64,000 nucleotides of DNA from Physcomitrium patens (taxonomy: Eukaryota > Streptophyta > Bryopsida > Funariales > Funariaceae), in the NCBI RefSeq assembly GCF_000002425.4, contig NC_037260.1, positions 10,713,414 through 10,777,413 of the forward strand, read 5' to 3'. The notes under the pieces are model-generated. The model saw only the letters and a list, made by a program, of their open reading frames with translations, had not been told where the DNA came from and did not search any database. Below, one piece after another: positions 1-64,000 of this stretch; positions within the stretch are counted from its first letter, which is position 1; each line of letters opens with the position of its first letter. Position numbers and translations under genes: made by a program.

Positions 1-1845
1 CAGGTATGCCCAACCCGCCGAACCTTTATGCAGATGACTTTGTGGGCATTCTTAAGAAGAAGGCTGCAGCCGGAACTTTTAAAGAGCTTGTAATAATCTC
101 ACTTCATTCCATCATTGCAATTTGTACAAATTTTATTTTCATCTTCATACTTTAGCATCTTGACTTGATCTTTAACTACAATAGTCGATATTTGATTGTT
201 CTGCAGGTGATATACCTCGAGGCTTGTGAGAGTGGCAGTATTTTTGAGGGGCTTTTACCAGAGGGCTTAAACATCTATGTCACTACTGCCTCTAATGCAG
301 TGGAAAGCAGCTGGGGCACTTATTGCCCTGGCATGTATCCATCACCACCTTCTGAATACGGAACTTGCTTGGGTGATCTCTACAGTGTCGCATGGATGGA
401 AGACACGTAAGCTAACTCAATGCCGCGCAATTCTCTTTTGTGTCTTTTTGTTAGTTTTGCTGAGTTATTGATCACTAGAAAACGTGTTTGAAATTATGTG
501 TTCCGTTCATTGAGTCAATAACATGTGAGAAGTTTCTGAAACCACAATAAGACTATACGAAACTAATCCTTTTGCACCTTGTCGGATTGTAGTGAGAAGG
601 AAAACTTGAAGAAGGAAACACTTGAGGACCAGTATCTTATTGTAAGTTCATTTCTCCTTGCAAGCTCCTTGTTGTGAAATGTGAATCACCTTAAAATTGT
701 ATGTGATGCCATAAATCAGGATAAAAAAGAAGTGGTGGTTTCCTTTTAAAGAAAATGGTTTTGGTAATAACCCAAGGTTTCTTTTTAATGTGCATCCAGG
801 TCAAGTCTAGAACCTCAAACCACAATACATACAGGTCTGGCTCCCACGTGATGCAGTATGGTGATCTTAAAATTGATGTGGAAGAATTGGAGCGCTACCT
901 TGGTTTCGACCCAGCGAATGAAAATGTTACAAAGCCTGGGCTTTCGGAGTTATCCCCGGTCAACTCTGACATCGTCACGCATGTTCCTCAGAGAGAAGCC
1001 GACCTTGTCCATCTTAAACACAAGGTATTGCCATGTGACCTCCATAATCACGATGGGTCCTAGCTCTCTAATGTCGTTGTTAGTCATGGGACTCAACAAT
1101 TGCTTTGAACGGTTATCCAGTAAGGCCGTGGATTGTAGTACTAGGAAAGAAAGGTTATCTTGCTCCTGGTTTCTGTCTAAATCTAAGGGGCGTACATCTG
1201 TTTCAGATGTTTGTGTTATTTTCTTTCAATTTGGGTCGATTCTCTGAGCGAATTGGAAGGTCCTATGTTTTTTTTATTGAAAGTTAGGGGAAGAAGGTTT
1301 CATTACTTTGGTACGTTTGATGCAGTTCTATAATGCTAAGAAGGGATCATTGAGGGAAGCAAACGCTGCATCAGAACTTGCAAAAACAATCTTACATCGA
1401 AGGCACTTGGATGACAGCGTGAGGTTGATTGGTGAGCTTTTGTTTGCGGGAGAGGACGCACTTCAGAAGCTCGGTGCAGTTCGCCCAGCTGGGTCTGTAG
1501 TTGTGGACGACTGGGCTTGCCTCAAGAACATGGTTAGTTTGATCCTATCATTTTCTACTATTGATGCAGAGAAAAGCAACCAACTATTTGTTCACCAGTT
1601 TTCTTAATTTTCAGATGATGCATGTACTAACACGCGAATAACATATTTTGCAGGTGCGCATTTTTGAAGCAAGCTGTGGTCCACTGACTCAGTATGGCAT
1701 GAAACACATGCGTGCGTTTGCTAATATTTGCAACGCTGGAATCAATTCTTCAAGAATGTCACTGGCATCGTTAGAGGTCTGCAAAATCAGCACCAGTGTC
1801 GATCTTGGGATCTGGAGCCCTGTCACTTCTGGATTTAGTGCATAG
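1..1845 (+). CDS. VPE: Legumain / vacuolar processing enzyme (C13 cysteine protease), 3' part, six exons
   Basis: Asparaginyl endopeptidase that matures proteins in the vacuole. The upstream part, including the catalytic His, lies outside the window. Exons by GT-AG and frame: 4-89 (bases 1-3 look like an acceptor cag), 207-406, 593-641, 800-1024, 1326-1532, 1654-1845. Exon 1 reads [13 protein letters not shown]. Exon 2 holds the catalytic Cys in [13 protein letters not shown] and then [17 protein letters not shown]. Exon 4 has the family's [10 protein letters not shown]. Exon 5 has [16 protein letters not shown]. Exon 6 has the C-terminal prodomain signature [17 protein letters not shown] and ends in GFSA-stop, as in plant VPEs. 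All exon joins keep frame and no stop interrupts them, so the gene appears functional. The family call is firm; the paralogue type (alpha, beta, gamma) is not decided. Confidence 0.94.
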
Positions 1846-3294
1846 GTGCGGCAATTTCAAGTTTCTCGCCATCGCTTACGCAACAAATCTCCAGAGAAAC
1901 TTTAATATTCTCTTTCGTAAAGCAACATTGTACAGCAGCCACCTTTTTTAGTATTCATAGTTGGTGTGATATTCCTTCAACTCCAGCATTGAATGTAATT
2001 CATATAGACCGGGAAATGACGATTTCCACCTCCAATTCTCCAGCCAGCAGTTTAATCAACCCAGATACAACATTCGAAAATAGGGTATTAATTTCTGGTT
2101 GCAAGCACGGGGGGTTTGCGATGTATTGGTGCAGACTTTGTTGTATTCACTATCTTAAGCGGAGGTCAGGTATTTACATTTAAAGTTGTAGAATACATTC
2201 TGTGGTTGGCTAGGTATTTATTTTTTGGATTACCTCCATACTGTCGAACCTGAAATTAAGGTTCTTCATCTGCACTTATGTACAATCTCATATTTATCGT
2301 GGAAGGAAATTGTGATGCGCAATTTATGAACGAATGCGCCTATTTAGTTTTTAATTGGAAGAGGTGTTTAGTTCTCATCTGAAATGAGATGTTAGCTTAT
2401 TTACTGGCTTTTATAATTACATATCGAGGTGACTTTGATGTGACCACTAGTGATGTGTACGTGCAGGCCCACCTGGTTGACTTGTATGCCTATAATTATT
2501 TTACCTTTCCTGATGTTCTTCATGTTCCGCAGAAAGTAACATTAACGATGTGCTGATCGTCCGTGGTACGTGGTTGTCAGTCTGTAACATAAGATTGCAG
2601 CAAATTTTCCGAGTGCAGCACATAAACAACAAAGCAGAGCCGATGAAAGAAGGCGTTCATGCTACATAGTTATTGACACCTATTAAAGAAATTGTAGAGC
2701 AATCCGAGAGATTTACACATCAGAGTTATGCGGACTCTCTGCTTGCTATAAATGTCACAGTCTGGAGATAACCAAATTACTGTACAGTGGTCCAACTCAA
2801 TTGTACATAACCATAATCATCAGAGATTACAAAAAGATTCGCATTGATGCTGTGAAATGAAAATCTCTCATTTTCTTGTTTACTTGCATAAATATCATCG
2901 AGTTATTCTACACATCGTGACTTCAAGTCCACTGTCCTACACTAGAACGAGTATTTACTGTCACTCGACGTTCAACTACATCGTCATCAGTTCAACATGT
3001 GATTGAGCCCACAAAGAGAAACCAGCTTCTCTTCCGTGACGCAGGAAAACGCCTTGTTGCACTTAGCGTCCTGCTTGTCTACTACTGACGTATTGTACAG
3101 GATGCACAGAAATTAAGTGCAACTCCATTAGCCCATCAAGAGGCAGGGACGAGAATAAGGTGTCCACCTCGCACACTGAAATTGACGCACTGCTCCGAGG
3201 ATCACCTCAGAGACGGATCGTCCAAGTACTGACACCTTTCTCCATGGTTGCTGAATTGAATGGATAGAAGCTCATACTGGTACACTTCCATTTC
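1846..3294. other. Convergent 3' intergenic region
   Basis: This stretch lies between the stop codons of the legumain gene (+) and the kinase gene (-). Base composition is moderate, like the neighbouring introns. It should contain the 3' UTRs of both genes. I see no further reading frame with recognisable content; short open stretches near 1989-2183 have no motif and look fortuitous. Confidence 0.6.
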
Positions 3295-6240
3295 TCACTC
3301 GGAATTTAACGCGAGAGCTCTATGCCGTTGCATGTCACTCTCGTAACTATCTGAGTAGCCATAGTCCTGAGATTCGGTGTCAGAAGGTATGAAATCATGG
3401 GGTCTTGATACTAGTCTGGACAGGTCCTCGGATTCATTTTCAGCTCCTTCCTCTGTCAATAGTTGCAGTACCTGCCATCCCATACATCACACCCATTTTC
3501 TTAGGGTTTTCGTTAAAATAACAAAAACATTATCGAATACGCATCAAAAGTTGTGGTTCTCTTCAGAGTTGCAGGAGTTGAGGAACGTGTGGGATACCAA
3601 CCTGACTCATTGAAGGACGCCAATGAGCTGACGATCGGACACACAGGCCTGCTGTTAACACTACACGCTGCATTTGGCCAGCATCGAAGGCACTATCAAG
3701 ACGAAGGTCTGCGAGCTCCTTCATGTTGCATTTGTTTAGGTGAGGCTTTGCCTGTTATCACCAACAGGAAACTTTGTTTTAACACGGGCCAGTAGTTAAC
3801 AGGAGAAGATTAACCAACTTAAGCGTGTATCATTTCAATGTTTGCATAATAGAAGGCAGACATAAATAATCAAGAACTAAGTTAAGCACAATGTGGATAG
3901 CCTCACTGGTCCTTCACTCACCCATGCAACAAGGTTCTGCTTCTTAGAATCTACAGGTCGACGACCTGTAATAAGCTCCAACAGCAATACCCCGTAAGCG
4001 AAAACGTCCGTCTTCTCATCCACTATTCCATACATGAAGTATTCGGGTGCCAAATACCTAAAAGTCATGCTTCCTGGCGTCAGTTCTTTTTAGAGAGTAC
4101 TTGCCCAAACTAATTGCAAGGAAGATATTAGCGACTTGCAATTTCAAATGAATGCAGAGGGATACCATCCACAGGCATTTCTCTCCTCCGACACGCTGTT
4201 AACAATCAAGTTGAGAAGGATATTAGCGTACCCAAAAGTTCCTTCTATAGGTGCAACAGTATGATGCATCCATCTTTCTGGAAGCCATTTTGACAAGCCG
4301 AAATCCGAAATCTGTATGCCGCAAGAGTAATGTACCATGTTACTAACATAAAATCGAAGAACGCTGGCATGTAAAGCAGAAGCCTTCCAAACTGTATTCA
4401 GCAAACGTGAGTTGTCGGCACCGACCTGCGGATTAAAATCAGTGTCTAATAGTATATTGGAAGCTTTGATATCACGGTGTATGATCCGCCTTTGACACTG
4501 TTCATGCAGATAGTGCAAACCTTTGGCTACTCCTACGGCGACTTTCATCCTCGCCTCCCAAGAAAATGGTGGGTTATTTGGTGCTGTAAAGCCACCACAT
4601 CCATCTGAACTAATTATACACGAGTGACCAAGCCATTGGAAGCAGGGGGTCATGACTACAAAGTCTGTCAAGAACTCTAGATTGATTATCTCACACACCA
4701 TCTACTACAAAATATGGCTGATCAAGGGTCGAGTAGGAGGATACTGTCTGGATTTGCATAGAAACAGAGAACGGGGCGGACTTACATTGGAGAAGTGATT
4801 GGAGACTGCCGAGAGTACAAAACTGGAACACAAGATGAAGACCGTTTTCAATGCAGATGCCCAAAAGTTTCGCTACATTGGTATGGGCGACGTGGCTTAC
4901 GATGCCCAACTCCGTCAGGAAATCCCTTTCCTTTTCTGCAGCTGTGACACCCCGGTTGTGTTTCTTCACTGCAATCAACTGACCGTTTTTCAGAACTCCT
5001 TTGAACACCTTCGCGTATCCACCTTTGCCGACAAGGTGCTCTGTTCCGACACAAGAAACGATTCGACATCATAAGGAACTCAGATCTTCGCTACATCAAC
5101 CTGGGTTGCGACATGAGTATTCTACTTATACTAGAAACAATGGATCATGGTCACTGTATTAGCTCCTGACAAAATAAGTAGAGAAAGAAAATTGAATTCT
5201 CACCTGAGTCGAAATTGTTAGTCGCAAGAGAAATGTCCTCGTACGAGAATGTCTGCCAGGATCGTTTTGCGTTACAGGATACGCCGAGCAAGTCGTGCAC
5301 AGACTCGTGATCAGAGGGTCCTAGGTGAGGTTCCTCTTCATCGCTTCTGCCAGATGAAGTTATCAACACGGGATCCGAGATGCGTAGCTCTTTTTTCTTG
5401 GAAGATGAGGGAAAAGCCTGCCATTTTTGAATTGCGAACAATCTCCAGAGACTTTGCATGCAATGGTTCTGACTTGATTGTGCCAGTCCAGTGTGATCGT
5501 CCTCAACCTCATCGGTAAAAGACAGGCTCAAGAGACTTTTCCTTGAAGTAGACTCTGACCACCCACTTGATTCTGGGCCCTCGAGAACTGCTCGTGGGGA
5601 GCCCCTTGCAGCCTCGCATTTCATATCATTCCTTCGAAAGTTCCTCTCGTATCTCGAACACTCTTCCCAGAGTGCAGCATTTATGGGGCCAGAATCGTCA
5701 TCTACAATAGGAGGAACCGAGCAAAATAGATTTTGCTGCAGCGTGCTTCTCTGTCTTGCCGACTCTTTAGGGCTCCTCACATTAACTTCCAGGTTAGACT
5801 TTTCCATATGGATATCCTTCAGTTTCTTTCCGATATTTGCCTTCTGACCTGGTGAGGCCTTGATGACTCTAATAAACGACGGCGTGTCATCGTCTCCTAA
5901 AAGCAATGTAGTAGTTTCTGGCTTCGTTTTTGGAATTTTTACTTTCTTGTCTATGGAATTAGACGGAGTTTTCCTCCATTCGGAACAAGCTACACAATAG
6001 GCCTGATTCATCCTGTCGACAGGGACAGAACCAATACCATAAACTGGGGTCAGATGAGTCATAAATGGCGATACGATTACCTGAAACTTCGGAATCGCAA
6101 TATGGTACATTTAGATTCCATATCCTGCGCAGAACTGTAAGTTGGAATGAAATTGAAGAGTGAGTGTTCGCTGGTGAATTTACCGGTTGCAGATGAGCTG
6201 CGTCATACATGTCTCGCAGTCCTCTCCCGTCTGAACCCAA
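3295..6240 (-). CDS. Receptor-like cytoplasmic kinase, class VI (Ser/Thr kinase), eight exons
   Basis: Complete gene, about 636 residues after splicing. Exons (minus strand, 5' to 3'): 6240-6184, 6080-5204, 5040-4786, 4604-4426, 4311-4232, 4057-3922, 3751-3602, 3471-3295; all phases join without a stop. The N-terminal ~310 residues (mostly exon 2) are Ser/Lys/Glu-rich with no recognised domain. The kinase domain follows [16 protein letters not shown]: Gly loop [12 protein letters not shown], Lys in LIAVKKH, catalytic [44 protein letters not shown] and [12 protein letters not shown]. The order and the KWLPE / EGTFG / [13 protein letters not shown] wording match RLCK class VI, whose Arabidopsis members include ROP-GTPase-binding kinases. 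There is no signal peptide or membrane segment, so it is cytoplasmic. The first exon is short and its start ([13 protein letters not shown]) is inferred from phase; the rest is firm. Confidence 0.92.
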
Positions 6241-6488
6241 CCCGCTAGTAGCTTCACCGCTATGGCGGTGTCATATTCCCCCGCATTCGAAAGTCTATTT
6301 TCAAGAGCAAAATTTTCGTCATTCATAACCGTTGAGACCTATCCGCTGCAAGGGCTAATGTTTTGGTATATTGGATCAGATGTTCGTTGTTCAAGTGTTT
6401 CTGCGCAAGGTGGCCTATCTGCATAACCAAGCATCATTTTTCACAGTCAATCCTGGATGCGTTTAATACGAAATGTGCTCTTCTGCAG

Positions 6489-6558
6489 AAAAAAAAAAAA
6501 AAAAAAAAAAAATCCTTGTCAAAAAAAAAAATTAAAAAAAAAATTAAAAAAAAAAAAA
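6489..6558. repeat. A-rich low-complexity tract
   Basis: A run of about 24 A residues is followed by two more A-runs broken by single bases. It sits about 250 bp upstream of the kinase start codon. It could be a retroposed poly-A tail or simple replication slippage; no target duplication was visible. Confidence 0.8.
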
Positions 6559-9500
6559 TGAGGAGGTGATACAAACAACCTAGTCAATTGCAATGGAAAC
6601 CTCCGAATTATACAGAAAGACACTAGACACGGGGAGCACTAATTTGGACTTCAAATAGTTGCAAGCTTCTAAAAAGCATTGACACTTCATGACGCTGTTT
6701 AAACTTCGTACCACATGCAGCTTAAACTCATAACTAGTACCCTGCGACGGTCCACATTTTAAAAATTAAAAAATTAAAAAATCAGAGAAAGAAACAAAGA
6801 AAAACACGAAATACCAATTCGTAGATGTGACTACATGAGTAATGCTGACCATTCACAGCCAAGTCTCAGTACCTTTGAGCAGTACCAGGCAAGCTCACTG
6901 CACTATTAAACAGAGTGACGCATGTAGATTTCCTTTGCAACAAGGACATTAAGTTCAGGAATCGCTTCTCCTCTGATTCTCTCTCTAACCCTCAGTGTGA
7001 TAGCACCACTAGGATAATAGACAGAATCAGATGATCTAAACCGCGCGCTGATCTATCTTGCTCCAAATCTGCCACAAGTTGTTCTAGCGGGTTCATAACC
7101 AGCATATAGGAGTTGAATATTCTGTTCTCCTGCGGGAACATGATCTAGGAAACCTAATCAAGTGCTCAAGGAGCTAAACATAGCACCCTCCGCCAGGTTC
7201 AGCGAAAATTCTTCCTCCTGTACTAATTCCTGTTTCATGCTTAAACCTAATCACCAACACTACCCAGCTCGAGTAAAAAGCACAACGTGCATTGTTCCAG
7301 ACTGGAATATACAACGAATACAGGGGACCAACCGTTGATGAGCCAGTTCAAAGCAGCTCAACAGTGCCGTGCTGAATGGAACTTGGATTAGGCGGCCAGT
7401 ATTCATGTCACTAAGGTCTCTTGCTGGATTGCGAGACCAGCTGGAATGGAATTCAGAGTCGAGAACGCTGCACAGAATGGTGACGCTACCCGCAACGGCC
7501 AAGGAACTAACGCTCAGACCAAATTGCTGAATTCTCAACTGCGCCACGCCAGAACCATGAATTGATGGGCCTGTCAGAAATTCGAGCAAAAGTGGACAAC
7601 ACGTTCGTAATAGTGGATTTCCTTACACCCTCATGGAAATCCGCCACCCCTCTTGAGAAAATTAAGGTAATCCGAGAATGTCGCGATCCTGACTGAAGTT
7701 ATGCAATGTCGTGACAACTGTGAAGCATTGCAACCTCTACGTGCAGAGCTCAATTCTCTGGATCAGAATTCAACAGAGCTTTCTCTTTTCAGGCTTGTAT
7801 GCAATCTGGGTTCAGAAGCTAACCAACTTCATCACTCAACAGCTACACCAGGAGCTGCCAAAGGCTAGCTATGAATACTCAAGCACAAGACAACTAAAAG
7901 CTTTCTCAACTACGTACGCCCATTTTCTACGACCTCACTCCAGCAGCAAATAGAAAGGTCGGACCCCGCAGATTACTGGGAGGAAAGAAAAAAAAAGAGT
8001 TCAGAAACGAAGAGACACAACCGTGGTCGCGGTGAGCTAGTGGTCGTGTTGCTTCACTAACACCACGCAACCTAGTCTTTCCAAGTGCGAGAAAAATCCA
8101 AACCACTGCCAGAGTCCCATAACAGTACACACAGTAGAGACTTTCCTACCCCAACAACCCCGCTACTTACTTGATCTTCGCTGCGGCAGTCTGAACAAGA
8201 ACGTCAATCGATGCGAAAAATCCTGCCAGACTACTTGAAACAACACCAAGCTGGGTAATTGGGACATGTCACGTCGAACGAACAAGAGGAGCCAACGGCC
8301 GAAACCGCATTCTTCGTTGGGGCGGTCACCGAAAGATTGGGTGAAGCAATAAAAGCCTACAAGGTCGAGAGGGGTGATAAACCCACGGAACTGTCTACCA
8401 AAGGGACACGATTTGAAATGCTAATAATAGGGGTGTTAGAGGGGATCTCGTATATTGCGAACATGGAGGTGTGGGTGGTTAGGCCAGTTGGGCTCCTTGA
8501 TTCCTCGAATGACATATCTTCCAGGGCTTCAGTTCCAGGCTTTTATTTGTTTGAACCTGGGCTCCTCGGTGGACAATCCCCTGTAAAGCGGCGTAGCACT
8601 AGGCTCCTCGCTGTTGGGCCACCACATGATCACAGACTTCTATGCTCCAACTTCCCCACTTCTCGATGACTGGGTTTGTCATTTTCACTGCACAGGACTC
8701 AATAAACTGCACCATGCGTCTAAAACATGCAACTGAACTCGTACCTGCAGCTTTTCGTTCGTGCCGAGTGATGAAACTTTGTGAAATACCTTTGTTAAAT
8801 TACAACATCCTTGGATGAACACAGAATTCTACTACTTCTGCAGATTTTTTCACGTTAACGTCATATAGTTACCCAACCACACTCAATGGGTGATATTCCC
8901 AGTCCTTAAAATGTTGCGATGCAGTTTTCGTTTGCACATGACATTCACGACAACATTCATGGTTGAATGAATGAATGTGCAGGCCCCTTCCTCTTCCACA
9001 TGCATCTCACACGCAGACTCGCATAATAAAACCATGCGACAAAAAAGCCTGTGAAAAAATGCTCAAATATCAACGATGAGGTCTCCACTTCCACTGCAAC
9101 ACCCACTCGACACGTATCATCAGCCTGGGATCTACAAACTTAGTGTCCAATACACCTCAGGCAGACACATCCTTTTCCGTCGAGCTATTGAAGAACGTAG
9201 TACCTTGCAATGAATTCCAGTAAGGCTCCGGGACAAAAGCTGCACACTGCCACAACTATGTTCCTCGGTGAATACGAACTATCCACAGAGCAAAAGCAGC
9301 CTATCACTAAAAGGGAGTTCCATGGGAGTAGACAAACAGCCAGCAATACAAGGCATGAATGTGTTAGGCGAAAAAAGTGGGATTTCCGATCCGGACTTCG
9401 TAACGAAAGTGTGCAAGGCGACAAGAGGTTAATGAGGCGCGAGGCAACGTTAAGGGCGTGCAGGCAATGACACATGGGTCCCTCTCTTTCAATACCCACC

Positions 9501-9631
9501 TGACAGTGCTCCTCAGCAAGAGCCTTTCACTCTAATAAAAGGGCGAGTTGGACACAACATGGACCACCGAAGACCAGGCTTCGAAAGCTGTCGGGCTGCA
9601 CAGATTCGCATGCTGAGCCTCACACTTGGAG

Positions 9632-9654
9632 CTCTCTCTCTCTCTCTCTCTCTC
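9632..9654 (+). repeat. (CT)n microsatellite
   Basis: About 23 bases of uninterrupted CT dinucleotide, visible directly. Confidence 0.95.
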
Positions 9655-9865
9655 GCTTGCACATTGGGATGCGCATCCAGCTCCATTCATTCATTGAAGG
9701 AAGGAAGGAGGCGCACCAGAATAGTCGGTGCTTGTCTCCGCCGCATGTAGTCCACCACACTTGCTCACTCTCCAAAGTTAGACTCTTGCTGTGACACATC
9801 TCTGTGTTTGTGTGAATGTGTGTGTGTGTGTCGCTTCTCAGCTTCACCAGCTCCCCACTCAGTCA

Positions 9866-9889
9866 ATATATATATATATATATATATAT
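9866..9889 (+). repeat. (AT)n microsatellite
   Basis: Twelve AT units, close behind a short TG-rich stretch near 9815-9833. It marks the start of the strongly AT-rich part of the window. Confidence 0.95.
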
Positions 9890-10020
9890 GTATACATATC
9901 TGTCTATCTCGAACAGTTCTATACACAATCAAAAAATATCTTTCATGTATAAACAGAAGAGGGTTTATCTCGCTGTTGATTGTAGATATTTATATATGTC
10001 CAAGGAGCCTAGTTTAAGGT

Positions 10021-11254
10021 TTTAGAGGGGTAAGTAAGACAAGTTTTAGGAAGTGGGATGTTGTTACACTTTATAGTTTTTTTTTTTTTTTTTTTTTTTT
10101 TTAGTGCTTAGTTTGTTTTCTTTGGCTTGTCTTTTTGAAAACTTCTTTGAATTGTGTTCTTTTTCATGAGAAATTTGTATAAAGTATATTAATTTGTAAA
10201 ATAGTATAAATGTTTTAGCAACAAAACAAATGGAAGGACCATATACATACAGAAAATTTATTATCCTCCTAAAACAGATTTATTTGTTTGATTTGATCAG
10301 AAATATTGATAAAATATATTAAGAATATCAAAAAAATGCATCTCAATACATGTACCCAGAAAGAGCTTCTTGTTCATTTGACATACTTTTTTTATATCTA
10401 ATAAATATGATGGTATTCTAAATAATTTTATTTATGTAGTAGTAAGGTGGTGGAACAATTGCATAGCCTCCAAAGTAACAAAGAGGAGGGGAAAAAATGT
10501 CGCAAAAACATGTCTATGCAATTTGAGAAAATTGCAAGCCACCAAATAATCTTTGTGGCAATATTTGTTACCCCTCTCCAAAAAAGCAAACTACAAGTTG
10601 ACAAATGATGGATTAGTAACTCTAATGTCTACCTCCAAACATAAATAATTGCATGCTCTCTTTGAACAATCATAACTTCTGATCTACAACTCCAAATACG
10701 TTGTGTGCTACATACCAATGTAAAGGTAAGAACCAGATGTATCATAATAAAATATCAAACCAAAGTTCCAGCATTACCTCGTTCCGATAACAAGGCTCCA
10801 GCAGTTTTAGCCTCAACAATACTACGTCTACTTAGTAAATTCATATCTTTTGATCCACAACTCCGAATACATCGCGCTACATACTTGTGTAAGGCTAAGA
10901 ACCAGCTCGTAAAGAGTAAATTATTGGTTTTGGGTTTTCCACTCACCTTGAGTCCACAGCCGCAGTCCAAACGCTGGCAATGAACAATCACCACAGAATT
11001 GCACCCGGCTTTGAAAATTCATGCCTACCAATATCAATTTGTATCATCATCTCTCTTTGCAAAAGATTTTTAATTTTGATTAGACAGAATAGCCCCTCCA
11101 ATTTCAAGTTGATTCATCTACATTTTTTACAAATAATTTACAGTCCTATTTAGATAGAAGATCCTCTTCAATACCAAACTAATTCAATATTTTTTAAATA
11201 AAAAATTCATAATTTCTAAATTTAAAATAATCAATAAAAATATGTATCTACTTA
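10021..11254. other. AT-rich intergenic DNA
   Basis: AT-rich, with a T-run near 10078-10102. The segments at 10670-10725 and 10840-10905 share wording (a phrase about 'tacatacc/tacatact...gtaaggytaagaaccag'), suggesting a local duplication. No coding content was recognised. Confidence 0.45.
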
Positions 11255-11745
11255 TATAAAAAAAAATCGAGCATCTACATGTGTATGTAGCGTCAAAAAC
11301 TCCCATTGGCTAGAGCAGTAGTGGGCACTCACTAGTTGTTGACGTATATTGTGTGTGTTTTTGTTTTGTTTTGTTTTTTTAATAACTGCAATAAGAGGCA
11401 TTGATTGATTACCAAAGTATATTGTGTATTTTTTTATTTTTTTTAATTGCAATAAGAAGAAATCAATTATTAAATTATGCTATCAATTGCATAATTTAAT
11501 AATCACAATAAGGATCACTGATTGGATGCCAAGGTATATTATATGAATGTATGTGTGTGTGTATTGTTCATTGTTTATTTTTTATTTTTAAAAATAATCA
11601 CAATAAGAGGCATTGATTGGCTGCCAAAGTTTATTGTGTGAGTGTGTATTTATTTTTTTTATTTTTTAAATTGCAATAAAGACATTGATTGGCTAGCAAG
11701 ATATATTGGGGGGGGTTTTTTTTTTTTTTTTTTTTTTTGATTAGT
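11255..11745 (+). repeat. Degenerate tandem repeat, unit about 100-130 bp
   Basis: The phrase 'gcaataagaggcattgattgg' or a close variant recurs near 11387, 11502, 11609 and 11676. Each time it is followed by 'ctgccaaagtatattgtgtg'-like text and a T-rich spacer. Units differ in length and sequence, so the array is old. A single related unit occurs at about 35120-35160. Confidence 0.6.
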
Positions 11746-12267
11746 TGCCTATATGATAATTATAATAAAGAAAAATTTAGTTTCAATGAAGAGTCTTCTA
11801 CAAAAGTGATAATGAATACCACCTATATAAAAAGATTGACTTTAAGCATTTGTATGTAGCATCAAAAAATTTCATTGGTTGGAGTAATAAGGGACATTGA
11901 AACTGTGTATGAAGTTATGGTTGTGTGTAGTTACATAAAAATAATTGTTTTGTATGTAGTTACAATGAGGTTCTTATATAATATGGTTGTTGATGTATAT
12001 TATGTGTTGTACATAATTTGCAATATGCTATTGATTGGGTGTAAGAATTGGCTCTATTTTTCTACCAATTTGGCAAGTTAAATGCACTTTGCTTCCTCTT
12101 GAAAGCAATAGAACAACAATATTTAATGAAGTATCTACATCATGTATAAAAAAACAAATTTTTGAGTATGGATTTGAATTTGGATTTGGATTTGTTTTTG
12201 TATTCCAAATCATGTATTGTAGATGTTTGCATTCACTTTGATGTTTGCATTCATTACAATAAAGACA

Positions 12268-12400
12268 AATCAAATTGTAATAAAGAACTCTATGTAATAG
12301 TGACAATTGCAATGAAGGTGAATCAAATTACAATAAAGAATCTTTTATCAAAATAACAATTGTAATGAAGATAAATCAAGTTACAATAAAGAGTCCTTAG
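12268..12400 (+). repeat. Tandem repeat, unit about 53 bp (copy set 1)
   Basis: Two and a half units reading 'caaattRcaataaagaRtc...' followed by 'acaattgYaatgaaggtgaat', at 12268, 12321 and 12374. The same unit occurs in inverted orientation at 35225-35360, and pieces of it occur near 11757-11815 and 12888-12910. Confidence 0.65.
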
Positions 12401-13110
12401 CAAAAGTTTTTTAAAGAAAAATAACAAGAGCAATAAAGCAGAACAATAATAAAAACAATGAGGAGAAAAAAAAGGCAAAGGTGCAAATAAAAGTGCAACA
12501 TAATAGATATATAGGAGGCTACAAAAATATGCAATTGATGTAGGAAGAACGGTTGCAAAAGCCGACTTCAAATTTACTAAACATATATAAACAAGGTGTG
12601 ACATAAATATGGTTTTGTAAATTTAGACTATGAATTTAAAATTTTCTAAATTTTCTAAGAAGTCTATAAAGCTTTTATAAATTAAGAATTTTGGAAGTTT
12701 AGAATTTTGTGAATTTAAAATTCAATGAAGTTTTTGTGAATTTAGACTATAAATTTCATTAAATGATTTTATATTTGTATTAAAAAAAAAAAAAAAAAAA
12801 AGACTTTATGCCAAGATTCATAGCATCTAGTATTAAATTATGAAAGAAGAAAGAATCTAATCAATAAAATAAAAAAATCGAATTGCAATGAAGAGCCTTA
12901 TACAAAATTTTATTAAATAATAACAAAAATAAGAGCAATAAAATAAAGCATTAGCAATAGTAAGAGGAAGAAAGAAAATGTAGTATTGCAAATGGAAGTA
13001 TGGCATGATAAAGATACGGGAGGCTACTAAAATATGAAATTGATATGAATAGAAGTGCTACAAAAGCCAAATACAATAGAGAGAGATAAATGTGTAAACA
13101 TGAAGAGTTA
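12361..13110 (+). repeat. Diverged direct duplication (12361-12600 and 12878-13110)
   Basis: Both halves run through the same order of phrases: 'caatgaagat/agagcc', 'ataacaa..agagcaataaa', 'aaagtgcaacataat/aagtatggcatgat', 'aggctac.aaaatatg.aattgat' and 'gcaaaagcc/acaaaagcc'. Between them lies 12601-12877, which includes short internal repeats ('aaattttctaaattttctaag') and an A-run at 12781-12800. Confidence 0.55.
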
Positions 13111-15182
13111 GTAGAACTTGGTAGAGCAAGCCATGCAAAGAAGAAAGAGCCACAACAAGAAGAGAGGCTCACAATGATGGCAATAAAAACAACAAGAAGG
13201 CCTATAATATATTGAAAGGTTGATCCATAGGATTTCTAAGTTAATTATTAAAATATCTAAAATATGGATTAAACATGTGAACAAGAAGAGGAATTAGAGT
13301 AAGAAGAAAAGATGGCAATGATGGCAGCAATAGCAAGTTCGAATATCAAAAGCATAGATCAGACATATGAACAAGCAGAAAAACTAAAGCAAGAAGAAAT
13401 ACTATCAATGATGGAAGGAATAACAAAAAAGAGGTGTTCAATGTATTTAGAGGCTGATGTAAAGAACTATATTAATACTTTATTACCAAAATTATTATGT
13501 GATATTAAGTATCTTTTAGAGGATCTCCAAATCAATTATTAGAATGTGGAAAGAATAAATTAGACATGTAAGTACTATAGGGCATTTTTTTAGTTGGCAA
13601 TGAAATCTACTAAGTTATGGATCAAGTACATGTGGAGCAAATACTATAGAAGGAGAAAAGTTTCTCTTCTTTCACTCATTATACCTCCAAATTTACTTGC
13701 TTTTGTATATGCACCAAAAAACATCAAGTTTAGGAAGAAATTTTGTTTCTACAACTTTGTATTTGTTTTTAGTTTGATGGTAATGACTAAGCTATTATTG
13801 AGATGACAAGGCCAATCAATGAAATAAAGTAGTATTTGAATGCCAAGTATTTGAGTTGAGTTTAAGTAATTGATTTTTTGTTGTTATTCTATACACATTG
13901 TGAAAAGTCACATGTGAAGTATCTAATGATATACCTATCAAGAAAATACAATATGATATTTAATATGAAAGAGAATCTGTTGTAAATAGCAAATAATACA
14001 ACAAAAGAAGGGACAACCTTTAGTGCATGGTTAGTATATGAGGCTTTGTGCAATATTCTTTACATTGATTTTTTCATATAAGCATGTCTTCAAGGATTTA
14101 AAGAATAAATATTAGATAAGCTATACTAGAAAGAATGTATATTGTGCCTCTTATAGACAAGAAATATTTTTTGCAATTACTTTTGATTATTATTATTAAA
14201 TTATATTTATTTTAAGATTACAAACTATTAACAACAATATTCATCCTTCTTTCTAAAGTACTTGAAATGCATTGAATTTCCTTTAAGATAATATAAAATA
14301 GGATGCATATTTAAAAAAGCCTATGTGGATTAAAATTCCATATAACTTTGTAATTTATTTGCCACTATCTTATTGTATTGTTCTTCCCTTGAATCAATGA
14401 AATTGTGAAAAATTACCTTAATGAATTTCCAAAATTTTAGCAAAGAGACGTGCATAGTGTTGAAGATGCAAGAAAATTCACATTACTAATATTGGAAGAA
14501 AAGTTAGTCTATTCAAAAAATAGCTTGAGTGACTTTTTGGTAATATCATTGATAATCTCACCAAAGGCAACAAAAAGAATAAATCCATAGCTTCAAGAAA
14601 ATTTTTAGTATAATTGCATAGTATTGCAAGTATAAGTGGATCGCAACTTCTAATGATTGAACTTGGAATAAGTTCATACAATTGTTAGAATTTTTAATGT
14701 TATGCAATCAAAGAAAAAATCAATTTTTTTTAATCGCCCGAAGAACTTAAATAAAATGCTTGTATATATTATACTCTTAGCATTAATATAGATACATAGT
14801 ATGATATTTCATTTATTGTGGTTTCATTGGATATTATTGTTCTTTTGCTTTCAAAAAGGCATATATTTTATTCCACTTTTAAGATTTTTTTTAATATTCT
14901 TTATAACTTTTTTTGCAACATTACATTCTACAGTGATGCTACTAAGATTATTTTTTTGAAAAAAACTTTTTTTTTGGTATAAAGTTCCAACTCAATATTG
15001 CCATATACTAAAAGTTGAGGATTTTTCTTTGTATGATTTAATTGAGATCCCAAATACTACTTTTGGTGGCAAAGCAGTAGTCTTTGGTAGCAACTTTTAG
15101 TAGTATATTCTTATCATCTTATATTATTTCTGCATCTCTTTGTTGATTTTATGTGTAAAAAATGGCTAATAAATTGGCTTCA

Positions 15183-15213
<31 letters not shown>

Positions 15214-15659
15214 CATATAACTTTGAAGTAATTCTTTATAGCAGCTATTTGCTAAATGGCCAGTATTTATAAGGGATGGTCTTAAAATTGATGTCTATAG
15301 AGTATCTGGCATTGTGGACGAAAATGTGGCACCAATAATTGATAGAGTAATTAAATTATTTACAAAGATTAAGTACTCTGATATGTTAAAAATACTTATT
15401 GATGACGTTTTTTCTTCTTTGGTTATCCATTATATAAGACATGGATATATAGATGAGAGACGGAGGAGAACGGAGGAGAAAGAAGAAAGAAGAGAAGAAG
15501 GTTTATTTTGATGCTAAAAAATATCTTGATCAATAAAATCAATGCTATTATTAAAAATTATATTTTAGACCATGAATACATGTTTTTATTAGTAAATATT
15601 GTTACTCTTTAAGATGACCAAATAATAAAATATGGATCTAATTTTTTGAATATTATTAT
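13111..15659. other. AT-rich DNA left of the nested retrotransposons
   Basis: An open frame at 13312-13542 (+) is a low-complexity repeat derivative: nearby text such as 'aacaagaagaggaattagag' recurs with changes inside it. Another at 15314-15511 (+) ends in an Arg/Glu-rich tail. Neither has a recognisable domain. A long A-run lies at 15187-15213. Nothing else is supported. Confidence 0.4.
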
Positions 15660-16043
15660 TATTAAAATAAATAAATAAAATTAAAAGTAAAATAAATTAT
15701 ATTATAGAAGATATTATCTTAGATAAGTTGCTATTGATAAAAGAATTGGCTCTTGCTATGTAAGAAGGCGAAGAGGTAAGGTAGATGAAGAAACAAATGA
15801 TTTTAAGAATATAAAAGATATCCTAAAAGAATATTCTTATAATAGATAAGATAGCTATATATAATCTTAGTAGAATGTTGGATGGATGTATTCATCAAAG
15901 AATGAAAATTGTCTATTAGGACAACAACCACCACTTATAAGTAACAGATGTTGGAAGTAAGAAATATCTTATTCCATACTCTCTTTGTGAAAAATCTTAT
16001 TGATGCTATGTATTGGTGACTTTAAAGTTTTTTTTCTTCAATA
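15660..16043 (+). repeat. Copia 5' LTR
   Basis: Begins TATTAAAATAAATAA and ends CTTCAATA; the ends were probably TG...CA before decay. It matches the 3' LTR along its whole length. Shared landmarks are 'agaagatattatctta', 'agataagttgctattgat' and 'gatgctatgtattggt'. Confidence 0.85.
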
Positions 16044-16539
16044 GATTATAGGCCCACTCATCTTTAATTATAAGTTTTGATGTACTTTGAAGTTTTTCTT
16101 ATTGTAAGGAGTAGATTTTATGATTGTTACTAATATTAGGATTTGATATCTTCTAAATTTCTTTTTGCATTTAATTATTGATATAATTTTACTCTTACTT
16201 GTTATTAAATGCATTTATTATTTTAAAAGATATCAATCACCTTAAAATAATTTTTTAAAATACTTGTGTTGTATTTTTTTGCTAAGTTATATTATTATTG
16301 CACAAATATTATACTTTTGTGTGCTTGATTTTTTAAGAGATTTTCCTACAGTGATAAGAAGATATTTATAAAATTAATAGTATTTTTCCGAGAGTTGAGA
16401 GTAATTAAAGACTGGAATCATTAGTTTATTCACAAAGAAGGAATTTTGAATTTTAAGGCAACAAGACCTTCTTTTTTATTTAAAGAGCTTTATCTTTTTA
16501 TTTTATTTTATTTTCTTTAATACACCTCTTCATTAGACA

Positions 16540-16957
16540 TGGCTTTAAGTGAAGGTGGGGGCTTGAAAGTCATTGAAAAGTTTAAAAGTGATAATTTCTA
16601 CCACTAGAAGCAAAAAAATGAGCTTTTGTTGGCTTCATTGGATCTTTGGAACATTGTTGATGAAAGTGAAGAGCTTCCAAACGACAATGTTAATATCAAG
16701 GTGAAGAAAGAATATAAATATCGTCAAAAGAAGGCTTTTGACATGATTGCAATAAATTTGGGTGATAAAAACTTTTTATATATAATTGCTTTTAATAGAC
16801 CAATGGAAGCATAGAAAATTCTTTATAACATCTATAACAGTAGAAACCTTACCAACATTCTATAGATAAAGAAAAAGTTCTTAACAATAAAGATAGAAGA
16901 AAGAGATGATCTCATGGCTCATCCCAACAAGATAAAATCACTTGCAAACCAACTAGT
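16540..16957 (+). pseudogene. Copia gag, N-terminal half (interrupted by gypsy-1)
   Basis: Reads MALSEGGGLKVIEKFKSDNF, then a UBN2-type gag stretch (LLASLDLWNIVDESEELP) and DDLMAHPNKIKSLANQL, broken by several stops. It stops abruptly where the gypsy LTR starts at 16958 and resumes at 26742 with AIVDKLVDDKDIILTL. The junction falls inside the codons for Gln-Leu-Ala. Confidence 0.82.
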
Positions 16958-17486
16958 TATCACAGACATATATATTTACTCTAATATTTATCTATATAAT
17001 TAAATAGAAGTAGGTAAAAATAAATTTATTTCATAATATTTTTTAAAAAAGCTTTCTAGAAGCTTCATAGATGTTGCTTTGACTTTATATGTATTAATAG
17101 TTGATTGATAGATTAGAAACTTAGTGAACAAATTTACCATATATTGATAGCTTACGAAATAAGCTAATTATATGATGCATATATAAAAAACTTATTTTGC
17201 AAGTTAAGATACATATCTTATATAGTTAATATGTTTTGGAAGTCCTATAGGACACCACCACGTAGCTCCTAATTAAGAGTATATATGAAGGCAATAGTGA
17301 AGCCTTCTTCACTCTTGTCAATGTCTTTTTCGCCTTTGGTCTTGTTTTAAGACTTTTTAATCTTCTTGTCATTGGCAATAGTTATTCTAGTTTAATAATA
17401 TACCATCTTTAAATCATTTTGTAGTTCTTTTGAGTGACATAAGAGTATATTAAGGATTTCTTTTTTTAAGCTTTATGTCCTTGATA
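16958..17486 (+). repeat. Gypsy-1 5' LTR
   Basis: Starts TATCACAGACATATA and ends GTCCTTGATA; the 3' copy starts TGTCACAAATATAAA. Inside are 'gtcctataggacacca', 'ctcctaattaagagta' and 'gaagccttcttcactctt', all shared with the 3' LTR. Related LTRs occur at 37049-37576, 37831-38426 and 42253-42862. Confidence 0.85.
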
Positions 17487-20400
17487 GTTTGATAAGAGCG
17501 CTAATTAATTTTTCTTGTCTTGTTTTAGAAGTGAGTGGATTATTCCACTTCTATTATTGTATTTTAAAGATTGTAGATTACCCACCTTCAAAAAAATTAT
17601 TTAGTTTTTTAATACTAATATCTTTCTTTAAAAAAGAAAATTATCTGTCTTTGTAAAAATTTCCATTTGATATTAGAGGTTATAGATTATCTTCCTCTAA
17701 TTTAACTTGTGGATTTATTAAGTTTTTTGAAAAGGAAGGAAACATCATGGATGCCACACTTGACAAAAGTAAGAATAGATTTGTAACTATTGCTAATTTT
17801 TAAGAACTTGTTAATACTCTCAAGATAGAAATTTCATACAATACAAGCGCCAATCATAGAAATAATAATTTTTTTGCCTATAGAAGAAGTTCAGAGTCTA
17901 CATTAAAAAGTTGTACAATTAAAAGGAGAAAGTAAATCAACTCCAAAACTAAATTCAAGAAGTTTTACTTTTATAAGTAAAATAAGGACAAGGATTAGTA
18001 TGCTTGACAAGTTTGATGGAACAAGATCAAAATTTTAAGGATTTTTACAATAAATTAAGTTCTATTTAAGATTACATTCTTTCTAATATTTTGATGTATT
18101 TATTCAAGTTGGATTCATAGGTAAATTTCTATCTATAAGTGCTCTCTTTTGGTTTGTATATTTTATAAAAAGAGATTCACAACTCTCTTATGATTTGAAT
18201 TCATTCTTAAAAGTGTTTATGCCTACATTTAGAGAATGTGATTGAAAAAGTTTAGCAAAAATTAAGCTCTTATCTTTACAATAAGAATCACAATGAACCA
18301 CCATATATACTACTGAATTCCAAAACCTTCCTTACAATATAAATTGGAATGATAAAGCCTTCATCAATCAATTTTGATCTAAGTTGAAAGATAATATCAA
18401 ATATTTATTATTAAAAATGCTAAAAGTAAAATCTTTAGAATAATTTATTGCTCAAGCCATTGCATGTAATAATCAATTATTTATAAGGCATCAAGAATAA
18501 AGACTTGGTTGGAGAGGAACAAATTAAGTAATGATGGCAGCTCTTAAGTTTTTAGAAACTTATTTATTAAGGCTGAAATCAATATAAACTGATATGTTTT
18601 AAATCCTTCACTGAGAAAAAAAAAGAGTTGACGCTATTGATAAGATTTGTACTTATATTATAGAAAAGCTAAACACATTGCTCAATATTATCTAAAGAAG
18701 TAATGTAATCACAAAATGATCAGCACAATTGCTAAAGAAGTCAATGTATTAAAAAATAAGTTTTTCTAACTACAATGGGAACCATGCAATTAGAATCATG
18801 TACAACACCTAATAAATGTCTTATTCTCTCCTCAAATCTTTCATTTTGTTTTACAATAGATGTATGTTTAGGACTTAAAAATTACAAAGTCTTTACATTA
18901 TTAGATTTGAGAGCCTGAACATGTTTTGTAGATGAAGACTTTATTAAAAAATAAGAAATATCTTTAATCAAAAAAACTAAATTCTTACATATAGAAGTCA
19001 TAGATGGTTTTTTGTTATCTTTCAGAGACATTATTCATGAAACTGTTTCCTTAAATGTAACAATGAAAAATCATAATATTGTAGTAATATTTAATGTGAT
19101 TTTAGGATTTTGTGGTTAGAAAAATATAATCCTAGATAGATTAGATTTCTTATAATCTTAACTTTTCTTGTAGTTTAATCCAAAATTTTAATAGTGAAGT
19201 AGAAATAGATAAGTCAAGTACATCTAAATTTGTATTAGTAGATGCAAGAGCTTTCATACATGTAACAAAAAAATGCCATCTTTTGCTATACATGCTACAT
19301 CTATTTCTAATAGTGGAAAGATGTCAAGTAATATTCCTAACTAATATCAAGATTTTTAAGACATTTTTGAAAAAAAATATGTAGATATTCTTCTAGAGCA
19401 TAGATTCTATGATTGTTCAATTGATCTACAAAGAAGAGCTCAACCACCATTTGGACCAATCTACAGCTTATCACAAAATGAGTTGGTTGTATTAAAAGAA
19501 TACATTAACCAAAACTTTGTTAAGAACTTCAAATACCACTTGAAATCTTGAGCAAGAACTCCTATTATATTTGTGAAGAAAAAAGGTAGATCTTTACTGA
19601 TATAAGTAGATTATCAAAGATTTAATAAGATCACCATCAAGAATAGGTATCTTCTACTTTTGATTTTAAAACTTCTTGACCAATTCAATCAAGCAAAGTT
19701 TTATATAAAAATATGTCTATAAAGAATATATAACATGGTCCACATTAAAGAAGAAAATGAATAGAGGGCTGCTTTTCAAACTAGGTATGGATATTTCAAA
19801 TATAATGTCATGCTTTTTGGACTCAAAAATGCATTAGCTGCTTTTCAACATATCATGAATGATGTCTTTTGTGAGTTTCTTATTGATTTTATTGTTTGTT
19901 ATTTAAAAAATATTTTAATTTACTCTAAGCACATAAAAAAACATAAACTTCATGTTTTTCATGTCTTATAAAAACTTAAAGATACAAGATTATATGCAAA
20001 GATGAAAAAGTATGTAATTCACATTACTCAAGTTGATTTTTTAAAATACATCATTTTCAATAAATGATTAATGATGGATCCTAAAAAGGTCCAAACTATT
20101 ATTAATTGGAAGATTTCAAAAATAATTAGAGATGTACAATATTTTTTTGAATTTTCCAATTATTATCAAATTTTTATCAAGATCTTTTCTCAAGTTGCAA
20201 CTCTTCTTGTATGTCTATCATATAAAAAATAATTTATTGAAGTAAAAAAATAAAAACATCTTTTGAAGCCTTAAAAATAATATTTCTTTCTACATCAATT
20301 TTATATTATGTTAATTTTTCTATAGCATTCTTTACAAAAAAAGATACATCAAACTTTGCTATAGACGTTGTTTTATCACAAATAGAAGTAAATAATAAGC

Positions 20401-20695
20401 TTCATCTGATTGCTTTTTATTCTAAAAAATTTTTAGTAATTAAAATTAACTATAAGATCTATGACAAATATCTTCTTGTAATTATAGATTCATTTTAAGA
20501 ATGGTGTCATTATCTAGAAGGTGTTTTTAATCCAATTATTATATAAAAATATTACAAGAACTTCAAGTACTTCCTATTGGCATGTATTTTAAATCGTCTC
20601 TAAGCTTATTGGAGTATGTATTTATCAATATTTGATTTCAAGATCACCTATAACTTAAAAAATAACAAGTTTTATCAATTATCTTTTCTAGACAT

Positions 20696-21948
20696 TGTCA
20701 AGATAGAGAGAATTTGCTTCAAGAAAGCATTAGGCTCTTGGATGTCACTAATTGCTCAATGAAGACTTGAGATAAGAAATTCCAAGTTTATATATATATA
20801 TGTCACTTTTAGAAGAAATTATATTAAATATATAAATTTTAAGTTTTCAAAAATATCCAAAATATGATTAAAAAAAACTCAAAATCTTTCTATATCCTTA
20901 TGAGATATTATTTCTAAACTTCAACAACTCCTATCTCTCAATTGGACTATTCGAATACACTAAAATTTTACATGCAGTGTTGACGTACTTCTAACAATTA
21001 CTACAACAAATTTCAAGAACAAATTTGTTGCAAATCTCAAGATATTGCCAAAATTCTAACAATAGTTTCAAACCTTAGTTTTTATACACTCAAGTATAAT
21101 TTTCTTTATATCTCACAAACTAAGCACTTAAATGCTATAAAATTTATATTTATATCTTCTTAATATAATAATTTACCTTTTTTAAAAAATTTGAGCCAAA
21201 AATTCATCTAGAAACTTAAGATATGGCTCCAACCATTACTATGAACAAAATCACTCACTTATTGCCTTTGATTTGAATGTGCTAATTTCAACTTTCTACG
21301 ACTTCTTTATTCAAACTCTAAATTCATCAAAGAATATATGAAAAATATAGTCAAGAAAGTGTTTTCTTTAATTCTAGTCTCTAACTCTTTGTTTCTTTTT
21401 ATAAGCATATATTATGCCCCAAAGAGTGACAATAGGTATGAAATTAACACCTTAACTTTGAGCTCCAATAACTCCTTCATAAAAACTTCAAATTACACAA
21501 AATTTATATCCAATCCGTATCCAAAAACCTAAACTTGCTGATTCTAGTCTTCAAAGATTAAATGCATTTGAAAAAAAAACACCAATCTCTAATAAGACCT
21601 TAAGAGCCTCCTTGAAGTCCATTAGGCATGGCCTTCAACCAATAGAGATGAAGATTTCCATTCATTGCCTTCATCCAACCATGCCTTCCTTTCACCCCGC
21701 CCAATAAGCCTCCTACTAGTTTAGATTTTCATCTTTAGGCTCTAATCTCCTCTCAAGGCTTCATACTAAACATTTAGGTCATATAATTTTTTAAATGCCA
21801 TAATCAAAATAGTTAAAAATCAAAATAAAGTTTCTTATATTCAATTTTTTTAAATTAATCTATTAACCATTTTAACATACACCAAGACTTATAAACACAT
21901 TATATGTTCTAATTAACTTTTATATATTACAAGCAATTATAATATGAT
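20696..21948 (+). mobile_element. Repeat T2, copy 1 (about 1.25 kb, solo-LTR-like)
   Basis: Inserted in gypsy-1. Flanks are GACAT (20691-20695) and AATAT (21949-21953). The empty site is visible in the related gypsy-2 element near 40135-40150, which supports these limits. It begins TGTCAAGATAGAGAGAATTTG. The second copy lies at 54870-56118 (1249 bp versus 1253 bp). It encodes nothing recognisable. It could be a solo LTR or a non-autonomous element of an unidentified family. Confidence 0.72.
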
Positions 21949-23206
21949 AATATTTTTATCTTACACCAAAAGAAGGAAATGTAGCTTTTGATTAACAAAA
22001 AATGATTCTCTTGAAATTAAAATATTTTTATCTTGAAGGAATAAAATAAATATTGACTATTGATTCAAATTTTATCAAGCAAATTCAATCAAGTATTTCC
22101 TTAGATCTTCTTATCCATGATATCAAGAATAACTCTTCTAAGTCTCATGATACTTTTAAGTTTTAATTTAAAAATAATATACTCTATTTTAAGGAATAAT
22201 TATATATTTTAGAAGGTAAAGAATAATTACATGTTTTTCAAGCTCATCGTGACTTTCTAATAATTAGACATTTTAGATACAACAAGACTTTAGAACTAAT
22301 ATCCAAAGTTTTTTGATGGCTTCAAATGTGAAATGCAGTCAAAGATTTGTACAATCATGTGATATTTATTCAAGATTCAAAATTCCTCATTATCAACCTT
22401 ATAGACTTCTTCAGCCATTACCTATTCCAAAACAACTTGGTCTTTTATTTCTATGGATTTTATCATAGATATTTTAATCTTAAGTTTGTATAATTCTATA
22501 TTTGTGATAGTAGATTATTTTACCAAAATGGCATATTTTGTATCATGTATAAAATCTATTACACATAAAGAAATGGCTAAGTTTTTTCTTAATAAGATCT
22601 ATTGCTATTTTGGATAGTCCAAAGATATTATATTAGATAGAAAAAATCAATTTATATAAAGTTTTTGAAAAACTCTTTTCAAAATATTAAAGATACATAT
22701 AAAGCTTTCTTTGTCTTTTCATCCTCAAACTAATAGGTAAATGAAATAGGTGAATTAAGTTTTAGAGTAGTATTTAAAGTATACTATCAATTATCATTAA
22801 GATGATTGAATAACTCTTTTGCCATTGGTAGAGTTTACATATAATAATTTGGTACATTCTTCTATTTAACAAATAATTTTTTTTATCAATTATGATTATC
22901 ATATATAATTTGATACTTTTGACTTTTTAATAGTTAAAAATTTTGTAGCAAAAGATTTGATAAATTATTTATCAAAACTATATGAAATAATAAAGGCATA
23001 GTTCAAAGAAGCTCAAGAACAACAAAAGATCAATATAGATACCTATCACAAGAAATAACCACAATTTAATGTGGGTAATAAGGTATAGCTACTTTGTCGC
23101 AATATCAAGACTACTCATTCTTATGATAAGTTCGATTATTATAGGCTTCCACTTTTTTCTATTAGTGAACAAGTCAATTTTGTTGCTTATTAATTCAATC
23201 TATTAG

Positions 23207-24018
23207 TATTATTTAATAACATAACTATATAGAAAAAAATAAAAATATGGATTTTATTATAGAAGAGCTTAGTAGGAAGAAGTGGTAGAAAGACAAGGAT
23301 AAATAATAAGAAGGTAATAAAAAATTTAATCTTAATACTGCTTTTTAGAAAAGGATCTTCTATTTGCTTTGTAGGAGTATAAATACCTCAAATCAAAATA
23401 AATAAAATAATTAATTAATATAGACATATTTAGAAGAAATTTACTAATAGGTTCAAGCAAAAATTACCTCAAATTATCAAATATTGATATGCAAAGAAGA
23501 CTGGTTGTCAACCTAGGTTAAAATTAGATCCCAAGTCACAAAACTATATACCAATAGTGACTTTAGGATTCTTTGGTAGATCAAAGAGCAAGATTTGCGA
23601 TAGACTTGCAAAACAATTTTTAAGCATTTTTTTGTTGTCAATCAAATTAATATTCAATTTTTGGAAGATTTTCAAAGTTAGTGATGTTCTTGATTGGATT
23701 AGATCTTGAAAAATAAAATTATGTTTACAAAATTGAGGATTTCTTGAGTTCTTTGGTGTATGTATAGATGAATTTTAAGCAATATGTTGGTGTTCTAGTT
23801 GTTAATGTGTGTGAAGATTTTAAAGTCAATCAAATAGTTAGATCAAAGTGTCTGAAGGTTTTTTTGGATTTGATTAAATTTTCATTGGTATTATTAAGAT
23901 TTAATTGGAATTATTTAGGATTCTATTAGAATTAAAATCTTGTTGTTACAATACTTCTTCTACCTTCCACAATCAAGTATCTAGTATATTTTCAAGCAAG
24001 GCTTCACATAATATAACA
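23207..24018 (+). mobile_element. Repeat T1, copy A (short, internally deleted)
   Basis: Inserted between integrase and chromodomain text of gypsy-1. It shares with copy D the phrases 'atagaagagcYtagtaggaag' and 'gataagaaggtaataaaaa', and ends 'caagcaaggcttcacataatataaca', matching the ends of B, C, D and E. It lacks the telomere-like tract. The left limit was set by comparison with copy C and is approximate. Confidence 0.65.
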
Positions 24019-24865
24019 CCAAAGTCTATAAAGATCTATTTCATAATCCATGTATTTCTTTTTGAACCACATAAGACAATAAATATCTCAAGAAGAAAAC
24101 AAATGCCACTTCTTCCTATAGAAGTACATAATAATCAAGAATTCAAGGTAGAAGAAGTCTTAGATTCAAGGCAGTGCCAAAATAGGTTAAAATAACTTAT
24201 TCATTGGCACAAATATAATATTAGAGAATGCACAAGGAAGCCAAGAAAGAGTCTTATAAATGCAAAAAAGAAGATTGAGGTTTTTCATCAATGACATCAA
24301 TCAAAATGAAGATAAAGAATACTAAAACTTTGCTACAAAAGAAATAAGATGTAAGAGAAATAGCATTCTACCTTCTACTCTTGTTTGATACTTTTGTACA
24401 TTTTTAATGCTAAGAAAATGAAGAACCAACAACCAACACATTCAACTTAAGAGCTATCACTTATTAACTTATAGAATAAAATATTATGATTGTCACAACC
24501 TTCAAGATGATGTAATCAAGATAAAAAATCTTCAAGAATGACACATCTTTCTTCAAATAGATGGCAAGTTATATGTATTTGGTATCACAACTTTAAAAGA
24601 GACTCTCGATATTTGATGATTTTATTAGAAGTTGGAATGACTCTTGACAATGTTTCAAATGTTTTATTTGAAGGAAGTTATGAAAGCCTTAATAACAATC
24701 AAATAATAGGGTGGTCTTTTTATTCTAGCTAGTAATACTGTCAATGGCTGAGAAGACCTATCAACCACCTTCAAACAAAACAAAGTTTATAGGATGTGAC
24801 AAATACAATTCATTGTATCTTCGATTTTTTCAACATATGATGACCGTTTCTAAAAGGAGAAGTAA

Positions 24866-26736
24866 TGTCACAAATATAAATATTTACTTTAATATTTATC
24901 TATATGATTAAATAGAAGTACATAGAAATAGATTTATTTTATAATATTTTCTAGAAAAGCTTCTTAATAGCTTTATAGATGCTGCTTTGATTTTACGTGT
25001 ATTTATAGTTGATTGATAGGTTAGAAAATTGATCAATAAGTTATCATGATGTATTATAATACAATTATATGATAAAAATATAATCAAAAATAAATTTCTA
25101 ATTAATATTTAATTATCTTAGTTCAATAATAATATAAGATATTTAAATATGGCTTTTATAAAAGTCTTTTAGATTATTTTTTTATCTTAATAGCCACTAG
25201 ATTAAGGATTGGTTAGTAATTTTACCTTTTAGGATGTAAAAATTCTTTAACTATCTTAAAAAGGTTATAAGTTAATAAAATCAGATTAAAAGAGATAAAT
25301 AATTAGCATGGTTGATACTAAGATTAAGTTGAGGATAATATTGGGCTAAAAAAATCCCTAAGATAGGTTAGATTGATACTTGAGGGTCGACCATTTGAAG
25401 AAGTGGATTGAAATCAAACTTCCAACTACTAAAATAATTGCTTGTGACAAAATAAAGAGGCATTTGAAGATAAATAATTAGAATTTGTGAGCTAGCTTCA
25501 AGCTAATTTCAAAGGTATAAGACTTGTTTTTAGAAGATTTGGAATGATTTTGCAATTATTGTTCAAAGTTGGGATTTGTATCGATGATTTGGGATTTATA
25601 CAATATAATTGAGACTAGCACTCTTAGTTAGTTCGTACAATTGGTATCACATCTATAGTTCAAAATTTGATAGTGTTTGGTTGATTAGATGTGCTAAATA
25701 TGCATAAAATTTTATATTAATCTAATAATGCAATATGGAGATACATAGATTTTGGTACAAGAGGATATTAGACGTTGGCAATTTAGAATTGGATAGGATT
25801 TTTATGATATCTAAAGCTCTATTAATCAAATGAAGGGGAAATTTGGCATGATAGTAGAAGATTTTAAGATTAAGCTACACACCAATTTTGAGTTAAAATT
25901 ATCAATTTAAAAAGGAGAAATTGATATTAAAACATCTATATCAACTTTAAAGTTGGTGGTTAAGTGATATTACTACAATTTTTGGGCTTTTTTTATAATT
26001 ATAAGTTGGATTGGTTTAAAAAAATTTAAGTATATTAAAGACTTACAGTGGCATTTTTGTGAAATTTTTTGCACTAAATGGATAGTCAGATTAGAAGTTA
26101 TAACTTGCTAAAATTCACCGATCAAAATTAGGATTTGCAAAGAGAAATTGAAATTATCTAATTATAAAAGTAATAAGGTAATTCGAATTTGTATATAATT
26201 GAGGTTACTAAAAAGAATATTTTTGATTATTTATATTGATTTTAAGCACTTTTGAATTGAAATCTAAATTACTTTGTATTTAGATAGTTGAAACCTATTA
26301 AGCTTCTTGGATATTTACAAAATATAACTTTATCTTCTACTATCAAGTACCTTGTGCATTCTCAAGCAAAGATTCATATAATATGACAACATATTGGTAG
26401 CTTACAAAATAAGCTAATTATAAGGCATACATATAAAAAACTTACTTTACAAGTTAAGATATGTATCTTACAAAGTCAACACATTTTAAAGGTCCTATAG
26501 GACATCACCACATAGCTCCTAATTAAGAGTATATATGAAGGCAAAAATGAAGCCTTCTTTACTCTTATTAATGCCTTTTTAATCTTTATTCTTGTTTTAA
26601 GACCTTTTAGTCTTCTTGTCTTTAATAATAGTCATTTTAATTTAATATTATATCATTTTTGAATGACTTTGTAATTCTTTTGAGTGATATAAGAGTGAAT
26701 TAAGGGTTTCTATCTTCGAGCTTTATGTCCTTAATA
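24866..26736 (+). repeat. Gypsy-1 3' LTR, split by T1-E
   Basis: LTR sequence occupies 24866-25041 and 26389-26736. Together these are 524 bp against 529 bp in the 5' LTR. The break falls after 'gatcaataagt' and resumes at 'acatattggtagc', where the 5' LTR is continuous. Confidence 0.82.
25042..26388 (+). mobile_element. Repeat T1, copy E, inside gypsy-1 3' LTR
   Basis: Begins TATCATGATGTATTATAATA and ends TTCATATAATATGACA, matching the T1 ends (TGTCGTGATGTAATACGG ... ATAATACGACA in copy C). The middle is diverged from B, C and D and has no telomere-like tract. No coding potential was seen. Confidence 0.68.
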
Positions 26737-26741
26737 CTAGC

Positions 26742-28560
26742 AATTGTTGATAAGCTAGTTGATGATAAGGACATTATATTAACATTGTTCTTGAGTCTTT
26801 TGGAGTCCTATAAGTACGTCATTGTAGCATTGGAGTCTATGAGTATGAAAGAACTTATCATGAATTATATAGTATTAAGATTAGCCTATGAAGTGATTAA
26901 GAGGAAAAAAAAAAGAACTTCAAAGTGATGATTTAGCTCTATTCTTAAGACAAGGCAAAAATAGCTATTTTTATCAATAATATAAATTAAAAATAATATA
27001 AAAAATTACTATATTTATAAAAAAATCATGTCACTTTGCAAAGAATCCTAAAAAGGTCAAGAAAGGAGATAGAAAGAATACAAAAAATTTTAGTGATAAT
27101 TTGGTAGAGATGATTACGATTTCACAGCCAGTAAAGGATTGTCTATAGTTGCTATGTCCAAGTGGATTACAGATTTAGATACTACTAAATACATGACACT
27201 ATATAATTATTTATTTGGTACTTATGATAAAATTTCAGCAATAAATGTTTGGTTGGGAGACAATGGCATGGTATAAGCCATTGGAATTGGCTTCATTGTT
27301 GTAGAGATTAGAATAAAGGACCATAAAAAGAAGATTAAATTGAAGGAAGTCTTACATGTGCCAAAGATGAAGAAGAACCTCTTTTTGGTGCATAAACTTA
27401 TATTACATGGTTATAAGATTCAATTTGATATAAATGGATATTTTATGAAGATATTGGATAGACAACATATTGCGAAAGGCCTAAAAGATGGTAATCTCTA
27501 CTTCATCAAGATAAATAGAATTGAAGTAGCAACATTGATTGAATTTCTACAAAATCAAGATAAGTTTGAAATTCAGCATCATCAATTTGGTCATTTGAAT
27601 GCCAAAAGCATGAAAAAGATCCAATCCATAGTAAGTGACTTAGATCTTGGTCAATTCAAGTATAATGCTATGACACTTGCTTATAATGATTGTATCCAAA
27701 GTAAACAACAAAGGACTTTATTTCAAAGATGAATTACAACATATGCTAGCAAATTATTGAAAATTATGTATTTTGATGTTTGTTGACCAATGAAGTTACC
27801 ATCAATTAGAGGAGTAAGTTACTTTTTTATATTTATTGATAATTTTTCAAGAAAGATGAGGATTTATATCCTTAAAGCCAAGAGTGAGTGTTTTTTAAGA
27901 TTTAAAGAATTTAAGGTACTTATAGAAAATTAATATGAGTGTAAGATCAAAGTATTGTATACAAAAAATAGAAATAAATATATGTCTAAGTATTTTGAGG
28001 AATTTTTGAAGATTCAAGGCATTGCAAGATAAACCTTGATTCTTTACACTCTGCAAGAAAATGAAATTGTTTAAAGAACAAATTACACTATTGTAGAGAT
28101 AGCAAAGAATATGCTTTAAGCACAAAATCTTTAGCATGAAAATTTAGTAGAAGTTATGATTACAATAGTATATATAAAGAATAGGTGCTTTATAAGTAAA
28201 TTCATATTAATGATTCTACAAGAAGCTTAGAATAGCAAAAAACTTTATGTTTCACACATAAGGATTTTTGGATGTATTTCTTATGCAAAGATATCAAATT
28301 GTAGAGATAGCAAGGAATATGAGGTCCACAATTGATGCAAAAGGTAAAAAATATGGATTTGTTGGATATTATGAAGATATTAAGGCATATAAGCTTATGC
28401 ATTTAAAAACCAAAAATATCATCAAGAGTTATAATATAGAATTTTTAGAGCATAAGAGTACTTATGAGTACATAGAAATGTATCCAAGTGAGAGTAATGG
28501 TGTGTTTATGGATACATTTCTTATTCTAGCAAAGAAAAAAAAATGATAACAATGAAGATA
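26742..28560 (+). pseudogene. Copia gag C-terminal half, protease and integrase remnant
   Basis: Continues the gag frame (SLLESYKYVIVALESMSMKE). A protease-like block lies near 27150-27300, with LKEVLHVPKMKKNLFLVHKL at about 27340-27400. The GAG-pre-integrase block is HHQFGHLNAKSMKKIQ at about 27570-27625. Integrase text runs about 27750-28200: YFDVC, then FFIFIDNFSRKMRIYILKAK, then EEFLKIQGIAR. The linker to RT lies about 28260-28550. Stops and frame changes occur throughout. Confidence 0.8.
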
Positions 28561-29132
28561 ATGGAAGTATGAGTGAAAATAAAGAGCCAAAGAAGATAAA
28601 TCAAAGTGCATCTATAATTGCTAGAACCAACAATAAAGACAATCAAGATATTGAAAATGATGATGATGATGAGTGTCAACTATTAATTGTGAAGAGACAA
28701 GCTTCATGAAAGAAAAAGATTGTAAGAGACTTTGGACTATAAGAAGGTAAATCTTCATCAAGTAAAAAGAGATATTCTTTGAGAAATAGAAAAAACTTAG
28801 TGAATGATAGAAGAACCACATCTATCTTCAAGTAAGTAAAAATATGCCAATTTTGCACTTTTTGCTGATTTATTAAATTTGTGTGATGTAATAAAGTCTA
28901 TGGATGCTATGAAGTGGGAGAATGCCATTGAAGAAGAGTATAAATCACTCATAGACAATGGAATATAAAAAATGACTCAACTTCTACCAAATCAATCTTT
29001 AATTAGTTTTAAGTGGGTGTTTAGAACCAAAAAGGATACAAAGAGTAATATAGTAAGATAGAAGGCTAGATTAATTGCCAAAAACTACTCACAAGTTGTT
29101 GATATTATTTTCAATGAGACATTTGCTCTAGA

Positions 29133-30967
29133 TGTTATGATGTAACATAGTTAATGAGTGAAAGAAAGAAGAAAACATTATATTGTAGAAGATCTTATTT
29201 TAAAATATTATAGAAAATTATCTTTAAAAATAGATAATAGTTAAAAATATAGTAAAATAAAAATATATTATTTTTATTTTTTTATGAAATAGGCTTTTAT
29301 TTACTTTGTAGGACCATAAATAAGGCAAAATAAAATAGATTGGAAAATAAAATGATATAAGCATGTATAGAAACAAGTGAAGAGTAGATTTTGGCAAAAT
29401 TTACTTCAAGAAGTTAAAAATGGATACTTGGAGAGGATCGATTGTCAATCTGGATCAAAATCAGATCTTGAGGGACAAAACCATGTACCTATGGTGACTT
29501 TAGGATTCTTTAGAAGATTATAGAGTAGAATTTAAGAACAAACTTGTAAAAATATTTTTGGGCATTGGTTTTATATCAATTAAGTAAATGTTTAGTTTTG
29601 AAAGAATTTTTAAAGTTAGCAATGTTCTTAGTTGATAAAGATTTAAGAAATAAAACTATCTTTATACATTTGAAGGTTTCATGAGTTTAGTGGTATGTGT
29701 ACTAATAAATTTTGGATAGAATATTGGTATATTAGTTAAAAATGTGTGTAAAAATTTTGAGGTCAATAAAACAATTAGATCAAAGTGTATAAAAGTTTTT
29801 ATGGATTAACGTCTCAAAAATTGGAATTTGAAGGTCAATGAATATTTTTAAGATCTTTAGCGATTTGTTGATTGGATTGAAGTGAAACATTTTTATGTAG
29901 AGACTAGACTTAACTTTTAATAGTTTAAGTAAATATTGGAAGAAATTCAATATTTCAAAAAGAAAAAATTAGCTACTAGAAGTTCAACATTCAAATTGGA
30001 GTAGGAGGCCGGCAAACACATGAGCAATTTTTAGGATTTTTCTCTCATTTGATAAGTGCAATTATTTTCAAAAAAAAAATGTACTTATTTTTAACAAAGA
30101 TGTTAGAAGGTGTGTAAATTTTTAATCAAAATCAATGTTTTAATTAATAGATATTGAGGTTTTAATCTTCTTCATGATTGGTTTGAGTTGATTAGGTTTT
30201 GATTAGGATTTGATTTAGGTTTTAGGATTATTCTAAGATTTTATTAAGGTTTCAGGATTTATTTTGGACTTAGGATTTATCTAAGGTTTGATTTAGGATT
30301 TAGATTTTGTTTAGGATTTAATTTAGAATTTAGGATTTTTTTAGGATTTGATTTAGGATTTAGGATTTGTTTAAAACTTAGGATTTGTCTAAGGTTTGGT
30401 TTAAGGTTTAGAATTTTTTTTGGAATTTGGTTTAAGATTTAAAATTTGTCTAAGATTTGGTTTACAATCTAGGATTTGTTTAAGGCTTAGGATTTATCTA
30501 AGGTTTGATTTAGGATTTAGGATTTAAGATTTATCTAAGATTTGATATAAGATTTAGATTTTAGTTAGGATTTGACATAGGATTTAATTAAGATCCATTA
30601 TAGTTTTAATTAGGATTAAAGTAGGAATTGATTAAAATTTATTTAAGATTTATTTAATATTTTTCTAATATTTCTTGTGGATTTCTTTTGGATTTCTTTA
30701 AGATTTCTTTAAGGTCTATTTATTATTTTTTTATGATTTCTTTATAATTTTTGTAGAAGTTTTTAAAGATTTCTTCATGTTTCTTTTGTAATTTTTTTAA
30801 GATTTCTTTTGAATTTGATTAAAGCTTGATTAGCATTATTAAGGTTTAATTGGAATTTATTTAAAATTCTATTAGAGTTGTTAGGATCTTATTTTTGTAA
30901 TTTTCCTTCTATCTTCTATAGCCAAGTGTCTAGTGCATTCTCAAGCAAGATTTTACGTAATACAATA
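29133..30967 (+). mobile_element. Repeat T1, copy B, inside copia RT
   Basis: Starts TGTTATGATGTAACATAG and ends TTACGTAATACAATA; length 1835 bp. Text such as 'gatcaaaatcagat.ttgagggacaaaac' matches the better preserved copy C on the other strand. It carries the telomere-like tract at 30180-30560. Flanks CTAGA and CTGTG are too decayed to prove a target duplication. No coding potential. Confidence 0.72.
30180..30560 (+). repeat. Telomere-like GATTTAGG-rich tract within T1-B
   Basis: About 380 bases composed of GGATTT/GATTTAGG/TTTAGGATT words in irregular order. It resembles a diverged plant telomere repeat (TTTAGGG), but exact heptamers are rare. The same tract appears on the opposite strand in T1-C and in shorter form in T1-D (about 53980-54180). 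Confidence 0.75.
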
Positions 30968-32273
30968 CTGTGGCCAAATTCAATACCATTAGAAATATTA
31001 TGGCAATTGGAGTAGCAATGGACTTGGAAATGCATCAAATGGATTTGAAGATGGCTTTCTTAAATAGAGGGTTAGAAAAAAACATCTATATGGATCAACT
31101 TCAAGGATTTGTTGAAGAAGGCAAATAACATCTTGTTTGTAAGTTAAAGAAATATTTCTATGGGCTCAAACAATTATCAAGGACAAGGTACCAATGTATT
31201 GACACATTCTTTATGAATGAAGGTTTTGAAAGAAGTAAGGTTGATCATTCCATGTATATAATGAAATCAACTGAATTCATATTAATTGTCATTTTATATG
31301 TTGATGATTAAATTATTTTAATCAATATTTTAAAGATAATAGATTGGTTGAAGGCAAAGTTTGAAAAGAAGTATGAGATGAGTGATTTGAAAGAGCTTCA
31401 CTAATTTTTAAGAATGGAGTTTGTAAGAGATTGTACTAAGAAGACTATTATAATGAATCAAAGCAAGTACATTGAAGAGTTGTTAAAAAAATTCAATATG
31501 GAAGAATGTAAGTCTATAGGTACATCTTTGGAAGCCAATTTGAAGTTAATGAAGCTTAAGGATGAAGAATTTGCTTAAGTTAAAGATCAAATGTAAGGTG
31601 TTCTATATAAGATAGTAGTATATACACTTTTGTATATAATAGTTGGCACAAGGGTGGATCTTGTATATATGGTGAGTATTGTGAGCTAACACATATCAAA
31701 GGCTGGATCAATCTATTAAAAAACCATCAAAAGAATTATGAATTACTTAAAAGATACTATATATTTTAAATTTTATTTTGGAGGTGATAACATTATTTTT
31801 ATATTTTATGTGATCGGGATTGGATTGGAAATACAAATGATAGAAGGTCAACAATGAGATATATATTCTTTGTTAAAATGGGAGTAATTTCATTAAATTA
31901 CAAGAGACAACCAATAATTATAAGGTCAACAATGGAGGAAGAGTATATAGCTATAAGCCATGGTCTAATAGAAGCAATATGGTTAAGACAAATTTTCAAA
32001 GATATTAAAGTAGTACAAATAGAAGCAACTTCAATAAAGTGTGGTAATCAAGGATATCTTGCTTTTTCAAAGAATCCAAAACATCTTTTAAGGACCAAGC
32101 ACATTGACATTCAACGTCAAAATGAAGATTGAAATATGAGTGATTGATATGAAGTATTGTGCAATGTAAGACATACTTATTGATTTGTTGACAAAAGCAT
32201 TGGTAAAGGATAGATATCATATCTTAATAAAAGTATTAGCATTAAAATCCTTTGACCAATAACAAAGTGAAAG

Positions 32274-32657
32274 TGTTAAAATAAATAAGTAAAAATGTAA
32301 GTAGAATAAGTTACCTAGTAGAAGATATTATCTTAAATAAGTTGCTATTGATTAAAGGATTGATTCTTGGTAATTAAGAAGGCCAAGAGATAAAATAGAT
32401 GAATAAACAAAAGATCTTAAGGATATAAAAGATATACTAAAAGCATATTTTTATAGTAAATAACATAGTTATGGATAGTCTCAGTAGAATGTTTGATAGA
32501 TATATTCATCAAAAGATAAAAATTATCTATTAAGACAACAACTACCACCTATAAAAAATAGATATTAGAAGTGAGAGATATCTTATTCAATACTCTCATT
32601 TTAAGCAATCTTGTTGATGCTATGTATTGGTAATTTTAAAGTTTTTTTTCTTTAATA
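32274..32657 (+). repeat. Copia 3' LTR
   Basis: Begins TGTTAAAATAAATAAGT and ends CTTTAATA; it pairs with the 384-bp LTR at 15660. It is followed by ATTAC, the right half of the target duplication. Confidence 0.85.
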
Positions 32658-32948
32658 ATTACAATTATTAATATTCCATCTTATTTTTTGATATTGAAAT
32701 TAAGATTTCTATAGTATTATTGTACAATTTAGATCAAATAGGTGGTCTTTGTAATGAAATGCACAGAATTATCTAATAACTTGTTTATTGACTTATTATT
32801 ATATAAATTAGTATAAACACTCATGTTAAAAACTTAGTAGCCATACTTAGAATCACAACCAAAATAAATATCACACATTGGCTATTTATACTTATGTGTA
32901 TGTAATTTGCTCTTCAACTTGCATTTGCAATAATTATAAATAAAGCGT

Positions 32949-34451
32949 TGTCGTATTATGTGAAGTCTTGCTTGAGAATGCACTGAGCACTTGGCTATGG
33001 AAGGTAAAAGAAAATTGCAACAAAAGGTCCTAACAATCCAATAGGATTATAGAAAATTTACAATTAAACGTTAACAATCATAATCAAACATTAAACAAGC
33101 TCAATTAAATTTTATTGAAGTTATAAAAGAAACACAAGGAAATCCTAAAGAAATATGAAATAATATTAAAGAAAACTTAGTCAAACCCTAACAAAAATCT
33201 AATAGAACCTTAAATTCTAACCAAATCCTAATCCTAATCTAACCTTAATCAAACCCTAGACAAACCCTAAATCCTAAACCAAATCCTAATCAAACATTAA
33301 TCCCTAACCAAATCCTAAACCAAATCCTAAACCCTAAATCAAACCCTAATCCAAATCCTAAATCCCAAACCAAATCCTAACCAAACCCTAAACCAAACCC
33401 TAATAATTCCTATAATAGATTTAAACCTCAATAACTAATGAATAAACCGTTGATCTTAACTAAAATTTTGCACACTTATAAAAACATAAGTTAAAAACAA
33501 GCATAAAAAATTTAATAAGGATCGAAGTTACCAAATTGACGATATCCTCAAAAATGTGCTCGGATATTGGCAGGCCTCCTTCTCCAATCTTAATATCAAT
33601 CTTCTAGAGCCAATATCTCTTCTTTAAACCTTTCGATTGATCTCAAAATTTTCATACGCATAGAAAAACAAGTCTAATATTCTCTCATGCAAGTTTCACT
33701 CCAATCCAACTAGTATATTGCAAGAAATCTCAAAAACCCTCACTGGACCTAAAATTCTACTTTCTGAGACCTTGACCAACTTAAACCTCAATATCCCTCA
33801 ATTCAACCGTTAGATCAAGCTCAAATTCACGATACATATTAAACACAACTATAACCACAAACCTAAAAAATTTACCCATAGATCTATTACAAAACTCTTG
33901 AAATCACCCAAAACATAAACCCTATTTTATTTCATAAAACCCAAGTCATCCAAAACAAACCTTGACTTTGCAAAGCTATTACAAAGTCAATACAGATCCA
34001 AATCACCCAAAACCAACACCCATAGAAACCTTATCCAATCTTCTATCAAACCCCACTCTCCGATCTGCCAAAGAGTCCTTGAATCGCCATCAGAGCGTGG
34101 TTTTGTGCCTCGGGGTCTGATTTCGATCCAGGTTCATAACCGGTCCTCTTCGGGTATCAACTTTCGTCTTCTTGAGGTAATTTTTACTAATTTGCACTGT
34201 TAACTCCTTCCTACATATGCCTATATCCTTTATTTTTCTAATCTACCTTGTTTTGTCTTATTTATGGCCTTACAAAGTAAATAGAAACATAATTTGCAAA
34301 AAGGCAGCATTAGCACCTTTAATTTTTCTACCCTTTGACTAATATCTATTTTTCCAAGATAATTTGCTACAATATTTTTGAAGTGAGATCCTCAAACATG
34401 ATATTTTTTTTTTTTCATCCTTTCACTTGTTATCCGTATTACATCACGACA
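32949..34451 (-). mobile_element. Repeat T1, copy C (best preserved, inverted)
   Basis: Read on the minus strand it starts TGTCGTGATGTAATACGG at 34451 and ends ATAATACGACA at 32949, so its ends are a 6-bp inverted repeat with TG...CA. The first third (about 34060-34170) is far richer in GC than the other copies, so it is probably the youngest or the least decayed. It contains the telomere-like tract 33183-33412. It lies about 290 bp right of the copia element, facing copy B. It may be a solo LTR; no protein text is visible. Confidence 0.75.
33183..33412 (-). repeat. Telomere-like CCCTAAA tract within T1-C
   Basis: Seven CCCTAA words, three of them full CCCTAAA, are mixed with CCAAATCCTAA variants. 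On the minus strand this is TTTAGGG/TTAGGATTTGG. The tract is part of repeat T1, because B and D carry it at the same place, so it is not an independent relic of a chromosome end. Confidence 0.8.
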
Positions 34452-34640
34452 ACGTAAGGACAAACTATGAGCTCTATTGGTCTTTATCTACAACAATCTA
34501 TGTTCACTCATAGAAAATTGTATGTGAGATTATTATGTTCAAGCAATTCAAATAAAATATTTTTCAGTTGTCTGATTGAATAATAAATAAAAAATATAGT
34601 ATATAATGAATTGCTGAGATAACATTGGTTAATATATGAG

Positions 34641-35510
34641 GACTTGTGATGGTTTAAAAGATTGAAAATAATTGGTGCTAAGCCTAAAATAGCTTCTATG
34701 GTTGTTATCTTTATGTGATAGTTGTTGTTTAAACCAAAGCAATCAAAAAACATTATGTGGCAAAACAAACATAGCAATTAACAAAGATTGTATTGCTTTT
34801 TTTTGTTGATTTACATTTTGTTCTTTAAGTATTTTTTTGTTTTGTTGATTTCTGTTTTGTTGCTATTTTTATTTTTTTAATTTTTTTATTTTATCTTTTA
34901 TCTTTTATAAAAAAATTGTTTAAAAGTTTAAATGTTTGATTGCAAAGACAAAGCTAATGGATTTAATCTTAGACAAAAAAAAGTTACACAAATTGTATTA
35001 TTTCTAAAAAAAATCTTAAATTAATATTCTTGCTATGATAATGTCATCTCAATTATATATAAAAAAATTATTCTTTTACATAATACAATTCATAGAAAAA
35101 AAAAAAAAAAAAAAAATGCAATAAGGAGCATTAATTTATTGCTAAGATATATTGAATATTGATATATATTACTTTTTAAATATTGGATTACAAATTAACC
35201 ACTTGGTATCAAAAAATCTTTAAAAATGATTCTTCATTGCAACTTTAATTGCCTTTATAAAATTATCACTTTTTGCAAAGGGCTCTTTATCGCAACTTAA
35301 TTTGCCTTCATTACAATTGTCATTTTTACAAAAGACTCTTCATTGCAATTTTATTGCAACTTAATTTGCTTCTTAATGCATATATATATATATATATATA
35401 TATAATAAGATGATTTGAAAGGTTGAAAATCTTTACTACTAAGCTTAAAATAGCTACTAAGATTGTTATCTTTACATGTTGGTGGTTATTTAAATCAAAG
35501 CAATCAACAA
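34641..35510 (+). repeat. Diverged direct duplication (34641-34760 and 35405-35510)
   Basis: Both halves read 'gatttgaaa/tttaaaagattgaaaat', then 'ctaagcYtaaaatagct', then 'ttgttatcttta', then 'aaaYcaaagcaatcaa'. The spacing is about 760 bp. Between them are T-rich sequence, an A-run near 35097 and the inverted tandem-repeat set. Confidence 0.55.
35225..35360 (-). repeat. Tandem repeat, unit about 54 bp (copy set 2, inverted)
   Basis: On the minus strand the units read 'caaattaagttgcRataaagag' followed by 'caaaaRtgacaattgtaatgaagg', the same unit as 12268-12400. An (AT)n microsatellite follows at about 35383-35402. Confidence 0.6.
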
Positions 35511-35519
35511 AGATAAAAA

Positions 35520-36192
35520 TTGTGCATACATTTTATTTATTTTTTAAATGGTTTTTTCTAATATATCAAGTTATTTATGTAATAAAATTTTTATATTTGT
35601 ATATTATTTATGTATCCTGTGGATATAATTTGTTTGAATAAAATATACTTGATAGTACTGTAGCCAATGAATTAACAACATTTGATAAACTTAAAAATAT
35701 TTGAGTAATCAAATATTGTATAAAATATTATATAATTTCATAATTCACATATTTTAAAAAAATTAATATTTTGTGCCATAATACATTATATTTGTGAAAT
35801 ATTTAGACTGTATTCTAGAAGACGGAAGAATGAGTGAATGAATGAATAAAACTCCTTAGTCTTCTACATCTTATGTTGGCTATTTTTCAACATTGAATTT
35901 ATTGTTTACCATTTTTTGATTTGCATGAGAGCTCAAACATGAGCATGTTATGCAAACTTTTGAGATTTTGAGTAACTCTTGATAAGCTTATAGATTATAA
36001 AATATTATAAAATTTTTATATTTATGTGTTTTTTGTGTATTCAATGGACATAATTTATTTAAACCAAAAATGTATTTAACATTAGCCAAATCAATGGATT
36101 TAACTACTTATAAATTTATATATGCAAATGACCAAAATATATAAAGTTCATAAATTATAATTTAAATATTTAAAAATATAAGTATTATAAAA

Positions 36193-36230
<38 letters not shown>

Positions 36231-37048
36231 GTATTTATAAAATATTAAAATATTATATTATTTTTTTAATTATATTTTTCATAAGAATCTAAGTATTATA
36301 AAAAATATTCATTTTTTACTACTAAATATAGTCATATTATTTTTAAATTTATTTTTATTAATTTTAATTTTTTAATTTTTTATTTATTTATAAAAAATAA
36401 TAAATTTAATTTTTAATTTTTAAATAAATTATTATATATATATATATATATATATTATTTAATACTTTTTAGTATTTATTAATTTATATGCATTTCTTTG
36501 ATTAATTCTTTCTACTATTAAAAACTTTAAATATTTTATAATTTAAATTATAATGACAAAATTTAATTATTTTTAATTATATTTTTTTAGTAATACATGA
36601 TCAAATTTAAATCTAGAGAATTTATATATTAGTTTATTAATTTTTTGGAATTTATAATCTTCATAGATTAATTTTTATGAATATTTTAAAAAAAGAAATA
36701 TATATGTATAATATTTAATATAATTTATATGTATTAAAAAAATTATAATAATTATTTTTTATATATTTTTATTTTCATATTTTTATATTTTATAAATAAT
36801 ATATTAATAATATATTAATAATTTTCTATTTTTATTTATTTTATATGATATAAAATTTTCTTTATTATTTTTAAATTTAAATTTAATTATTTTAATTATA
36901 TAAATAAAAAATAAATAAATAAACATAAGTTAAAACTAATATTTGTGGTACTTGTAGATTTGTAGTTTAGGTAGTTTCTACAAGAAGATTAGAGATGACA
37001 TTAATATTATTAAAATCCTTAATACTCTTTATAAAGAAGTGGTATAAG
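35520..37048. other. Very AT-rich spacer with TA microsatellites
   Basis: From about 36140 to 36930 G and C are nearly absent. TA microsatellites lie near 36198-36226 and 36432-36456. No gene is supported. Confidence 0.7.
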
Positions 37049-37576
37049 TGTTAAGAATGTATATAATTATCTAGATAAGAAGTGTTAGGTAGAAGATAAA
37101 TATAAGTAGATTTGATAATATCTTATGGAAAAGCTTCTTAGAAGCTTTATAAATGTGGATTTGATTTTATACATATTTATAGGTAATTAATAGGTTGAAT
37201 ATTTGGCCAATAAGTTGGCCACGTTTTAGAAATATAGGAAACTTTTGGTACAAATTGACTATGTAGCACATATGTAAGAAACTTGTCTTGTAAATTAGAC
37301 ATATGTCTTGCAAGTTGGACATGTATCAAAGGCCCTATAGAATGTTGTCATATAGCTCTCTATTAGATAGTATATGTGGAAGCAAGAGTGCATCCTTTTT
37401 CAGTCTTATCAATGCATTCCTTGTTTGTAGTCTTATTTCAAGAGTCTCTAGTCTTCTTGTCTTTAGCAATAGCCATACTAATTTCAATATTGTACTATCT
37501 TTGAATAAATATCTACTCTTTTTGAATGATGCAAGAGTATTGAAGTTTTTATTGTTTTTAATTCATGCCCTTGACA
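37049..37576 (+). repeat. Solo LTR of the gypsy-1 family
   Basis: 528 bp, starting TGTTAAGAATG and ending CCCTTGACA. Target duplication ATAAG (37044-37048) and ACAAG (37577-37581). Shares the gypsy-1 LTR text (aagcttcttagaagcttt, atcaaaggccctatag, agtcttcttgtctttagcaa). No internal region follows, so it arose by LTR-LTR recombination. Confidence 0.8.
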
Positions 37577-37830
37577 ACAAGATTTTAAAATAAGACACTT
37601 AAAAATTTACAAAATATTATTTAAATCATATGATAGCTATTTAATTTTTTGATAATTTTTTATTTTAAAATTAAAAATTTATATATTTTATAGAAATTAA
37701 ACCATTCAAATAATCTTTATTCATTCATACATATATATACATGTGAATAAAATAAAAACAAAGAATTAAAATATTAAAAAAATATTAAAATATTAAATAT
37801 ATATTTATGTATAATATTTTTGTATTTGAA

Positions 37831-40800
37831 TGGCACAAACATTCATATTGACACTAGTAACTACTAAAATAAAATATTTTTGATATAAATAAATAATAAT
37901 AAATAAATTTAATAATATCTTATAGAAAAATTTATTAGAACCTTCATAGATATGGATTTGACTTTAAAAGTATTTGTTGATGATTGATAGGTTGAAAATT
38001 TAGCTAACAAGTTGGTCATGTATCACACATATTGACAACTTGTTTTATAAGTTGGTGACATGCTATACATATTAGCCACTTGTGATACAAGTTGGTCATG
38101 TAGCACATATATTAGAAATTTGTCTTGCAAGTTAGACTTGTCATTTACAAATTGGATACGTATCAAATTATCTATAGAATGTTGTCAAATAGTTCATTAG
38201 TTAGATAGTATATGTATAAATAAGAATGAAGTTTTCTTTATTCTTCTTAATACCTTTCTTGTTATTAGTTTTATTTCAAGAGTTTCTAGTCTTCTTGTCT
38301 TTAGCAATAGTCATTTTGGTTTTGATATTAGTAGTATTTTTGAGTGAATATTTATTATTTTCAAATAATATAAGAATATATTGATTCTTTAAATATTTTT
38401 TGATTTATATTCTTCTAAATTTGACAAGAATCTTAATTTTTTATACTTATTTTTTCAAAAGTGAATAAATTATCTCATTGCTTATTCTTCAAAATATACT
38501 ATTTAATTAAAAAATTATAAAGTAAAATTTTATAGGTTATTTGATATGTGTCTAATTTATGCAACATGTGACTAATTTGTAATATAAGTTTCTAATATGT
38601 GCACCATATGACCAATTTGTATAACAAAAAGCCTATTTATAAAGCAATTAATCAACATATGCAACACTAGGTCCACTTAATTAAGTTTTCAATCTATTAA
38701 TCACCTACAAATACTTATAAAATCAAATCTAAGTCTATGAATCTTCTAAGAAGCTTGTTTATAAAATATTATCAAATTTATCTACTTCTATCTGTCTTTG
38801 CTTATCTAAGTGAATATTAGTATTAATATATCTATTTATAATATAAGAATTAGAATCAACTACCATCTATATTGTCAAATTTAAAAACCTTGCTTGCAAC
38901 ATGGATTAAAATGATAAAGTTTTTATCAATAAATTTTGACATGGATTAAAAGATAATATTGAAGTTTTATTATCAAAAATGCAAAAAAAAAATCTTTGAA
39001 ATAATTTATTACTTAAGCCATTGCATTTTAATTAATTCTTTAAAAGGTATCAAAAATAAAGATTGATAGAAGGAAAACAAATCAAGTTGTGACAATAATT
39101 CTTAAGTTTTTAGAAACTTATTTATTAATGTTCAAATCTATATAAATTAATGTAATATATTTTAAATATATTACTAACTAAGAAAATATTTAATTTCATT
39201 AAAAAAATTATATTTATATTATCAAGAATTTAAACATATTTTTAAACATTGTCCAATGTAAAAATGCAACTACAAAATAAAGAGCATAGTTGTCAAAAAA
39301 GATAATGTATTAGAAAACAAGTTTGTCTTGCTATAACTAGAACTATGTAGCTAGAATATTATACAACACCTAGTAAAGATTCTATTCTTTCTTCAAAATA
39401 ATTACCTTATTTCAAAATAGATGCTTGTCAAAGACTTAAATATCACAAAGTCTTTATCTAAACTTGCAAATATGTCAATTGCTTTTTAACATCTAATGAA
39501 TGCTATTTTTTAAGAGTTTTTAGATGATTTTTTTATTTAATATCTAAATAAAATTTTAATTTATTCTTCAAATACAATAGAATATGAATTTTAAGTTTGT
39601 TGTGTATTACAAAAATTTAGAGATATAAAACTATATAATAAGATGTAAAAGTTTATATTTTATAGAATTTAAGTTAATTTTTTAAAATATATTATTTCAA
39701 ATGATCTACTTATGATAGATCCTAAGTAAGTTTATGCTAAGATAATTGTAGCTTATAATTGAAGAAATTTTTTAGCAATTAAGATCAATTATAAGATCTA
39801 CAACAAAGAATTTTTTGTAATAGTAGATTCATTTAAAAATGGTGATATGATTTAAGAAATTCTTCTAATTAAGTGGCTATTTATATAAATCATTAGAATT
39901 TCAAATATTTAATAAATTATTACTAAATTTATCACTAAAATATAATTTATTACTAAAATATATTAAAATTTTATTACTAAATTTATTACTAAAATATAAT
40001 TTATTAATAAAATATATTAAAATTTTATTACTAAAATACTTATTATTAAATTTATTAAATTAAGAATTTATAAAAATTTATATTTAATATTATTTATTAA
40101 TAAAAAAAATAATAAGATTTATCAAACATCCTTTTTAAATATTTTTATCTTGTATCAAAAGAAAGAAATTTAATTTTCAATCAAAAAAAAAAATTCTTTT
40201 AAAGCCAAAGTAATTTCATCTTCTAGCAATATAATCAATATTAACTATTGATTCAAAAAACAATTATCAAATATAATTAGGAATATCCTCAAATCTTTTT
40301 TTTCATGATATTAAGAATAATTCTTTTAAATCTTATTATACTTCTATGTTTGAATTGAAAGATAATCTTTTCTATTTTGAAAGTAATTTTATGTTTCAAA
40401 AGATAAAGCAAAATTACAAGCTTTGCAAGCTTGTGACAATTTTTCAACTACAAGAAATTTTAGATATAAGATGACTTTGAAGTTAATATCAAGAAATTTT
40501 TAGTGGCTTCAAATATTCAAAGTAATTAAATACTTTGTATAATCATGTAATACTTATTTAACATTTAAAATTCTTCATCATTAATTTTATAGATTTTTCT
40601 AACCACTACTTATATTAGAAGAAACATGATCATTTGTTTCTATAGACTTTATCACAAATCTTCTAATTTCAAGCTCTTAGGCTTCTATATTTGTAATTAT
40701 AGATTATTTCATTAAGATGGTAAATATTGTAGTATATAAAAAAACTATTACAAGTGAAGAAACAACTAAATTCTTTTTTGATAAAATTTATTATTATCAT

Positions 40801-42862
40801 TGATTATTAAAAAAATATTACATTAAATAGAGAGACTTTATTTGTTTTTAGATTTTGGAGAATATTTTTTAAGATATTAAGAATAGACATAAACTATCTT
40901 TAATCTTCTATCTTTAAACTAATGGACAAATATATCATATAAATTAAGTATTGAAGCAATATTTAAAATATACCATCAATTATCATCAAAAAAAATAGGA
41001 TAATTATTTTGTTATTGGCAAAGTTTTTTATAATAATACAATACATTCTTCTACTCAAAAATCATTTTTTTATGTTAATTATGATTATCATCCATCATTT
41101 AATATTTTTAACTTTTCAAAAGTTGATAATCTTGTAGCAAAAGATTTGACAAGTTATTTATTAAAGCTATATACGACAATGAAGGCACAATTAAAAGAAC
41201 CTCAAAAACAACAAAAAATCAATGTAGTTGTTTATTGTAATAAGCAACCTCAATTTCATATTGGCGACAAGGTATGGTTATTCTACCATAATATAAAGAT
41301 TATTTGCTATTATAATAAGTTGGATTACTATAGATTTAGATTTTTTTATTTGTAAATAAATCAATTTAATTGCATATCAATTACTTCTATTAGAATCTAA
41401 CAAGATCCATCTTTTTTTTTATGTATTTCTTTTTAAATTATATAAGACAATGTATATAAAGAAGAAGACAAATGCCACATCTTTCTAAAGAAGTAAACAA
41501 TCATCAAAAATTTGAGATAGAAGAAATTTTAAATTTTTAAGTAATATCAAAATAGGTTGGAATATCTTATATTTTGGTGCAAATATGATATTGATAAACG
41601 CATATAGAATCCATCTAAAAATCTTACAAGTACAACAAAAAAGATTGATATTTTTCATCAATAACAACTATAAAAACCAATATGAAGAGTTAAAAAATTC
41701 TTTACTATAAAGCAAAGTAACCTCAATAAAAATCATATTCTATCTTCTATATTTATTTGTGGTTTTTTTTATATTTGTAGCATTTTGAGGATAGAGGATT
41801 ACTAACTAAAAAATTCAACTCAAAAACTATTGTTTGTTAAGTTACAAGCAAAGCCTTTAAAATTGTCACAACTTTCAAGAGAATGTAATAGAAATGAAGA
41901 TCTTAACAAATAAGATATTTTTTTTGAATAGATAAAGAGATATAATAATTTTGATATTACTACCTTAGAAGAGACTTTTAATATTTGTGAATATTATTAA
42001 AGGTAGAAGTCACTCTTTATGGTATTTTTAATATTTTATTTAGAGAAGTTATGAAGACCTAAACAATGATTAAATAATAAGGTGGACTTCTTACATTGAT
42101 ATGTAGTACTATTGATAGTTGAGAAGACCTATCAAATATCTTTAATGAGAATAAAGATTAGAATATGTTAAAAATATAATTTGTTGCATTTCAAACTTTA
42201 TCAATATGTCACTACTTCTCTTTGTAGAACTTATACTTAAAAAAAGAAGTAATATCATGGACATATATATTAACACTAGTAACTACTAAGATAAAAAATT
42301 AATTAATTAATTAAAGTAAGTAAAAATATATAAATTTGATGATATCTTATAAAGAAGCTTTTTAAAATCTTTGTAGATACAAATTTGATTTTAAAAGAGT
42401 TTGTAGATGATTAATAGGTTGAAAACTTAGCCAACAAGTTAGTCATGTGTCATACATATTCACAACTTATTTTATAAGTTGGTCACATGATGTGCATATT
42501 GGCCATTTGTAGTACAAGTTGGCCATGTGGTACAAATTAGCCATGTAGTATACATATTAAAAACTTGTCTTACAAGTTAGACATGTCTCCCACAAATTAG
42601 ACACATATCAAATGATTTATAAAACATCGCATGTAGTTCACTAACCAAATAGTGCACATGGAGGCAAAGGTGAGGTCTTCTTCACTCTCTTCAATATATT
42701 TTTTGTTCTTGGCATTGTTTCAAGAGTTTTTAGTCTTCTTGTCTTTGGCAATAGCTATATTAGTTTCAATACTAGTATTATTTTTAAGTAAATATTTATT
42801 CTTTTTAAGCAACACAAGAATATATTGATTCTTTGGTTGATTTATGATTTATATCTTTGAAA
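37831..42862 (+). mobile_element. Ty3/gypsy element 'gypsy-2', internally deleted, same family as gypsy-1
   Basis: LTRs at 37831-38426 (596 bp) and 42253-42862 (about 610 bp). Both begin near 'acactagtaactacta' and end in TTGACA or its decayed form. Internal text follows gypsy-1 in order but is only about 3.8 kb. The target duplication is not clear (TTGAA and TTGTG). Confidence 0.78.
38430..42200 (+). pseudogene. Gypsy-2 gag-pol remnant lacking the RT core
   Basis: gag-like text (38890-39400) runs into protease text near 39430. It then jumps within a few bases to RT text equivalent to about 19840 of gypsy-1, so the protease end and the front of RT are deleted. A second jump near 39745 removes the connection domain. 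Integrase text spans about 40140-41400 and ends near 41340. A chromodomain-like piece is at about 41500-41600. Stops are everywhere. Confidence 0.72.
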
Positions 42863-43299
42863 TTGTGTTGCTCCAAAATTTATATTAATAAGACCATATT
42901 ATTCCTTCTCTTTATCTTCTATTTACACCATGGCAACTTGGTCATGTAGAAGAACTTCTAAGAGCAACATGTTTTCTATATGTTTCTTTTATAATCTTAT
43001 TTTGAATATTTTAAATGAAAAAAAATGAAATTTTTAAATAATATAATCTTTTATAATATTATCAAATATTCTATATAATTATTTTTTTATTTTACTTGAG
43101 GTTTTGTGATCCATCTTACATAACAGTTTTATTTTTCTCATCAGCAATAAATGTTAAAATAAATTGTAAAAAACTCATTGTTTTTGGCCCAGTATGTTTG
43201 GCAATCAAACCATGTTTGGCAATCAAGTTCTTTTGGAAAAAATATGTCCAATCTTTATATCTTTTTAATATATCTATATGATGCATGCACTATTTGTTT
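42863..43299. other. AT-rich spacer right of gypsy-2
   Basis: About 440 bp of AT-rich DNA. I see no recognisable coding or repeat content, apart from a short local repeat 'gtttggcaatcaa' near 43196-43225. Confidence 0.5.
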
Positions 43300-46240
43300 A
43301 CACTTGTTGCATTCTGAGGACAGGCAAGCGGGAGTAGTCGAATTGAATAAAACCAAACTACCCCCCTCCCTCCAAATAAATAAATAAATAAATAGAGGTA
43401 AGATACCAATAATTCTGGTAAGCTAATCGTCCTCTAAACAAACCCCTTGCTATTCTCTGCCACAACCTCGGAAGATGGAGAGACAAATCATCGGGGAAAA
43501 ATGGGGAAATTTTGTTGGAAAAAGCAAAGACAAGTCTGGCTGCTCAGGCTATTGATGCAATACTAAGAATAATCCATTAGATGCCACTCACGGTGAAATA
43601 TTTTTGTATCCTTTTTGCCAAGTGGTCGAGAGAATCGATTGGGGACCAAATAAGAGCCAACGACATTAATGCGATATTGATCGAATTGTAGGATTCCCGG
43701 AGGAAGCTCTGCCTCCTTGTCAGCGGACTGAGCCAGACTGCTACGGTGGAAGCCTACGATTAAATTGAAAGCACCAAATCGTCCAACACATCATGCAATG
43801 TGGTGAATTCACCTCATCTTTCACCGACTTTAAGGCGAGTCGCTGAGAAACGAAACCACGCCAAGGGATGTTGCAACCTGAACGTCAGCGGCGGAAATGT
43901 TCGACACGGAGAGTCTGTCTAAGTCATTGGAGAGTCTATCAAAGCAAACGTCGTGTTATCACATCAATGCTACCTTATCCATTTTTTGAGCTACTGTTGC
44001 CTGCAGGTGTCAGTGCCACTAAGCTCATGGCCTAAGAACAGCCTTTCACGAAATCTGAAGTGTAATCGTTAAATCAAGCTTACTGACTTCTCAGTGCCAG
44101 TTTCAAATTCTGTATTTCTATTCGGAAGACTGAACCTTCACGCCAAGGTCCGTAATGAAACAGATTTTTAAAATAAAGTTATTTAAATAGGATGCAAAGA
44201 ACATGCAGCATCATAAAAAGATCGTCCAGGAGTGAAGGTCTAAAGCAACTGCTACCAAGGCCAGTGAGTGGCGAATACTTTCCATCTTCAACTTGACGAG
44301 GAATAACTTACTAACACTTGGGACATTCTCTGAGGAGCGGCCGCTGAACGCTTGACATTGGTAAAGTTCCTCGCTTTGATATTAGCCTCCCTGTCACTGA
44401 GATCTTGTGTTGAAATGAAGGAGAAACTTGATTCTCAAGAGACACAATAACGGCCACTCAAAGTTTTTATTGCACCATTAGCAAGAATTAACTTACGCTG
44501 CACTACTTCGAAGGACATACATCATAATTCATCCTTGAGATGACTTTAGAGAACATGAAAAAACTTACACGTCAGAATAAATCTAAAGTTGTCACAGCAA
44601 TCCCCGTTTTCAGTGAAGACCATGCAAATTTGGTAATTTCAAATCACAATGCATTCACATGTGAAACACATTCCTTATACATGATTCTTTCAAGAGTTTT
44701 AGTTGATGAAAAGGCTCCAAATGGCTGCAGTTCAACGATGAGCTCCTCGAAACCTATCATCTACTTGTCTAAGCAGGATAACATAAACGATACAATACCA
44801 ATGCCGCTGGCTAATGAGAGAAAAAAAAATATATATATATATAAGCTTCGTTGAATAGCAGTCAGAATAATTTCTGATGTACAGTCTAAATTAATGAAGT
44901 TTCCGTTACCTTGTACTTCTAAGCTTTCAGAGCAATCCCAAGCGTCGTTTTTGACTAGGCAACTTCCGAACACAACCTTAGCACTCAACTGTGCCTGATA
45001 CTAGTTCTAATTACCTCTAATCTTGACGGTTAAAAAACTCGAGTAAGCACAAGGACACTAGGTGCGGATCCACGCATACACTGGTTTAGAATTATACGTG
45101 CTCACATCTGATTTGCCTTTGTGTGCCTGGCGCGGCCTTGAGTTTCTAACTAAATATTCTTCTCTTCTTAAGCAAAGATTAGCACCAAAGAGCCAGGTTA
45201 ACATGCGATGTCAATCCATAGAAGAGCTTTGCTTAAGAAGAGCAGAATTTGTCAGAGCCAGGTTAACATACGATGCCAATCTTTAGAAGAACAGCTTTGA
45301 AAGCGGCTTTTATATCACAATCAACACCTGAAAATTTGGTTACTATTCTCCTCCTCAAATGAGCTCATTACACGAAGTTCTTGAGCAGAAGTACGACTTT
45401 GTCTCCTGTCAATCTTTTGTTCAAAACATTGGTTTCTAAGGCCTCACAATCACAAGATTCAGACAGCTGTCCCATCGGCGAAAGTATCGGGTTGACAGCA
45501 CTTGTTTGAAAAATGTCCAGAAAAACACCCTTGATGAACGTTGCTCTCCTGTCGTCATGTCGGAATCCTTTCTCCAGGAAAACACTCCAAGCACTTGGAA
45601 TACCAGATATATAAAGAGGTAACTTCTTGGCATCGGACTCCATAATTCCACTTCTAGTGGGAGGATTAAGCACACTTGGAAACCTCTCATCGATCCATTA
45701 CACCGCAATTATTTCCCCTAATCACAACTACATCATTCAATCGACTGTTCATTATTAAGAATATGAAACCTCACTGTAGGAGAATCGAAGTGAATCATGC
45801 AATGATGCAACGACAAAGCCCCACCTTACCTCGCATGAGCCTTTTATTAGTTTCATATCCTCAATTACAAAGCGGGGAACAATTTCCAATATTCTCCATC
45901 ATGGACCCCAGCAGCCAAGAAGAGGAAAAAGAGCAATTCAACTGAACAAAGGCTCCAACAAGTGTAAACGACCTCGACCATCGCCGCAACCGCTTTGAAA
46001 TCTCCAAGCTCACGGATCACGGCGCCATTTCATCGGGCTCCGATATTTCAGAAGCTCACACAACCGCTCCTGATTTTATTACAGCGCCTTAAATCAAATT
46101 TCAAATCTGATCGATACTCGGTAGGAGTTCGCACAAAGCGTCGATGGAAAACACGAAAGTAGGGTTTCATCCACAATTCTGATGGATGGATGTGAATGAA
46201 TGAATGAATGAATGAAATGTTCCTAGAGTCTACAGATGTT
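43300..46240. other. GC-balanced island without recognisable genes
   Basis: Composition jumps to a level similar to the left-hand gene region and ends sharply near 46240. Several open frames (for example 44540-44854 + and 45368-45708 -) overlap on both strands and show no known motif. It may be single-copy DNA or a non-coding transcript. It is bordered by an AAAT microsatellite near 43373-43395 and a GAAT microsatellite near 46190-46215. Confidence 0.5.
45163..45299. repeat. Local inverted plus direct repeat cluster
   Basis: The 15-base arm TCTTCTTAAGCAAAG (45163-45177) is exactly inverted at 45227-45241, with a 49-base gap. A direct repeat beginning GAGCCAGGTTAACAT occupies 45190-45231 and 45255-45299 with a few changes. 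Confidence 0.85.
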
Positions 46241-47035
46241 TCTATAGGGTAGCAGCTTCACTAGTTGTGCATGCAATTAATTATATTCTAAATCTTAATT
46301 CATTGATTATATAATCCTAATTTTAAAATCTAATCTTAAAGCTTATTTATGATTCGTAGTTCTTCATTCGTAAATTCTAATTATAATCTATAAATTCCAA
46401 CCCCTATATTCTAGTTGGATATGGAATGAATACAAAATAAATAAAAAAATAGACTTCAAGAAATAATGGAATCTCAAAGGTTCTAATAGATAAATGTCCT
46501 ATGAGATGTCTATTTAAGAGGGAATTTCTTGTGTATATACATTTATTTTATTGGCTTATAAATATATAAAAATCAACTTTTGTGCACTTTTTTTAATAGG
46601 TTGTTTAAATATACTTTGAAAAAAACCTAAAAATTGAAAAATAATAATTAATACTTTTAGATATTGATATTGTATTATGCAAGTTATGTTAGCATATACA
46701 TCTTTCATTTAACAATGCCAAAGAATAATTTATTTGTAGAAAAAGCGTAAAAAATTACAAGTAATTGTTTTACAATATCTAATGGTAAAAAACATTTCTT
46801 TGAAAGTCTGTGTGCATAAATATAAATATAAGTTTAATTTTATCACTATAAAAATAAACATGTAAAAAATATTAATAATGTTTTAACTAATAAATATATC
46901 ATTATAATATTTCTTTAATTAATTTTTAAAAATTAAAATGGAAATACATATATATATATATATATATATATATTATCCTCTACCTTGTTAGTGATCTAAA
47001 GGTGTTTTTTTTTTTCTAAGACTACATGAAAAAGA

Positions 47036-47066
<31 letters not shown>

Positions 47067-47107
47067 CAAAACAAAATATATATATAAAATTTTTATTTTA
47101 CAGTAAT

Positions 47108-47140
<33 letters not shown>

Positions 47141-48032
47141 CGGGGAGTTTTAAAAAGAATCATGTGAGAATAGTGACTACATCTTGGTATAGTCCAACAT
47201 AAAAATACCACAAGAAGACAATTAACTCCAGAATACAACAGAGCCACTTAAGAGGCTTCAAAAATATAAAAACAATTCTCCGATATAAATAAGATAGTCA
47301 GAGTTATTAATCGGTTTAATATGCATGACAAAAATCATGTTGGTTTTGGTATAGATGGGTACCAGATGAACTTTGCTCAAGTTTTAAAGAATTTGGGGCA
47401 AAAACTACAATACTAACTATATAAGCTTAACATCTTCAACATCATTTTATAAATTTATGGGTATTGTTTATTTTATGTATAATAAAGTAAAATGTATTTT
47501 TGGAAGTACCTTGAAACAAATTGTATTAATTATCTTTAACTTCTAGTTACATTTTTTAAACCCTTAAAAAAATAATTTTGATGTATGCAAATTAAGATTA
47601 AAGCAATGGCATTGCATAATTTCCAGTAAAAGATTTATTCTATTAAACTGAAGAATACATATATATATATATATATATATAATTATCTTTTTCTCCAGGT
47701 TGATTAATTCAAATTTTAGATTAAATGTGACAAAATAAATAAATAATTGAACAATTTAAACTAATCAAGATTAATATGTTTAGGTTGAAAATTGTGGACT
47801 CTGGGTTCAATGACAGTTATGCCATTAACAAGCAATAGTGTGTTGCTTATGCTCTAGTGCTTGTTAGTGCCACTAAAGTGTAAGAACACAATTTATATTC
47901 TTGCAATAAAGAAGTTAGAGCAAAGCACCAAAGGCAAGAGTGGATTTATTTGAAGCCAGGCATAAACATCATTTCTAGTGAAGGAAAAACATCAAAAACA
48001 AAAAAAGCACCACAAACAAACAACCAAACAAA

Positions 48033-48065
<33 letters not shown>

Positions 48066-48240
48066 ATATTGCTATATACATATATAAATAGAGGATATGC
48101 ACCAGATTTTTTGTTGTAGCCATCACAACTCCATAAAACATTTAGTCAAAAACATCTTTTTCTTACTTCCACCACAACCATTTCATCATGGTTCTCTCTC
48201 TAAATATTGAATTTATTTTTGAATGGAATAAAAAAACACT
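46241..48240. other. AT-rich spacer with several microsatellites
   Basis: Holds AT/TA runs near 46945-46972, 47657-47682 and 48036-48062, an AAAAC-type run near 47040-47076 and a long A-run near 47112-47140. No coding or transposon text was recognised. Confidence 0.6.
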
Positions 48241-48250
48241 AAAAAATATA

Positions 48251-48363
48251 GGGCAAATATCACACATGTCCCTGAACTTTCTCAAAATATGAAGAATACC
48301 CCTCAAGTTTTGATAATATCACACATGCGGCTCAACTTTGTAACAATTGCAAATTTGCCCTTT
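48251..48363 (+). repeat. MULE left terminal inverted repeat
   Basis: 113 bp. Inside it the word ATATCACACATG occurs twice, each time followed by CTGAACTTT- or CTCAACTTT-like text, so the repeat is itself partly duplicated. Confidence 0.85.
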
Positions 48364-48559
48364 CACTAGCTTTCAGTGAGAATGCAAATTATTACGAAGT
48401 TTGCAATTATTACAAAGTTGCAATTATTACACTAAATTTGTGTAAACTTTCACTAAGAATGCAAGTGACGAACATTCTGTAAAGGCTTCAATTTCAGGTG
48501 TTCATTGATTAAGTTGTTCACGTGCTACATTCGTGGTCTGCTCATAAGATGGTCATGCA

Positions 48560-48890
48560 TATCATCTTTGCTGAGGGAAGACGAGAAAAAGGAAGACCCT
48601 AAAGCTGAAGAAAAGAAGAAAAAGGTCAAGGCAGAGGAAAAGAAGGAAGACGCGACGGAGAAGAAGGTGGAAGTGGAGGAGAAGAGAGAGGAGAAGAAGG
48701 AAGAATCCCTCGCCTTACTCCACGTATGGAACTGCCATGGATTTCCCCTCTTTAGTACAGACTGAGCCAATCTCACACGCCTCTCTATCCCGATTACCAC
48801 AAGGCTTATGGTCTTCAAATTCCCTTGTACAATGCCAACTACATGAAGCACGACCAGATGGCCTTCTGAGACTGCCTCGTAGTTTGAAGC
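48560..48890 (+). pseudogene. Lys/Glu-rich fragment, possibly HIPP-like
   Basis: From 48565 the frame reads DEKKEDPKAEEKKKKVKAEE and continues Lys/Glu-rich to about 48714. In another frame at about 48783-48862 a Tyr-rich piece reads YPDYHKAYGLQIPLYNANYM. A Lys/Glu-rich middle followed by a Tyr/Pro-rich tail is the layout of heavy-metal-associated isoprenylated plant proteins (HIPPs), but no metal-binding HMA domain is seen. It is frameshifted and lacks both ends, so it is a captured or broken fragment. The family call is tentative. Confidence 0.3.
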
Positions 48891-49002
48891 ACTATTTTGC
48901 GTGTCTGGACACATTAATGCGAGGTGATTCGGAGGCAACTGTGGTAGAGTACATTAAATTGGATAACCAGAACTTGCTCACTAGATTAAGCTTGAAGTCG
49001 TC

Positions 49003-49260
49003 GTAGGTAGAGCGATGGCTGGGCTTGTACCACTCCAGCTTAGCACGCTTCCAGCTGATGTTTTGACAAATGTGAATGCTCCACCCAAGGATGAATCGAT
49101 CCTTGTCATCACAGCTGCACAGTTACCAGAAGCTGATGCATTTTTGTTCGGAATTCCAACTCGATATGGAACAATGTCAGCATCAATGAAGGTATTCTTC
49201 GATTCCAAGGGAGGACTGTGGAGAGGGCAGTCTCTAGCAGGGAAGCCAACAGGAATTTTT
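49003..49260 (+). pseudogene. FQR1/WrbA-type NAD(P)H:quinone oxidoreductase exon fragment
   Basis: Plant FQR1-type flavoproteins reduce quinones with FMN. This fragment reads LPADVLTNVNAPPKDES, then ITAAQLPEADAFLFGIPTRY, then GTMSASMKVFFDSKGGLWRG and SLAGKPTGIF. It covers roughly residues 45-115 of a ~200-residue family. The FMN-binding N-terminus (usually VYYSxYGH) and the GGGQE loop are missing. After GIF the frame diverges from the family's YSTGSQGGG. It is a captured exon or relic, not a working gene. Confidence 0.8.
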
Positions 49261-49309
49261 GTGCAATATATTGTTCAGTGCAAGGCAATGGCATTTTTCT
49301 GAAGGAATA

Positions 49310-50230
49310 GTCAACAATTCACGATCACATCGACCAAACCAGGTTACCCAAACAAAAATCTAAATAGATAAGAATGTGCTCATCTTCCTGATAAAAAGTG
49401 ATCTCCACAACTATGGAACTGTGTCACAGTCGAAGAGCACAATCCCATTACAACAATCAAACCAAAGTTGAAAGTGTAATGTTCCTATAAAGCATCTCAT
49501 TGAAGGAGATAGTTTTTTCTGTGAGTAACAGTGCCGAGCCTGTATAGTATCGTAAACGTAACGATGCGTACAAATCTCAATATGATTTACTAGTAAAAAT
49601 AACAAATCACAAACATTATCAATCAGATTTTGAGAACGTCTCCAGTACAAATGATAAGAAAAAATATTCTTATGATGTTATGTATACAAAAATATTTTTC
49701 TCTTCAGAATACAAGACTCGTGATAGTGGTAGAGTAAAACTCCATATGTATAGTCCTGTTCAAAGTTAATACATACAGAAAGACTAATCTGAGAGATAGA
49801 GTGTTCACTACACTTGCTTACACTTCAATACTTATTGTCACACCCTAATTCAAAGTGTAAAATAGATTGTATCACTGGTCTCATTGAGCAAAAGGTGAAA
49901 TGAATAATATATTAACGTCTAGTACAGATGGGTACTACCAGTATTCATATGTAACTAAAGTATTGCAAAAGCAGTCGTTTTTCTACCTCCAATACAATAG
50001 CACTACATAGAATACAAAGCTTAGAAGGGTAAGCAAGCAAGATGTCACATATTCCTAAATTAACTATTAAGCAATACATTCTGAGTTCAATATCAAATCT
50101 TCACAAGAAAATATACTTATAGTAACATATATGCCCTTTTATATCAAATAGTACACCTTTAGTAGATCTTACACACAACTCTTAAGCTAAATCACCAAAG
50201 ACATGTTTGAAGTATCAGCTATGTTGAATG
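49310..50230. other. Unassigned DNA between FQR fragment and viral-like block
   Basis: Composition falls gradually from plant-exon-like to AT-rich. I see no reading frame with a motif on either strand. The junction between captured plant sequence and viral-like sequence must lie here. Confidence 0.4.
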
Positions 50231-51082
50231 TCATATGTTAGTATCAATAGATAAAGCATGTGTTCTCAGCTTGGTCATCAAAGAAAGTATTTCACCTCTT
50301 GACTTAAAAGATGATAATTTCAATCCCATTTTCTTTAGATATTTCTTTACTTCAAATTTTTGTTCAGGAAGTCCTCCAAACAAAGACAATATATATTCTC
50401 TAGTAAATACAATACGTATAATAAACACTTCATCATCTTTGACATTAATACCATACATTACTTAAGGAAGTATATCATTTTAAAAAGTGCTATAATTCTA
50501 CTGACATGCTGCAATAAGAGCACTCACAAGTTGTATTTTTCCATTCTTATATCTTTTATCATGCTTGTGTTTACTTTCTTGCAAAATCTACACTGATTGT
50601 TTATCTTTTTTTCCTTCTCTATCACTGAAAGTAGTAAATACTTTATGTATAATTGTCATCTTAAGTCTTGATGGTACTATTTTTAAATGCAAAGAAACAT
50701 CAAACTTACATTCTTGAAGCAAGGTGTCTACTAAAGCTTAAATATATGGTTAAAACTTGAAATCTGGACTTTCAGATATGCTATTTCTTAGTATATGCTT
50801 CAACTTCATTAGAAACCTTCTTTGACTATCACTTAGATTCTTGTACCTGCTCAGTACAAATATTAGTACCTGGTCATACTCAAATCCTTCCAACTTTAAA
50901 TGTTCAAAATTAGGATCTATTTGAACATCAAAATATTTAAGAAATATATTTAATACGTTGTTTGTCTTACAAATGTTTATCTTTACTGCTTCATCTTCAT
51001 ATATTCTAAAGTAAGATGCATATTGTTTAAAGTTCCCTATGTCATAAGCTTGAGTTCTAAAACGCTTTGATTTTGGTGCCAT
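50231..51082 (-). pseudogene. Viral-like pseudogene W, about 284 codons, unknown function
   Basis: One frame runs from ATG at 51082 to TGA at 50231 with six internal stops, all TAA or TAG, and no frameshift that I can see. It begins MAPKSKRFRTQAYDIGNF. Later parts are charged and regular, for example GGLPEQKFEVKKYLKKMG. No domain was recognised. It is intronless, and its start lies 56 bp after the end of pseudogene Z, on the same strand. The long retained frame shows that it was once coding; the viral origin is inferred from its neighbours, above all the DNA polymerase. Confidence 0.55.
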
Positions 51083-51138
51083 TGCAAATAATATTATTTT
51101 TCATAGTAAACATTTATATGGGACACATACTGCACTAA

Positions 51139-51414
51139 CTAGCAATATCTTTGTCTACTATTCCATATCTCATATTTCTTACATCTAGGTGTAAGACATT
51201 TAATGAATCTTGAAAAATAATCTCCAACAACAAATCCTTTAGAACAATCAGAGTTACAACCTTCTCCTTCAGCTTCACCTTCAGCTTCACCTTCATATAA
51301 ACTATCTTTATTCTTTATTATTAGATTGATTCTAAATAAAGACCTCTTGATTCTGTGTCCATCTCAAAGCTTTTCAAGTATCTTATCATTATGAAAATTC
51401 TGTTTATTGTGTCC

Positions 51415-51445
<31 letters not shown>

Positions 51446-51904
51446 CTATGTTTGTTTCATAATAAGGATGATCTGATGGATCAAAGAAGTCTTCACATTT
51501 TCTTCTGCTTTTTCTCATGTTTTGTTCTAATATTTTATTAGGCATCTTAGCTGCAATATCCGATGGTACACATGGAAGACCTTGTTTTTTTAGGTTCTCT
51601 TCATGTGCCTTCATCTTAAGTCCAATAAGATCCATCTTTTGCTTGTTTATTAATGATAATTTTCTATTTATAGTCAATTTGTATCTTTTATTCTTTTCAT
51701 GGGTAGGTGTGGCTCTACAGTCTTTTTTTTCCCACAATAATGACCAATAGCAACTATAGCCTTCTATTCATGAATACAAAGATGCTTAATTTGATACTCC
51801 TTAAGTGAATTATATTCTTCTTGTGATGTCATAGCTTCTATGGTATTCCATAATTCTTTAATATAGCTACTTGGTAGTATGGAATATATTCTCTCATTGA
51901 CCAT
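51139..51904 (-). pseudogene. Viral-like pseudogene Z, unknown function
   Basis: Starts MVNERIYSILPSSYIKELWN at 51904, 30 bp after the end of pseudogene XY. It has a stop near 51775 and a frame change at an A8 run near 51722-51729. It then continues with a Cys-containing, Lys-rich segment (GLPCVPSDIAAKMPNKILEQ). A (TA)n run at about 51416-51441 interrupts it. The end, with EGEAEGEAEGEG and a Cys-rich tail (CLTPRCKKYEIW), reaches a stop at 51139. The paired Cys might be a metal site, but no family is recognised. Confidence 0.5.
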
Positions 51905-52951
51905 TCTACACTATATATCCTACTTCTAATACAATCAAGGAATCATTCTTGATTCTTCAATTTTTCTTATCTGTCTTTTAATAGGAAGTTGATCAAAGAG
52001 TGCCTGTGTTTTCTTTTCTTCTTCCTCCTTCATCTTTACAACTACTCTCAGCTCTATAACATCCTCTTTTATTTCTCTAGCCAGATTTTCTTTAACACTT
52101 TTAAACATGTCTGCATGAATTGATAGTACTACTGCACAATCATCAAGTCTAGGTATCCTCACTCCTCTCTCTTTCAGTCTGTTAAGGTTAAGTTGTGCTT
52201 CACAAATCTTTCTTATACATTCATCTCTATTGTGTAAAGTAGCAAATACTTCAAGAACTACATTTACACCACAATAGTTTCTGTGAATACTGCAAAATAA
52301 TAAGTTCAGCTTAGTAAGATGTTCACATTGCTTTCTGTATAGTATATAGTTGTAAATTATTGCTTTATAATGTCTTAGTTGTTGTACAATACCTTCTTTG
52401 CCAACTACCATTGATTTCTTGTCTTGGCCACAAAAGGAAGTATTGTCTTTTGTTTTGTTTGGACACTTTAATCCTTTGTTTGGTCTTATAAAAAGTGTTG
52501 CTTCACATTTAAAATCAAGCGGAGGTACTACTTAAACTGTAATTCTTTGAATATTCTTGCTAATCCCACTAAAATATTCAACCAATTCATCAAAAATTTG
52601 TTGCTTGATGTGAAGTAGGATTTCTATAAGACATCTTAAAGCTCTTACATTAGTGCATCTTTAATTGCTTTAAAGTCCAATATGGCTCCATTGCCCTATA
52701 TAATCTATGATACTTATGACATTTATAACATCTACACTAATTATAATAAGTTGTAAGTATTACATATATATTTAGCAATATATTACTTGTAAAAATATTA
52801 TTTGAATTATTCACAATAGTTTATAGAAAAATATATATTATTTTTTGTCAATCATATATATATAAGCTTCAACTTCTCTAAGGTACTAAAGTATTTATGT
52901 ATCCTCAGTTGAAGTATCTTATTTCTCTATAAGGTCTATTTCATGCTATTG

Positions 52952-54429
52952 TGTAGTAGTACAAGTATATGGTGAAAAATGAAAACATGGGTGTTGTTAT
53001 AGAAGAGCCTAGTAGGAAGATGTGGTAGAAAAATAAGTGTAAATGATAAGAAGGTAATAAAAAGTTTAGTCTTAATATTGCCCTTTAGAGAAGGGGCTTC
53101 TATTTGATTTATAGAGACATAAATGCCTGTAATCAAAGTAAATAAGATAAGCAATTGATATGAACATATTTAGAAGAAAATTATCAATAAATTCAAGCAA
53201 AAATTACCTCAAATTATCAAATATTGATATCCATAGATGACTAGTTGTCAACCTGGGTCAAAATCAAACCCCAAGGCACAAAATTGTATACCAATGGCAA
53301 CTCCAAGGTTCTATGGTAGATTAGAGAGTGAGATTTAAGAGAAAACTAGGAAAGAGATTTTTGAGAATTGGTTTTATATCAATCAAGTTAATATTTAGAT
53401 TTTGAAAGATTTTCAAAGTTAGTGATATTCTCAGTTGGATTAGATTTTAAAAAATAAAATTATGTTCACAAAATTGAAGATTTCTTGAGTTCTATGGTGT
53501 GTATATGGGTGAATTTTAGGCAATATGTTGGTGTTTTAGTTGTTATTATGTGTGAAGATTTTAAAGTCAATCAAATAGTTAGATTGAAGTCTGTAAAAGT
53601 TTTTATGGATTGACGTCTCAAAAATTAGAATTTGAGGATCAGTGAGTATTTTTAAGATTTTTAGCAATTTATTATTTGAATTGAAGTGAATTTTTTTTGT
53701 ATGGAAACTAGATTTTATTTTTCACACTTTAAGTATATATAAGAGGCAATTCAACAATTCATAAAGGAGATATTGGCACTAGAATTTCAACATTTAGATT
53801 AGAGTAGGAGATCGGCCAACACTCAAGCAAAATTTAGGATTGATCTATAATTTTGTAAGTTTGATTCTGTTCAAATTTTGTGTGATTGTTGCCAACTTAA
53901 TTTTTAAAAGATGAGTAAAATCTTAAGCAAGATCAATAGTATAATTGATAGATATTGAGGTTCTAAATTGTCCTAGGATTAAGTTAATTTGATTAGGATT
54001 TGGTTTAAGATTTAAGAATTGGTTAGAATTTAGGATTTTTTTAGGATTTAGTTAAGATTTGAATTAAGATTTAAGTAAGGACTATTAGGATTTCAATTAG
54101 GATTTAGTTAAGATTTGAATTAAGATTTAAGTGAGGACTATTAGGATTTCAATTAGAATTAAAATAAGATTTGATTAAAATTTATTTAAGGTATATTTTA
54201 GAATTTATTTTAATACATCTTTTGAATTTCTTTACGATTTCTTCATGCTTCTTTTGTAATTACTTTGAGGTTTTTTTGGATTGATTAAAGCTTGATTAGA
54301 ATTTTTAACATTTAATTGGAGTTATTTAGGATTCAATTAAAATTAAAATCTTGTTGTTGCAATATTCCTTCTATCTTCTACAGTAAGGTGCTCAGTGCAT
54401 TTTCAAGCAAGGCTTCATGTAATACATCA
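52952..54429 (+). mobile_element. Repeat T1, copy D, inside viral-like pseudogene XY
   Basis: Shares with copy A 'atagaagagcctagtaggaag' and 'gataagaaggtaataaaaa', and with B 'gtcaacctgggtcaaaatca'-type text. It has a short TTAGGATTT tract and the common T1 end 'tcaagcaaggcttcatgtaatac'. The left limit is approximate (52952-52992). No target duplication was resolved. Confidence 0.68.
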
Positions 54430-54869
54430 ACGCACCATATTCATATCATGTTTGAGCTCATCAAGTAATGAACATAAGTATATAATATATCCTATTATAG
54501 ACATCAATTTCTTAGTATTTGCTTTATATATAGTATCATAAAGATTATTAGCTATAATTATAGCGACTTTATTGCTACCAATCTATATACTTTCATCAAT
54601 ATTATTGGATATTATATACTTGTCTATGTTAATAATCTTCTTACTTTTTCTATTTGAGTGGATAAGAAGCTATCACTTTGCTCTATAGAGTTATTGATGA
54701 GGCTCATAATATATTTTGAATCATCATGAGATACTTTAAGACCATTTGCAATATAGTTCTCAATAATTATATCAATATTTTCTATAGCTTTTATTGTGGC
54801 AACATCATGCCTCTCAAATGTAACCATCTTCCTTTTCAAAGATGATATTTTGTTTTCTATAAGAGACAT

Positions 54870-56118
54870 TGTTGAGGTAGAGAGAATTTGCCTTCAGAAA
54901 GTCCTAGACTTCTAGTTGTTACTTATTGCTCAATGAAGTCTTAAGATAGAAAATCACTAAGTTTACATGTAAAAATTTGTCTCTATAGGGATAATTATAT
55001 CAATACATAAGTCTTAAGTACCAAAAAATATCCAAAATGTAATAGAAATATTCTAAATCCTTATATATTCTTAAGCTAAATTTTTTCCAAAATTTAATAG
55101 ATTATATCTCATGTTCGGACCATCCAAACATTTTGAAATATTACATGAAGTACTAATGTAATTTAAACAACTATCAAAACAAATTTCAACCTCAAATTCA
55201 TTACAAATCTTGAGATATTGCTAAAACCCTAATAATAGCTTTAAATCCTTACTTACATATACTTCTTTGTAATTTTCTTCATATATCACAAATTAAGTAC
55301 TCAAATACTATAAAATTTTGATATATAGTTTTTTTAATCTAATAACACACATCTTAAAAAATTTTGAGCCAAAAATTCGTCTCAAAACTTAAGATATGGC
55401 TCCAACCATTACTATTAACAAAATGATTCTTTTATTGCCTTCAAATTGCATGTATTTTTTTCAACGCTCTATGACTTCTTTATAATTTTTTTAAATATAG
55501 TAATTCTTTTATAAAAGATGTAGGTCTTAAAATCATCCTTATGGTTATATATTTCAATCTTCAAAAGCTATCTTATAACTTCTTACATCTTCAAAAGAAC
55601 AATAACATATCTTAAAAAGACATCTTAACTTCAAATAGCTATACTTTTATCATCTTAATTCTAAATCCTCTAAAAATTATATACAAATTATAGTCCAAAT
55701 CCTAAATCTTACAATCTTTAGTTTGGATTTTCAAATATTCCTTTTGAAGTTGCCAAAATCATTGCTATAGTTGTAAACACCCTCTTAAGAGCTTATTGGA
55801 CATGGTTTTTGACTAATAGTAATAAAAACCTTGATTCCTTGCCTTCATCCATTCATACCTTGTTTTCATCCCTCCAAATAAGCTTCTTAGAGGTTTGGAT
55901 CTTTATCTTTGAGCCCTAATATTTTCTTTAAATTTTATACTAAATATCTAAATTCTATATAATTTAAATATTTTAATCAAAATATGTAAATTTCAAAATA
56001 ATTTTTTTTACATCAACTCTCTTTAAATTAATCTACTTACCACTCTAATATACATCAATATTTATAACTGTATTATATATTTTAGTTAATTTTTACATAC
56101 CATAAATATTTATAGTAA
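54870..56118 (+). mobile_element. Repeat T2, copy 2, inside viral-like pseudogene XY
   Basis: 1249 bp, starting TGTTGAGGTAGAGAGAATTTG, collinear with T2-1 over its length. Flanks are GACAT (54865-54869) and AACAT (56119-56123). It interrupts a reading frame whose two sides resume in the same orientation. Confidence 0.72.
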
Positions 56119-56623
56119 AACATGTCACCTTGATTTCTATCAAAGACAGCTTTACAAAGATTGCTGATATGTTCTAAAAAGATGGCTATTGTTTAGGTGC
56201 CTTAGATCTAATATTGAAAATATCATGCTTGAATATAGAAGCCTGCATCTCTTTTTAATTATTAGATCATAAGAGAGTACCTATAAGTCTATTAATAAAT
56301 ACAAATGATGAATTTTATGAATTTCTATTAATACTTGGTTTAAATAAGCTTATATCAAACCTTATCTTTGATAATTCCACATCATCTTTATCTAAATTTA
56401 TATCACATTTATTCAATTGGGTAATGTTATGTACATAACCTTATGACAAAGAATGGTTGCCCTCATTTACATCATTTATCCATCTTGTTGCACTCTTCTT
56501 CAAAGCATCTACTTCAATTTGAAATGAATTAAAGAACTTAAAAGCCATGATATTAAACTGCTATACAAAAAAATCAAATAATAGTAGTATATGTATTATA
56601 TAAAGTAGTCATATAAGAACATA

Positions 56624-56731
56624 GGAATATGTGACTATATCATCATAGCTCTTATTGATATCCTTAAGACATATCTTTTGTATAATTTTTATTTTATTCT
56701 TTTCAAATTCCACATCATCCATCTTTACTAT
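56624..56731 (-). pseudogene. Short viral-like frame, unknown
   Basis: About 35 codons beginning MDDVEFEKNKIKII, ending at a stop at 56624. It lies between pseudogene XY and the plus-strand frame at 56801. It has no recognised motif; it may be a remnant or chance. Confidence 0.2.
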
Positions 56732-56800
56732 ACCTAATCTCAAATTACAATGGATTGTGAATGATGTACCCATTCTCAAGCAATAGATATATGTATTTTA

Positions 56801-57037
56801 ATGGGTACAAATTATAATAAGAAAATTAATAAAGTAGGACCTAAGACAGCTCTTGTTGAGATACAAAGTCATGAAAAGCTAGAAAATACTAAGTACTTCA
56901 ATGAAGAAGAATTCAACATTAATAAACTAAGACAAATATACAATTGTACATACTCAAAACAAAAAATAAGGTGGTTCTTGATTAAAGCTGATGAAGAGCT
57001 TAATATTTTAGAAGACTCAATTAAGATTTATGATCTA

Positions 57038-57040
<3 letters not shown>
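56801..57040 (+). CDS. Intact small open frame in viral-like block (79 aa), unknown
   Basis: Starts MGTNYNKKINKVGPKTALVE and ends at TAA without an internal stop, while every neighbouring frame is broken. It runs opposite to the polymerase and to XY. The sequence is Lys/Asn/Glu-rich with no recognised domain. Another Met codon (MYF at about 56792) lies a few codons upstream in the same frame. An AAAT microsatellite follows at 57041-57071. It may be a real viral-like gene or chance survival in AT-rich DNA. Confidence 0.3.
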
Positions 57041-57068
<28 letters not shown>

Positions 57069-57099
57069 AAAAACTTTTTTTCTAAAGAGCTAATTTTGG

Positions 57100-58330
57100 C
57101 CATAGCTAAGCCTTTAATAGTACCAATAAATTCCGTTATTAAAGAATATTATCTTAATAATTATAAGAGTTGATCAATAAAATTAGAAATATTAGTTTCA
57201 ATATAATATAAATAGTCTATTTCAAGATTGTGAAGTAATATTAAATGAGGTAGATATATTTTGTATCTCTATAATTTAAATCTTTTTTTGGTCTTAACGA
57301 ATACAAAGTCAAGTTTGTCACCAAATCTAGCTTCTATCTTTAGATCCTTTAGTCTATCACTATATACTAATAAAATTATATTAGAACTAAAGTATCATAT
57401 AATTATATGAACTAATTATATGAACTAAAGTATCATTTTTCTAATTTAGACATTTTAAGCTTTCTAAAAGAATATGGTCTCTTATTAGTAATAATAGTTC
57501 ACTCTTGATATATTCCATTATATATTCATATGATGTTGAATTCATAAACACATCTACAAACAATGAATACATATTGTTTAGGAATATGCAACTATCTCTT
57601 TTGAATACAATCACTCCCTTTTATATCATCTTATGTTCACTAGCTATAAGTCCTATATGTCTCTTCTTTGTTATCAAAAAAAATGTTTCAAATACACTTT
57701 CAAATTAAAGCTTTACCAAAGCACAAAATTCTTTTGATACCTCATTGGATATATGTACAACTAATGTTTTACACAATTAATAATCCGAAGTAGTATGAGA
57801 AGTAAATATACAAGAATCAATATTACCATATACCAAATGTACAGGATATCTAAAAGATATGATGCTTGATGCATGCATAAGCATAGATGTGTCTATTGTT
57901 GTTGTGGACTCTACACCTTCTATAAATTATAAGTATGAAGAATCATGAGTTCTATATTATCTATATATAGAATTAGAAGATATATTTAGAAGAAATTATC
58001 TTCTTTCAAGAACTATCTTTTCTATTCTTGTAGCAATATTAGACTTTATCTGAACTTCTTTTCTCTTTAATATTAATGTCTTTAGTATGGATGGTATCAA
58101 TCCTAGAGGCTCTTTTATAAACATGTAAGACTTCTTGTCAAATACTTGTACAGTGAAACAAGGGTGATTAGAGTTTCTCTTGATAAACATTGAATAACAT
58201 ATGTTATGACTTATTATAACAAAAGGGTACAAACTTGAAAAGTCGAGCAAAGAATACCATTTGTAAAGTCTAAAAGTAGGATTTGATATTATAGCTTCCT
58301 TGTATTCAAATTCTTCAAGCAGTGATTCTA
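57100..58330 (-). pseudogene. Family B DNA polymerase pseudogene, large-DNA-virus type
   Basis: Family B polymerases copy DNA in viruses and cells. This relic starts near 58330 and holds the palm and thumb. Motif A is DFSSLYPFVIISHN (first Asp codon 58242-58244). Next comes GLIPSILKTLILKRKEVQ. Motif B is NSIY (57963-57974). Motif C is VYGNIDS (57813-57833), where the first Asp of the usual YGDTDS is Asn. TKKRHIGL follows near 57670. The thumb piece LEIDYLYYIE lies near 57210. Motifs A, B and C remain in one frame, 90 and 138 codons apart, with few stops between. The exonuclease N-terminus is missing. The SLYP/NSIY/YGxxDS set and SHN after motif A fit NCLDV-type or cellular polymerases better than protein-primed ones. 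It is non-functional. Confidence 0.85.
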
Positions 58331-58339
58331 TTTTATTTC

Positions 58340-58620
58340 CATAATGTCAAATTTGTGGTTTAATTGAGAGCCTCAAATGCAATACTTTGTTCAAGAGAAT
58401 TGGCTATCAGAGCAAGTGAGTTGAAAGCATCGAGTGTTGCGAAGAGTGCAACAACAGATGGAGGAGTTGCAAGAGGAGTATTTCTTGCTGAAACTGAGCG
58501 AGGGTAGGAGATTTGCATGAGACCCAAACATTGCAAAAAAAAAACAAAGGCTTTGGGCCCCAATTAAAGCTATTAAAAAAATAAAAATAAAAACGAAAAA
58601 ATTGAACAGATAGGTTATCA
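58340..58620 (-). other. GC-richer fragment next to the right inverted repeat
   Basis: Two minus-strand frames are open here; one (about 58380-58500) reads ALFATLDAFNSLALIANSLE. Composition is plant-like rather than viral-like. It may be another captured exon of the MULE-like unit. No family was recognised. Confidence 0.35.
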
Positions 58621-58624
58621 GCCC

Positions 58625-58737
58625 AAAGGACAAATTTGCAATTATCACAAAGTTGAGGGGCATGTGTGATATTATCAAAACTTGAGGGATATTCTTCACA
58701 TTTTGAGAAAGTTCAAGAGTATGTGTGATATTTGTCC
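58625..58737 (-). repeat. MULE right terminal inverted repeat
   Basis: Reverse complement of the left repeat at roughly 100 of 113 positions. Followed by AACAATATA, the right half of the putative 9-bp target duplication. Confidence 0.85.
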
Positions 58738-58746
58738 AACAATATA

Positions 58747-61700
58747 TGTTGAGTGAGTGGAAGTAAAAATGGCAGTAGCAAAAACTGTGGTAGCTTTAGC
58801 AGTACCCTATTTATTTATTTATAAAAATAAAAATAAAAAACTTTTTTTTTTCAAAGTATAGGAAGTGAATCCATTAAAATCAGCAAAGAAATGCCTTGAG
58901 ACTTATTTGTTTCAGTAGGTTCTCTTGAAAGCACCAGCTGACCATATAATTTGATAAACTTAATTTGAAAACATTGTATTAGCACCTCATTAGAAGACTT
59001 GAAACATGGTCTTTTGAACAAACTAAACAGAGAGCTTAGTCTCCTCTAGCATGGATATGAAATTTAACACATGAATTGAAATATATACACAAAAAGAAAA
59101 GAAAAGAAATAATAACAATAATAATATTAGTTGTACAAGAGGAGAAGCAAAAATCTATCCTGAAAGCTAAAAGATATGTAGAAAGGTTATGTGCAGGATT
59201 TGGAGTTATTTAGAAGGAGGATATTTCTTGTTACAATCATGTGAAGTGGTTTTCAGCCAATTTTTTCTTCTTTTGACTCAATCCTATGTACAATTATTGA
59301 CGTGCACATTCTTTGACACATTTAAAGAAATGAAGAATGTCAAAAGATTGCAACATCATAATTCAAGGGAAGATAAGGAATTTCTTGCATATGAGGAATA
59401 ACTTTTGTATTTTACTAATTATTTCTTTATTTAGATGATATGCATGTCATCAAAATTATCATTTCAATGGATAACCTATGAAGTAACACATTATCCTGAA
59501 AACAATTGGCTTTTGAATTACAAACCTGTTCTATGTAAATACATCTTAACACCTGTTTGGGATAGTGTTTTTTACATTACAAAAAAGAAAAGAAAAAAAT
59601 AAAAACTGTGCATATGGGTTCGTACTAAAGAAGAAGGAAAATGTATATGAATAATAATAAACAAAAAATGGAGAGAAAGGTGCAAAGACAAAGAAGGATG
59701 GATGGTGAAAGACCATTAGAACAAGACAAGAAAAAAAAACAAAGACAATGAAGATTGCTTTTAATTGGCACAATGGACATGTAAAAAAAGAGCATGGCAG
59801 GACAAGGACTTTAATACAAAAGAAAACAACAAAGGAGACGATGGATTGAACAGGTCATCTTTAGAATGCATGATGTTTAAATATATTTTCTTTAGCTGAT
59901 ACCATCTTTTGTGTATATGTGTTTTGCATTATAAAGTGACATATTGATGGGAAAAAGGTTTCGATATAATATTCAATTTTTACTGAGCAATGGGGATAAT
60001 TTTGCATGGTTGGTGCCTTCAAATGATGCAGTAGTGTTTCATTTGTCCTGCCTACGTATGTAGGTTTAATGAATGGTTTCACGTTTTTAATATATGGATG
60101 TGGGATTTATAAGTTTACATGTAATTTGGTAATATTTTTCAATCAAAAACTAAGTTCCCGCTTCTAAATAATTAAGTTTCCTGAATATGTATAACTAAAA
60201 TGTTAAAGTTAATTTTAATGGTCAAGAGTATAATTATTTCAATTAATACTGAAATAATCCATTTATATTCAAAATTCAAAAATTAATTGTAGGCTTGGTT
60301 TTTTAACTTATTCTTGTACATTACAAAATATATGAGGGGCTATCTTTTAATGTATTCTTGTATACTACAACACAAGACTTATCATATCTATTTCATTTCT
60401 TTTCCTCTTTATAAATATTTTTGAGGAATCCTGATAATTTAAATATATTTGGTAGAAAATAAATTCAAATACAAAAATATTAACTTAAATGAATAGAAAA
60501 ATTCAAGCTTATTCAAAACCAAAAAAAAAAACACATACATAAATGAAAATTTAAACATGTATAATTATAAAGATGCAAGAAATATAAATATGTATGTATT
60601 TATATATAATATGTGGCTTCATGAATTTTATAATTTCAGTAAGAAATTTTATTATTATTATTATTATTATGTATTCATAATTTTGAAAAAATTCCTTATT
60701 TATTTGTTACTTCATCGTAAAAAATTGTAAATTTTTTAAAACAGCTTCTTTCATTTAGCATCTCAATTGAAAGGAAAATTTTTATCAAAAAAAAAAATTC
60801 AATTATTTTATATATGAATAAATATTTATACATACATAAAATGTAATTTTATTATTATAAAAATTTTAAAATATCATTTTCTTGTATGTATTCAAATATT
60901 CTAATAGATTATATATTAAAATTACTATAAAATACTTCCATTTTCTATTTTATTTTTACAGTGGTCTTTTATAAAGTACATAAAATGGTATCCAAAATAA
61001 AAAAACAAAGAAAAAAATTCTAATTAATAAATTTATTCTTTACTTGAATTTATTTCTTAAAAGTAATATTTATGTAATTATTGATTAAATTTATATTTTA
61101 TATTTTATAAACCATATAATTTTGCTTTAATGTATATTTCAACTTTATATTAATAAGCAAGATTTATCAATAATTTGATTTAATTAAGAGAATTTAATAT
61201 ATTTTAATAGTAAGATAAAAAAATATATATTATAAATTAATCTTATTTAAGTAATTAGATAATTTTTTATAAAAATAATATTTTTATGTATGTAATTATA
61301 TATAAAATTTTAAAATAAGCAATAAAATATCTTCTTTGTTAATAGGTTGCAAAATTTTATAAAAAGATATTTACAAAAATAATAGATATTATTTAGAAAC
61401 TTGTAAATAAAATTTATAAATTTGAAAAAACTATAATATTATTATTTTTATGGTAAAAAATATAAAAATATATATGTTATAATATATATTTGTATTATTG
61501 TAACAATTTCTATGATCATATATATTAAATTACAACATCAAGTTTGCAGCTTGCATCATCAAATTGAAGAAATAATGTTTAGAAATCATGAGGTTATAAC
61601 TAAAATCTAAAAATAAAATAAAACTTTCATACATTATCTTACATATCTTTGTTAAAGAATGAAGAAATAACACTAATAAGTAAAGAGTATATAGCTATTG

Positions 61701-62995
61701 GATTAGATTTGCTTCAATAGCTTCATCTTCTTTGATAGTAAGTAGTTTGTGAGTATGTAGATGTTGAAGCAAAGCTAATCCAAAAGCTCAATTTTATACA
61801 AAAAAGACTAAATTTTAAATTTATTCCACCATACTTCAACTTTTAAAATTAATTCAAATGGCTATAGAATCATTTTGTAAAACGCCATATTCTTGTCAAG
61901 TAGATGTATAGAATAATTTAATTATACATTCTTATAATTATAACTCTTATGTTAGAGATCTATTAAAATGATTCAAGCACTATTTTAGAAGCATCTATGA
62001 GTGATCAATTGGATTTAAAACTAGTGATTGAACTTGTAATATGAGAATTTTAAAAGAGTATAACTTAAACTACTCATTTGTAGATTTGACTTAATGACTT
62101 ACAACATTTCTTATTTTTTTTAAAATGTTAAACTCAGAGGGTCTAAATTCTATTATTGTTGAAATAATTTCAAATGATCTTCTAAAATATACTTGTAGTT
62201 ATATTGGTCCATGTTTCCTTTTTATTTTATGGATAAAAATAGATTTATTAAAAATTCAAATTAAAAAATAATTAAACTACTACAATGATTTATAGTTTGA
62301 AAAACTTGGTGTGGTGATTTATTAATCTATCTATTAAATATCCAATACCAAAACCTTCTATTTATTATATACATATTCACAACTTTTTCTTTATAAATGC
62401 ATGCCTCAAGGTTTGATTTAATGGTTTTTTTATCAATATCTTCTCAAAGCCTCATTGTTGTCTCTCTTGCCATGTGACATCTATTAGTGGTAATTAATGT
62501 TGCATCATCTTTATGCTTCTTTGTCATAAGACTTTATTGACATTCTTCTTTTTATTTTACCAACTCTCTCTCCATGTGACACTTGATTTGTGTAATGTAA
62601 AATTAAGAAATTTCAAGCAATTTCACAACCATATGTATAGAAAAGCCTTTTTCAAATGTACAAAAATAGAGTTCATTTGTTATTATGACAATGAAGAAGT
62701 ATTGCTTCTATAAGTCTTTATAATATTTAAAAATTATTAAGAAAGAAATAATTAAATAAATAAACTCAATGAATAAAGAAGATAATTGAAGCATTATGTT
62801 ATACTTTCATTTTATTTTTTTATTTTTTTATTTTTTACAATTTATTGCTATTGCAATTTCTATCATTATCCACTAAGGTTCATAAACCACCACTTATACT
62901 TAGATTTGTCATAGTATAATCAAATTGATTAAAATAATAATTTAAAAGTAGATAATTTATACTTTTTGAAAATATCATAGTATTTTAGAGTCAAT

Positions 62996-63040
<45 letters not shown>

Positions 63041-63340
63041 AAAAACCAAACAAAAATTTAAAAAAAAAAGGGGTTTTTAAAAAAACCCACCATTAAAAAT
63101 CTTAAAACTCACTACTTACACAAGGCCAAAAAGAAAAAAGTGAAATGGCTACATTGAATTTGGACTTTCTGTTGCCTAAATCCACACTTCTACGCACACA
63201 ACTAAATTCTGTTGGCCAAAAGGTTTCATTTATTAATGTATCTAAATGAGGATACAAAAAAAAAAAAAAAAAAAAAAAAAAAAACAACAACAAACAACAA
63301 CAACAACAACAACACTTTCACAAATAAGAAAATGGGATTC
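58747..63340. other. AT-rich intergenic DNA
   Basis: From 58747 to about 60100 the composition is mixed, with no recognised gene; from 60100 to 63000 it is strongly AT-rich. A stretch near 61660-61720 reads NEEITLISKEYIAIGLDLLQ, which faintly resembles the copia RNase H region, but nothing around it confirms this. Long A-runs lie at about 63003-63033 and 63258-63282, the latter followed by CAA repeats. Confidence 0.4.
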
Positions 63341-63407
63341 ATTGAACCATTTTCGTGATATTAGGGTTTGTTTGGTTCTAGACCCCCAAAGCCAACCACC
63401 AAGTATG

Positions 63408-63437
63408 AATTCTTGGAGTGAGTTCACTCCAAGAATT
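63408..63437. other. Perfect 14-bp hairpin
   Basis: AATTCTTGGAGTGA, two bases, then its exact reverse complement. It could be a transcript hairpin or the recombination footprint of a small transposon; no target duplication is visible. Confidence 0.8.
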
Positions 63438-63444
63438 GCGGGGT

Positions 63445-63531
63445 CCAGTCAGCCCAGTCCAGTCAGCCTAAGGCAGTCCAGTCAGCACCGCCCAGGCCCG
63501 GCCCAGCCCCGTCCAGTCTAGTCTAGTCCAG
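63445..63531 (+). repeat. CAGTCC/CAGTCAGCC-rich tandem words
   Basis: The hexamer CAGTCC or GTCCAG recurs at irregular 5-20 base steps, with CAGTCAGC between. It is the most GC-rich stretch in the right half of the window. Function unknown. Confidence 0.75.
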
Positions 63532-63540
63532 TCGCTGTGA

Positions 63541-64000
63541 GAGGTTTAGGGTTTGCCAAGAATTAGTAGCAGTGGGGGTTTAGAGGGATTGATAATTCAT
63601 GAGCAAAGCTTGACAATCAGTGAAATTCATTGTTGTTGCTACCATGAAATCCATGCTGGGTCTTCTTATTCTTCTTCTTCTTCTTCTTCTTCGTACTAAT
63701 TCCTGCATGCAATGGACTGTCTTGTCTGTCTCCTCTTCTTCTTCATCCTTTTTTGTCAGCTTTGCATAAGTCATCCGTTTACCTCGTGTTTTTTCGTTGA
63801 ATAAAGCAACGAAAATTCGTAAATATGGGATAATTCCTGGGACTAGAATCGGGTGGAATCCGCATCTTTTGTTCACTCACTGACGCAGGCACCATTTGTG
63901 CGTCGCCGAGACGATCCCATTGTCACCCTCAATAATAGAATACAATTTTTTTTTTTTTTTTTTACACTTGTAGGCTAGTAGGTGTTTTTAGTTTAACGCG
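63541..64000. other. GC-balanced right edge
   Basis: Composition returns to gene-like levels. Contains a TTC microsatellite at about 63660-63692 and a T-run at about 63943-63963. It may be the flank of a gene outside the window; no exon was recognised. Confidence 0.4.

Follow-up and report, generated by a model that had tools for sequence, protein, structure and literature searches.

A Mutator-like element of Physcomitrium patens with virus-like DNA in its interior

Can a plant DNA transposon come to enclose DNA of giant-virus type? A 10.5-kb unit of the moss Physcomitrium patens raises this question (48251–58737 of the window, the whole 64,000-nucleotide stretch analysed here). According to a survey of 110 land plants (PMC5294986), P. 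patens is the one with NCLDV core proteins. A preliminary description, made from the letters alone, had proposed that the unit is a Mutator-like element (MULE) which joins plant gene fragments to viral-type DNA and gives the latter a route to move within the genome.

Results

The unit is bounded by a left terminal inverted repeat (TIR; 48251–48363, plus strand) and a right one that pairs with it (58625–58737, minus strand). The 113-bp arms are identical at 101 of 113 positions (89% complementary) and differ by ten transitions and two transversions. Immediately outside lie the target-site copies AAAAATATA (48242–48250) and AACAATATA (58738–58746), which agree at 8 of 9 positions in exact register; of random 9-mer pairs from the flanks, 0.14% agree this well. 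Both the inverted repeats and the near-perfect 9-bp duplication were thus confirmed. A search of the 470 Mb host genome for the TIR family returned 84 candidates, 40 of them scored and 44 unscored. Such abundance would suit the idea that the TIRs terminate two different elements, joined by rearrangement with the virus-like DNA between them by chance. The register of the duplication speaks against it, as does a sibling on C6 (L093) in which both ends bound a single element, so that this reading is hardly credible and the repeats belong to one element rather than to two small ones. Duplications of 9 bp in register were found at three of the six siblings tested (C2, 9/9; C24 and C26b, 8/9); for C6, C26 and C20 no clean one was seen.

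The C6 sibling keeps positions 48493–48937, 48950–49499 and 58340–58742 of the unit in the same order. The first of these, a plus-strand internal segment common to siblings, is 73% identical to C6, and 48493–48997 is 68% identical to a relative on C3 (L121). The second (plus strand, 91% identical to C6) holds an FQR/WrbA-like gene fragment: its open piece at 48985–49299 matched Pfam FMN_red/WrbA (E 1.1e-6) and WrbA-type proteins in the PDB (best E 8.1e-13), which bears out the plant fragment proposed for the left end. A possible HIPP fragment found no support beyond weak Pfam matches. The supposed plant 'exon' at the right end (58347–58624, minus strand) was a misreading, since this is subterminal MULE sequence, which the C6 sibling carries at each end; a host exon was rejected there. 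No MULE transposase was detected in 53 of 56 pieces of at least 38 aa from 49.3–52.9 and 55.9–58.4 kb, the interior to either side of the repeats Y and Z (see below).

In place of 8.85 kb of the unit (49500–58346), the C6 sibling has about 300 bp of private sequence. By this comparison the left junction of the block falls directly after 49499 and the right one at 58340–58346. Thus, the block is enclosed in a Pack-MULE of which a block-free version occurs as well. Further differences from C6 in the left subterminal region, and 2.4 kb at 48937/48950, indicate that several rearrangements happened.

We then asked what the block contains. A polymerase in the middle of the unit had been proposed, and a B-family DNA polymerase fragment (PolB; 57272–58346, minus strand) is indeed present, with the motif-A region at 57999–58346 (Pfam DNA_pol_B E 2.8e-13). 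Its pieces at 57272–57926 are tentative. Those at 57780–57926 and 57444–57620 may resemble later B-family motifs; Pfam gave nothing convincing for either, nor did the PDB for 57444–57620. Next to the polymerase lies the C-terminal part of a FEN1-like nuclease (56765–57037, plus strand; PDB FEN1 E 2.4e-5; Pfam 5_3_exonuc E 0.0044, below the cut-off). Further virus-like DNA occupies 51420–52906 (minus strand), with frames at 51324–51767 and 51938–52531 plus an additional piece that reaches about 52660. A viral copy on C10 (L122) aligns to unit positions 52171–51420, with 73.5% DNA identity over 52171–51430, and P0002 aligns over 51959–52630; the predicted structure of P0002 was useless (mean pLDDT 37). 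The inner segment 49500–51414, absent from the C6 sibling, holds an open frame at 50753–51100 (minus strand) and was matched neither by the C10 viral copy stretch nor by 29 other TIR-family stretches.

Two host repeats, which the preliminary description had overlooked, are nested in the block. Repeat Y (52907–54433, plus strand) has copies near 23177–24018, 29094–30968 and 34615–32767 and also at L103 and L109; repeat Z (54853–56117, plus strand) has a copy at 20679–21944 and another at L117 (78%). No duplication longer than 7 bp was found at their ends. The stretch between them (54434–54852, minus strand; open frame 54627–54893) is perhaps virus-like, judging from its position.

Several origins of the polymerase were considered. 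In the PDB, the fragment matched archaeal-type (best E 2.8e-9), delta (1.6e-5), alpha and zeta polymerases, all distantly, and the best match of P0003 was yeast delta polymerase (2.9e-8). An exon of a host replicative polymerase is unlikely given such distant matches, in a comparison that covered non-plant polymerases. Four of eight IMG/VR scans returned polymerases that were, among the matches listed, 28–48% identical over about 41–98 residues and that we read as phage-type (L001, L002, L083 and others); L001 and L002 shaped the patterns of one of the scans. The other four scans found no relative. A phage origin was set aside on these scans. PF00136 DNA_pol_B was the sole polymerase model to match the fragment; the protein-primed polymerases of Polintons (Mavericks) match a different Pfam model, which speaks against an element of that type. 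We tentatively assign the block to giant-virus-like (Nucleocytoviricota) DNA. In PMC5294986, the NCLDV DNA polymerase of P. patens falls near Pithoviridae, and so does a second marker, which is D5 provided that the columns of the table correspond to its legend.

Within the scanned scope, no viral-like text was seen outside the repeats, in agreement with what had been described. We searched Pfam with 59 of 102 pieces of at least 55 aa from 10.5–47.9 kb and with two pieces from 1–10.5 kb. The convincing matches at 10.5–47.9 kb were retroelement domains, and two virus-named models scored there no better than expected by chance (E 0.04 and 0.06). When a phage-type PolB profile was run against 1986 pieces from the whole window, the polymerase fragment was the sole convincing match (E 1.9e-7; next 0.12).

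The block corresponds, in collinear order, to part of a virus-like family dispersed in the host genome, with Y and Z lying between the same genes. PolB matches number 26 on 15 contigs, and the 25 besides the unit's own are 58–79% identical; a 198-aa frame has 21 matches (20 besides the unit's). Gene order is conserved in host chromosomes for these two mapped frames: they lie 4.0–4.3 kb apart at 8 of the 26 PolB matches, while at 14 of the 26 the 198-aa frame is absent within 20 kb. The spacing in the unit is 6.06 kb, or 3.27 kb without Y and Z, which is 0.7–1.0 kb below the eight close copies. Stops are present in 14 of the 26 polymerase matches; in some copies, frames stay open for several hundred codons. 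Inverted pairs of copies, 18.6–20.1 kb apart, occur at two places. Because at least eight copies keep order and spacing, some have long open frames and some form inverted pairs, we entertain, as a rather unlikely reading, that the copies are one virus-derived repeat family amplified within the plant genome instead of many separate infections.

Does the MULE offer this DNA a way to spread? The genome search did reveal other copies of the 113-bp repeat (the 40 scored matches), but viral pieces were seen in none of the 29 other TIR-family stretches inspected, a set that five scored matches fell outside. Among the 26 PolB matches only the unit's lies near a scored TIR match, the next nearest being 334 kb away. 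No second place with the block's junctions was seen, nor was a template locus. Thus, with one sibling lacking the viral cargo, no second copy carrying it in the 29 stretches and no other PolB closer than 300 kb to a scored TIR match, a route for viral DNA to move is not supported. The same distribution bears on whether the Pack-MULE lineage held the block ancestrally and the C6 sibling then lost it. C6 is the single sibling with both flanking segments, so that the polarity is read from one element, and it has its private 300 bp; the alignment of the C3 relative did not settle gain versus loss. However, the viral family lies mainly away from scored TIR matches and was not seen in the 29 stretches, which makes ancestral presence very improbable. 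Gain by the unit is the most likely polarity.

Relative to the C10 copy, 88 C>T/G>A changes were counted in the unit versus 49 in reverse, and the unit's CpG observed/expected ratio is 0.06 versus 0.34. Methylation may have caused this bias. CpG is scarce in the unit's flanks as well; the CpG contrast alone therefore gives no date for the gain.

Discussion

We think it somewhat probable that the unit is a non-autonomous Pack-MULE in which about 300 bp of interior were replaced, via repair, by 8.85 kb including an endogenous giant-virus-like piece. The element would already have carried the host FQR fragment when, in one lineage, the exchange took place, bringing in a broken piece of the same genome's giant-virus-like repeat. 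The likeliest route would be that a break or an excision gap in the MULE was repaired, and that a viral insert already present in the genome served as template or filler; the block would then have been methylated by the host and have decayed by C-to-T change. Alternatively, incoming viral DNA integrated directly into the MULE as break filler, at the cost of the same 300 bp and not copied from an older insert. According to PMC13308828, DNA repair in the moss can incorporate giant-virus-type DNA as filler, and the resemblance to polymerase ends no more than about 10 bp from the MULE junction, as direct integration would allow. Yet the block contains two nested host repeats, and 49500–51414, which the C6 sibling and the C10 stretch both lack, would fit an insert copied with its flank. 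We consider direct integration unlikely, though worth keeping in mind, and favour repair from an existing insert.

Of the original proposal, a MULE holding a host fragment and virus-like DNA stands, aided by the C6 sibling, and the route to move is not supported. Should the gain be confirmed, the known range of Pack-MULE capture would widen from host exons to endogenous giant-virus DNA, and ordinary plant transposition could shuffle viral fragments. A virus-like family on 15 contigs of one plant genome also makes repeated infection versus within-genome spread testable; were the amplified-family reading true, the MULE copy would represent the entry of such DNA into a transposon that could take it elsewhere. 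Giant-virus inserts in P. patens were already known. The combination of MULE and virus-like DNA has so far been seen in one copy, and our literature search found no report of viral DNA inside a Pack-MULE.

The unit resembles Pack-MULEs in its long TIRs, 9-bp duplication, host gene fragment, lack of a visible transposase domain and siblings elsewhere. It differs in its cargo, mostly virus-like DNA plus two nested repeats, and in its 10.5-kb length, whereas PMC6431247 gives no Pack-MULE of Jiang 2004 longer than the 7-kb full-length element. With the endogenous Nucleocytoviricota inserts of P. patens it shares a B-family polymerase in a land plant; those inserts are chromosomal, whereas this fragment, presumably identical with them in kind, lies inside a DNA transposon. 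Teratorn, a fish herpesvirus joined to a piggyBac-like transposon, likewise unites virus DNA with a DNA transposon, but it spans about 180 kb and retains its herpesvirus genes intact along with a transposase, whereas the unit holds decayed fragments and no transposase domain that we could see.

Results

The Mutator-like unit at 48251-58737 is bounded by 113-bp terminal inverted repeats (TIRs; 48251-48363 and 58625-58737) that start with GGGCAAATATC and GGACAAATATC. The arms are 89% complementary (101 of 113 positions identical), and their 12 differences comprise ten transitions and two transversions. The flanking 9-mers agree at eight of nine positions, a score reached by 0.14% of random flank 9-mer pairs. 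Elsewhere in the window the arms have short matches only, the best of which (24 bp, 48397-48420, E 0.002) adjoins the left arm.

The preliminary description suggested searching the host genome for further copies of the repeat. With the left arm as query, 84 candidate places were found in the 470,438,890 bases and 101 contigs searched (the window is C8:10713414-10777413). Forty of them were scored, all at E 1.3e-15 or better, and several occurred in pairs with 1.7 to 15.6 kb between. We fetched 29 stretches of at most about 10 kb each, representing 33 of the 38 scored hits beyond the unit. In-register duplications were present at siblings on C2 (9/9), C24 and C26b (both 8/9), while a clean one was not found at the C6, C26 and C20 siblings. 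At the 15.6-kb pair of the same family on C5 (G000:C5:13304174-13319778), complementary sequence extends by eye beyond the TIRs.

One sibling lacks the virus-like DNA. This MULE of about 4.57 kb on C6 (L093, C6:5586000-5595900) is oriented opposite to the unit. Read in the unit's direction, three of its segments match the unit, in the order 48493-48937 (73%), 48950-49499 (91%) and 58340-58742 (76%); private sequence of 2.4 kb separates the first from the second, and about 300 bp the second from the third. Homology is thus lost after 49499 and returns at 58340-58346, leaving a block (49500-58346) that is absent from C6. The right joint lies within about 10 bp of 58337, where similarity to the polymerase relative P0003 ends; in most other polymerase copies, the match begins only at residue 4 or 5 of the unit's polymerase piece. 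A third relative on C3 (L121) shares the subterminal region and 48493-48997 with the unit, and the unit's WrbA-like host gene fragment (FQR segment) was not found in it beyond 48997. The unit had been described as enclosing giant-virus-like DNA together with plant gene fragments at its ends. The chimera is real, but 58369-58733 recurs at the opposite end of the C6 element, which identifies the stretch at the right end as MULE subterminal sequence and not a plant gene fragment.

The block encodes a B-family DNA polymerase fragment (57999-58346, Pfam E 2.8e-13) and a FEN1-like fragment (56765-57037; PDB E 2.4e-5, Pfam E 0.0044, below the cut-off). Outside the nested repeats Y and Z, 53 of the 56 interior pieces of at least 38 amino acids were scanned with Pfam, three AT-rich ones being dropped; the strongest match after these two had E 0.0055. 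In a large protein set, which offers only proteins of similar length to the query, two relatives of a 198-aa frame (51938-52531) were found, P0001 (99% over 74%) and P0002 (52% over 93%). For the polymerase piece there was one, P0003 (71% over 45%). Further relatives were not found in this set with P0002 as query.

Both frames are dispersed in the genome. We obtained 26 matches to the polymerase fragment, spread over 15 contigs, and 21 to the 198-aa frame, the unit being counted in both. Polymerase matches other than the unit show 58-79% identity and lie in open frames 86-827 codons long; stops fall within the matched stretch in 14 of the 26. Of the 26, 12 have the 198-aa frame no more than 20 kb away and on the same strand, and 14 do not. 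Spacing at these 12 places is 4.0-4.3 kb in eight, 11-17 kb in three and 6.06 kb in the unit. Y (52907-54433) and Z (54853-56117) are host repeats, since further copies exist within the window and in the TIR-family stretches L103, L109 and L117. Subtracting them reduces the unit's spacing to 3.27 kb, 0.7-1.0 kb below the eight close copies. Frame spacing in the other copies and the nested repeats show that the block, at least its right part, belongs to a dispersed family, with which it is collinear although interrupted. Inverted polymerase pairs were observed on C13 (G000:C13:10770870-10791328, 20.1 kb apart), both with the 198-aa frame 4.0-4.3 kb inward, and on C15 (G000:C15:9045238-9064122, 18.6 kb apart), one with the frame at that distance inward.

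The left limit of the viral DNA was approached through L122, a sequence of 2.4 kb from the copy on C10 (C10:7733000). Its positions 1-760 align to unit 52171-51420, and no similarity to the unit was found in this stretch beyond 51420, where the unit carries an (AT)n tract (about 51415-51445). Since CpG o/e is 0.84 beyond the aligned part versus 0.34 inside, this tract may mark where the viral DNA on C10 stops, and is a possible common end of the viral repeat.

From the far less CpG-depleted C10 copy (CpG o/e 0.34) to the unit (0.06), we counted 88 C>T/G>A changes versus 49 in reverse. Between unit and C6, the subterminal region has the same bias (43 versus 6), which is nearly absent from the FQR segment (18 versus 14). 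CpG o/e is 0-0.2 across 50200-58346. These values fit methylation and C-to-T decay; they do not give the order of events because the flanks of the unit are CpG-poor too. CWG o/e is about 1 over most of 50.5-52.5 kb and mostly below 0.5 over 52.5-58 kb; the two parts of the block may differ in methylation history. The window's retroelements (CpG o/e 0.09-0.18) are nested and heavily decayed within 15662-42864; we assigned 16960-26736 and 37063-42864 to Ty3/Gypsy-like elements and about 26.7-32.7 kb to a Ty1/Copia-like element. Plant gene exons lie at 156-1842, read by eye as a legumain-like protease, and at 3298-6270, where Pfam identifies a protein kinase in 4147-4701.

Discussion

The MULE had been proposed as a route for viral DNA to move within the genome. 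Support for this was not found: tblastn with the viral pieces gave no match in the 29 fetched TIR-family stretches and, the unit excepted, no polymerase match comes closer than 334 kb to one of the 40 scored TIR hits. Apart from Y and Z and the segments of C6 and C3 described above, blastn with the whole unit recovered from these stretches just TIRs and subterminal sequence. A second viral carrier could have been missed, because large siblings were partly covered, five scored hits were unfetched and 44 candidates unscored.

The unit is best read as a Pack-MULE that acquired, via repair, part of a giant-virus-like repeat endogenous to the genome; we infer both the gain of the block, rather than its loss, and the repair route. 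In the survey of 110 land-plant genomes in PMC5294986, the one said to contain NCLDV core proteins is that of P. patens, and its DNA polymerase is placed near Pithoviridae; PMC13308828 and PMC7466625 cite the original report of giant-virus inserts in P. patens. Since such core proteins are published for this moss, the viral DNA of the unit is probably of an already known kind, and the novelty may lie in its Pack-MULE setting.
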